This document shows positions 1 to 64,000 of a stretch of DNA of 64,000 bases, piece by piece (positions within the stretch are counted from its first letter, which is position 1; each line of letters begins with the position of its first letter). The translations under genes and the position numbers were made by a program. The notes below the pieces were generated by a model. That model saw nothing but the letters and a program-made list of their open reading frames with translations. It had not been told where the DNA came from and did not search any database. Source of the DNA: Tubulanus polymorphus (taxonomy: Eukaryota > Nemertea > Palaeonemertea > Tubulaniformes > Tubulanidae); assembly GCF_964204645.1 (NCBI RefSeq), contig NC_134027.1, positions 4,948,485-5,012,484 on the forward strand, written 5' to 3'.

Positions 1-539
1 GTGATTGTTTTATATACATTTGTTATCGTGTACCTTTTAACGCAGAATAAATTTTGTTAAAATATGTGTTTGTTTAGTGTTTAGTTTCTCGCACCTTTCT
101 GATCTTACTGATCTTTGAAATTAGGCGCCCTATTGTCATTGGCTTAATCATTTCCCCAGTTAAGTCGTGTTGACGTAATTTTTGATAAAGGCTTTGAACA
201 AGGCGTTGACTTACTTAGGTAGAACAATGGAGATGATTGGTACGAATTATTATTGATACCTGGTAGGTGACGAATAACCGCGGAATTCTGCGCGACATTT
301 CCATTCTCGGCTTCCGTACGGAACGGTTAATTGCTTTACTACAATCTCTCGGTGACAATACGTGCTTTATAACCTGCGGGCTTCGCATGTCTGTAGTTGA
401 ATAATTCAAATTTACGCCCATTCGCGGTGGTTCATACCTGTGCAAAAACCTGTGCCGTGCAGACCGAGTTTGAACTCTATGTCGAATTTCGGCTATATCT
501 TATGTGATATTCTGTTGCTGAAATTGGAGCTACAGAAAA
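1..539. other. 5' flank of the SLC6 gene
   Basis: No coding region is supported here. It should contain the promoter and 5' untranslated sequence of the transporter that begins at 540, but I see no clear TATA box or other core promoter element. Short open frames are uninformative. Confidence 0.4.
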
Positions 540-3500
540 ATGGAAGTAACTCAAGACAACACCGAATCTCAGGTAAACATTAAAGTCCTAAGTTAGAATC
601 GATTTACATTTATACAGTACAATGTCTAATTTCGTTGTACACTGGGTCTTGTTGAACGAATGATTTTAAGCTTAAAACGGTTAAATTCGAAAAACCAAAA
701 AATGTGTGCGTTTAACTTGTTTTGATACTGCGCCCTGAACAAAGAATAATGAATTTTTATTAAAACACCATGATCCGGTTCCATAGTTGTGGGTTAGAGT
801 TAACTCTGAGTTAAGATTAGTTCATTTTCGATGTTTTAACTCGGGGTCAAATCTTAACTCACGACTGTGGAACCGGGCCCATAATATTTTCTACGGGGAA
901 AATGGTCACTATCATTAGTTTCAAGGTCTGGCTAAAATTAAAAGTTGAAAGTTGACCTGGCCGGCCGATATCTACCGTGTAGATTATTTTCTTTAATATA
1001 ATGATCAAGCTAACCTTAACAGATCCGGCGGCTGATTACAAATTTTATTGTGATTTACAAAATGACCTGGTCGATTAGGAGAAACCAAGGTATCATTTTT
1101 TATGGTATGGTAGGGGGATTGGATTGATAATTGTTCATCTGTGATCTATTCTTATCATTCGGCGAAAATAGAAGGGAAACTCGTCCGATATTGTGTAAAA
1201 GTAAAACGTCTATTCAAAGTACAACATAATCAAAGTGGTCATATGTTGGTTAACTAATCCCTGAGATCAATATGACTGACAAACATTACATACATGAGAA
1301 TCTAATTGACATCTCTTGTCTTTCGATTAACTGGACAAACAATTTGTCAGCACATAATTTATAAGCTCACAAGTAAAGAAGTTCCATAAACAATTTAAAG
1401 ATGATTTGATTTTGCTTTGAAGTAGGATTCCGCTTATCTGTAAATATCCTTTATTTCCATATTTTGAACACATTAGATAACGCCTTATAACGTCATATAT
1501 AGTTTATATATGACTACTGAAATAATGGAATTCCCTTCAGATATATATTGGCTGTCTTTTTAGTCGAAAAGAAAAGGTGGAAATCCCTCTGATAATAACA
1601 GGTTGTTCATACCTATATTTATCATATAGTTATATATTACTGTGTATAAATATATATGATTATTGACCACGACAGGACTCGCTGTATCTCGTAAACAATG
1701 AGATTGACGATGATGTTTATACAATAGGCGCTGTAAGTACGGACAATCTGTTGTAACGTCTGACTATATATGTGAACGCGCAATGAATTCCTGACACAAT
1801 CGAGTCCAAAGAGCTGCAGCAGATGCTGTGTTCGTTTCAATTTGAATAATCGAACCGTGACAGTCTGTAATATTGAATTTGAAATCACCTGTCGCTGTTT
1901 GGACTTCACTGTAAAAAGCAATTGATAGACGCATGAATTCATGGATTGTAGTATTTTTTTGCGGTTATGTTAGATTCATTTCCTAGAGATAGACGTATAG
2001 ATCTTTGGAAATTGTTGGATTATGTATACACGTCACACCAAGCCCACGTTGCTATCGTCTGATAACTCGGCACGCAAATTTGTTGATTTATCTACTCATG
2101 TCACTCCAACAAAAAATCACCAAGATACATTTTATTTCAAACTGGAACAACATATTTTTCCAAAAAGAGAAGCAAAAACAAAATTTATCAATTCTAAAAA
2201 GTTTCTTTACCTTTCGATTCTGTTCGTAGCATCATTTCGCTTTTAGCGTTGTTTCAATCGTTGTTTGAAAGATTTACTACTTATTTTTTCAATTTCTTCT
2301 TTCCTCATAACCTTTTTTCAATTTTGTTTCCTCTTTTTCAAGAAAAAAGATCCTCCGGCACAGAAATCAAAACTAAGAAACGCCCTGAGCAAAGTTCTAA
2401 AGGTTCGACCGAACAATGATAAAAAGGAACAATTTAGCGATCTAGAAGGCAATGACAATTTTGCTTTCGGAAGCAAATCGACAATCACCACGAATCTAGC
2501 CCCGGGTGTTTATTCGTACTCGGTGGATACCCTTAATGTACCTTCCAGCACTGCTACCTCAACTGTAAGTACTCACCGTTCGTGGTTTAGTTTCGCGGTT
2601 TTAACTATATGCGATTTAGATCGATTTAGTAATTCCCGCTGTGAAGACGATAGCGATATTTCAACATAAAATTGTGTAAATTCGACCGACCATTCAATTA
2701 ATTGATATATGTAATGTGCTTCTTCGATTTCCGATCCAAAAATCAAGCCCAAACGAGGGGGGGGCGTTTCGTTCCCGGCGGGTGGCGTAGGTTTGTAAAG
2801 GACACCATAAATCAATGATTAGTAATAAAGTGAAATTGTTCATGTTTCTGAATTTCAGAGAAACCTTTTTGACGATGATAATTCAGGAGATGAGAACGTA
2901 GAAAGAGGGAATTGGAGCGGTAAACTGGATTTTATTCTGTCATGTTTAGGGTTTGCTGTTGGCCTGGGGAACGTATGGCGTTTCCCGTATATGTGCTATC
3001 GTAACGGAGGCGGTGCATTTTTCATACCTTACTTAATAATGATGTCACTAGTCGGTATACCACTGTTTTTTATGGAACTCTCTCTTGGACAGTTTACGAG
3101 TAGTGGGCCGCTAACTTGCTGGGGATTCTGTCCCATTTTCAAAGGTATGGCTCTCTTCAAATATTCTCCATCGCAAACTCCGCATTTCTTTTTGAATTCA
3201 CAATACGTATCATTTCATTTTTAAATAGGCATTGGAATTGCGATGGTAATAGTATCCGGATTAGTGTGTATTTATTACAACATGATCATCGCATACGCTT
3301 TGTTCTATCTATTCGCATCATTTACTGGAGATTTACCTTGGAAACATTGTGACCGATCTTGGAACACTAAAGGTACGATTCCTTATATGCCACATTTTTC
3401 TCATTCGTTACGTTTCACTGGCGCTATAGTTCAATGTCAGAGAACCGATTCACGTGAAGACGCCATAAAAGTTTTTGTCCACAAAGCGCCTGCACTGTGC

Positions 3501-6500
3501 GTGACTCACATACGAAGAAAAAAATTGCCAAATATGTATACATATATATGAACAAATATATATATGTACATACATGTATATGAACAATTTTACAGAAATA
3601 AAATGAACATATTATATTCGATGTTAACGATATTTCTGCCTGGGACGGCTGCATTTCGATTTCTATTCGCGCAATATATGCAAACTATTAGATAAACTGA
3701 AATTGTTATGGACTTGGCAATAAATGAAATGCCTTGAAAGCCTCCACCTCTGCGACCGAGCCCCATGTTGTTTAGGTGCCTTGCACTTGGAAACTTGTTT
3801 TCGATCGGGTCTATGATTATATCGACAGAAGAATGCTATGAACTTTCATTTTCTTTGCCCTAAGAATGAATTACCATATAATGACGGACAACGATATCCT
3901 ATTAAGGAACGGAAATGGCAATATGAGAACTCGAGGCTATGCTCACAGTTAATCTCGTGTGCAAACTGTGAAATACTTTCTGGTCAACTCGCGACGTTCC
4001 CATAGCGATTATTTACCAACTTCAGAAAGAAAGTGCTTGTTATACCGCCTTAACCAATTGTACACAATTCAATATCTGTTTGTGTTATAAAAACGCAAGT
4101 CAGATAAATACAAATGAAGATACATGTTAGATTTCTTTTTTATTTATACTTCTGAGCTAATAAACATTTTATGCGACTTTATTCATCCTGTTTTAGTAAA
4201 TAAAATGTCGTGTTTCAGATTGTTCTCTCAACCTTCCATTGGTTAAGTGCAATGAATCGGCACAGGTAAAATTGTACAACGGCACGTGCTACATCGGTCG
4301 TCAACTTGTTGGTATATACGATGACGAATTATATAAAAACATCACGAAAAAACGCCGAATACCGCCGAGTGAGGAGTACTACAAGTAAGTTTCAATTGGC
4401 CTACTCTACATGCTCTCTTATGAGATGAAAAATGAATTATGTTTCTTTAGTGCTATACTTAGAATCTGATAGTTCCAAGTTTAAAAAAAATACAATTTTT
4501 CACTTTAAATCTTACAATTTTTTAGCCATCGGATGTTGCACATCACCAACAGTATTAACGAAACAACAGAGCCGTATTGGGAGCTTGTTTTGTGTTTACT
4601 TCTCGCCTGGGTAATCGTGTTCTTCTGTTTGATCAAGGGCATCAAGTCGTCAGGAAAGGTAAGTTTGGTCCGCAAATTCGCTGCTGCCTGTCTATTCGCT
4701 TCAATAAGTAATCCTCTTAACAAAAGACAAAGCTGATTAGCATAAATTTTATCCCTACCACATATTTGTAGATATTGATTACTTGAAAGATATCAAGAAA
4801 TGTTTTGCTTTTTCATTTTAGGTTGTGTATTTTACAGCTTTGTTTCCGTATGTCGTGTTGGTGATATTGTTTTTCCGCGGAGTCACTTTGCCGAATGCTA
4901 GCGAAGGGATATTCTTCTACATTGTACCGAAATGGAAAAAACTCCTCGATGCCAGTGTATGTAGATAATCTGTTACGTATTTAAGTTTACCACTCGGCAG
5001 ATTCATTAATGAATATCAGAACACTTTTATAGGTATGGAATGATGCTGCCGTCCAAATATTTTTCTCGTTGTCCAACTGCTGGGGTGGACTCATTACTTT
5101 GGCCAGTTACAACAAATTCAACAATAACGCCCTCAGGTAAGCCTATAAGTTTGTGTTTTAATTTGTATGTATCAGGGTTGTTTTTTTTCATCCAGTATAT
5201 AAATCATTCTAAACTATCTCTTAAACTAAATGGTCTTATGATTTGTATTATTTCAGGGATACGCTCATAGTAACTCTCGGTAATTGTGGAACTAGCATTT
5301 TTGCCGGTTTCGTCATATTTTCGTTCCTCGGGTACATGGCTGGTATCATGAACACTACAGTTGAGAAGGTGGCCAGTAGTGGTAAGTTTCTTACATTTTT
5401 GAAATATACATCCAGATATTCTTTCAAATGTTTTGATTCTAAGTTTACTACCCAATGCAGGAGCGGGCTTAGCTTTTATCGTCTACCCGGCTGCTGTGAC
5501 CTATATGCCTGTGTCACCTCTTTGGGCTATCCTCTTCTTTATAATGCTGTTATTGTTAGGTCTGGACAGTCAGGTGAGTACATCGAATAACTGCTTGAAC
5601 GTTGCAAGACATATAGAAATAGAAAATTTGTAAAATTTATTATTCTAATTAACTTTCAGTTCGCTATGATGGAAACGGTGGTCACCGCGATTATAGACAA
5701 ATACCCAGAGAAGCTCCGAAGCAAGAAACTGCTAACTATCCTTGTCTTCAGTCTTATATTCTTTTTGCTCGGCCTTACTCTTTGCACCGGCGTAAGTCTG
5801 CAAACAATTTCTACTTCATAGTAAAATTCATTTCGAAAAAGAGATCAATGAAATGCTACAAGTGATAATATATGATATATTTTTCAGTCCGGGCCGTATT
5901 GGTTACAACTGATGGACTCATACGCGGGTGGCTGGACGCTCTTGGTGATTGGACTATGCGAATGTATTGGAATTGGATGGATATACGGTCAGTAGACAAT
6001 TTTACATCACGCTTGAGAATAGACTCTATTCTCAAGCGGTAGCGGTTGATACGATGCAGTAAACTAATTCATGTATCGATATCATTTCAGGCTGGGATAG
6101 ATATTTCAGTGATATTGGAATCATGATGGGAAGAAGGCCCACAATATGGTGGAGGATGACCTGGCAATTCATCACCCCTATCCTCATTGTGGTACGTCGA
6201 CTCAGATCTCTGTCCATTCGTTCATTGCATGGCCATGAAACATAAGAATATATGATTTTCGAATCTTTCTGCAGGCTGTTCTCTTATTTGCGTGGATTGA
6301 TTATAGCCCTGCTCGCTACGGAGAACAAGCTTATCCAGTATGGGCTGACACAATCGGTTGGTTTATGACGATATCTGCCGTTATTTGGATCCCGATATTA
6401 ATCATTTATCAGATCGTTGTACAGAAAGGATCATTCGTCGAGGTAGGTGTTGACCCTATGACATCGGTTTATCCATTATACGTGTATTCTGAAAGTAACG

Positions 6501-7111
6501 ACGGATCGTGTTCAATGTTATAGAGGTTGAAAGCAGCAGTACGAGTGTCCGATGACTGGGGGCCAGCTCTTCCAAAACACCGAGTTCTTTGTTTGGGGTA
6601 CGCCCCCGATTTCAAAGTCTACCCGAATGCTGATGTCGAAGATCAAAATATAAAAGAGCCAAAGTTAAACAACGTAAGTAAAAACCATACAGCTGAACAT
6701 CAATCGATAATTCACCCAAAATGTATATATTTCTTGTTTGTACAAATAAATGCATTTTAATTATAGAGTTACCATACGTTTGACTAACGTACGTAATTTG
6801 ATATTGATATTCATGCTATTTTGTATAAGCTACACTGGATTTTATTTGCATTAGTCGGGTCTGCTTAAGGATTTTCTTAAATACTTTAGGTATACCCGGT
6901 ACAGCATTTTTATTTTTAGTAATATATGTATATTCATTATACTGATTATTATATGGAGCAGTGTCACAAAACGAATGTTGAGGTTTTTATATGAATATCC
7001 GTTTTTTCTTCACAGGGAACTAGTATGCAGGCTACACCAGACAGCGGCCGAGGAACTATCAAGACGACTCAGTCCCGTAGTACTGACGGCTCGCAGGAAT
7101 CAGTTCTTTAA
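540..7111 (+). CDS. SLC6 family Na+/Cl- neurotransmitter transporter, glycine-transporter-like
   Basis: Plasma-membrane symporter that would couple Na+ and Cl- gradients to uptake of glycine or a related amino acid or amine. Sixteen exons: 540-572, 2343-2564, 2859-3144, 3229-3372, 4219-4384, 4526-4658, 4822-4956, 5033-5136, 5257-5381, 5461-5573, 5660-5791, 5888-5987, 6091-6191, 6275-6442, 6524-6673, 7016-7111. These total 2208 nt (735 aa) with matching phases. A hydrophilic N-tail of about 100 residues precedes TM1, which carries [14 protein letters not shown] and then [10 protein letters not shown]. The second extracellular loop has a Cys pair ([10 protein letters not shown]) and NGT/NIT glycosylation sites. 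TM6 carries [20 protein letters not shown]3 ([16 protein letters not shown]) and TM6 resemble GlyT1/GlyT2 most. The C-terminus ESVL fits a class I PDZ ligand. TM8 reads YPAAV where the family usually has YPEA. The first exon (11 codons) is the least certain part, and substrate is inferred from similarity only. Confidence 0.92.
770..882. repeat. MITE-like inverted repeat in SLC6 intron 1
   Basis: Two imperfect inverted arms of about 45 bp face each other. The left arm begins ATGATCCGGTTCCATAGTTG. The right arm, read on the minus strand, begins ATGGGCCCGGTTCCACAGTC. Both arms continue into GAGTTAA-type sequence, and only a short spacer separates them. There is no coding capacity. The structure fits a small non-autonomous DNA element or its relic. 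Confidence 0.6.
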
Positions 7112-8982
7112 TATTGTCTACTTGAGTACCACAGGACGTAATTCTCCACATTTTCCCGATAAACTTTCAGATTTTGGGTTCTTCCATAGGTATTTACAGA
7201 ATTCGGTTAAAAGCTTCTGTCGGTCAATTGATTTTAGAATCTCCATGACATTTTTATGATGTCCTTTTCTTTGCAATAGTTTGTTTTAATCTTTACATTC
7301 AAACGCCGTCCACCATTTTTATTGAATGTGTAATGAAACCGTCCTTTTAAGAAATTCCGAATTTTTACGTCACTCAATGTTTCAACCTGATTTTCGTTGA
7401 TTATTTTACTACTATGATGAATCTTGTAATAATTGTAATTTGCAAATTAATTTTAGATGTAACGTAAGCTCTATCTGATAATCGTGCGATCGTTTTTATA
7501 TTTGATCGCTTTTTAAATATTTGAATCCAATTTTAAAGAGATAGGGACGAATACAACTATCGAATATGCGTAAGAGCAAACGGTCTGGCGTGTGTAGTCA
7601 TTATTTGTTTATTCATACTTCTCATCGTTTATATACATGTACTGAATGACGTCCGTATTTAGCTGTTCTTAATACTTACCTCTATCGGATTTTTTTTTAG
7701 ATAAGAATATAGCAATGCGTAATAAAAAGAGTGAAATGAGTAATGAATAATGCATGGGTTTCTTTTCTTCATTTTTCTGGATTTGTTAGATTGTGCCTCT
7801 GATCTCTACCGGCGATTCTTCAATGCTAACTCTGTTCGGCCGATATCCAAACGAAAGTAAGGAAGATATACGCAACATTTAACAGTGATAAACATTTATT
7901 ATCAATTTCAGAAGGTTAGATTTAACAGCAATATGTGCCTGGTATGACATAGTTTTCATGGGCCTGGACGGAATTTTTATCGAGTTAAATAAATATTATG
8001 TACAATATATACGGACGATTTCAAAGAAAGTAAAAATATAACGATATGAGGTTCGAAATATCTGGACGAAAGCAGGCGTTCATTACGAATCAATCACAAC
8101 AAGTAACTGGATTTAAGTCACCATTAATGAGCTTTACTCAAGCAATACATAAAGCTGAAGCACAGAGGTATAGAATTAGCTGCTGTATATAAAATTAATA
8201 TGTTATATTCATACGATGAAAAAAGTCAGTTTGAGAGAAACTTCACGTGAAAGATATACAGAAGAAATGTCAACAAATCGTTCATCATGTCGTCAACTTA
8301 ATCACTGTAACAGTAACAGTAACGGCAAACTTAATGTAATTGAATCGCGTTTAACTCAACAGCCACAGCTGATTGACCGATCTAAAAAAACGGTTTTCAA
8401 TCAGACATCATTGTCGTATGCAAAAACATATCACTGCTTTTGATGTAGTAATTTCGATTGAAAATATATTACAATCACAGGCTACTGCATCGACGGCATA
8501 TGTTTTTCGTATCACACACACACACATATTTTAATTTAGAAAGAAAACAGTTATAAACTCTGTAAAACTTAAATTTTCGGTAAAATACGATATCCTGCGA
8601 TGATTTAAATCAAAAACAAATATATAGCTCTAATTTAACAAACACTAAGGCTACTGATGGGCTAGTACATGGGCTACTCAATTGAGTGTAACGAATATGG
8701 TAAGTAAACCTGTCTATAATGTTCTCAAGATGATATAAATTCAGCAGTTACATTTACATATTGCCTGAAACCCTATTGATTCTGCAGTAGATGCCGTACA
8801 AAGTGACGGATGCTGCTTTCATAAATAACACGGCTAATGATGCCGCGGGAACATTAGCTGATTCCGTATTAGATCAAGGATTAATTGTGGAATGAGAACA
8901 AACAAATCTGTTCAGTTTTACAGTTTCGTTTATAAATGATTTCGATATTCTATTTACAGAAATGTCGTTTTAGCTAGTCGTT
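7112..8982. other. Intergenic, 3' ends of two converging genes
   Basis: This contains the 3' untranslated regions of the SLC6 gene (plus strand) and of the downstream secreted modular gene (minus strand). An AATAAA at 7721-7726 is a candidate poly(A) signal for SLC6. A short CA run lies at about 8512-8525. The 75-codon frame at 8216-8443 is rich in low-complexity Asn/Ser and is not supported as a gene. Confidence 0.5.
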
Positions 8983-11900
8983 TTAAGTACAGCAGGTATT
9001 CCAGTTAGAAACTTGTATCCAGGTACTGCCACCATCTTTTGTCACGTACATGCCGTTGTAGTTGGCTAGAATAAAACAAGAATAGCGAAAACATATAAAG
9101 AATAGGACAATTAATCAACCCCTTCACCATGGATGATGCTTTAGTGGCATAACTCTGTTTAACAAAATGGAAAGGATCTATCTTAGGTGGATATGGTCAC
9201 CATTAAATGCCAACAATTAGGCCATATCATGAAGTGCGGACGGATTTGTGATGGATTTGCCTTTTGTTATAGGAATAATCAGGTATCGTGTTGTTAATTC
9301 GGGAGATGAAAATTGGTGAAAGGGTTAATCTACGAAAAAGGAAATGAAAGGAAAATATGGAAATAACATCAAGATATTCGATAAAAAAGAAGTCAATAGG
9401 TCGATATGAAGCAAAACTTTATCATAATGTGGACGACTTTCGTAATTCATTCATAAGAGAGAATGCGAAGAAAACTGATCATGCAAGTGCAAAGGAAAAA
9501 GTAGCAACATCATCACCGTCAGTGCGTCTACAATAGTATCATTCGCGCATGAAGTCGATGTAACACAACCGATAGCGTACAAAGTTATGCCACAAAATGC
9601 ACCAACAAACTGCGTCATGAAGATATTTTAAAGAATAACATTTATTTAATAGCATACACGATATACATGTTAGTACTCAAGCTGATCGAGCATCATAAAT
9701 CTAACGAAACGTTCGATACGAGTATTTCAGATCATTAGTACCAGACCAGACCGAATATCATTATAAGTACCATTTCCTGTATGTAGGGTCTCAATTGCAA
9801 CCCAAAGGATTTCAATTTCAAGAATTTATACGCTGGAATGAATGGTTTGTTTGCTCTTAAATCTGGTGATTTTCTAACTACAACTCGTGGATTACCTCCC
9901 CATTTGTTGGCAACTTTCAAGGCAGCTTCTGGTTGGTTACCAGCCGTTAGTTCCTTCCAATCAACGTTCATGGCTCTGGCTAGGCCTACGGTATTTTGAG
10001 ATTCCATCCATTTTGAAGGCGGTATTGAGCGCCAGGTAAGTCCGTTGTCTTTGCTGATCAGGTAGGCCCTTTTATTCACAGCTATTCCGTATATTTCTTT
10101 GGTTACAGGATCGAAGCCGATGACATTTATGACGGAAGGTTCCAATCCTAAGATAATAGTTCAATCTTACGTAGTTCGTAAATTGCTCAATACGGCCCAA
10201 ACATTTTCAAACATAATTCTTAAAAACGGAAAGTTTCGTGTTAACTTTTTGATTTCTTACCATGGAATTTGGATCCATCGGAAGTGGCGAAGCATTGCAT
10301 TCGCAATTTCCTGCAATAGATACATTGGGCACGTTTATTACCATAAAACATATATAAGTGATATGATAACGACAAATGCAAGGGAAAAATCGAAGACCTA
10401 CTTCAGTGGGTTAGCATCGCAGTAAAACATATTTGTGGCAGTTCCAATAAAACCACGCTCGTAATAGTCTAAAACAAAAATCTAGTTGACAGTGTATATT
10501 TTCTTTTAAAAGGGTGTACACGAGGCAAAGAAAAATGCTTACCTGGATTCGAATCCGGAATTGCAGCTTGTTTCGAAGTACACAAATCTACAAATGAATA
10601 GTATCAATTCCACCCATTATTTCAAACAAGACGGAACGGTTGGTTTCTTTTACTATACATAAAGCAAGTAAACCCCCTTATTAAGAGCTTAGATGAATAG
10701 TCGGGTGAGTTTGGGGCTTTCTTACTAGCATCATCGGGGACATCGGTTGACATGACACATCCATACAATTCAATCTGAAATTCATAATCCTTTCCAGGAC
10801 TTTGAGTTGACCACACTTTGATTCGAATATATCTGGATTCTCGAGGTTTCTGCAGATCCACTTGTCCTGTGTTATCATTAACAGTCGGTAAAGTAAGCTA
10901 CAAAAGTATAGCGTGTAGAGTTATAAGTATGGGGAATTCAACCCGGATAACATTTGGCTAAAATAAAAAGATAATTTCCAACAACAAAATTCATTTTTAA
11001 TCATGAACTCACGACTTCTCCGGCTGACCAACCATCTCCATCGTTGCTGTAGTCAAACTTAACAGATGATATTCTATTTAATGGCTTAAGGTTTCTGAGG
11101 CTTATCTGCGAAACGATCGTGCTATTTCCAAAGTAAATCTCTACATAATTATACTCGCGGAAGGCCGAGCTGCGTACAAACCCAGTCCAGCCTGAAATAT
11201 ACAGTTAAATATGAAAACTTTTCTAAATATTTTACATTCCCCGAGTAATATAGTAATATATTCCTCACCTGTATTTCGGCCGGTATCCATTCTCACATCA
11301 GTAGGCAATTTTCCAGCATAAGCTGATTTAGTGGCCTTAATTTGACAGTCATTGATGCCCCCATTCTGAATTCCGAGCGGCTTATCACAGCCTACAACAA
11401 AGGGAAGATCAATCTAGGTCTATCTAAGTAATTCGTTGACCACCAAATCTTAATTCTGAGTCCATGTTTACCTTTTGATTTGAGGTCCATGCCAGTAACT
11501 TGGATACCAATGGATTGCATACCAGATGGGAACCAAACCCCAGATCCTTCGCTGTGAGCGGCGCGGTCGATCATGTAACTTCCACATTCAGTTGGTATAG
11601 TAACGTTAGCAGATAATGCGTTACCGGGAAGAATTTCATCAGACCTCAGTGAAATCTCGAAGGTGAAATTCACAGAATCCGTAAAAAGTAACATATCCCA
11701 CTGGAAGTTTTAAAAGAAACTGAACATGCTTCTTATCTTTATGACGTATTCTATAGTTTGCAAATTCGCGAAGTGTGCAAAACATACCTTGAATGACAGA
11801 AAATATAAACTAGTATTTTGTTGAGAAGGTGATGTAGTGGCTGATACGAGGGCATCGAATTTCATAAATGGTGGAATGAATATCAACACACTGACATTGT

Positions 11901-14900
11901 ATCCTTCGGCCGTCGATTCATTGTTATGATTTAATTGGGCATCTACAACTACTTTACTTCTGCCAAAAAGAATAAAACAATATGCGCATACACAGATTAA
12001 TCATTAAAGAAACATCAATTCGTGATTGACAGTTGAAAGATGAGTTTCCACTCACAACTTGTCATAGACTTTCGACGTATCCGTTGATGTAGTCAGGTCG
12101 TATTTTGGCCTCTCGTTGTTATTGCGCTCCGCCGTTATTTTCTTGTCGGCTACGACAATAAACTGGTCGAGTTTTACACCGACACTGACCCAATGCGTCG
12201 ACCCCTGTGTATTGATCCAGCTGTCCATCATCCATAAACTAATCTCCAACAGGAATTGGTCATCTTCCAGTTTTGCGTCACCAACTCGGTATGTTGTCCC
12301 TAAAATAGATCAGTACATACGTACGTACTCGGCCATCTATTAGGCTTTTCGAAGATGTTGATTTACACAGATTTCTGATCTAATATAGACACTCACCGGT
12401 ATTTGTCACGATGCCCATCTCTAAGAATGCCCTGTCGGTTTGGGTGTTTGATAAGGTAGAGTTGAAGGTAGGATAATACACATCGTTGTACAGACACGCT
12501 AGATTTTCTCCAGAAGACACCACTTCTACTTTTTCAATGTCCATAACTGCCGTTTTGTTAGCGGGAACCTCAATATCTAATAAAACTTTACTGGTCGAAT
12601 TCACAGGAACTTGTACTAGGACAGGGACGATAAATCGCTCACCGATTCCCACTTTTTTAGCAGTTTCAGACATGTTAAAAACAACCGAAGCGTTTCCCTG
12701 AAAGTAGGAATTTATCTTTATTTAATTTATCTGTATATGAAATTCATGCTTAGTCGAATAGGTGTCTTGAGAATCATTGAACTTTACCTGACTGAGATCA
12801 TTGTAATGGAAATGATACTTACAGATGGGGATGCAACGGGTGTGAATGAATCGATGACAGTAAGAGACCACTTTCCAACCCAAACTTGATCTGAGTTTAT
12901 GTTAGCAAGTACGCTCACATCGAACTTGTCACCGGTGTTTAACGCGGAGCTGTTTCTCAGGCGACCAATTACTTCAACTCGAAGCTATGATTACCAATAA
13001 AGATTCGTGGTTGTCATAAAATAGGAGAGAAAATATACTGTAAAATTTACTGAGACCCGGTGTACAGGTGTAACACCGGTGTATGACGTCTCTAGAATTG
13101 TAATTACCTTATCCTCATCAGGTTCTGTATATATCTGCCAGCGACAGATAGGTCCAATATACAAAGATGCAATGTCGTTGGTTGTTGATCCAGGCCTTCA
13201 AAACACATAAGACATGTAGTTACGTACATCTACCAAATTATTTTAATCAAATAATCAATTAAATCAGTGATAAATTGTACTTACCTTGATGTTATCTTGG
13301 CAACTTTATCCTGCTTCCGTAGACACGGAAAATTCTTTCCAACTTTTACCAGATTTAGGGCGGCAATATCAATATCGGGAGTTGGCGTATCGGGACTAAG
13401 AATCGTAATATTCAGACTGTCTTGGCTCGGTTGATTCGCTGTTATCTCCAACCATAAGCGGAAGGCTTGACCTTTATTGACTTCACCATTTGCCGTCATG
13501 TTTCCGTTATCCAATAATGGGGCTGGTGTACACGAGAAGTCAGGTCGAGTTGCATTCTGCATGAATCAAGCGAACACATTAGAATTATTTGAACAGCACA
13601 GATGGTCTTTTCGTGTTAAATCGTCGCAATGTTCTTTTGTACGTGGATAGATAACAGTATAGACATTCATAGAACTTAAGAACTTACAGTCGTCGCGATG
13701 GTTTCAACTTGACCAGCAGTTACAGAATATTGTTTTGTCTCTTTAATGTTGGATTTTCCGTATTCTAGGTCCGCTGAAATAACGTAGTTTGTATTTTGGG
13801 TAGCCTTTAAGTCCACCTGGTAAATAACCTCAACAATCATTGTCGTATTGTCGAAGGTATCATCTGGGTGTACCCGATCACCACCTAAAATAAAATGAAA
13901 TATCCATTTTACCTAACAGGCAAGAATAAGAAATGCCACAAAACAGCATCCACGGAGTTAAGATTAGGTAATTACCAGGATTTGATATGACTAACAAATC
14001 AATTTCAGCCGTCTGATACGTAAACAAACCAGGGTGTTCAGTATAGTTGGCTACGTCTTTTGTAAAATTGTAACATCGTAAATTATTTCCAACTTCAACG
14101 ATTCTGAGGTTACATAAACCAATCATATCAGATGCTGAAGTTACGGTTAGTTTGTAGTTTGTTGTCGTTTCTGGTGGCAATTTCACTATCAGATTTACAC
14201 CACGTCCAACACCGAGGGGAACACCCGATGTGTCATTTTCTAAGGCTTTGTAGAATAATAACGGCTTCTTCGTCGTCTAGGAAATCAAACGAAAACGAGA
14301 TATCTAGAACGTTCTATTCAATAGTGTAAGTAGAGCCGATTTTATACATTGATATCAAGATAATTTTTTGGATAATGGTGTGACTTACTGGTATATCTAG
14401 CAAGGTATCCTTCAAAATGAATAACGCAACTTGTCCAACCCACAAAACCTTATCTGTGTACCTAACACCGGCGCTGATCCAGTGTTTGGTGCCGTTTGCT
14501 GTGACAGAAGGGTGATCCTCAACTTTTACCACCAATCTGATCACTATCTGATCTTCGGTTGTATTTCCAGTTTTTACAGGAATATTACACACAGTGCCCA
14601 ACGCGACTGCAACGCGGTCATAACTAGAATTATCGCCAGTTCTACGATGCAAAAGAGTATCATATATCAATTATCAATAACTTCCAATTAGTAACTGAGA
14701 TAATATCAATTTGAACATGCGGATAGCTGGAAATCGTTTCTTACTTTGTATGGTAAGTAATTGATTCATTCGCTTTTATTCTATTAAAGCACGGTAGATT
14801 CTTGCCTCCGAAAAGTACTTCAGCGGAGCAGATACTAAACACAGGTTTATTGTCAACGACAGGCGTCATCATTTCGATTTGCATCGGTGCGTATCTAGCA

Positions 14901-17900
14901 TTAGGTTTCGTGGTGAACTCGAATCTAACGTCAGCAAGTGATCCTACGGGCATACGATCTGTGCCATGGGCGTAACGCAGTGTTATCGTTGGAGCTATTG
15001 CCGAATCGTTCTACATGGCGAAATCAGATTGACGTAGAAAAAGCCAAATTACACATTTTAGAATTGAAGTGAAATATTATAAATTATAGTACTGATAGAT
15101 GCTTACCATTGACGCTGATGTATTTGCAGCACCAATTGTAGTAGTACTCTGTCCAACCCATAATCTGTCAGCACCAACACTAACGCCAAATGTCGTTAGC
15201 AGCGCGGCACCAACAACGTTCAACGGATCTTCGGGAACGGTGGCAGTTATTTGAACTTTAACAAGGTTGGCTCCACTTTGGTTGTTTGGTAAGAAGGCAA
15301 AGTTTTTTATTCGCCCCAGACGGAGAATACCTCGGTCCATGCGTGAATCATTTAGTTTTGAGGTTAACTGCGGTCTGCTGTGTGACACACAGGGTACATT
15401 CATTCCAGTATAAGACACCTGAAAATGTAACAACCGTACGTTTTCTCTATAAGATGGCAAAGATTAGAATTATATGATCTTCACAATAGTCTTCGAGGAA
15501 ATATGTTTCGTTGAAACACTGATAACTCAGCAACACCTCATCCCGAAAAACTATTCATCATTTTACCTCCATGTTACAGATACTCATACGAGCAGTATCA
15601 TTGAATGGCGCCAATACTTCGATTTCATAATCAGCTTCCGTATTCAATCCTATATCGATGGTTATCTCAAAGAGCACAACGCTGTCAATCTCCGTTGTTT
15701 GTCCAGTTATAGTGATCATCGACACCGTAGGCTGAACAGTCTACGAAAAATAAACAAAAACCATCAATAAACTTCACTAACTTCTCAATTCTTATTATTC
15801 GCCCACTCTCAATTTCTAGGATAAGTTGGAGAATGACACTTTACAAACCGTGGTTATTGCTGGTTTTGCTACAGGTTTTACGGCTATTTGTCCCGCCCAT
15901 ATTTTGTCCGTTCCCAATTGAACAGCGACGCCAATCCAAAAATCTTGACCAATTAATGTTTCGTTGTCAGCCATTGACATGATGACAGCTACACTTAATC
16001 GATGGTTATCCTCTATCAGATTGCGAGAATCATACTTTCCTTTAGAATAAATAGATGAACGAACACCATAAGTAAAACAGTGTCATTTTCGAGGAACACA
16101 ATCAATAGCAAAATGCGTGGTGCCACATATAACTACTTGAACTCTTCAAACTTTTTTCTTAATATCCACTTCACTTAAAAGGCATTCGTTACTGAGTATA
16201 TTTTACCTCTATTTGTTACGGTGTTCATATCCAAGCGTGATCTTGGATTACATACACTACTGCCGAAGAAATTCTTGTATTGATACGCGTTCTTTGGGAT
16301 GTAATTGTAGTTGAGTCCAGAATCCGCCATCGTGATACCACATACGGACATGACGTCTGATGTATTAAGTGGTGCAACAGCGTCGATGATAAGTTTCGTA
16401 GAATCATCCTTCAAGATCATATCTAGTGTATAGACAGCGCTAGTTCCAATCGGTAACGTAGCAGCACCATTCAAATTGAAAGTTGGAATTGTACCTGTAG
16501 TCTGTAATGTACACGATCATTAGAGACGCTATAAATGGCAGGTCAGTGAAAGGACTTCGCGTCCATCCCCGAATGGTACGTCACCATACCTTATTATCGG
16601 TTTTTGCCGTGAAAGACCACTGCCCGATCCAAATCTCATCTTCATTGTTATATTCAGCTCCGGCACTAACCCAGTAAACGTGATCGAGGACCATCTCAGG
16701 ATTTTCCAATGTTACAGCTTCGAATTCAATAACGATAGCATGCTCCAACGCCTCCGCGTTGCCGGTTGCATGGCTTACTGTACCCACATGTATGATCGCA
16801 CGGTCATGCTACAGATAAAGAGATTGTTGTATGTCCATCGCCGTTAAGCACTTCGGACACCATTATGATGTATGTAAGTTATTTTGGGTAAGAAGCCCTT
16901 TTCTATATCAATTAGATCGGACTATGTTTAAATATAGATATATAATTTCAGACGATTTCCGGAAGAGGTTTCTATGCCACTGACTAAATGATAATGTTGT
17001 TTGAAAATGTTTGAAAATGATATAAGCACATACTTACTGGCCAATCTATTCCCGGTCGCGCATCCATTTGAATTTTCGAATTGAGTTCAGTAATATTGCC
17101 GAGGGAACTTGTGAGTTTGGATCCGATTGATTTTATAATCGGGTTGCAAAGATTCATGATTGTTGTCTCGTTGTCCGGTGTGAATAGCTCGATTGACATG
17201 TCAGTGCTTGTAGCTGGGAATGAGATTGTTAATGAGAATCTCACGGATGCCCCAACCCGTATATCCTGCACGTTTGCGAATTCTCCGATCTTTTCCAGAA
17301 CGAAAGTTACGTTACTTGGCGGAGAAATTACAGCCTGGCAAAAATAGTATCATCCGAATAAAATCATTCTTGCGATCCTTACATATTACAAATGTACGTA
17401 CTAGAAATCGAATGAATGAAGTATTTATTACTTACCCGCCTTTTTCTGCTGTGGGGAACATATGAATCGGACATGAACTGGCTGTCTATAATTTCATCAT
17501 CAGAGGCTCTCATGTGAATCGATGCGGTGTCTTTGCCTGGTATAATTAATAAGTAAACTGAATAACCGGAGTTGATGTTATTTTTGAACGCTAATTGAAA
17601 TAATGTAATGGAAAAATCCCAAAGTTGTAAAATCACTATAAAAGTTTTATTAGCGTATAGAAATATGCCGGGTGTTTACAAACGAAGGGTGGTAGGGGAG
17701 TAACCATACGAAATATTTCTATATTTTGATAATCTTTTTATATTCATTCAACAACTTTTGGATTTATACGCTTTATAACTACATCTGAAACTGTGGTTTT
17801 GTGTGATTCACTATTTGAAATGATGTCCCGGGTATGATGACTGTTTACGATACACATCGCTTGCTTACCGTGTTGATTCGATGCCGTTATACTCAGCGGA

Positions 17901-20195
17901 TACACCTTTCCCCGAATGATCTGGTCTGGCTTCAACAGGATTATAGATCCATCTGGGTTCAGCCCGAACAAGCCCTCGTCATTACCTTCACTGAAAGTGT
18001 ACGTGGGGAAATCGCAATTGCAGTCCGAGTCTCCGCAGTTGTAACCAGCATGAACTGATGTTACGATCGAACCTTCGCGCAGTCCATTCAGGGAAAATAC
18101 AAAGCTTTTGTCGCCTTCGACAAATTTTGGCACAACTAGGAAAAGAATGAAAACTCTTGTAAATCATTTACAAACCGCCAAGTTCCCTATGATAAATGGG
18201 TTTATCCTGTGATCCGTTCTTCCTCTGGTATTTTCTGATTCCTCTTATTTGTACTTAAAAAATGAATCTTTTACCTTTAGATTGACATTTCTCTCCAGTG
18301 AAACAATGGCTGCAGATGCAACTTCCAGTGGCTTCATCGCAGTTTCCATTTTTGCAATCACTAGAAAGGATGGAAAATGGAAAATTTGCGAATGTTGTCT
18401 AGAGCGAAGTTCCTCGAGATACGTGTATGCGTGTAAAGGTAAGCTCAGGTCGACTTACACGATCCGATCAGATCGTCGGATCTAAACGAGTTTGCAATTC
18501 TTTAATCGGGAACTGTTCCGACATATGTCTACTTACGACCGTGACGAATTGATCGATCGTAAGTCGAATCGCAAGGATAGAACAAGTTCTTATTTTCAGA
18601 TCAGATCGTCGAAGTTAATCTGCGACGAGTTATGTGTCACATGACTTTCAGACTCGTCGTTGTCGACCCGAGTGCGACAAATGAATCGGCAATGAGTGGT
18701 CACGTGTGTACTAATGCTGTTCTTACGACGATTTTGTCAGGTGGTAAATCAACATGAGCTTAGTCTGACGCGCAGGACGCTAGGACAGTGAAACACAGAA
18801 ACGCCCGGAAATATATTGCTGTCTCCTACTTCCGTGTTTCTCTGCATCGTGTGCGTTGGGCTTTTGAGCAAAAACGTGTTGGGTTATAGGAGAGAAAATC
18901 TTAAGTCTTTTGCGTAATTTGTCTTGAATTGAATATATATTGCATTTGGGGAAGCTAGCGTTCCACGTGAGACACACCATATCGCAATTAAAAGTCTTGA
19001 AAAACAAAATATCAATAGCGTATTTCAAATTGCCTCGTAGAGTCGGCTATCAATGGCGGGTCTTCACTTCGGGCTGTATCGTCATGGTGACGGAGCTGCG
19101 CCTGTGCGGCGCGTTCCAATTGCAATCAATATTACTAGGTTTTTGCTTGAAAGGTTTCTAGACAGACCGACGCTTGTCTTTTTTTTCAAAGTTTATATTT
19201 TACATCTTAATTGTACTAGCACACAGTGTTTGATATCATGTGAAAAATGTATAACATGTATGATACATCTATTTCAATGGAAACAGCGAAAAGGTTTACA
19301 AGATTTGAACGTATCATCAACTTCTGTAAGCAAGATGTAGGTAGGGTTTTAAAAGTTAATAATTAGGGGTTGAAAAGAAAATCAACGACCTCCCTTGAGT
19401 AATAAAACACATTACCTTTTCTCACATCTTGAAAAGCCACCTACAAGAGATGGAAATGAATGATGAAATTGTCATTTCCAAAATATTGGAAAATACATAT
19501 AAAATGATAATGAATTATTAACAATCAAATCTCTTTCTCCATCAAATCTGGATCTAATTGAATATTTCATCGTTAATAATGAGATATTTTTTTTAGAATT
19601 TACTGGGATAGAAAATTAAACTTTTTCATTTCAGCCGTGTCTCGGAGCCATTGATAATTGATGAAGCAGGTCCTGTTTCTATGGATACATGTGACAATTC
19701 TAATTCCAGTCTGCTAATTATTATACTCATATAAAAACGATGACATTTCATTTTATATCGATTCGCCATATAGTCGAAAGCACTGTATCGTATACATAGA
19801 TAGATAGATCTTTCGTCATTCCAAGATAACCAAATAACTTCTTGTATATTTAATCTTGTGAGAAATGAAGTTGGCTACAGCCTAAAACCATCGTAAGTTA
19901 GTTCCAATTTCAGTACCCTTCAAAAAGTCAGTGTCAAAAGTTTGGGTCAAGATTTTCGAAATTCGGAAAGTGCCCCTCCCCCCTTTCACGGTGAAAAACC
20001 GACCTTTTCTTGAAAAAGAACTGCCCCCCCCCAGAAAAAAAGCTCGACACGAGTATGTATTCCTATACCTAACTGTAGTGGGCGTAACATGATCGAGTTT
20101 AACCTTTCGTGTTTCTGATATTACATACCTGCAAGGACTAGCGCCACTAAAACACCGCCAACTAAGAACACTAATCCGATTTGCTCGGGGTTCAT
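8983..20195 (-). CDS. Large secreted modular protein B: EGF-like, cadherin-like, furin site, seven repeat modules, discoidin, Asp-box
   Basis: Thirty exons, in coding order: 20129-20195, 19416-19440, 18275-18360, 17869-18135, 17436-17536, 17038-17334, 16590-16808, 16207-16501, 15849-16039, 15567-15740, 15107-15418, 14745-15010, 14389-14641, 13976-14276, 13688-13884, 13285-13556, 13108-13195, 12823-12984, 12397-12697, 12056-12299, 11788-11959, 11472-11700, 11269-11391, 11013-11191, 10726-10897, 10543-10587, 10402-10468, 10261-10310, 9896-10147, 8983-9065. All phases match; 5490 nt, 1829 aa. The signal peptide starts MNPEQIGLVFLVGG. An EGF-like segment (six Cys) follows, then a cadherin-like domain (GLFGLNPDGSIILL), then a basic site HSRKRR. 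Seven modules end in motifs such as YWVSAGAEY...IWIGQ. The discoidin domain starts GCDKPLGIQ and ends RYIRIKVW...ELYGC. C-terminal Asp-boxes are SKDNGLTW and TKDGGSTW. No membrane segment, so probably secreted. Likely an adhesion or matrix protein (inference). The 25-nt second exon is the weakest call. Confidence 0.85.
12056..17334 (-). repeat. Seven tandem beta-rich protein modules in gene B
   Basis: Exon groups for modules 1-7 are 17334-16590, 16501-15849, 15740-15107, 15010-14389, 14276-13688, 13556-12823 and 12697-12056. A typical module has an opening beta-rich stretch ending in P..T or P..S. It then has hydrophobic strands around TP or AP, a Cys in SICS or NLCN, VG.NL.C with a second Cys, and LG.V.N. 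It ends with YWVSAGV.Y...IWVGQ. The two Cys suggest an internal disulfide. Every boundary between modules is a phase-0 intron, as expected for units that can duplicate cleanly. I do not recognise the fold; an immunoglobulin-like or DUF11-like sandwich is possible. Confidence 0.75.
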
Positions 20196-21351
20196 TTTTA
20201 CATTTCTCTAGTGGCAACCTGAAAGAAATCTATTCTACTCTTTGAGCTGCCAAATACACCAATGATATTACAACAGTAGCAGAAGAGAATTTGATTTATC
20301 GTGATTGTCGCATGATGAAAAACGCATGCGCAGTTTTTACTGTCGCTTTAACGCAATAAATCTATCAGAAGTTAGAAAAAAACAATTAAAACATGTTCAG
20401 GAATGATACTAGAAATACGTGGACATTTATACAGTTTGCGAAGTATGCCTCGGTGATGTTAATAAGCCACCTATATTAGGATATCGATTGCATAAAACTC
20501 GATACCCAGTCAGTTATAGCTTAGACACGTTAAGGCAACCACATGATGCTTCAATGCAATTATGATACCCCCAGACCATTTCACCAATCCAATGTCTGAT
20601 TATACCATAATAAACCGCTTTAATGTGAAACCGCGATTTCTTTCGATTTGAATTATCCGTTTTTGATTTGAACTACTCTTCGACGATACACGTCACTAAA
20701 TGTTCGGGAATGCGCGTAAGTAATATGAGTTAATATGAATTATTAATTGGTACAAATGTGATAACATTTGAATCGTACACGCAGACTCAGTGTAAGCTTG
20801 AATAAAATCAAATTATCTGATAAGAAAATGATCGAAAATTTCATGATTTACCTTCTCTATATTTTGTGATCTTCCGCTAGATTTTGATCCTTTAAATTGC
20901 GTTGAAATTCAACTGTGCACAGCGGAACGGGATCCTGCGATGTTTGTTCGTCAAGTCTATTGTCCGACGTAAAGCAGTTTCCTGACGCTGTTTCCAAGGT
21001 AACGATACGCGTTCGTCCGCCATTAGCATGCGATTGAGGTTGAAGGGTAATTTACATCATTTAAACACTTCACACGGGACGTTAGGCTATCAGTACTGTC
21101 ACATACGTAGTACACAATCCGTATATTTCAATAGATTTTCGTTGTTTCAAACGAAACATTTGCCATCCAAACCTTGGATCCATTTTACTAACTCTATGGG
21201 AAGGGAAAAATACAAACCAGCACTTAACAGGCTGGAATTTCACACGTAATAACGTCGATTTTGATCGGTGGTAGAATAGCCAAACTCTGGCGTGGAGAAC
21301 AGATAGTAAGATGAAATCCCACTATATACAGATTTAAAAGTTTTAGTATCA

Positions 21352-21468
21352 AAATGTATTCAATCAACAAATTAAAATGACATGACATTTTTGTTTCCAC
21401 ACCTGACGATGAGCTTTAGTGAGAGTTCGAAACGTCGCGTCATTCTAATGTTTTGATCGAATACATTC
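21352..21468 (+). repeat. Penelope-like element remnant with hammerhead-ribozyme-type core
   Basis: The segment has CTGACGA at 21403-21409, a possible short stem (GAGC pairing with GTTC), then GAAACGTC at 21429-21436. This is the order of the conserved core of hammerhead ribozymes. Imperfect inverted arms flank it: AATGTATTC at 21353-21361 matches GAATACATT at 21459-21467, and the pairing continues inward. Penelope-like retroelements are known to carry hammerhead motifs with GAAACGTC in their terminal repeats. No reverse transcriptase frame is present, so this would be a solo terminal fragment. Stem II is weak, so catalytic activity is unproven. Confidence 0.4.
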
Positions 21469-21480
21469 TTGAACTCATAA

Positions 21481-21537
21481 GGCCCCGCACACGAGCCGAA
21501 AACTGCGTACGCAAAATTCGCTCGTGTGCGGGGGCCT
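21481..21537. repeat. GC-rich palindrome
   Basis: A near-perfect 57-bp inverted repeat with arms GGCCCCGCACACGAGC and GCTCGTGTGCGGGGGCC around a short AT-richer centre containing TGCGTACGCA. It is far more GC-rich than its surroundings and could extrude as a cruciform. It lies directly beside the hammerhead-like fragment and is probably a small MITE or part of the same element. Confidence 0.6.
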
Positions 21538-22267
21538 TTAAATCTTTTATCTTTAATTTGATCGGTGGTCTTTTTCATCAATTAGCAATATGTGTATACC
21601 GCAATATTCACGGATGATTCAAATGCCCGGGAGCTTCGTTGCTTGTTTCTGCATATTAATTAATTCAGTAGTGTTTCGGAAATCAGTCCGTTTTAACCCA
21701 AACCGCTATGTACAACCACGCCATCGGGACAATATTCCCATCACCAGGGAAACATACGTCACGCGCCAAGCAGAAGACATGAGAAAGCGCCCAAGCCACG
21801 ACGACAATCGTTTAAATGAAATCGATGCAGAAATAAAACGATTACGATGAATTAACGTTTACGTAGAGATTTATTCTGATGCAAAGACTAATAATAAGTA
21901 AACCATAGTGCTTCTTGAATAACAAAACAAAATGTGTGGACGGAAATATATTGTCTGATTATTTTACATATATACGCGAAAATACATTTTACATTGAAGT
22001 AATAACTTTGCAGAAAAATGATGTTAAACGCTTATTTAAGAAAAACCCGTGAAATCATCTGTACAGTTTTACATTATATGATGATGGTGTTATTTGCTTG
22101 CTCGGATGCTACGTTAAACATCCACCATATTGTAACCATTTCGAACATTCAATCGAGACATTTTCGTTTGTTTCCTTCTCCCTTTATATGCACAAAATGT
22201 AATAAGGAAATATTCGAAAGACCCATCATAGATTTACATAAATAACTTGATCATAGTTTAACAGCAG

Positions 22268-25200
22268 TTATGTTTCCTCAGTCCATGAACCAACCATAAC
22301 CCATTGGTTATCGGGCTGTTTCCATACATACAACCCTTTTTGTGCCACTGTAAAAAATATCAGTTATCATGATTAGTGAAGATGCAAATTGCTATGGGCA
22401 AAACATCGCATGCAGTTCTCTTTCTTCCACAAAGATGAGCTTGTTATGCCTTTTAGGGAGATGATGAATTTATTGTATATTATGATACAACCTAATATTG
22501 CCTTGGGGGATTAAGCAACTGTTACAATAGAGTATTTCAAAGCACTGATCATCATCATAAAAGCCCCTTATGGTGCATATGAATATAGCGGACGAGCATC
22601 TCAAGTCTCACCTCCTATTTTAAACGAAGAATTTATATCCAGCCTGTAGCTTGCAAGCGAGGCATCGCCTGGTGTTTTCGTACCCCAATCTTCGAAAGGG
22701 ACGACGATGGCGTTTTTTAATTGGGATAAATCAGCAGATATTTGTCTATACTCATCATCTGAAATCGAAAACCAATTATCACCACCGTCATCACTGCGCA
22801 TTCGTGTTCGTCTGTTACGCGCCAATCCGAATAGTTGTGAAGTAACGTTGTCCAGGAAGTTGATGTTGCGTATATTGTCATCGACCGCTGTAAGCAAAAG
22901 AATAACAAGATATTCAATAATACATGATCGACACAATATAAGATAGACAAATTTCGTTCATGGATATATCACGAGAAACTTAACATTGCTTTTAAAAAGG
23001 AGCCTGTGATAGTAAATCAAGTGACTTAAAAATAACTCACCAGTCCAACTGACTCCGAAATCCGAAGTAAATGAGCATGAAACATACGTATTCCTGAAGA
23101 AACGTGAAAACAAGTTTAAAAGAAACCTTGCCACAATCATCAAATTAGAAGCTATATGTAATAGATTTCTCACAAAAATCGAAGAAGCTTACTCCACGTC
23201 GTTCACCATACAGACATAGATAGTACTGTCTCTTGGGTTGAAAAGGTATCCTCGTTCATAAGATGTGATATTCTCTGTTTGTGTATCGCTGCTTGAGCAA
23301 ACATCTAGAAGCATAGGTTTACAAACACTGCATTATCAAAACTAATATTACCTGTGTCATACCTATATGCTATTCACAAAAGTTGATAGGATAAAACTTT
23401 CTCACATACGAACGCTTTTATTTAATGAACGCGCGGATTGATTCTTACCTGATTGGGAAATGTCCGAGGTCAATGAACAGCCGAACAGCTCCATTCTTAG
23501 AGTGAATATTTTGAGGTTATCGCGATTAGACTTGGGTATGAGACGAATATATCTGGCTTCTATAGCTTTACTTTCCAAGAGTACATCGGCATATCTCTCT
23601 GCGTTAGTAGAATTATCGAAAGATACACTGAACACCTAAAAGTCATAGGTAAGTCATAGTCAAGACATTTCAATTACTTCATTCAGGTAAAAGAATCCAA
23701 GAAGTTTTTAACAATACCTTGGGTGTATCCGGTGTTGAGTCGTCAGCCAAAGGCCACCACAATATACCTTCATCGCTGTAGGATAGTGTGAAGGTTTTGA
23801 TGTAATTCGAATAGTCATTCGAATCTGGTTGGATACGTATCTTGGAAATGCGAGTTTTGTTACCGAAATAAATCTAAAATAAAAAGCACTGTCTAATTAA
23901 ACAGATTCATTATTCCGCGGTGCTATGATGTTATCTATTAGAAGGAATACCTGAATAAATTCGTCACCAAAGAAAGGCGGTGGTCTGGGCGCAGATTGCC
24001 AGCCGCCAGTATTCGCACCATATCTACCAAACCATGGTTTAGAGGAGCCTGCATTTGATGATGAGGTTATTTGGCAGTCATTTATTGTAAGGTCTTGCAT
24101 GCCAAGTGGGTCCGAACAGTCTAAATGTCAAAATGCACACTTTTAGATTATACGAAAGAGGTGTTAAGCTGAGATCTCCAGAAACCGCTTACAACACGTA
24201 TGGTGTAAGCAAAATCTAGGGTGTTTTCAAAACGATTAGACTTACCAGGCATAATGACCGTAAATGACACCGTTGAAATCGGAGTTCTATAAAAGGTAGT
24301 TCCTAATTTATATGTTGCTTCTATAGGTATCACACCGGTCAGATTTCCAGATTCCATTGGAATGGTTCTATTTGGATTTATGACTAGTGAAACATTGAAT
24401 GTACAGTTATTCGTGAAAAAGAAGGTACTTGCTGCGTACTGAAAAAAAACGAAAATGAGGGATTGTTAATCTGATTTAATCAAAAGGAGCTTTTTTTAGA
24501 AATGTACGAGTAAAAATGTTCTTACGCTTATTTCGACTCCAGCACGGTCAGGTAGAACTGTCATCTGTCGCTGACAATGATTTGAAGTGTCGTCTGACAG
24601 TACATCAGAGTGATACGGAATTCGTATGAATACCTTGGTTGATTCAGCATGGCGACTTGACAGTGCTGAGTGGTTGACACATCCAGATAGTTCAATTACA
24701 TCACTAAAATGCATTTTGTCATGTATTCATAATGTAAAACAATAAGCGTACTGAACTCGATCAAAAATATGAACATTTCTTGGTTTTATCATCCAGATAT
24801 ACTTCCAGAAATTACTGAGATGGTTATACATTTTGACCCCTCCTCGATAGATGATGCACGAGATCCCCTGATCTCTTATTAGCATCACTGACCTTCGCGG
24901 AGGTAAAGATAAAACACCTACCCGGAGTAATAAAGTTTATCATCATTGTTTATCACCCATAGATACACATCGAGTATGGGTATCTCCGCGCCTGTCCTCG
25001 ATATTATTAGAGACTGGCTACTTGTCGCAACGACATTGCTTCCATCTGTAAGTTTTACATCGAAGGGTACAGTAGCTTTGTCGACGTTCAAAGAATGGTC
25101 CGCAACCTGTACGTCAAAGTTGAACCACCAGATGTTGTTTAGTTCTTTTGGCGTTTCCCATTGGTAGCGATTATATATTCCTTGAAATTTAAGTCATTCC

Positions 25201-28200
25201 GATATATTCATATTATATCATATGTTATATCAATTATCTACCATCAAAGAAAGCATTAGGCATATAATGAAGACCGCCTCACCATATGGAATTGGATGGT
25301 TTTCTTGAACTAAATTCCTCAGCAAATGATTTTTTTCGTGGACGAATCGCACGTAAGAAGATGGTGAAGTTTCGGTTTAATGAGATTCACCTTACCTGTA
25401 TTTGTAATTACACCTGAACTGACAGATACGGCTTTCATCTGTGTCGATAAACCAACTGGTGTGAAATTAGGGGTTATTTCGTCTGTTCTGCGACATCGAT
25501 TGAGATTTTTTCCGTAGTTGATCATCGTCACGTTAGAAACTGTCAATCGAGCCAATTGACTATCCACCGGGAGGGTAACTTCAACACTGACGCTTGAAGT
25601 CATTTCAGGGAAAATTACTCGCACCATCCAGGTCGCCTTCTGGCCAATCCCAACGGGACTACCAGTGCAGATTGGTGTCACAGAAAATGTTGGGGCCATG
25701 TCACTCTGAGAATCAAAAGGAGCAAAATCAAGATCTCTCATTAATCCATAGATACGATCATGTATCCTTATGAATCAAGCATACTATATAAACGTAACAT
25801 ATATAGCGTTTTCTTATGGTATTTCCTTACCTCGTTAGGTAGATTTGGAGATGTTTTGCCGATGAATTCGGCTGTGCCAATAAACAACTCAGTATTTTCC
25901 ACCATAAGGGACATAGAAACCACGAAAGTAATTCCATCCGAGAAAGCAACGTCACTCGGTAATTCAATCACTGATTCAACCCTTATCTGAAACCACGATT
26001 GATTATTAGTCAAGTTACACCTCTTAAATCCACCTATTGAGAAAATGTACAGAAAGCGATGATTAGAAATCTAATCGTTTCTACCCTAAAACACGGAACC
26101 TATAAAAATCTGCCATATCTTCCTGCACTTCTCCGGAGCCTGCAGGGACTTGGGTCCAACGGGGTTCACGCCTTGAGAACTCTTTTTGGAGATGGAGCGT
26201 CCAGTTGAGATAGGGATTCGAGGGAGACAAGTATAGTCAGATGAAAATCTTACCAATCCAGTGACGAAAATTGCACCAGATTTTATACTTGCCTTATTTT
26301 TTGGTTCGTATTCGTCAAAAATGACGCTTTTATCCATGTTTGAAACATCACCAAGATTCAGACGACCCCTATTATATTTAGTACTTGAAGTTGGTTTAAA
26401 GTACGTTTTCGACGTAGTTGGATCGTAAACACACGGTAAATTCCAGCCAGCGGTCACAACGTTAACGCTGCATACATCCAGTTTGCCGCTGTCAGGTGCT
26501 ACGACGTCCACCTTCAGTGTAGCTATAGTTTTTGGAGGGACGAAAATTTCCATTACGATAACAGCACTTCCCCCCTCAGCTATGTATGTACTGGTTGTAT
26601 TCAAGTCTGACAAAGTAAAAAATCTTGTCTTCTGAGTTGTCTAAAATACAAATCGGCGAAAAGCATATCTAAAAATTGGCAACAATTGAAGATTTAATGA
26701 AAGGTGGAAAATCCTGAAGAATTCCTTTACCGAGGTGCCTACTTGACCGGTTTTGGCCGTTATTTCGTGGTTGGTAACAGTAGTCTCATTCCCCAGGCTG
26801 ACGACAGTTGCAAAATAATGTTTAGACATGTCTTGTACGGATTGCCCGGAACGAATCTGTGCTGCCACATCGATATCTATTTGATTATCGGTTGAGCTGT
26901 GACGCACCGCAAATGGATCGAGAACTAAAACAATCACATAATTCTGAAATCTCAAAATTCAATTTTCATACTCCGCTGTTGTACTTGAGTGGTAATCATT
27001 TTTACGTACCAATATTTGTAAGGTTGCCCATATCAAGTTCCCCAATGGCGATATGCGTGTCATTGGTTAAAGATTTGTAGATGGCTAGAGGATCAATGCA
27101 GATAAAGTTTTTACCACGTGTAGAGATGGCAATGCGGCAGATCTGTACGGTAACATTGCCAGTAACACCAGACACTTTAGTTGGTATCACACTACGTTCT
27201 GCAAAATCTAGCCTTGTGCGGTAGGCCACTACACCACCGATATTAGTAACACTATCCACGGTTGTTTTTGTGGACGAGAAATTCGGCTTCTTTTCGTCCT
27301 GCAAACAGAAATTCGACCATCATCTTTTCTTATCAACAAGCTTATTACCATGCCATATCATTAAATAGATTCTTATTTAGTCACGAGCTTTGAATTACCA
27401 CAACATATTACATTCTACAACTTGTTAAATTGGACACTTGCCGGTTTTTGGCCTTGTTGGTTAAGATCTTGCGTCATTCGGCTATGACCAATCCAAAGTC
27501 TGGAAGTCAAATATTTTACCCCAGCGGCCAAATAAAGGGGGCTTGTATTATTCTCTGTTGAGTTATTAGTTGAAACTGCTCTTGGTAAGCTGACTTCGAC
27601 AAGGAATCGTAGAGTGCTTTCTTCCCTTATCGAAAATATGTCCCATAATCCTAAAGCGGAACAAACTTTCCATAATGAAAATATAACAGATAAAACTTAA
27701 ACTGCATAGTCTGAAAAAACCTCTGCTTACCGATATTACTCACGAGTCCAAGTGCAATATTTGCACGATCGTATTCCGCATCGAAATTCGAGGACTTCAT
27801 TACAATATTGACGTCATCCGTCAGGATGTATCTCCCTTGATGGACAATGCTTACATTGCATATTGTCAATAAAGGTTTCAGGTCAACGTAAGGGGTAGCA
27901 AGTTCGATCTTTTCGATATTGTAGATGGTGACGGGAGGTATATAAATATCGAAGAAATAAGCGGCGCTGCCATTCACGGGTAAGGCATCGTCAGCCATTA
28001 GAGTCCTTAAATTGAATTTTGGCGACTGTAGAAAACAATTTAAAAAGTAGATTAGAGAGGTAAATAAGAAGGTTTGAAGAATTCATCTCTTATTTGACGT
28101 AAATCTACATCTCTGTAAGCCTAACCGCGGTTAGTGGCTTATCCACGGTTAGGCTAACCAGCTAAGGGGCCGCACAAAATCGGATTTTCGCCTAACCACG

Positions 28201-31200
28201 GTTAGCGCTAACAGCATTTTCCTGCGCCCGCCCCTGTTTTGAAAAGGAATCTTTTACAAATATATTTTCAACGGACACTTCCAGGAATATGTGGTACCTT
28301 TAAAGTACGTATATGCGTCTGTATAAATCAAACATCTGTCTTGAAAAGCAATTCTTTACGTATTACCTTTATAGTATATGCGTCTCCCTCCTTCGCTGTT
28401 ATTCTATTTTGACCGACCCAGATGTAATAACCACTATTGTAACGGACTCCGAAAGTTACCCAATGTTGACTGTCGCTCGACACCAAAGAATGATTTAAAA
28501 GTTTAGCTACAAATTCAATCTGTATGGTATTATCATCTGGTCCAGATTTGCGGTTGACATTAGAAACGAGTCCTAAATCCCACTTAAGATAATCGACATT
28601 CACACTGCCATCCTAAACACAAAATCAGCGTTCATTATTAGTTAGGAAAGTTATTGAACCAGAGTCTGACTGTTAGTAGACAAACCGAATTTACCTGAGT
28701 CACGTTGATTTTAGTACCGTTGCCCAAGCACGGATAGTTATGGCCTATATGACGATATTTAGCACTTATCAGTGACATAACTGCAGAGCCGTTAAACGGC
28801 ATGGCAACTTCTATCGTATATCTGTGGGTAGAACCAGCTGGCAGAGTTAGATTTAGGAGGAATGCCGTCCTACCTCCGATGGTTACGTTTTCGATCACAG
28901 TTTGGGCATCGATGACAGGCTGATTTGCCTATGAATGAAAATACAAGATCAGTAGATTCTGGTTGCGAAGTCGAAATTTCGAATTACTAACTTCTATTAA
29001 TTTAAACCTAATTTTCCTGCAGGAGATATTTACCAGGTTATCCCAGTTTTTCTCGACAGTCGTGAAAGTCTTGCGTGATGTGAAAATCAATGTGTTGTCA
29101 ATTAGAACCCCAACACCGACTTTGTAGTCACTATTATTGGAAACAGATGAACTATTGTTCAGCGTGTAGGCTGCCTCTATCACTATCGTATTTCCAGCAT
29201 CACTAGTGTCATTTGGATAACCTTATGTTAAATAAATTCGTTTATATCAATTCAGAAATATGAGGTTCGTGGAGTTAAATGATAGATTAAAATGAGTAAT
29301 TACCTGTATTCACAACAGTACCCAGGTTGATTTTAGAAACCATCTGATAACCAACTGAACTGTTGAATTCTTCTTTTGTGGTGTAAACTCCCTCAGAAGC
29401 CATGCAGCCATAATTCTGTCCTGCGAAAAACGACACAAAAATACTTCTGACAATGTAGTGGTTTTCTAAGTATATAGTATTATTGTTTTATTGCTGGATT
29501 TCACAGAACCGATACCGAACACCAAAAGCCACTTTCAAATCAAGTTGGAGATTGTGTTTGCAAATCAATCTAGCCAAACACTAAAGATTTTGAAATAATT
29601 CATTACCTAATGAGTCGACATGAACTTTGCACAATCTGATCACTTCGGTGTTATTTGATGGGGTGTAGAATTCTACGAGAACTGTATTATACAGATCGAA
29701 CAGTGTCAATTCCAATGTCCAAACGCCAGTCTCTCCAATACCCAACGAATCCGGACCGCTGAAGTTGTATTTCTTCGCAGTACTTGAAGGTTCCTGTATT
29801 CACAAAAATGCATTCACATATCTATATTATTCGGTGAGTAGTACAAGTAATTCTGATGGATTGATTGATTAAGGCTTATGTAGACTTACAGGATTATAGT
29901 CGGTGTAATTGAATTGGTACTGGGTGACCCATACTTTCTTCTGTTCATCGAAATTGGTTCCCGCACTCACCCAGTAAGTTGACGAATTTGTGGAAGTTGG
30001 TTTTAAAACCGTAACACTGAATTTCATTTTAATCGAACTGCTTGATATTTGTGCTGAATCCGTCCCAATGTTTTTCACGCTTGCTATGTGCATGATGGCA
30101 TCGTCGTACTAAATTGGTGGAGTAACGCACAGCTATTATCATATGGCAATCAGAGATACATATTTTTCAAAATCCCTTTGATTTCATTAAGATTATCATA
30201 GCAATTATTCGTTTTATTGATGAATTAAGTTAGCCCAAGATATACGTGATTGTATAATCATTATATGTAGATACGAATGTCATACGAGTGATGTAATTCT
30301 TTGACGAATAAAGATCAAACATCAAAATATCATATGTAAATGATCATTGTCTTTATTGGTGGTTCAAGTCAACTGAGACATCGGTGTCTATGAATTCACC
30401 AAAGAACAAGATCCAGTTTCTGGTCAATCAGTCTGTTATCAATCTTTACATACGCGTGTTTATAAATCTTATGAATTGTGCATCCCGCTATAATCACGTA
30501 TACCTAACTCGAGCTTTGAGTGAAGTTATCGAATGATACAACGGCAAAAGAAGTAATTATATAAATAGAACATTAGAATCATAAACCATCTAACCGTACC
30601 ACGGAGTCACCAAAAGAAGACGACATGACGAATCCAATACTGGTCATATTCGGGGATTCGAAATTTGATCCAATTGACGTCACTACCGGCTTGCAGAGAG
30701 AGAATATCCGTTCACTGTTCATTGATGGTGTGAATATGGCGACGGTCATAGCTGTTTCCATCACAGGCATAGCTATCGTCAATTCAAACGTCAACACGTC
30801 ACCGGTCTGTGCTGTAACCTTGTTTAAAGTATTGCCAGTTTTTGTTAACGAGAATTCCGGCGATGTTGGTATAACCTTTGGAATATATAAACATATATTT
30901 GATGTTATGTCAAATTTTATTTTCAATTCATCAGATAGTCAAACAAAATCGTTCATATTTCTACAATAAGAGACCACAAAATAGATACCACACGCAGCTT
31001 TCGGAAAAAGAACCTTGCAAAAACAGATGAATATTTTATGAATGGGAGTTCGACCTGTTTAGCTGAAACCATTGGTTGCGAGAGGAAGATCGCGGCAACG
31101 TCTCCACCTCCCTCAACCCAACTAGCAGTACAAGCACGATAATGTTCTTGACGATGGTGGCTTCGTCTACTAGACAATATTTACCTTAAATTCAAACTCA

Positions 31201-33712
31201 ATAACTTGCGATTGTATGATAAATCGACTGAATATTATTAGAATAAATACGATATCGATGACAACAATGAATTATAGTAATAACCATGAGCATTTCATCA
31301 TTCGTAGCTGCAGTGGATAGTGATATAGAAATTACTTCGGAAGATTGTGCGTGATATTTTCACAAATGACGACAATACTTGATGCTGCAATGGGACTCAT
31401 TTCATATGTCTGCAAATATATATAATATATATAGTGAAGGCTCATAATATTAATGTATCGGTCGTTTGCATAATTCATTCATTGAAGGAGTTTTCTCGAG
31501 CATTCTAATGGAAATTGCTAACTGCAAAACAATTAGTGGCAATCCAGTTGTAATTTGACTACATGTTACATTTACGTATGGTATCTATTTCGATTGTTGT
31601 TTGCTACACATATTTATTCCAGAAACACGGTCCTCCTCCAGGTCAACGATACGCGAAAGTTTGTGCGGTAAAAATTTCCTGTTGGGAATTATTGCCTCAC
31701 TTGATATTTTTCAGATATTCATATTACTCCAATATCCGATATTGTGTGTTGTCAGTCATACATACATCGGTTGTAGCATTGTGTTTCGTATTCTATAGAT
31801 AGAAATGTAAAATAGGTACATATTTGAGATACACATACAACACATATATATATACGTACGTTTATTGACCGTTTTGATCGGTGATGCGGTATGTTTGCGT
31901 CATGTGCCAAATAATCTTGGAGCGAAGATTCATCGATTGATAGAAGTTTTCTTCCCACTGCTCTGTTTGCCATGCCATAACGGGATATTCGATCGAATTC
32001 GCCTTCAAATTTAACGATCACAGTTGCCAAATCAGTATCTTCGGAATCCAGTTTATTTCGGACCCCGATTTCTAAGAAGGCCGACTTGGTGTTGAAATCC
32101 CCCGGCAAATACTTCAAAACGCCAGTCGTTGCATTTATTTCAAAATTGGCGCCTTCGTTTCCTGAACGGATACTGAAATATGGTGCAGCACAGATGCATT
32201 CGTGTTTTTCTGTGTCACAAGTATTGCTATCAGAATCGACGACCATTAATCCGCTATACGTGTAATCATTCTTCTGATCAACAAGTATTGTATGCGTAGA
32301 TTTCTCAAATTTCGGTCGATGTTTATTTTCTATAAAAGCAAAAACGGAATCTCGTGGCACTATTTTATCATGTATTGTAATTGACATATTTTCTTAAAGT
32401 AATTAACCGACTTTTAAACCGCATTAATGATTGTAATTAGCACTTTTCCTAGCGGTTTCAGGACCAAGAAAGCTTACAAACCTGATATATTACAAGCGGT
32501 ACCGGACCAACATTGATCATCACAGACGCATGCCTTACCCTTACAAACTCCATGTTCACAAATCACAGATTCAGTTCTTAAGAAAAATAAATGAATTTCA
32601 TCAACTTTTGCTTATGTTTTATTTTTAGTAAGATGGAAAGTTTTTCAATCTCAGCAACATCAACAAGAAACAAACAAAATGTATTTTTTACATTGTGTAT
32701 ATATATAATATATATATATATACCTTATACACGGTTTCCAGCAAGTATCGCATAATGTGGTTTCATCAGGACATGTACAACCGATATTTGGACATTTTCC
32801 TTCATACTGGATTTCGCACGTCTCTGAACAAAGCACCACTAAAAATGCCACCATATGATACAATTGAAGAAAAACTTAAATACATTACATCATCTACTCC
32901 TATGTTTCATCATTTTCAAAAATTCATTTTCTATTTATCTGTAACATTTGCTATGAATTTTAGAAAACTATCGTCGTGTCACAATTCTATTTACAAAATT
33001 GATTCGTACGTGTCATCTGGATACGTAATGACAACATTCAGGATCCGTTCTAAATAGATACAAATCGCACTACGATCAAAATTAGTTGATCTTGAATTAT
33101 TTTGACCAGTTTGACTTGCAAGTTTAGCAATACTATAATTGGTCCTTTATTTTGAACAGTGAATATTCATTGAAAACAATAATATTGGAAGTGATCTGGG
33201 GTAAGCCTTCGAGTGTCAAACCGTCGCGGGAAGCCATACATGATTTATCATGAGTGTCCAGCCACGTTAACTGTAGCATATATATGAACATATATTGATA
33301 TTGCGCAAATGGAAGGATAAACTAATGAATAATATAGATATTATTTATTTAATCAACATGTCTCCTTCGACTCCCTTCAAAGAATGTTACTGAGACATAA
33401 ACAGCGCATTACGTTGAATAAGTTTCCTCTCTCTAAGGTTGATGATTATCTATAGCCCTCTTTTCCTATACCATTTGCGTGGAATTGACAACCAGAATTA
33501 TGGTTACCGCTGAACATTTAACGTCGTTATCAATCGATTTGATCTCTTCGAGTCTTAAGCTTTTTTCGAAAAATTTCAGTTTTTCTTGTTTCATATTTCT
33601 ATCGCTGGAAGTTTCAGAAATGACAACGAGTATTCAACTTACCGCAGTTGTGCACGAAAAGCAATGCACATAATCCTAGTACTATCGTTTTAAAGGTCTT
33701 TCCAAAATTCAT
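22268..33712 (-). CDS. Large secreted modular protein A: Cys-rich/EGF-like, cadherin-like, furin site, seven repeat modules, discoidin, Asp-box
   Basis: Twenty-eight exons, in coding order: 33643-33712, 32724-32838, 32482-32576, 31860-32329, 30600-30875, 29890-30108, 29607-29793, 29304-29420, 29034-29221, 28695-28928, 28367-28612, 27731-28025, 27442-27650, 27010-27298, 26731-26924, 26293-26640, 25831-25986, 25396-25705, 24922-25180, 24526-24703, 24246-24438, 23951-24120, 23718-23873, 23449-23635, 23193-23304, 23041-23093, 22612-22887, 22268-22347. Total 5682 nt, 1893 aa, phases consistent; two introns use GC donors. A signal peptide (MNFGKTFKTIVLGLCALLF) is followed by two Cys-rich segments and a cadherin-like domain (FEINATTGVLKYLPGDF) ending at HHRSKR. 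Seven modules and a divergent unit follow. The discoidin domain runs from CSDPLGMQDLTINDCQI to RYIRLIP...ELFGC, then Asp-boxes TSDFGVSW and SDDGGDNW. No membrane span is seen. It is colinear with gene B and on the same strand, so the pair arose by tandem duplication. Function is not known; adhesion or matrix is inferred. Confidence 0.85.
24922..30875 (-). repeat. Seven tandem beta-rich protein modules in gene A
   Basis: Modules 1-7 occupy exon groups 30875-29890, 29793-29034, 28928-28367, 28025-27442, 27298-26731, 26640-25831 and 25705-24922. They share the gene B pattern: P..T stretches, a Cys near TIC or SLC, VG.N.PC, LG.VSN and a closing WVSAG...VWV or WVTFGVRY...IWVGQ motif. The first and seventh modules match their counterparts in gene B better than they match their neighbours. 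This suggests the array existed before the gene duplicated. Many N-x-S/T sites fit an extracellular location. Confidence 0.75.
28121..28215. repeat. Palindromic CTAACCNCGGTTAG repeats in a gene A intron
   Basis: Several near-palindromic copies of CTAACC(G/A)CGGTTAG lie within 95 bp, at 28121-28134, about 28143-28152 and 28191-28205. A GC-rich spacer containing GGGGCCGCACAAAATCGG sits between them. The block lies in the intron between coding exons ending at 28367 and starting at 28025. It is most likely a small foldback or MITE-type insertion. Confidence 0.5.
32695..32722. repeat. TA-rich simple repeat
   Basis: A run of TA dinucleotides broken by single A bases. It sits just downstream, in coding direction, of the 5' splice site of the second exon of gene A. 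No function is evident. Confidence 0.7.
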
Positions 33713-34668
33713 GATTTCGCGATTCGCGTCTTACCCGGACGAATTTCAAACATATACCATTACACTGCGATTAGGCTTACTAGGCATCCTGCGTTCAATT
33801 CCACAATTGACTATTAAGTTTTCATACCTGCACCTTTCAAAACCAATACAACCACAACGTCCGGGGTGGATATGCTCTGCGTATCCATGGAAACTCCCGA
33901 TCTATAGGATGTTGCAGATCCATTTAGGTTTAACGGTTCCTGCGAGAGCTACGTAAGGGTTAGAAATGTATTAGTAATTGACTGATTTCTATTGTCTTTG
34001 ATTGATTTCTAGGGCTACATAATTTAAAACCTAATAGATTTGGTCATGGTATGCTATATGTGTTTTAAACATCCTCGCAACTTGTCCATACCACAATCCT
34101 AGGCGTATCGTGCGAAGCTGGGTGTATAGAAACTCATCATGGAAATTCATCCCCGGTTAGAATTCGCATGTGTCTCATCTGTGAGAATTGAGTAGAAGAG
34201 ATGTGACGTCCTGAAGACATATTCAGTATAAATAGAAGTAGAAAAGTAGTAGAAATCGGCTTATTCAATTATCTTGTATTTTTATCTTTAATAAGCCATT
34301 TCGCAATTAGCCTTTTTTAACCTGAAGATAGAATTTTTAGTTGCGCGGCAAGAAAAAAGAAGCAAGCTCATAGACATTCAAAGATTGACCGGGATGATCC
34401 AAATGTTTTTAAGATATATATATTTAATTAATTCAATATACGGATAGATGATTAATCATGCAAATGACGTAGAAAACGATTTTACATGATTATCTCAGTG
34501 ATAGATAAAGCAGCGTGGCTGAGCGTTCTTCAAATAATTCGATTGTATTAGAAGACAATAAGACGATAAGACGATAACAACCTCGAAATACTCAGAGGCG
34601 AAATAAAAGAAACACGTCAAACCATAGCAGCGAATTTCAGTTATTTATTACTCATAAGTTTCAATTTT

Positions 34669-35472
34669 TCATTTTTCTGGTGTAGGGTTATGAATTGGAA
34701 GGAATTCTTCTATTGGAGTATCAGGACCAAGATTCACACCTTCTGCGTATTCCTTCTCTTTTTGAACAATGTTCGTAATGAACATGCAGCCATACATGCC
34801 CTCTTTACTATGGTAAACACATGCATATTGTGAGGGACATATACAAGTCTGAAAAATAATAGATATATAACTATAAATCAAAAAACATACTAAAGAAGTA
34901 ATATGATAAAAGAGTATCCATGGCCCAGTTTCGCGAAAAAGCCTAAAACGGTTAAGTTTGAATTGTTGTCCTCATTGAAGACATGAAATAACCGATCGCA
35001 ATTACACCAAAAATTAAACTTTTTTGTGAAACTACAGAGCTTTAACAACATCACGTATCAATTTCGCTTTCGAAGGCAAATCATCCTTTAACTAAGACTC
35101 GCCGGACGCGATAGGTTTTCTCGTCGAAGAAACTCGAAAGCCCCAAAATGAGTAAAAACTCAGGAATGGAACTAAAAAGATGTTTAAAAAGCATTTACCC
35201 CAATATTTGGTTTAGCGTAACTTCGGCAAACTTGCGTAAAAAATTGTTGCTCACTTGGACACTAGAAAAAGAAAACCGAAAGATAAGCGGAAGTATTGGA
35301 ATCAATTTGGAGATATTAATGCGACTTTGAACCATTGTTTGTCATTTCTCACAAAATTTTGTTTCTAACATATAGTTATTATAAATCTTACTTGTTTGAG
35401 TTTCACCGGCAATGCCAAGATTGGACTGATGAACAAAACACAAAAAACTAAACCAAGTTCACGTTTCGACAT
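34669..35472 (-). CDS. Small secreted peptide, 86 aa, unknown family
   Basis: Two exons, 35392-35472 (27 codons) and 34669-34848 (59 codons plus stop), joined in phase 0 by a 543-bp intron with GTAAG donor and TTTTCAG acceptor. Residues 1-21 form a clear signal peptide (MSKRELGLVFCVLFISPILA), so the product is probably secreted. The mature part starts with TCICPSQYACVY and has four Cys in its first half (C, C, C, C in about 25 residues), then an acidic, Pro-rich tail ending PIHNPTPEK. A minus-strand AATAAA about 20 nt after the stop (34644-34649) supports a short transcript. It lies about 1 kb upstream of gene A on the same strand. I do not recognise the family; a peptide or a small Cys-containing matrix protein is possible. 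Confidence 0.65.
34927..35032. repeat. Possible MITE with short terminal inverted repeats
   Basis: The stretch begins CAGTTTCGCGAAAAAG and ends CTTTTTTGTGAAACTA, which pair as imperfect 15-16-bp terminal inverted repeats. It lies inside the intron of the small secreted-peptide gene. Its size fits a short non-autonomous DNA transposon, but the match is imperfect and no target-site duplication was identified. Confidence 0.35.
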
Positions 35473-35889
35473 TTTCAAATAGAATTGGCGCAACTTCTCG
35501 ATACTGATAGTTTTAAATCACTAACAGTTGCTAACTCGTCACGCCCCGGTTGGTGAAATTTTCAACAGCTTGCTTCGGGATGATGTAAAAATCAATAGAC
35601 ATTTATCTAATCATTCCAAGCTTTTGCTACGATCGCATATTTTGTGTGATTTTACGGATACGTGCTTGGATCGAATAATTTTTCCATGCAATTCATCATC
35701 AGTTTGCCATTGTTTCCAATTTCCATTTCAACATAGAGGATAATCTAACAAGCGATTCTGCTTCGACTATTTTCTTTTATTCTCAAATTCCTCGTTTGCT
35801 ACTTAACCATGATGAATCGGTACACGTTGCACAAATGGAACAGTTCTTCATTTTATATCTAACGGACCTAGCTAATTTAGACAGCCCCG

Positions 35890-36150
35890 CTATTCATTAC
35901 TGTGTATACTTTCACTTTCAATAGACTTAACACATTGGGACAAAAACTTCATTTTCAACAACATCGATGATAGGTCATCGAATGGAAATTTCGAGGCCAT
36001 TGCATTAACTATGAATATCACAGCTTCCCGTTCTAACTCATCCTCTGTAAAATGTCCATCATAGTCAGAATTAGTGATTACGAAACGATATTGCACAAAG
36101 CAAGACGTGCGTATGCGTGGATGCAAGTGGATTGTCGTGAGTGTACTCAT
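35890..36150 (-). CDS. Possible small protein, 86 aa (uncertain)
   Basis: An open frame whose later two thirds looks protein-like. It has a DYDGHFTEDELEREA segment reminiscent of an EF-hand loop and a following amphipathic stretch ending in acidic residues. A plausible splice acceptor (TTTTACAG) lies inside the frame just before the EDELEREA codons. It could therefore be the last exon of a gene whose upstream exons I cannot find, or chance. There is no signal peptide. The first 25 residues look non-coding. Confidence 0.3.
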   Translation of the reverse strand: MSTLTTIHLHPRIRTSCFVQYRFVITNSDYDGHFTEDELEREAVIFIVNAMASKFPFDDLSSMLLKMKFLSQCVKSIESESIHSNE

Positions 36151-37111
36151 CGGTGCTGCTCAAACATTAGGTGCTTGGTACTTAATTTACCGTACTAAAT
36201 ATTGCATCACAAACATCACTCAAAAAACGACACCTCATCAAAGCTATTAATATACTATTCGAATATATATTTTCATTCTGTGTATTTAGTAATATACCGA
36301 CTTCCTAATGGCTACTATCGGTGGTACCGCGATTATTTTTCCAATACAATTCCAAATTTCATGTTCTCTAGCTGAAAGTATGTATCTAGATATTTAGGAC
36401 GCAATTCAATATTTCAATATTAGGATCTTAAACGGATACGCTATTGAAACTGATTCTTCTTGGCTAGAATTTGACCATTCCGTTTTGTTCGTATCGATTT
36501 GGTAACATGTTGCGACGAATATTAACGATTTCATTAATGGTTTGAAATATGGAACGATTTTTATTCAACCTGGGACTTGAATAATGGGTTGCATATGTTA
36601 ATCCCGCAGTTAACTAGAGCTGGAATTAGTGTACTGGAATAACACTATGGCAACTGAAAAGTATTTTTTTCATATTTCGTAAAGCTAACGTAGCTTTGAA
36701 TCAATATAGCGACCTTTAAACACGAAGAAACATTCCTCAACCACATCAAATTGAAAACCTAATCTTGAAAAGAAAACAGATGCATTTCTGTTTATCGACG
36801 TGTGCAGTGCGAGTCAACATTGAACTTTCGAAAGTAAAAAGACCATACATACTTCAAAATGTATCATATGCTATTATGTACAATAACTTATTTATTATTT
36901 CTAATAACACAATTGTGGTGTATCCAAGAAAACCATCAACAATGAAAAACATAAAACCCGTATCAATATCTTATAAAAGTCAAATACATGTATAGATGTA
37001 TATCTATCATAATCTAGAACATGTGCTAAATTCGGTAAAACAGCTGTGACACGGTGCACATGGCTCCTGGTGCGACCCATCGGTTAGCGTACCAGGAGTG
37101 AAGTGATAATT

Positions 37112-38893
37112 TTATGAGGCATCGAACCAATATCTCCCTAAACATAATCGAAATTCTACATTATTTGCGATGAAATGTAGCATAAACTCGCACTTCATGT
37201 AGCCAACAGATACTTCAGAAAAGCTACAGTGACATGCAATAGCCGATTTGGAATTATCACCAGGCACCGTATTGTCATATTGCGCAGATTTGTCTGATTT
37301 GCATTCTAAAGCTAAGTCTGTGAAAGGTCTCGCTTCATTAAAAGATAATCGTTCGTCGTCTTCGTTTTGTTTATTTTCCCAATCTATCGCGCCCATGTTT
37401 GTTCGCTCTCCATCATACTGTAAACGGATATTTGAGTCAATCGTTCCCGGTACAGCAAATTTAGGTTTATTGTCTATATAGATTTCTGCAGTCGCTCCAT
37501 CCGGGAATTGGCACTTGACCAAATGCCAAGGTTTTTGTCGTTTATCTGACTGCCTTGTCCAGTTTTGCCACTGGGTATAAACAGCCCGAACAGTATCATT
37601 AACTTGATCTATTTCACCGTCGTTTTCGTGGTCATCGATGAAATGTCGTGTACACTGTTCACCGGGCTGTTCATGCCATCCGAGTGAGAATGAACCACAA
37701 TGATCTTCAACGTCATGTGTAAAACTGTAACTGGGCTCCAGAGGACCACGACCTTTCGTTTCACTTTCAATATCTATCGTTATTTCACGTGTTTTTTTCC
37801 TGCTCTGTAGTGGCTCCGCGTGGCCTTCTATTTGGAAGTTGACTTGACCCACAGGTTGTCCTTCGTGGTTTGAATGGTGGCAATTCATCACCAATTCGTT
37901 TTGAAAATTGGAATATTTAGAATGAAAAGAACGTCTATTTTTAGTTTTCAGATGTAACTTTGGCGTCGTCATTTCTACTCGCACTACCGTTCCGTCCGGG
38001 TAGACGTTTTTCCACCACAGATTTTGTTCCGTTAATTCATTTCTGAAAAATGGTATGTCACGAACAAGCATTGAACATGATGAATGTTTAAGTCCAAAGA
38101 ATCTCGATGTTTGGTGTCTGGCAATTGATTTGATATTTTCAGATATTTTGCATTTGTTAATTTTGTCAAGATATTGGTCTGACTTAAAGTCTTCCTCATT
38201 CGCGATATAGACGTCATCTTCAGTATTTTCTTCTGGGATACTTTGTAAATCTGAATCTGAGATCGGGTCCATAAATTCAACAGGATTGTCCTCGTCGTCA
38301 TCAACTGTATCATCATTTCCATTTCTCGAAGGTGAATCACTTCCTCCAAAATTGGATAAAGGACTAGTACTCCAAACCGCGCTGTCATCCGCGTCAAAAA
38401 CGTCAAAATCTGTGTCACTAAAACTTTTGAAACTAGAATGTCCACTATCATCGAGATTGACAAATGATACTCCCGAATCCAAACCATTCAAACAATCACT
38501 GAGAGTTGGTAAACAATCTCCTCTCGCTTGACTAGTGTCTAATTCGGCTTTTACTTCATCGGCGCTGACATCGGTTTTCAAGTAGCGCTCGATGTAGGAT
38601 TTTGAGTTCGGTTCCGCTGTCGAAATAACGTCGAGATCATTAAGAGCAACAGGAGGCGCCTCGTCGACGACAACCTCTAACGCTGTATCGAGCAAGTCAT
38701 TTTCTGGATGACCTTCCTCCGTAACGATACGAGATTCATATTGCACTTCGATGAAATCATATTCATCCAATTTCTCGTAGTTGAAATTATATTTCGATTC
38801 GTGGCCAACTTTAAAACGCCCTCTTCTCGATTTGATGCCGAACTTAAGGCTCTTGTCTCTCCTCCTGTCTTTCTTTGAACTCAGATTTCCCAT
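37112..38893 (-). CDS. Single-exon 593-residue protein of unknown family, possible N-myristoylation
   Basis: An uninterrupted 593-codon frame, much longer than chance in this AT-rich DNA. The ATG sits in AAAAATGG context. The protein starts MGNLSSKKDRRRDKS, a Gly-2/Ser-6 pattern with following basic residues that fits N-myristoylation and membrane attachment. About residues 165-235 are acidic and Ser/Asp-rich, probably disordered. Two short segments resemble each other: WWKNVYPDGTVVRVEM near residue 292 and WHLVKCQFPDGATAEIYI near residue 454. They may be two copies of a small beta domain. No signal peptide or membrane span is seen, so it is probably intracellular. I do not recognise the family. 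A minus-strand poly(A) signal candidate lies at 36891-36896. Confidence 0.8.
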   Translation of the reverse strand: MGNLSSKKDRRRDKSLKFGIKSRRGRFKVGHESKYNFNYEKLDEYDFIEVQYESRIVTEEGHPENDLLDTALEVVVDEAPPVALNDLDVISTAEPNSKSYIERYLKTDVSADEVKAELDTSQARGDCLPTLSDCLNGLDSGVSFVNLDDSGHSSFKSFSDTDFDVFDADDSAVWSTSPLSNFGGSDSPSRNGNDDTVDDDEDNPVEFMDPISDSDLQSIPEENTEDDVYIANEEDFKSDQYLDKINKCKISENIKSIARHQTSRFFGLKHSSCSMLVRDIPFFRNELTEQNLWWKNVYPDGTVVRVEMTTPKLHLKTKNRRSFHSKYSNFQNELVMNCHHSNHEGQPVGQVNFQIEGHAEPLQSRKKTREITIDIESETKGRGPLEPSYSFTHDVEDHCGSFSLGWHEQPGEQCTRHFIDDHENDGEIDQVNDTVRAVYTQWQNWTRQSDKRQKPWHLVKCQFPDGATAEIYIDNKPKFAVPGTIDSNIRLQYDGERTNMGAIDWENKQNEDDERLSFNEARPFTDLALECKSDKSAQYDNTVPGDNSKSAIACHCSFSEVSVGYMKCEFMLHFIANNVEFRLCLGRYWFDAS

Positions 38894-41800
38894 TTTTCAT
38901 CAGTTATTTTCTATGGAAGAATAAGATTATATAACGAGTTTCAAATATGTTAGAACATTTATCAGAGATGTCAGAACTCTCAAGGATATGTAAATATACT
39001 GTGGATGTACGTTATTTTACCTGATTAAACTGTCGGCCATTCGATTAAATCCAACCTATACTGTCGGACATTCCATTAAATCCAACCCAGACTAGCGGTC
39101 TACCATTCCATCCTGACGAAGCTAAATTTCATTTTTGAAATAATTACTGCAATATTTCTATATCATATAGGTCGATATGTGCATTATATACGTGCAATAT
39201 ATTATTATTATACACCAGAATGTACGTGATCATAGTTCACTATACTGAGATGCGACACCTGTTTCAAACAAATATTGATAACGCAATTGGCAAGACTAAA
39301 TCCGATACTACTGGTAAATCACAAAGCACAGTCAGTATTCTATACTGGAATATCTGGCTAATGGAGTTCTCAATATGTATTGTCCAATCATAATTCATAT
39401 TTTCTAAAAATGTCTATCTTTATGAATGATGGTTTTGATACTATACTATGATAAAGTGGCATGTCGGTGAATATGTCTTTTGAGAATATATAAAAACGAC
39501 TGTAGAACATCCACTGAACGCGCTCAATATTGCGGCCATTAGTCAATTGGTGGTCTAAATCAACTTCTTTTCTCTTGAATAAAAACTTGAAAGCGCTACC
39601 GTAGAGTATTCAACAGTGCAAAAATTGACTCAGCTCAAAATTTGTTGGTTAAAAAAACGTTATTAGGGAAATTTGGAAATTAATCTTTTGACCGTGTTAT
39701 TATTTTGACCGATCTATTATGTAGTCTCTTTGGCCAACTGTTATTAGTTATGCTTGGTGGAAAGAGCAAATGCAAACTGATCTGCGGCGACGAATTTTTT
39801 CAAAGTTGTTAATAACATTGGCTTCATCGAATTTCCAATCAATCAATCAATGAAACCGTAACGATAAATACCATTGATTTTCCAGCTTTTTCATCATACG
39901 AAATATATCGAAGCTCGTAATCGTATAAAAACCGCATAAAAGTCTGCCACTTTTTTCATTTTCGCTTTTATTTGATAGCAATTGTATACATATTGTCGCC
40001 TCATTACACTCGATTCAAAGCCATCCGCGTTTCCATGGCGACAAGATCTCGCGCGAAAAACCAAACGCCTCCGGGTGATGGCCTGTAGTCATCCGCGCTC
40101 GTATGTTCGCGGAACTATCCAGACGTTGGCGCAGTGCTGCAATACACTGTTCAACTGAAAAGACTTGGGAGAAGGCAACGTCCACGAGGCTTAAATTCAA
40201 CTGGTCGAAAAAAAGTATTCAAGAAAACGAAAATATAGAGGCCAGGTGAGTCAACTTTGAATGTATATTCCTATTAGACCACTTTCAACAAATGCCTTTT
40301 TTAAAAACTTAAGAGGTAGAAATTAGAGTGTTTTTTTTTCTCGGTAACAATAATGTTGAATTCAAATTCACAATTCAATTAAACCGTATCACAGCGCATT
40401 AATTTAGGTAAGAGTGAACGGGTGTGACGTATACGGTACTTGACTTCCGGAGAAGCATCCTCGCGACACCATGCGTGTGAACGATCCAACAAATCAATTA
40501 CGGAAATGAGAAACTATCACCGATAAATATTATTACATAAAACATTTAACTATCTAAACGGTACCTTACTCTGTTTCGGAATAGTTTCATAAGTGTAATT
40601 ACGATCTTATATGACATGTTTGATATATGATGAAATAAACACCCATCGCGTCAGTTCGTTTTACTGTACTTGTTATTTTGGATGGGTCAATGTGTCAAGG
40701 TATATCTAGATTGACCTGATTATCGTTGTCATTCATATACGTTATTACATGTCACTGTGATGTCACTGTTACCAGTGAAAAGTGACGCAAATCTCCACCT
40801 ACAGATTTTCTATTGAAACAGGATTAACTCTTTTTAGTCTTGAAAGAATAAATCGTCGTCACTGAGTTATTTTCTGTCATGTTTGTATTTTTCCAATTAC
40901 CTCAGGCCATTCTAACAAGAATGACTTCATCAAGTGACGTCATTTTATTTATAGGTTACTTCATCGTCTGTTTTCATATACGTACATTGTTCGGCCGTAC
41001 ATTGACTAAAAGGCTTCATCCAATCAGGGTTCGTAGCGTATCAAAAATCAATGTCATGCGTGGCGATGCTCTTTCAAAGAAAAACTGAACCCATAGTTTT
41101 TATGGGGACAAGATTCAATAACTACATGTATATGTAATAAGATGTTACGTATATATGCATCGTTCAAACGTGGACTTGTTTTAAGAGTCTGTTGCAAAAT
41201 AGGAATGTCTTAGCCAAACAATACAGCCCTTGTACGCAGAGTAAAGATCTGTTAAGTCGTGCTTCAGGCATCGTTTCTCGTAGCCATGCCCCAGTCGGCG
41301 ACCCGGCGGGCATCCCCGTGGATAAAAGGTTAAATATCGTGTAAGAAAGTCACCTTAATGAGCTGATTAATGAAAGCGATCCAATCAAAATTTGATATCA
41401 CCCGCGGGAACAAGGTGCCTGCAGCAAACCATAATGAAAACATAAGGCCTCACCTCGAGATGTGGTTTCTGCCCCCGGATTTTCTCCTGCGGGTATTTAA
41501 GAGCCGTAAGCATTTTTTTTCTTTTAAGAAGGTTGGTCAGCGTATAACTTACCAGTTGTTGGATCGTTTATTGGTGCCCGTGGCAATTTGGTGCTAAAGG
41601 CAAACAAAAATACTGACTCCCTCTATGAGAGTTATTGAGCCTGCCTACCACATTACGTCTTACTCTGTGAAGACGTGTTTTGGATTGTCAGAATGATTCA
41701 ATATGATAATAGATAATATGATAACTCAACTCATGTATAAATCTATATATGACGTGATACTATACAACGACCTTACTTATACATATAATAATAGTAGTCA

Positions 41801-44800
41801 ATGTACGTTACAAATTACGAAGGTATCCATTAGAACTTTGTCATTATGCCCATTTTGGACTTCGATTTCGACGCCCGATATCCCGATGATTTATTTATGC
41901 ACTGTTTGTTCTACGTATTCACGAGTTCTGCATTAAACGAGGTAACAGTTCCACGCGGGCTTCATATCCAGTCCTTGGGCGCTAATTACATACTGGAAAT
42001 AAAAGCCTTCGAGAACAAAATTAGTTCCTTCCCGACTAGAGATTTGGCGTCAAAATGAATAGAGCTGCAAAACAATAATATACGGCTTTTCTTTTCGACA
42101 AAAATTGTTGTCACCGAAAACGTCACATGAGAATTATATTGAATTTATATGCTTTCTCTCGTCTCCAAGTTTGACAGACATATTGGTGCCGAAAAACAAC
42201 GTCTTGCATTTAACGCCTACGGCCTCTTTTCAAAATCGAAGAAATTCCACTGTAAGATTGCAGATGGCCGCCGGTAAGATATGTCATCGACAAACTAAAG
42301 AAGGCGAGTTTGAGAATTAATTATATCGCTAACGGACATTCACAAAACACGACAAGTATTTTGTTGATCAAAGTCCTGAGTCTACCCTACTGAAATGTGC
42401 CTTCAGCGACTTAAGCGTAGATTCTCGGTTATTATTCGGGTGAAATTCGAAGGAAACTGAAATGCTAGGGTATCTGCCGGGCTTGATTGTCACCGGCTAC
42501 TCATGCGCGTTAATTTCACGACATTCGCGACCTGCTTGCGGTAATCCGCCATTTTTATTGTTACACTGCCTGCAATTACTGAGTTAGCTCATGCACGGAT
42601 AATATCTATTCGATACCTGAGGGCTACGGTTACTTTGATGTATGATGGACGGACCTTAAGGCGGATTCTCTACCCATTTACGTCCATTTGTCCAAATACC
42701 TTAGACGCACGATTCCCAGTTCCTCGGGCAGGTTCTAAAATGGTTGAAGGTTTTTGAACAGATTAGTTTTGATTTTCGTACGTACGTACACTTTACAGCC
42801 AGTCTGCCATGGGAGTAAATTTGGAAAAAAACGAGAGACCGTGGACATTGTTTCAATCTCTGAAATGGAGACATCTGTTTAAATGACGTGCTTTCATCCA
42901 ATAGGACATATAATCACAATCACCAATGTAATCCAATGGTGTGAATTACAACTCAAAATATTTAGATTTTTCCAGTTATTTTGAGTAACATTCTCCATAA
43001 TCTCTTTGTTTGCTATAAACTCAAAAGAACTCGGCCATCTGTTCACCCGTCCGTTCCTTATATATCAGATCAGTGAGGCGAATTTTCTCCGCCAAAGGCT
43101 CAGAATTCTCAAACACGGGTTGTCATGCTGATGGAGAACGCCCACGGCTTTCAGATTGCACCTTATGTGGAACTAGGAAGACTGTCGATTTCCTTGTTAT
43201 TTGTCTGTCAAGTATATTGAAATATATCGTGAATGTACGTATGTTTTCTTCACCATTACTTCTTTTTTCCGCGATTGCTTACTCTGGGCTATTCCGTACG
43301 TTCGCGTCTGTAGAATGTCGTCCAACTTTAGTCGATGTCTCTTCCTTTTTCCCCGAGTCGCACGTCGTGGCAGCTGTCAAACTCGCGCATGTCCATCTGT
43401 GGACAAAAGCTTCTCCATCCAGTTTCAACAGGACATGATTTTGCTGTTTCTTTCAAAGAACCAATGAACGGGGGTTCGCAATAGAGTTAGTGATTCGGGA
43501 TTGATCCAAAATCATACTCATATAACGAGATAAAAGCGACCGATGGCCTCGGGTGTAAAAGAAACTAAAGGAGCATCGAAAATTGTGCACGACAACTCCA
43601 CTTCATTACATAAGCTCCAGCATGGCACCAATCATTACCGGAGAAAATACTGAGTATCGAGGAGATTTAAGTCTCTTCAGAACAACCATCTGCCCCTTAC
43701 CAAGTACCGATCATAGCCTCCCTGGAGGGACACCTACCCCGCTCACAGTTTAGTGCCTCGGGTGCCCCGCCTCAGGGAAATGTGTTAAACGATGCTGAGC
43801 TGTGTTTCATTCTATTCGAACTAAACACAATCCGTTATTGAGACTGGTCGCCGCTATTGTCGTCTCGAGACAAGGATATAATAGACCAGAAGCAAATCGC
43901 ATGTGTTGTCAATAAGATCATAGCTTCACGAATGCTTGGAGATCTACACTCTGGCAATGATATAGTCTAGCCAGCCTCACAATAATACAACTGTGGATGT
44001 ATAATTTGCGATAATACTTAAGACGCTACATTAACAAAGGCGGGAGAAAGATCTAGGCCTGGTCATTCGACTTCAAATGAGCATGAAAAAGGACTTCTAG
44101 ATGTTTGGGGTGGTCAATACTTGCATTTGTCATTTTCTCAAATATTGAATACTGACATTCTGGTATTAGTATGATTTGAATGCATTTTGATAACATTCCG
44201 TCGTTTCGAGATTTCGTTGACTAACACGAAGCGTTCATTGAAGCACTAGCGAAATCATATCCGGGGAAGAACCTGAGGCTGCGAACGGTTTCTTTCGGGT
44301 TTTATTGCGATATCCCCGAAGACGACTGTCGAAGAAACCCGCGTCTCATTAGCAAGTATTCCGCGGGCTCTATATATCTAGATACAAAACAGCTAATAAC
44401 CATCTCCATAGCTTACAGGGATAGCATTAGAATCTTCGGTTACTAGCAATGGTAATTACAGGGTACTCGGGCGTACGAACGGACAACGTACCTAAGGGTA
44501 AAATTCTGCTAAAACCAAGCTGCAAAATTAGTACCGTGGATACCGAAAAGTCTAAGGGCTAAACTCACCCATTTCTTACTGAAATGATTGGAAAAACTGT
44601 TTGCCTTCATTTGTGTATACGTGTTTTATGATACGAAATGTCTTCATATTCATAAGCCTAGATCGAGACCGGTACAGAATCGCGTCAATCCATGAACTAA
44701 ATTCAGATTACATACAATCCTCTTCAGACGACGTAATGTAACTTATCTCGGTATTTTCTGGGTTATTTTAATCAGGATTAGTAATCTAGCGTGCAAAAAA

Positions 44801-47800
44801 CACAGGCTTACGTAAAAGTCAAGTAGAACTGCGGTTGGTAAAGTTCCCTGGGGGAGATGAAAACACCGTGTATTTTCCCAGTGTCTTCCAGTCTGTAGCG
44901 TTGTAGCAGTCGCCCCCGGTAAGTTATTTTCCCGCCCCGAAGCTATTCGACTTCGTTTATAAAACAACAGCTCGTATGTCAGTCTAACAGGATCTACCAC
45001 TTTTTTTATACCGTCAAATTCGATAAAACTTAGACGGATGACTCCATCTTGCTGTGAAAATTGGTTACTTAGACAGGTTTTACTTGTAATCGTAATTACT
45101 ATATGATATTTATCATCACGATTCATAGCAGCATAGAAAATATGAGATTTCTTCGTAATGGACCTGAAACGAACCTAAGCATAACTTTCAAACTATACTT
45201 CAGCATTAAAAATCATCGATTGGATTGCTGTGGCTGAATTATATAACATATTCATGTAAACGCGATACTCCTGAAGGTTGTGATGGAACTACACTGATAT
45301 TTATTGATGTCTATCTTCTTCACCTGTTCCAATATAAATCATCTTGGAATTGGAGACAAGCTTAAGGCCTCCCTTTAGGCTGTCGCTTTGACACAATGCC
45401 ACGTGGACCTTGCGTACAGCAATCCTATCAAACCACGCTGAAAATATATCAATATTAAATTAAGTGCCCTGAGCTCTATTCAGTTCATGTGTCATATGAA
45501 CTTGTCTCATTTATAGAAATTGTTATATACACATTGTTTCAATTTGTTACGATACGTTGAGGTTGAATATCCCCTGCTGGGGATATACCTGCTGGGTGTT
45601 ATGTTGAAGTACCTCAAATTATTGGATGACCATGGTAAATGTGCATCACATGCACCTGAAAAAAGTTTCGCTTTTTCAAACACCATCTTGAATAAAGGCT
45701 TTTTTCATTTGCTATATTCGATGATGACATGAGCATTGAATGATACACTAAACATAAAATGCCAAAAAGCCTGGGGTTCAATGATCGATGCCCTGAGCAT
45801 AGGTATTTAGGGCGTTGTCTAGTATGTATATTATTGCTGTATGATTTATTCGTAAAAATCGTTTTAGGCAATTTTTGAGTAGGATGTCGATTTATGAAGT
45901 CACAACACAAACCCCCGCGATATTAAGACTTATCTTTAGCATAGGAGATATTCTATCAAGTGTATCTATAGGCTAATTGGTGGGGTCTTTACTGCGAAAG
46001 GTTAGACTGTCAGATTTCTTATTGGTCATCAAACCCAACTAACCTCCATTGATGATAAGCCAACGTTATTGACTCAATTGACATTCCTAAAAACAACATG
46101 ACATCAGATAGCCGGGATAAGCTCTGTCAAACACACCACTATAAGTTCATACATGCAATATTTGTAGAAGTAAGAGATTTTATTCAAAGAAAAGTTTTTG
46201 AAATGTATTATGTCACCGGGATATAACCAGTTTTACCGCATTCACGGCGCACATTATCTGCATAAACAGGCCTTTCTATCTGAAGCTAAGCCCCCGGCCT
46301 GAATTACTGACACAGCGCCCATTACATAGGGGATTGCCTTTGCCAAATGGTTTGATTAGATTTTCTCTCTCCGGTCGGGAAAGACTTGAGGGTATATCGC
46401 GCACATACGTATTAGTTTTAGAATTTACGTCCATGCTGCAAGCGTTTCCGAGATCGGCTTCAAAGCTGTGCCCGAATGCCCCCGAGCACCTCCGAATAGC
46501 AGGTCTGCGTGCCAGCTGCCTCATTGTAAATTCAACCCCTTTGGGCATGCGTGGATCGGTTGCGACTCCGGGGCAGGAATTACCCTAAATCGCATATTAT
46601 GTATGTTCAGAGACGTTAATAATTCTTGTATTAATTAGGAGACATTACCAACGTTGTTTGCTCAATTGTGTTTTTAAGAATACGGCCATAACAGTTGATC
46701 ATGAAGATTTTATCTGAAAGCTCCAAGAACGCCTTCAGGTCATACGGGGACGTGGCAGTCAGTCAGATTTTGAATTTCGCAATGTTGGATACTTTCCTTG
46801 GGAGAAGATCTGCTTAACAGAATAGAAAAGATCCTGGCGTCAGATTCAATGGGAATAGGGAACGAGAGTATTGTGAAATATGAACTGGAATTATTCAAAT
46901 TGTTTGTAACGCTGAACCTTCTTAAACGTGATGACAATTTGACACTATTTTAGACCTAAGCTTTGACCATAAGTGTTTAAGAGACGGGGCTATATGGTGA
47001 GAAAATCTGAACGTGTTTCCAACTTTTACTTCGCCGTTGTCGAAGAACTAATTAAATTCTCAGAAGGTTATTTGCCAGTTTCGTTGCTAAGTTTGTACCA
47101 TTAAGATTGTGTTTTTGCCGCAGGGTACATAAGACCCGTAACAAAAGTCGTACATACACGCAAGACGGAGCATTATATGTGTGTTCTTTTGGCGGGTTGT
47201 GGCCTCAGGCTGACGATTCTTTCAATACAGGAGATCGCCATTTCACCCCGATAGATCGTGAGGAGAAGGCGCAGTTGGCGAATCAGGGAAAGTGCTTGAT
47301 ATTCATCTCCGGAACCATCGATACACAACGAAAACCATTCCAGTTCAGACACTTTTGGGAAGTCCATTCATCAGGAAAGAGACATTTTGAAATAATTTTC
47401 TCGGCTAGTCAAAGGTGTTGTTCTGCAATCGATACAGCTTGCCGCCTCAGTAGATATAACAGCCGTATCATCACATCTCGCTTTCGGATACATCCACTGC
47501 TCTTTAATTGGATAAAGATCCATGGTTTTCCGCAACGAAATGGTCGACGTCAGAAGCAAAGTCGTCAAAGATATAGAGGTATGAAAGTTAGGAAGTCATG
47601 GATTTGCCTATAAAGATTATCGGAAGAAAGTAAAGGTTTCTGAGCGGCAACGTGGTACTCAGTTGCATGCAAATATAGTCATGAATTTTGAATAACTTTT
47701 TTTCAAGTATTTTTTGCTTCCGCACCTACTTCTATCACATTATGATGTATACAAATGTAACGGTATTTCCTTTTTCCAGCAAAAAAGTCGTAACGAATGT

Positions 47801-50205
47801 ATTGTTAACACATTTCTTTAGGGATCAAAAATTTAGTATACATGTATATCACATTGATGATACTTTGATTAATGAAGCAATTATGTTTTTGGATTCATGG
47901 GTTCCCCAAATCATGAAGTGATAGGAATAGATCACAGATATAAGCTTGCCATAGACTCGATTCTTGAGTGTTCATATAATATTTAGTTCTAGATCTCCAA
48001 TTCATTTATTGATGAAGGGATTTTAGGTGTACATTTGGAGATATAATGCACTATAAACTATAAAGATGAAGTAAATATTTTCGTGATAATATATTTGTGG
48101 TCAATATCCTACTGATATACTATAGATAGATAGACATTCGTTTCCGAATGTTGTCGGTTCTAAATATAAACTTGTGTTGACTTAGATATATCAAATATAG
48201 TTGCATCATGATTTCTAAAGATTCGTAATTAAATCGGCACAATCGAGAGTGGATAGGGTTGAAAGTGGCCACATTCGTCTTATTATTGATTTAATTATTC
48301 AAGAATTGTGGAATAAATTATTCAAAAGCTCTCGTTGAAACACGCCTTGATGAGCTGCCAGGGGCATATTGCGCTTCGGGCACTTTTGGGCAGTTTGTGC
48401 GCATCATTCAAATCATTGGTTATCATTCTGAATATTTTGGTGAAACACGAATAATTCCAGATAGTACAATCATAGAAAAAATGCAACTATTGAAATCTTC
48501 ATTTAAGGTTTTATTTACAACATGTTTCAATCGACTCATCTCAGGCTCCATGGAAATGAATTAATTCTATATAATGAATTTGATTTTTTTTTGTCTCTAC
48601 CGCGTTCCAAAGAATAGGTAGCATCGGTAGTGAATTGTGAAAACTGTCTTTCATAAGATAAACGTCAAATTAGAAAACTCAGCTATTATATTTTTCTTAT
48701 AGAGAATAAGTGATCAGACCGGTGGTCGTAAAGGTCTTTAAAATATACTAGGACACTGCAACTCCTCACAAACACGTAACAGAGTAGAATGCGAAATGTA
48801 TTAAAATTCTATATAACAGTTCTGTTTTATATCGAACAGTGTTGCTGAAAACAGGCCTCACGAAATCATGGCTGATCTTACCGTTACTTTATATTTGGGT
48901 CTTGAATAAATTGGATTAATGATCGGAAGGTTTTGTCCCAAGAAAAGTCTCGATTTATACAGGGCTATCACAAACAACTTGTCTTTGTCTGGTAGAAAGT
49001 CGTATTTTCTGAAACCTGGCATTCAAAAGAGCAAAAGTGGATGAAATTAGCTCCACTGAGACCCCGGGCAGCAAATTCTCATCTGCATAAAGGGGAGCGT
49101 TTTAACCTTGGGCCGACGGACTTCAAATGGCAGCGGCGTAGCCGTGGGGGCGTTTTTCCGTTTGAAATGACAGCGTGACAATAGCTCGTGATACGCACGC
49201 AGCTTTTGCCCAATATCAAAAGGCTTTCGACCAGGCCGCGGGTGACAGTACATGCGAGCATTGAAATTTCAATTTACAAAAATTAGGGTTGGGTGCCTGC
49301 GTTTCTGTTGGCAAAATATAACTCTTCAGGCGAGGGACGCGGCGTCTTTTGAAGGAACGTCAGTTGCCCTCCATGGATAGCTATTCACAAACTCATGGTG
49401 TGATGAACGGGAATGCCGGGGCCCGAGGCTGCAAGAATGAAAAATTCGCCTATGGGAAAATAATGACCAACTAGACGAAACAGGGTTGTTCACAGTCTAT
49501 AGCGGCATCTCGAAGAGGACACATCGAAGTAGTGTTCTCCTCACAGGATATTTCTACAACTTCGATAAGAAGAATATATATCGGACTTACATCGGAAAAA
49601 ATTGCTTAATGGCCACAGCGGTTGCTTCACACGTTGGAACGATGCGCCCCCTGGATTCAAGCTCGCACTGGCAGCGGCGAAGCCCGCTCAATAATAGCGA
49701 ATACTGCGAACGCGTTAACGATAAGACAGTTATGGATCACGTGACATCGTCTTCGAATGGGCTTCAAAATTCGGTAAACTATCTTCGGTTATTTTGTAAG
49801 CTTGAATTTAGGTCAGTTTATGCTTGTATAAGGGGTCGGACATTATTGGTGAATTAATTTTTATCTAAAGAATTGCAGACCTTTTTTCCGGAATTGGATC
49901 CATTCCAAGCTTGTTTTCGACTTTTTTAAAACGTCCGTCAATGTAGTTTTCCGTATTCAACTTGGCGAAAGTTTAGATAAGCATATAATAGATGCTACGC
50001 GATGATGCTAACGCTAACAGTGACACATATTTCGAATTCCACGAAGCTTACCCAATCGTTTTTTGTTTCGTAGTATTTGACGATATGATTTTTGGTTCAT
50101 TAATATTGATCTATTATACGACAAGTGTAGATGTGCAAAGATCTATATCTACGTGATAGTTAGATTAATTATTGCAACTGTTTTTTTTATTTATTGCAGG
50201 TAGTG
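38894..50205. other. Gene-poor region upstream of KCTD1/15
   Basis: About 11.3 kb with no convincing coding exon. It contains the promoter of the 593-residue gene at its left end and presumably untranslated exon(s) and the promoter of the KCTD gene. A short direct repeat with CATTCxATTAAATCCAACC lies at about 39038-39087. Some blocks, for example 43070-43440, 46270-46590 and 47107-47613, are less AT-rich and stay open in one or both strands without resembling proteins. They could be conserved regulatory elements. Confidence 0.4.
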
Positions 50206-53200
50206 ATGTCGTCACCCACGCCGTCACCAGTTCCAACTAGTGCATCAGTAAACCACTATAGCCCATCTACAACATCTTCAACCCCATACGGGCATCATTC
50301 ACCAGTGCCATCTAGTGGCAATCACTATAGCGTAGCGGCGAAGATTTCCGGAGTTCCGTGTCCAGCAACCCCTACTCGTTACACCGCTCCCGTGCACATT
50401 GATGTAGGAGGTGTCATTTATACCTCATCGCTAGAAACGCTCACGAAGTAAGTATATTTCTTAACAAGCGAATTAAACTGACGAATCATGAATTTATAGA
50501 TGATCAACGCCTTGCTAAGGCCACTCAGTTGGAATTTACGTACGAGTTGAAAATATAATTGACATTTCGTTTTTCGATTTTTGGTTTCGCGTAGATTTTC
50601 CACAGTGAATCATGTAATTATACATAGTTGCTCGCTCCAGGCCAGTTGTAATATTAACACAAGAAGGGCCTGTTTAAATCTGCAATCAAACCGAGCCAGC
50701 CTGAATCAGAATAATTGCGCACGAATTCAGCCCCGGGCGGTAGCTTTATCGGCGAAATGTGCCCCGCGTTTATCAAATAGGAGCCGTCGCCATGGGCTGT
50801 TTATCGGATGGTTTATAACAGGAAGGTGCCTGGCAATGACCATCGAATTAACAAAGATTCTAACATGATCTGAATACCGGAGTAACCGATCCTTAAGGTG
50901 CACTATAAGCGAATAAAGGGCGGTCGTATCAAGTGTTCCTTCAGAAGCCTCTTTACGGAGAATTCAAGATGTCATATCGGTTGATTTTAAATATAATACC
51001 CTCTCGTCAAATGAAATATAGCACCTCACTTAACGGCATCAGAGATAACGTGTGTCAGTCTTACACAATCTCGCCAACATTTGGCAATATCATTTCTATT
51101 TGGCGACCTTTGGCGAGCAGAAAACACAACGGACAATTTCCTCATACGAGACATGACCGGAAAAACTTCATATACAGCCGAACTGGTATTTCGGTTAATG
51201 CAGCGTCACAGACGCGAATGTAACACGTGACCTTTTCATCCAATGACGATTCAGCTATTCAGTGACGTCAATTCCGCTCGGTCTGCGAATGGTGTCATCA
51301 GCCGCGATGATGTAGTCTGTAGTCTGCCTGGCGCTCTCAACGAGAAGGTTGACTGATCATGAATTATTTTGATCTATCGCGACGAACACGTGTTTTCCGG
51401 GGTTTTGGTTAACCATACTTGTATATGACACGAAACCGGTGGTTGATTCCCACATCGTCAATCTCTTTAATTAATTCTCCTATTACCCCGACACATAATT
51501 AATCAGAAAATTAAGCCCGCTCGTATCAAAGGGGAATTCACGAGCAATATGCCCGGAGGTGTGGGGTAGCTACATCCAGCGGGTGACACTCCCAAGACAT
51601 CAAACCGACCAATAAACTATGTAATCATCGTCGTTTTTGATTCCTCCTACGAAATGCGGTCATCATCCCTGCCGAATGCTGCCACTTTTTATGACCTAGA
51701 TTTTAGAGAAATAGGCTAAACGCGGAACGTTGACTTGACTATCGCTGTTTCTAATCTATCACTCGTACAGAAATCGGCTGGAAAAGTAAGCCGTAAAATA
51801 CAAAGTACCTACCGGACACCTATTAATCAACATAAAGTGGTTAACTGAATATCATTTGGTTATGACGTGTAATAAGGGGGTGCCATCAGCTCATGTTTGT
51901 AACTATACAAAGTGATTGCGCTGAGGGCTTCGTATAGATTGTGTATCGATTTCAACCACGAAATAATCACATTTGTCTCTCAGCTATATCCTAAAATAAG
52001 ATAGACTTGATATATCTGTGTAATCAACCCTGTCGCCGCCTGAGGGCGTGGCTGAAACTCTTGCGATAGCACCCTGATATCATAACACTAGGTGGCTTCA
52101 CAGAATTTTCCGATAAGCTATAGCGCCGTGACACCCATCGAATATTTTCGATAAGCTCTATTACAGAGGTTCCCTTCCTGGTGAATGACGTCAATGGGAA
52201 TTCCCACACACGTCACAATGGATTGACAATTTACAATGAATTATGGTCAAACACACATTCTGAGGAAGGGAGACAGAGAGAGAAGACAAGATCGGCCTCA
52301 CCTGAGACCGCATAACGCAAACCGACGGATTGAAGATTTGAAGGTTTTTGCAACTTTAATGCGATTTAATTATTTTTAATGATTTATCCGTTTATTTGAA
52401 ATTTAACCATTCGTCAATTTTATACCATAAACAATTGATAGGATCATACAAGCATAGGTCTGTTCACATTTCGTTTATTCCATATTATTTCATATAATAC
52501 CCCATCAATAGTATATTAAACCCCGAATACGAACGACAAGTCGACCTTCTCCCTTATGTAGGTATATGGGTATATATGGTATATAGTATATAGTATAGTA
52601 TAGCATATGGTATATAGGTATATTTCTCCTTCTTTTGGCCCTTAATGGGATGTTATGAATTATCTTCCAAATTAGCGAAATTGGAACAGTTCTTATACAT
52701 CACCAAGTGAATTGAAAAAAAAATACTCGGTACGTAGAAACCGAAAACATAAAATCATCAATTATGGAGACTACGCGGGCCATCCTTGCCATCACCCCGC
52801 GGGTGTTCGGTATCAAATAAACTAAACGGTTTGAAACATCGCACATCCATTGCGCACTTCATTCTGTAACTTTCTCCCCGCGGACTGGAATCGGGATTCC
52901 GTGCTGCGTTTGTCTACTTGGCATTCAGCCTCTCCCTCCCTCGTCTTTGAACACCCCTAGCCCAGCACCTTCCTATCGGCTATACATCTTCGATACACGC
53001 GGATCTTGAAATTAAATAATTTCTCCTCTGTGGGAGCGTAAAATTGTTCTGGGCTATAATTTTGCGAGCTTTGAAGATTTCGCCTCGTCTTCAGATCAGT
53101 TTACAGCTTTGATCTATTGCCGCGGGCCGTCATAAAATTTGTGCATAATTAAGCTAAAAGAGGCAGAACAAAGCGAATCTTGTACCAAACACGTCTTTCT

Positions 53201-54501
53201 TGGAACAAATACGGCATACCCGACGGCATTCACTGATCTTTTCTCCATACGGACATAAGAACTAGCCGCGACAAATTCGAGTTGCCTGTATCGCACGAAG
53301 AAGCACATATACGAGCCAAAATACGAAAAAGCGAAATTCAGGAGAGTGCACGGCCTCCATGGAACAAATTACACCTGACGGCAACTTGGTCGTTTTCTCC
53401 GAGTGTTCCATGAACATTCCACATCGTCGGACCCCAGGCGAAATCAATTTTACATCCAAAGCTGGTTATGTATAAATACCAAGGGATACATACTTGCGTT
53501 AGACGGAGTGGAAGACACGGGAACGCTGTTAAGATCGTAGTTTCAGGCGGTTTTCTATACCTTCTACTCATCGGCAGGCTGTAGTCATATTTTCAGCTCT
53601 AAACTCCGCACCAACCACGAACGTTATGTTAGGAAATGGAACGTCTATCTCGAAAATGTGTACGACTTGATTGAAAAACGCAAATTGGAAATCTCGCATG
53701 GAAATAGTTGCCATCCATACGATCTCCATCAATGGTGATGTTTGGAGTAGGCCTTGGGAAACTCGGGCCAATACACTAATGAATGAACGTATCCTAAAAA
53801 AAGCGTATTGATAATGTTAATAAATCATATTATTTTGTTTTCCCTCCAGGTTTCCTGAGTCGCGGTTAGGGCGGATGTTCAACGGAAGTATCCCTATAGT
53901 ATTGGACAGTTTAAAACAGCATTACTTCATCGACAGAGATGGCAAGATTTTCCGTTATATCTTGAACTACCTACGCTCAGCGAGGGTTGTCCTACCAGAA
54001 AACTTCGACGAATACGACTTGCTGTACCAAGAAGCGAAGTTTTACGATTTACACGGCCTCGTTAAAGAGATAGAGATGCAGCGCCAAAATCGCAAGCAGA
54101 CGAATCGTGAATGTACATCCGTCTGCAGTCCGACTTCCGGTAATAACGGCATCGTAAAAATCAAACAAGAAGATACAGACGATTACTGCGAGTGTGTCGT
54201 CGTACATATCAGTCCTGATCTCGGTGAAAGGGTCTGTCTCACGGCAGAAAGAGCATTAGTCGAAGAAATATTTCCAGAACTTACGTCTGCCCTGATGGAT
54301 TCGAGAAATTCCGGGTTTAACATGGACAATAGATACGTCATTAGATTTCCAGTGAACGGATTCTGTAAACTGAATTCCCTGCAGGTTCTCCAGAGGCTCA
54401 TGTCGAACAATTTTCAGATTTTAGCTTCGAACGGAGGCGGCGTCGAAGGCCAACAATTTAGCGAGTACCTTTTCGGAAAGAAGGTACAGGTACCTCGGTG
54501 A
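50206..54501 (+). CDS. KCTD15: BTB/POZ domain protein KCTD1/KCTD15
   Basis: Nuclear BTB-domain protein; in vertebrates KCTD1/KCTD15 bind and repress AP-2 transcription factors and form pentamers. Two coding exons, 50206-50447 and 53850-54501, join through a phase-2 intron of 3.4 kb (297 aa). The first Met follows a splice acceptor at 50199, so at least one untranslated exon lies upstream. Residues 1-60 are Ser/Pro/Thr-rich and divergent. The BTB domain follows, with [46 protein letters not shown] and [11 protein letters not shown]. The C-terminal domain has [28 protein letters not shown] and [17 protein letters not shown], all close to vertebrate KCTD1/15. A SUMO-type motif KIKQE lies between the two domains rather than at the C-terminus. 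A single gene here would be equally related to KCTD1 and KCTD15. Confidence 0.95.
52558..52624. repeat. Low-complexity TATATGG/TATAG repeat in the KCTD intron
   Basis: About 65 bp of degenerate tandem GTATAT, GGTATA and GTATAG units. This is a simple-sequence tract inside the intron with no other visible function. Confidence 0.7.
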
Positions 54502-54559
54502 AAGTAATGTTATAATCAACAATGAAAAGAACTGCTGTAAAAATAATGTCCAGATAAAA

Positions 54560-54565
54560 AATAAA
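54560..54565 (+). promoter_or_regulatory. Poly(A) signal candidate for KCTD1/15
   Basis: AATAAA lies 59 nt after the KCTD stop codon. It would give a very short 3' UTR; later AT-rich sequence may hold alternative sites. Confidence 0.4.
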
Positions 54566-55640
54566 TGACGATATAACTACAATATAATCGTATTATCACC
54601 GTTGTGGTTTTGAAGACGTACGTTTGTATAAATAAGTAGTATTATGAAGTGCGTTGCTGGGTGTCGTGGAAACTAACGAATGGACATCGCTTTAGTCAAG
54701 GGAAACGCACACCATCTTTAAATTGCCCTTGTAAATATAGACATACAATCAATTATGAATAGGTATTGTAAAAGAAAAAAAATTCTGTAACAACGTAGAA
54801 GTATGCATGTTTCAATTAGATTAATTCTGATCTTATGAAATTAATGTGCTTTAGTTTAATTCTGCTTATATCAATTTCCAGTGCTGATTTATCTTTCTTT
54901 TTTTTTACTTTACTTTTTCTAAAGCCATATAGAAAGCGCATTAAATATCTAACTGATTTTCAATTTTTCGGATTCTTTGGGTCTATCTGCTACAAAGGCT
55001 GCTCATGAGAATCAACTAATGTCATCATCGTCAACGACGAGTGTCGAGAAATCTCCATCCAGTGGATCGATCTTCTAGATAAAAAATGTGAAAAAATTTT
55101 GTATCACTTGTTCAAATTTATGTACCGGTACATTCAACGACGATAATTCACTTCCAGACGTTTATTCACGATTTATTTATCCGCTGGTTAAGTATTTAGA
55201 CTATTTTCTTTGATAAAATGAGTTAGTTGGTGATTCTTCTGCTGTTCAAAAATTGATCCCGACATTTTCTCGTCAGGAGTACATTTTGTGTTAATACATT
55301 CTCGATGTTTAATAATATATTAATTTTACTCTCTTCAAGAATTATTGTTCTTTTTTCGATATTGGATTCTTAAACGAATTTATTCTGAAAAAGTGTGATC
55401 TTCGCTTTTTCTGCGTCGTGAAACGGAATGGTCTCGTGCAGCAACCTTTATTTCATTGATTCACGTGTAACCAGACCTAACCACATCACACTAGCATCCC
55501 CGCGGGTTACCTTCATTGAATTCTTGAAGATTTGCGTCACAATCTTAAATCTAAACGCATTCCACGTTTGGCTGGTGGCCACCCAATCTACGAGACGCTC
55601 CGAGAGACCCCATCGACAGAGATGTCGACTGAAATATCAA
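54566..55640. other. Intergenic, AT-rich
   Basis: No coding region or RNA gene is evident. Probably KCTD 3' untranslated and intergenic sequence. Confidence 0.5.
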
Positions 55641-55803
55641 ACACCTCGGAGTAATCATTGAATTGATTCAATGATCTCAATGAATACTCTCATAGCAGAC
55701 ACCATCTTGCAAGGGTTTGGTCTTTTCAATGATTACTCCAAGGTTTGATTGCCTCCGCCGAAGCTCACGCCAACACGAACTTCGGCGAGAGGCAATCAAA
55801 CCC
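55641..55803. repeat. Nested inverted repeats, transposon-like
   Basis: A hairpin at 55742-55803 has arms GGTTTGATTGCCTCCGCCGA and TCGGCGAGAGGCAATCAAAC separated by about 16 bp. Just outside it, GGAGTAATCATTGAA at about 55649 pairs with TTCAATGATTACTCC at 55727-55741. Nested inverted repeats without coding capacity suggest a small non-autonomous DNA element. Similar AT-rich direct repeats (AGTAGAAA...CACATTT) continue to about 56060. Confidence 0.5.
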
Positions 55804-56152
55804 TGGCAAGCGAGAACAGGCGCGGTTTCTGCAGGCACGTACTACCGTCGCGAGAATTTCGTGCCCGTTACCATTTTTAAGTCTAGTCGTTCGTCCCTAT
55901 CAATCTCAAAAGTAGAAATGGCACATTTCTACGAAGCAGATGATTTATAACAGAAAGACCAAATTCTGTCGCGTCCATCAATGCCGAAAAAAACCAAGAA
56001 AAGGCACTTTTAATCCTGAAAAGTAGAAAGAGACACATTTACAAGACGAGGCCGATAATTCTAAACAGAAGACACGCCATTCTTCAGGATTTATTACAGT
56101 GTATTATTGTCTGGAAACATCTCAATGCAGTAAATTTTCTAGAGAGTACTTT

Positions 56153-56953
56153 TATGGTGGCTGATAAGGGCCATAGCGTAAAATTCCTGGTATGTAAATG
56201 AGGGCGCCAGAACGCCAGAACGCCAAAACGAAAAAAACGTACAATTTTCTCTGAAAGTTCGTTTTGGCGCGCCAAAACAACGAATATTCCGTTTTGGCGC
56301 CCCCGCCAAAACGAACTTTCATTTTGGCGCCCCCGCCAAAACAAACTTTCGTTTTGGCGCCCCCGCCAAAACAACGAAAAACGTCGAAATTTCTCTAAAA
56401 GTTCGTTTTGGCGCGCCAAAACGGAGAATATTCCGTTTTGGCGCCCCCGCCAAAACAACGAAAAAAAGCGAAATTTCTCTGAAAGTTCGTTTTGGTGCGC
56501 CAAAACAAAGACAATTTCGTTTTGGCGCGGTTATTTCCGTTTTGGCGCCCCCGCCAAAACAAGCATTCAACCACAGTAAAATTATTTTTCAATTTGGCGC
56601 GTTGATCTTGTGTGTAATTTGCATAAATTTGCATATATGAAAATATTTTACGTATATATAGAATTATTTTACGTGGTTTAAAGTTCGTTTTGGCGGGGGT
56701 GCCAAAACGGAATATTCTCCGTTTTGGCGCGCCAAAACGAACTTTTAGAGAAAATTGGACGTTTTTCGTTGTTTTGGCGGGGGCGCCGAAACGAAAGTAC
56801 GTTTTGGCGGGGGCGCCAAAACGGAATTTTCTTTGTTTTGGCGCGCCAAAACGAACTTTCAGAGAAAATTGGACGTTTTTTTTCGTTTTGGCGTTCTGGC
56901 GCCCTCATTTACATACCAGGAATTTTACGCTATGGCCCTTATCATCCACCATA
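56153..56953. mobile_element. Foldback element built from GTTTTGGCG palindromes
   Basis: About 800 bp with long terminal inverted repeats of about 110-125 bp. The left end reads TATGGTGGCTGATAAGGGCC and the right end is its complement with one mismatch, ending CCACCATA. The arms continue through ATTCCTGGTATGTAAATGAG and a GGCGCCAGAACGCC block. The interior is an array of short palindromes and hairpins. GTTTTGGCGCGCCAAAAC occurs at 56261, 56405, 56721 and 56835, mixed with GTTTTGGCG(CCCC)GCCAAAAC variants and an AT-rich centre. Frames through it encode only repetitive FWRAKT/FGAPKRT-type strings on both strands. I read these as by-products of the repeats. No transposase is present. Confidence 0.75.
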
Positions 56954-59900
56954 TACTTTGCATCAGGACATCATTTCTCTTTGGAAATTGCACCAAAAAG
57001 CTGTTAACTCTCAGATTTTCTGGATGAGGACCCCAGACCCCATCCCATTTGTAGGTTATGCCCTTCTTATAAGTTGTGCTACCCCAACAGTGGTTCCGTG
57101 GAGGAGGGTCCACAAGTATGTTCGACGCTTCGACAATTCTATCAAAAATCATTAACGTCCCTCAATCTTTGTATTCAATTAATGAATTAATTAAGCTGTT
57201 ATAAGGAATATGGATTTAAGCCCGTAGCAATCTGAAGCAGCTGTCGACTCCTGCCGTCATAGTAAAAAGTGCGTAGATAAAATCTTGAAATTCATCGTCG
57301 AAGAATCGAGCCGCCATCTACCGTCAATGATTGACAATATCAAATTTCACTTAAAGATAGATTTATTTCATAATAATTTATATTCGACATGGAAATTGAG
57401 ACGTTTATACAATGACCCGTGGTTATATGACCATACATTTAACTCAAGATGTACACAATAATTAAATAAAAATAGCGATGTAGCTTTGTTGTTATGCATG
57501 TAAATCATAATACCTGTACGTACCACATGCCCTGAGCAAGATTTCCAAATTTGTAGTACATGTACGTCAATTAAACTAGCAATCACTTTCACTAACAACG
57601 TATTGGTATAATTTCATTTAATGGCGCAGAATGCATAGCAATTCGTTCAATACGTTTAACGTTAATGCATTTAATACATATTCAGTACGAAATGGAATCA
57701 AGTGAAAAATATTCGTAATGCTCATAAAATGATAAACCTACTTATATTCAATCTAATTAGCCTAGATATCATTCATTGGATTATAGAAAATAAACATCTA
57801 ATGTTTTATCTCTCTAATTAATTTAACTGGATATCAACTACACTAACTGCACAAAGCAATATATTTATGGACAGCAACCTCAACACTGCACTCAAAATAA
57901 CCAATATACTCTCATATTGTTATCAATGGAACTCTGGAGATTTATCTCTCAAAAGTGCTCCTAATCTTTCTGTTTGAGGAATTCGGGGAAGACGTCTTCA
58001 ACAATCATCTTCTTGTTTATTTTGCCCATCGCATTACGCGGCATTTCGGGTAGTTCTTTCAGCACAGTCGGAATATGATAATGAGGCATCTTATCGGAAG
58101 CCCAAGTCTTTAGTTCATCTAAGGTTAATACAGCGTCATCGTGTAACACGACGACAGCAGCTACTCTCTGACCCCAGGTCAAATCAGGCAAACCTAAAAA
58201 TATAAACAGCACATTTTCAATGTTCGTGAAAAGCATACAATAAATCATAATATATTCATGATATTTACATCAATATAATGAAACAAATTAAGTTATATCT
58301 ATTCAGAACTCACCAACAACGCAACATTCGATAATGTCTGGGTGGGCCATAAGATGGCGCTCTACATCCAAGGCACTGATTTTGTAACCGCCGCTTTTGA
58401 TTAGGTCAACAGAAGTGCGACCAAGAATTTTATAAACACCATTGACATAGCACATAGTATCACCTGTAATTACATGCATGGAGACATGTATATTTTTTTC
58501 AAAAAAAGAGATAGCAAAACTGTGAATAAACTCACAAACCTGTTTTAAACCAGCCATCTTTTGTAAACGAAGCATTAGTTGCTTCTGGTTTATTGAAATA
58601 GCACTTAAATACACCTGGTCCTTTAACATAAAGTTCACCACTCTCTCCTTCAAATCCAGGCGTCTCCTTCGTTGATTGACTGTTTCCTTCAGCAATAACG
58701 TCATAACCGATTGGCGAATAGACATTGTGCCTCGCAAGACAGACCTCTACTCCGGGAAAGGGATTTCCAACTGCCCCTGTAAAAACATGACGCCTAACAG
58801 CTGATTCTCATTAACATCATACTGGGTAACTGTATCTAGTTTCATTTACCTGGTATTCGATCGCCTTTGAGTGGGTTTGTAAGCACCATTCCGAGTTCAG
58901 TCATTCCATATCTTTCTAACATACGATGACCAGTAATTTCTTCCCAACGCGTCATCACTGGCTCGGGTAACGCAGATGATCCACTCACCATTAATCTGCA
59001 ACGAAATAGCAAACCGCAAGAACCATTAGAAAATGTTGGATAATTTGAATTGTCGACTGACTGACTGGCCTATGAACAATCATGCATTCATACCTGATCT
59101 TAGATTTACACACAGACTTGATATGTTCCCGAGTTTGTCTCGAGCCTCGTCCTTGGCTCCAGTTTTGCGTGAAATACTGAATGAGTTTCACATAAACAGT
59201 AGGTACAGCCATAAACATATTCACGTGAACACTACTATCGTCAGTGGTTTTAATTGGTTCTATCAATTTTGTCCATACCTATTTAAAGATATTTCAACAA
59301 GAAATATAGAGTCTTATTAGAGGAAATCTATTTCTAAGGATTGGCATTCCCTATTGATTAACGAACCTTCTTGGCATCAAATTTCGGCATCATGACACAC
59401 GTAGCACCAGACATAAGCGGTGTCAGTAACAAATTGATGACACCATGAATATGATGCAATGGAAGGCAATGAAGAATGACATCTTTATGCGACCATGCCC
59501 AACTTATTCGCATCATCTGTGTTTGAGCGTGCAGATTTGCATGAGTCAATACTACACCCTGTAAGGATAGCAATAAAAAGTCAAGCCAAAGAAAACCAGG
59601 GTTTATTTGTCAATAAATCTTAACGATATCCTTACTTTTGGTTTTCCAGTAGTACCGCTTGTATATATAATCATTGCATTTCGTCGTTGAAAGAATCTTG
59701 AGTTGACTAAGCCATCTAATTTCTTTTTGAATGCATTAACTGCTACTGAATTAACAGATCTTGAGGTATCAATTATATTAGCATTATAATCTTCATTCTT
59801 CAGAACAATATAGGGAACTTTGGTATTCATTGAAATAGTTTGCGCGACATCTTCGTAATGCTCGGTTGTGATTATAAGTTTAGAATGCGAGTCTTCGACG

Positions 59901-60178
59901 AAATATTGAAGTTCGACGGCTGGATGCGTTCGGCATAGAGGCACGAGGGTGGCACCCGCCATCCATACAGCCCAATTACTGACAACATATGAAGAATCAT
60001 TAGGACACAGTATGGAAACACTGGCTTCATTCAAATCATAGCCATTTGCTTGACACGCATCCAGAATTTTCAATGAAAGAAGCGTGCTTCGTTCTAATAA
60101 CTGTTGATATGTGTGGGATCCGGACTCATCGATTAAAGCACAGCGCCAACGCCAGTCCTCTGCAAGTTTAAACACTGG
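56368..60178. repeat. Tandem duplication, unit 1 (3812-bp period)
   Basis: This segment recurs at 60180-63990 with a constant offset of 3812. Every exon, intron and flanking frame I compared is the same length and sequence in the two copies. Only two substitutions were seen, next to the left boundary at about 56382-56385. The unit spans the right part of the foldback element, the ACSF3 3' flank and seven ACSF3 exons. Confidence 0.85.
56954..57960. other. ACSF3 3' flank, unit 1
   Basis: About 1 kb between the foldback element and the ACSF3 stop codon. It should hold the ACSF3 3' UTR; no other gene is evident. The same sequence recurs at 60766-61772. Confidence 0.5.
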
Positions 60179-60382
60179 AAAAACAACGAAAAACGTCCAA
60201 TTTTCTCTAAAAGTTCGTTTTGGCGCGCCAAAACGGAGAATATTCCGTTTTGGCGCCCCCGCCAAAACAACGAAAAAAAGCGAAATTTCTCTGAAAGTTC
60301 GTTTTGGTGCGCCAAAACAAAGACAATTTCGTTTTGGCGCGGTTATTTCCGTTTTGGCGCCCCCGCCAAAACAAGCATTCAA
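57961..60382 (-). CDS. ACSF3: ACSF3-like acyl-CoA synthetase, 5'-truncated copy fused to the foldback element
   Basis: Members of this family activate malonate and methylmalonate to CoA thioesters in mitochondria. Exons in coding order: from 60178 down to 59636, then 59367-59558, 59094-59278, 58850-58995, 58540-58776, 58314-58463, 57961-58193, with matching phases. Motifs: [13 protein letters not shown] (phosphate loop), [26 protein letters not shown] split across exons, [14 protein letters not shown], and GKINKK with the conserved catalytic Lys near the end. Homology to ACSF3 begins at PVFKLAEDW. Upstream, the sequence switches to the foldback element, which stays open in the same frame to an ATG at 60382. 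About 65 element-derived residues would replace the normal N-terminus and mitochondrial signal. The catalytic part is intact, but this is probably a non-functional partial duplicate or an assembly artefact. Confidence 0.65.
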
Positions 60383-60765
60383 CCACAGTAAAATTATTTT
60401 TCAATTTGGCGCGTTGATCTTGTGTGTAATTTGCATAAATTTGCATATATGAAAATATTTTACGTATATATAGAATTATTTTACGTGGTTTAAAGTTCGT
60501 TTTGGCGGGGGTGCCAAAACGGAATATTCTCCGTTTTGGCGCGCCAAAACGAACTTTTAGAGAAAATTGGACGTTTTTCGTTGTTTTGGCGGGGGCGCCG
60601 AAACGAAAGTACGTTTTGGCGGGGGCGCCAAAACGGAATTTTCTTTGTTTTGGCGCGCCAAAACGAACTTTCAGAGAAAATTGGACGTTTTTTTTCGTTT
60701 TGGCGTTCTGGCGCCCTCATTTACATACCAGGAATTTTACGCTATGGCCCTTATCATCCACCATA
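60179..60765. mobile_element. Truncated second copy of the foldback element
   Basis: Matches 56369-56953, including the AT-rich centre and the complete right arm, but lacks the outer left arm. Palindromes GTTTTGGCGCGCCAAAAC fall at 60217, 60533 and 60647. The left 20 bp (AACGAAAAACGTCCAATTTT) match the reverse complement of the right arm better than the corresponding left arm. The edge was therefore probably converted or copied from the opposite arm. It is joined directly to ACSF3 coding sequence at 60178/60179. Confidence 0.7.
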
Positions 60766-63700
60766 TACTTTGCATCAGGACATCATTTCTCTTTGGAAAT
60801 TGCACCAAAAAGCTGTTAACTCTCAGATTTTCTGGATGAGGACCCCAGACCCCATCCCATTTGTAGGTTATGCCCTTCTTATAAGTTGTGCTACCCCAAC
60901 AGTGGTTCCGTGGAGGAGGGTCCACAAGTATGTTCGACGCTTCGACAATTCTATCAAAAATCATTAACGTCCCTCAATCTTTGTATTCAATTAATGAATT
61001 AATTAAGCTGTTATAAGGAATATGGATTTAAGCCCGTAGCAATCTGAAGCAGCTGTCGACTCCTGCCGTCATAGTAAAAAGTGCGTAGATAAAATCTTGA
61101 AATTCATCGTCGAAGAATCGAGCCGCCATCTACCGTCAATGATTGACAATATCAAATTTCACTTAAAGATAGATTTATTTCATAATAATTTATATTCGAC
61201 ATGGAAATTGAGACGTTTATACAATGACCCGTGGTTATATGACCATACATTTAACTCAAGATGTACACAATAATTAAATAAAAATAGCGATGTAGCTTTG
61301 TTGTTATGCATGTAAATCATAATACCTGTACGTACCACATGCCCTGAGCAAGATTTCCAAATTTGTAGTACATGTACGTCAATTAAACTAGCAATCACTT
61401 TCACTAACAACGTATTGGTATAATTTCATTTAATGGCGCAGAATGCATAGCAATTCGTTCAATACGTTTAACGTTAATGCATTTAATACATATTCAGTAC
61501 GAAATGGAATCAAGTGAAAAATATTCGTAATGCTCATAAAATGATAAACCTACTTATATTCAATCTAATTAGCCTAGATATCATTCATTGGATTATAGAA
61601 AATAAACATCTAATGTTTTATCTCTCTAATTAATTTAACTGGATATCAACTACACTAACTGCACAAAGCAATATATTTATGGACAGCAACCTCAACACTG
61701 CACTCAAAATAACCAATATACTCTCATATTGTTATCAATGGAACTCTGGAGATTTATCTCTCAAAAGTGCTCCTAATCTTTCTGTTTGAGGAATTCGGGG
61801 AAGACGTCTTCAACAATCATCTTCTTGTTTATTTTGCCCATCGCATTACGCGGCATTTCGGGTAGTTCTTTCAGCACAGTCGGAATATGATAATGAGGCA
61901 TCTTATCGGAAGCCCAAGTCTTTAGTTCATCTAAGGTTAATACAGCGTCATCGTGTAACACGACGACAGCAGCTACTCTCTGACCCCAGGTCAAATCAGG
62001 CAAACCTAAAAATATAAACAGCACATTTTCAATGTTCGTGAAAAGCATACAATAAATCATAATATATTCATGATATTTACATCAATATAATGAAACAAAT
62101 TAAGTTATATCTATTCAGAACTCACCAACAACGCAACATTCGATAATGTCTGGGTGGGCCATAAGATGGCGCTCTACATCCAAGGCACTGATTTTGTAAC
62201 CGCCGCTTTTGATTAGGTCAACAGAAGTGCGACCAAGAATTTTATAAACACCATTGACATAGCACATAGTATCACCTGTAATTACATGCATGGAGACATG
62301 TATATTTTTTTCAAAAAAAGAGATAGCAAAACTGTGAATAAACTCACAAACCTGTTTTAAACCAGCCATCTTTTGTAAACGAAGCATTAGTTGCTTCTGG
62401 TTTATTGAAATAGCACTTAAATACACCTGGTCCTTTAACATAAAGTTCACCACTCTCTCCTTCAAATCCAGGCGTCTCCTTCGTTGATTGACTGTTTCCT
62501 TCAGCAATAACGTCATAACCGATTGGCGAATAGACATTGTGCCTCGCAAGACAGACCTCTACTCCGGGAAAGGGATTTCCAACTGCCCCTGTAAAAACAT
62601 GACGCCTAACAGCTGATTCTCATTAACATCATACTGGGTAACTGTATCTAGTTTCATTTACCTGGTATTCGATCGCCTTTGAGTGGGTTTGTAAGCACCA
62701 TTCCGAGTTCAGTCATTCCATATCTTTCTAACATACGATGACCAGTAATTTCTTCCCAACGCGTCATCACTGGCTCGGGTAACGCAGATGATCCACTCAC
62801 CATTAATCTGCAACGAAATAGCAAACCGCAAGAACCATTAGAAAATGTTGGATAATTTGAATTGTCGACTGACTGACTGGCCTATGAACAATCATGCATT
62901 CATACCTGATCTTAGATTTACACACAGACTTGATATGTTCCCGAGTTTGTCTCGAGCCTCGTCCTTGGCTCCAGTTTTGCGTGAAATACTGAATGAGTTT
63001 CACATAAACAGTAGGTACAGCCATAAACATATTCACGTGAACACTACTATCGTCAGTGGTTTTAATTGGTTCTATCAATTTTGTCCATACCTATTTAAAG
63101 ATATTTCAACAAGAAATATAGAGTCTTATTAGAGGAAATCTATTTCTAAGGATTGGCATTCCCTATTGATTAACGAACCTTCTTGGCATCAAATTTCGGC
63201 ATCATGACACACGTAGCACCAGACATAAGCGGTGTCAGTAACAAATTGATGACACCATGAATATGATGCAATGGAAGGCAATGAAGAATGACATCTTTAT
63301 GCGACCATGCCCAACTTATTCGCATCATCTGTGTTTGAGCGTGCAGATTTGCATGAGTCAATACTACACCCTGTAAGGATAGCAATAAAAAGTCAAGCCA
63401 AAGAAAACCAGGGTTTATTTGTCAATAAATCTTAACGATATCCTTACTTTTGGTTTTCCAGTAGTACCGCTTGTATATATAATCATTGCATTTCGTCGTT
63501 GAAAGAATCTTGAGTTGACTAAGCCATCTAATTTCTTTTTGAATGCATTAACTGCTACTGAATTAACAGATCTTGAGGTATCAATTATATTAGCATTATA
63601 ATCTTCATTCTTCAGAACAATATAGGGAACTTTGGTATTCATTGAAATAGTTTGCGCGACATCTTCGTAATGCTCGGTTGTGATTATAAGTTTAGAATGC

Positions 63701-63990
63701 GAGTCTTCGACGAAATATTGAAGTTCGACGGCTGGATGCGTTCGGCATAGAGGCACGAGGGTGGCACCCGCCATCCATACAGCCCAATTACTGACAACAT
63801 ATGAAGAATCATTAGGACACAGTATGGAAACACTGGCTTCATTCAAATCATAGCCATTTGCTTGACACGCATCCAGAATTTTCAATGAAAGAAGCGTGCT
63901 TCGTTCTAATAACTGTTGATATGTGTGGGATCCGGACTCATCGATTAAAGCACAGCGCCAACGCCAGTCCTCTGCAAGTTTAAACACTGG
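60180..63990. repeat. Tandem duplication, unit 2 (3812-bp period)
   Basis: Second copy of the unit at 56368-60178. Its right end, at 63990, is where ACSF3 coding sequence continues normally toward its 5' end. The parental arrangement is therefore on this side, and the copy at 60178 is the interrupted one. Confidence 0.85.
60766..61772. other. ACSF3 3' flank, unit 2
   Basis: Duplicate of 56954-57960. It presumably holds the 3' UTR of the intact ACSF3 copy, with no additional gene. Confidence 0.5.
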
Positions 63991-64000
63991 TAGAACGCTT
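61773..64000 (-). CDS. ACSF3: ACSF3 acyl-CoA synthetase, 5' end beyond the window
   Basis: Malonyl-CoA/methylmalonyl-CoA synthetase family, a mitochondrial matrix enzyme feeding fatty-acid synthesis and malonate clearance in animals studied. Exons in coding order: from the window edge to 63448, then 63179-63370, 62906-63090, 62662-62807, 62352-62588, 62126-62275, 61773-62005, in matching phases. The open frame still runs at base 64000 (S-V-L-P-V-F-K), so the N-terminus and mitochondrial signal lie outside. Motifs follow the AMP-binding superfamily: [45 protein letters not shown], and GKINKK near the C-terminus. Spacing and many residues match ACSF3 rather than other acyl-CoA synthetases (for example PVF...[19 protein letters not shown]-like NMFMAVPT, and [11 protein letters not shown]). 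This copy looks functional. Confidence 0.9.

Follow-up and report, generated by a model that had tools for sequence, protein, structure and literature searches.

A tandem pair of diverged paralogues encoding large, predicted secreted proteins with seven copies of a module absent from Pfam-A

Two paralogous genes in the window

We analysed a window, the whole stretch of DNA under study (64 kb, GC content 38%; C3:4948485-5012484), from an animal genome of 267.8 Mb in 77 contigs. Searches for COX1, mollusc haemocyanin and haemerythrin returned no match, the one for haemocyanin having been run without a positive control. Two genes lie in tandem on its minus strand. Their models were obtained with a small splice-aware predictor trained on obvious coding pieces and then corrected by hand, and their splice sites are predicted.

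22268..33712 (-), gene g1: 28 exons, 1897 aa; splice-consistent open model, no internal stop
8983..20195 (-), gene g2: 30 exons, 1829 aa, paralogue of g1; splice-consistent, no internal stop

The g1 model starts at the ATG at 33712, and the g2 model ends at the TAA at 8983. A GC-AG intron in g1 at 27442 (-), with donor GCAAGT, was inferred from the reading frame and from the paralogue. A sequence-only reading had placed two genes on one strand between 8983 and 33712 and assigned 1829 residues to g2, both of which hold; its figure of 1893 residues for g1 does not, and the gap to 1897 is a small splice difference. The first output of a simple predictor, which joined g1 and g2 into one gene, was rejected on the g1 stop at 22268 and on g2's own signal-peptide exon. 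Three weak predicted g1 exons past the furin site (31792-31766, 31409-31336 and 31121-31055) had poor splice scores and were dropped because g2 joins its furin exon directly to module 1.

The two proteins match from end to end (BLASTP E = 4e-103, calculated when the g1 model still carried 56 extra residues), and in the final models 27% of the 1745 aligned positions are identical. Exactly the same position and phase in g2 are found for 12 of the 27 g1 introns, while most of the others agree within alignment error, many of them within a few residues. Two diverged loci would not otherwise keep the same architecture and the same introns, and this comparison is therefore strong evidence that g1 and g2 are real genes; the tandem pair that had been proposed is upheld and, judged by its sequences, is the product of an old duplication. 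It is accordingly highly improbable that the models are artefacts that fuse several smaller genes or divide a single one in error. The splice sites were predicted from DNA alone and the small exons at the 5′ ends have weak splice scores, which would suit such an error, but the same full architecture, intron positions and phases at two diverged loci are not expected of separate genes. Genome-wide, just these two loci were found (queries: g2, one module pair and selected g1 parts, with which weak matches can be missed), and beyond them the whole-genome searches returned sub-threshold discoidin similarity only.

The adjoining genes in the window, which encode an SLC6 transporter, KCTD1/15 and an acyl-CoA synthetase, are ordinary animal genes. 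Positions 56368-60178 and 60180-63990 form a tandem duplication that is 99.95% identical over 3811 bases and includes a large part of the AMP-binding acyl-CoA synthetase gene. The next 10 kb contain no third copy, and the duplicate is either very recent or a false duplication of the assembly. A single open frame of 594 codons at 37112-38896 (-) is without any Pfam match.

Domain anatomy of the two proteins

Both proteins have the same order of parts: a signal peptide, an EGF-like segment, a degenerate cadherin-like domain, a furin site, seven modules of about 165 residues, a divergent eighth domain, an F5/8 type C (discoidin) domain and a C-terminal Asp-box region. Domain-by-domain tests bore out the order given by the sequence-only reading in both proteins, to which the short eighth domain is an addition, and our confidence in this anatomy is high. 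The N-terminal parts are as follows.

33643..33712 (-), g1 signal-peptide exon (MNFGKTFKTIVLGLCALLFVHNC): hydrophobic N-terminus; phase-1 intron equivalent to that of g2
32482..32823 (-), g1 Cys-rich/EGF-like segment, two exons: sub-threshold match to EGF_Teneurin PF23106 (E=0.007); cysteine pattern
31860..32329 (-), g1 cadherin-like domain with furin site HHRSKR/S (predicted cut at the slash; residue 242): two-sequence profile; conserved convertase site
20129..20195 (-), g2 signal-peptide exon (MNPEQIGLVFLVGGVLVALVLA): the protein's most hydrophobic 19-residue stretch; phase-1 intron after it
18275..19440 (-), g2 EGF-like segment, two exons: cysteine pattern; weak EGF_laminin, EGF_2 and EGF_Teneurin matches
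17436..18135 (-), g2 cadherin-like domain with furin site HSRKRR/A (predicted cut at the slash; residue 182), two exons: same basis as in g1

Secretion, as had been claimed, is supported by the signal-peptide-like N-terminal stretch of each protein; apart from this N-terminus, neither g1 nor g2 has a stretch hydrophobic enough to span a membrane. In both proteins N-glycosylation sequons exceed expectation by about four standard deviations (43 versus 24.9 ± 4.4 and 34 versus 20.3 ± 3.9 in shuffled sequences). A secreted protein with many N-glycan sites, whose architecture is conserved despite strong divergence, could also be an egg coat, gamete-recognition or larval-envelope protein, with the divergence of the paralogues reflecting recognition specificity. 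We consider this role quite unlikely, as Pfam finds no ZP or other egg-coat domain and age alone also accounts for the divergence.

The EGF-like segment is only weakly confirmed: no EGF model exceeds its Pfam cut-off (best 16.9 versus 24.3 bits), though the cysteine pattern fits. For the cadherin-like domain, single sequences gave weak matches (PF00028 E 0.041; protocadherin-15 E 0.1) and the Pfam Cadherin cut-off was not reached (14.7 versus 28.8 bits in g1, no match in g2). A profile of the two paralogues, when searched against the PDB, returned 33 matches that are mostly cadherins or protocadherins, with CELSR1 as the best (E 2.5e-5), followed by cadherin-23 (CDH23; 1e-4) and then PCDH15, cadherin-8 and desmocollin-2, which agrees with the earlier assignment. 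By its sequence the domain is degenerate; the calcium motifs LDRE and DxNDN are absent from it when the sequences are read by eye, it stands singly with no tandem EC repeats, and a short Cys-rich loop is inserted in it. An AlphaFold model of the cadherin exon (pLDDT 35) was unusable.

An R-x-K/R-R convertase motif lies at the domain boundary directly before module 1, in the same place in both proteins, and it is the only such motif that g1 and g2 have in common. The furin-type site of the sequence-only reading is thus recovered as a predicted site in each paralogue. It is followed by the repeated part of the proteins.

24922..30875 (-), g1 seven modules of ~165 aa (residues 246-1429), two to three exons each: 14-copy alignment; Z-score matrix
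24246..24703 (-), g1 divergent eighth domain (residues 1430-1553): Z about 5-7 with its g2 counterpart only
12056..17334 (-), g2 seven modules of ~165 aa (residues 183-1372): 14-copy alignment; Z-score matrix
11472..11959 (-), g2 divergent eighth domain (residues 1373-1506): resembles its g1 counterpart only

The alignment and the Z-score matrix both give the expected count of seven in each protein, with pairwise Z-scores between modules of up to 30. The consensus of the 14 aligned copies is PxF...IG...L...IE..P.N...C...G.N..C...DR...LG.V.N.G...I..E...VS.GV...WVGQ. For several modules, notably 1, 4 and 7, the copy of the same number in the other gene ranks among the best matches, which is not so for others (e.g. 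g1 copy 3); the array was therefore at least partly present before the gene duplication. Two semi-conserved cysteines, as seen by eye in the alignment, occur together in about 6 of the 14 copies and just one of them in the others, and therefore some may be free or may bridge between molecules. The eighth domain, present in both proteins, is shorter than the seven modules and has no Pfam match in either g1 or g2.

No Pfam family matches the 14 copies consistently, and no PDB sequence match is better than E 1.1; the module called unrecognised is still without a match in either library. Individual modules gave weak Pfam matches (PDDEXK_5, DUF7441 and others), which are not the same in different copies and were treated as chance. 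When one module's first exon was modelled together with the remaining thirteen copies, the result was all-beta, with a mean pLDDT of 67 and values of about 80 in the core strands. This partial model resembles pilin shafts, cohesins and integrin alpha chains with Z-scores of 6.5-7.4, which is the range of common arrangements, and Foldseek gave an E-value of 0.02 at best. The first-exon model suggests that the module is an Ig-like beta-sandwich of common arrangement.

The C-terminal parts complete both proteins.

23449..24120 (-), g1 F5/8 type C (discoidin) domain: PF00754 E=2.5e-14, above curated cut-off
22268..23304 (-), g1 C-terminal Asp-box region (TSDFGVSW, SDDGGDNW): motif count; 29% identical to g2 counterpart
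10726..11391 (-), g2 F5/8 type C (discoidin) domain: PF00754 E=1.4e-8, above curated cut-off
8983..10587 (-), g2 C-terminal Asp-box region (SKDNGLTW, TKDGGSTW): BNR PF02012 E=0.00039, below cut-off; motif count

The discoidin assignment is secure in both proteins (53.9 and 35.4 bits versus a Pfam curated cut-off of 28.2). Across the genome we counted at least 60 exon matches to the F5/8C domain, several of them clustered (e.g. C4:23.77-23.80 Mb and C10:12.53-12.54 Mb), and discoidin proteins are therefore numerous in the source animal. The Asp-box assignment is carried by motifs: each protein has two full boxes (S/T-x-D-x-G-x-[STN]-W) within its last ~170 residues, compared to 0.006 expected per protein, while the BNR and Sortilin-Vps10 models remain below their Pfam cut-offs (20.4 versus 27 and 16.7 versus 33, respectively). 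The region also has weak BNR, sortilin and sialidase matches. Judged from the motif count, two full boxes per protein are too few for a complete propeller.

These C-terminal domains bear on two further explanations. F5/8C domains in both proteins, together with sialidase-type Asp-boxes, are typical of glycan binding, and this is a duplicated family whose two members differ greatly (27% identity), as could be the case for a secreted pattern-recognition or aggregation protein of innate immunity (coelomocyte or microbial agglutination) in which the head binds microbial glycans and the rod bridges cells. Such a role is unlikely in our estimate, since it involves no known immune domain combination, the genome searches found just two copies rather than a large variable array, and it leaves the furin site and pro-piece unexplained. 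The best PDB match of the g2 discoidin domain is the neuropilin-1 b domain (E=4.5e-6), and convertase processing is common among guidance factors; a guidance-type signalling ligand or co-factor, in which either a cleaved EGF/cadherin piece or a neuropilin-like discoidin head binds a receptor, could be read from both. We regard it as very unlikely, because F5/8C similarity at such a level carries no ligand specificity and seven structural modules better suit a spacer.

Proposed function and related systems

Our preferred reading, to which we give an even chance, is that g1 and g2 encode secreted, N-glycosylated modular pro-adhesins of the extracellular matrix or of an adhesive secretion. In the proposed mechanism, the signal peptide would take the proteins into the secretory path, where a furin-type proprotein convertase would cut between the EGF and cadherin-like part and the first module. 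With such a cut, the EGF and cadherin-like N-terminal part would therefore be a pro-piece, either removable or non-covalently held. The seven (plus one) tandem beta-sandwich modules would form a stiff glycosylated rod that spaces the discoidin and Asp-box head from its partner, and this head may bind a glycan, lipid or protein ligand. From the anatomy we infer cleavage, glycosylation, the rod shape, ligand binding and an adhesion or matrix role alike.

Two published systems offer functional leads by analogy, and not by family membership. Marine adhesive secretions repeatedly contain discoidin and EGF-like domains (PMC12472103), and the propeptide of N-cadherin is removed by furin convertases, which exposes its adhesive end (PMC8783681). 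Like N-cadherin, a classical cadherin with a furin-cleaved prodomain, g1 and g2 place a cadherin-like domain and a convertase site before a tandem beta-sandwich rod (PMC8783681). Unlike classical cadherins, they have rod modules that the Cadherin model does not recognise, they lack a transmembrane or cytoplasmic part, and they add discoidin and Asp-box ends.

Other systems resemble single parts of the proteins. Neuropilin b1/b2 are the closest solved relatives of the discoidin domain (E 4.5e-6), but no CUB or MAM domains and no membrane anchor were found in g1 or g2. Sortilin/Vps10 and sialidase propellers share the S/T-x-D-x-G-x-[STN]-W motifs and give weak matches, whereas g1 and g2 have two full boxes in ~170 residues, no catalytic domain and scores below the curated cut-offs. 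The partial fold of the module is like the beta-sandwiches of integrin alpha calf, pilin-shaft and cohesin-type domains (Z 6.5-7.4, within the range of common arrangements), to none of which does it have sequence similarity. Secreted discoidin adhesion proteins (MFG-E8/lactadherin, EDIL3, echinoderm nectin and sea-star Sfp1) are similar in being secreted and in having a true F5/8C domain. To our knowledge, no protein of this type has a cadherin-like pro-piece, a furin site, seven beta-sandwich modules and a terminal Asp-box region.

Significance of the family

Neither the architecture nor the module had a match in Pfam-A, the PDB or open-access papers, and within these three sources the statement that no named family has this order stands. 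Consequently, g1 and g2 probably represent a real, undescribed family, whose members may already be in databases, listed as uncharacterised. Its general type, that of modular matrix or adhesion proteins, is familiar and each of its recognised domains is already known; what is unreported, in Pfam-A, the PDB and the papers, is their combination and the module that is absent from the sequence libraries. A more specific proposal is possible but rather doubtful: a new animal gene family that joins a new ~165-residue beta-sandwich module to a furin-gated pro-adhesin design, in which a fully secreted adhesive rod of non-cadherin modules carries a discoidin/Asp-box head and is under the control of a cadherin-like prodomain.

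The 14 aligned copies provide a clear definition of an extracellular module that is absent from current Pfam-A, and this module is linked to a convertase site and to two types of ligand-binding domain. If the gating by the pro-piece is true, control resembling that of a cadherin prodomain would operate in a secreted, rather than membrane-bound, protein, and a candidate family of matrix or adhesive proteins would be added for an invertebrate-type genome.
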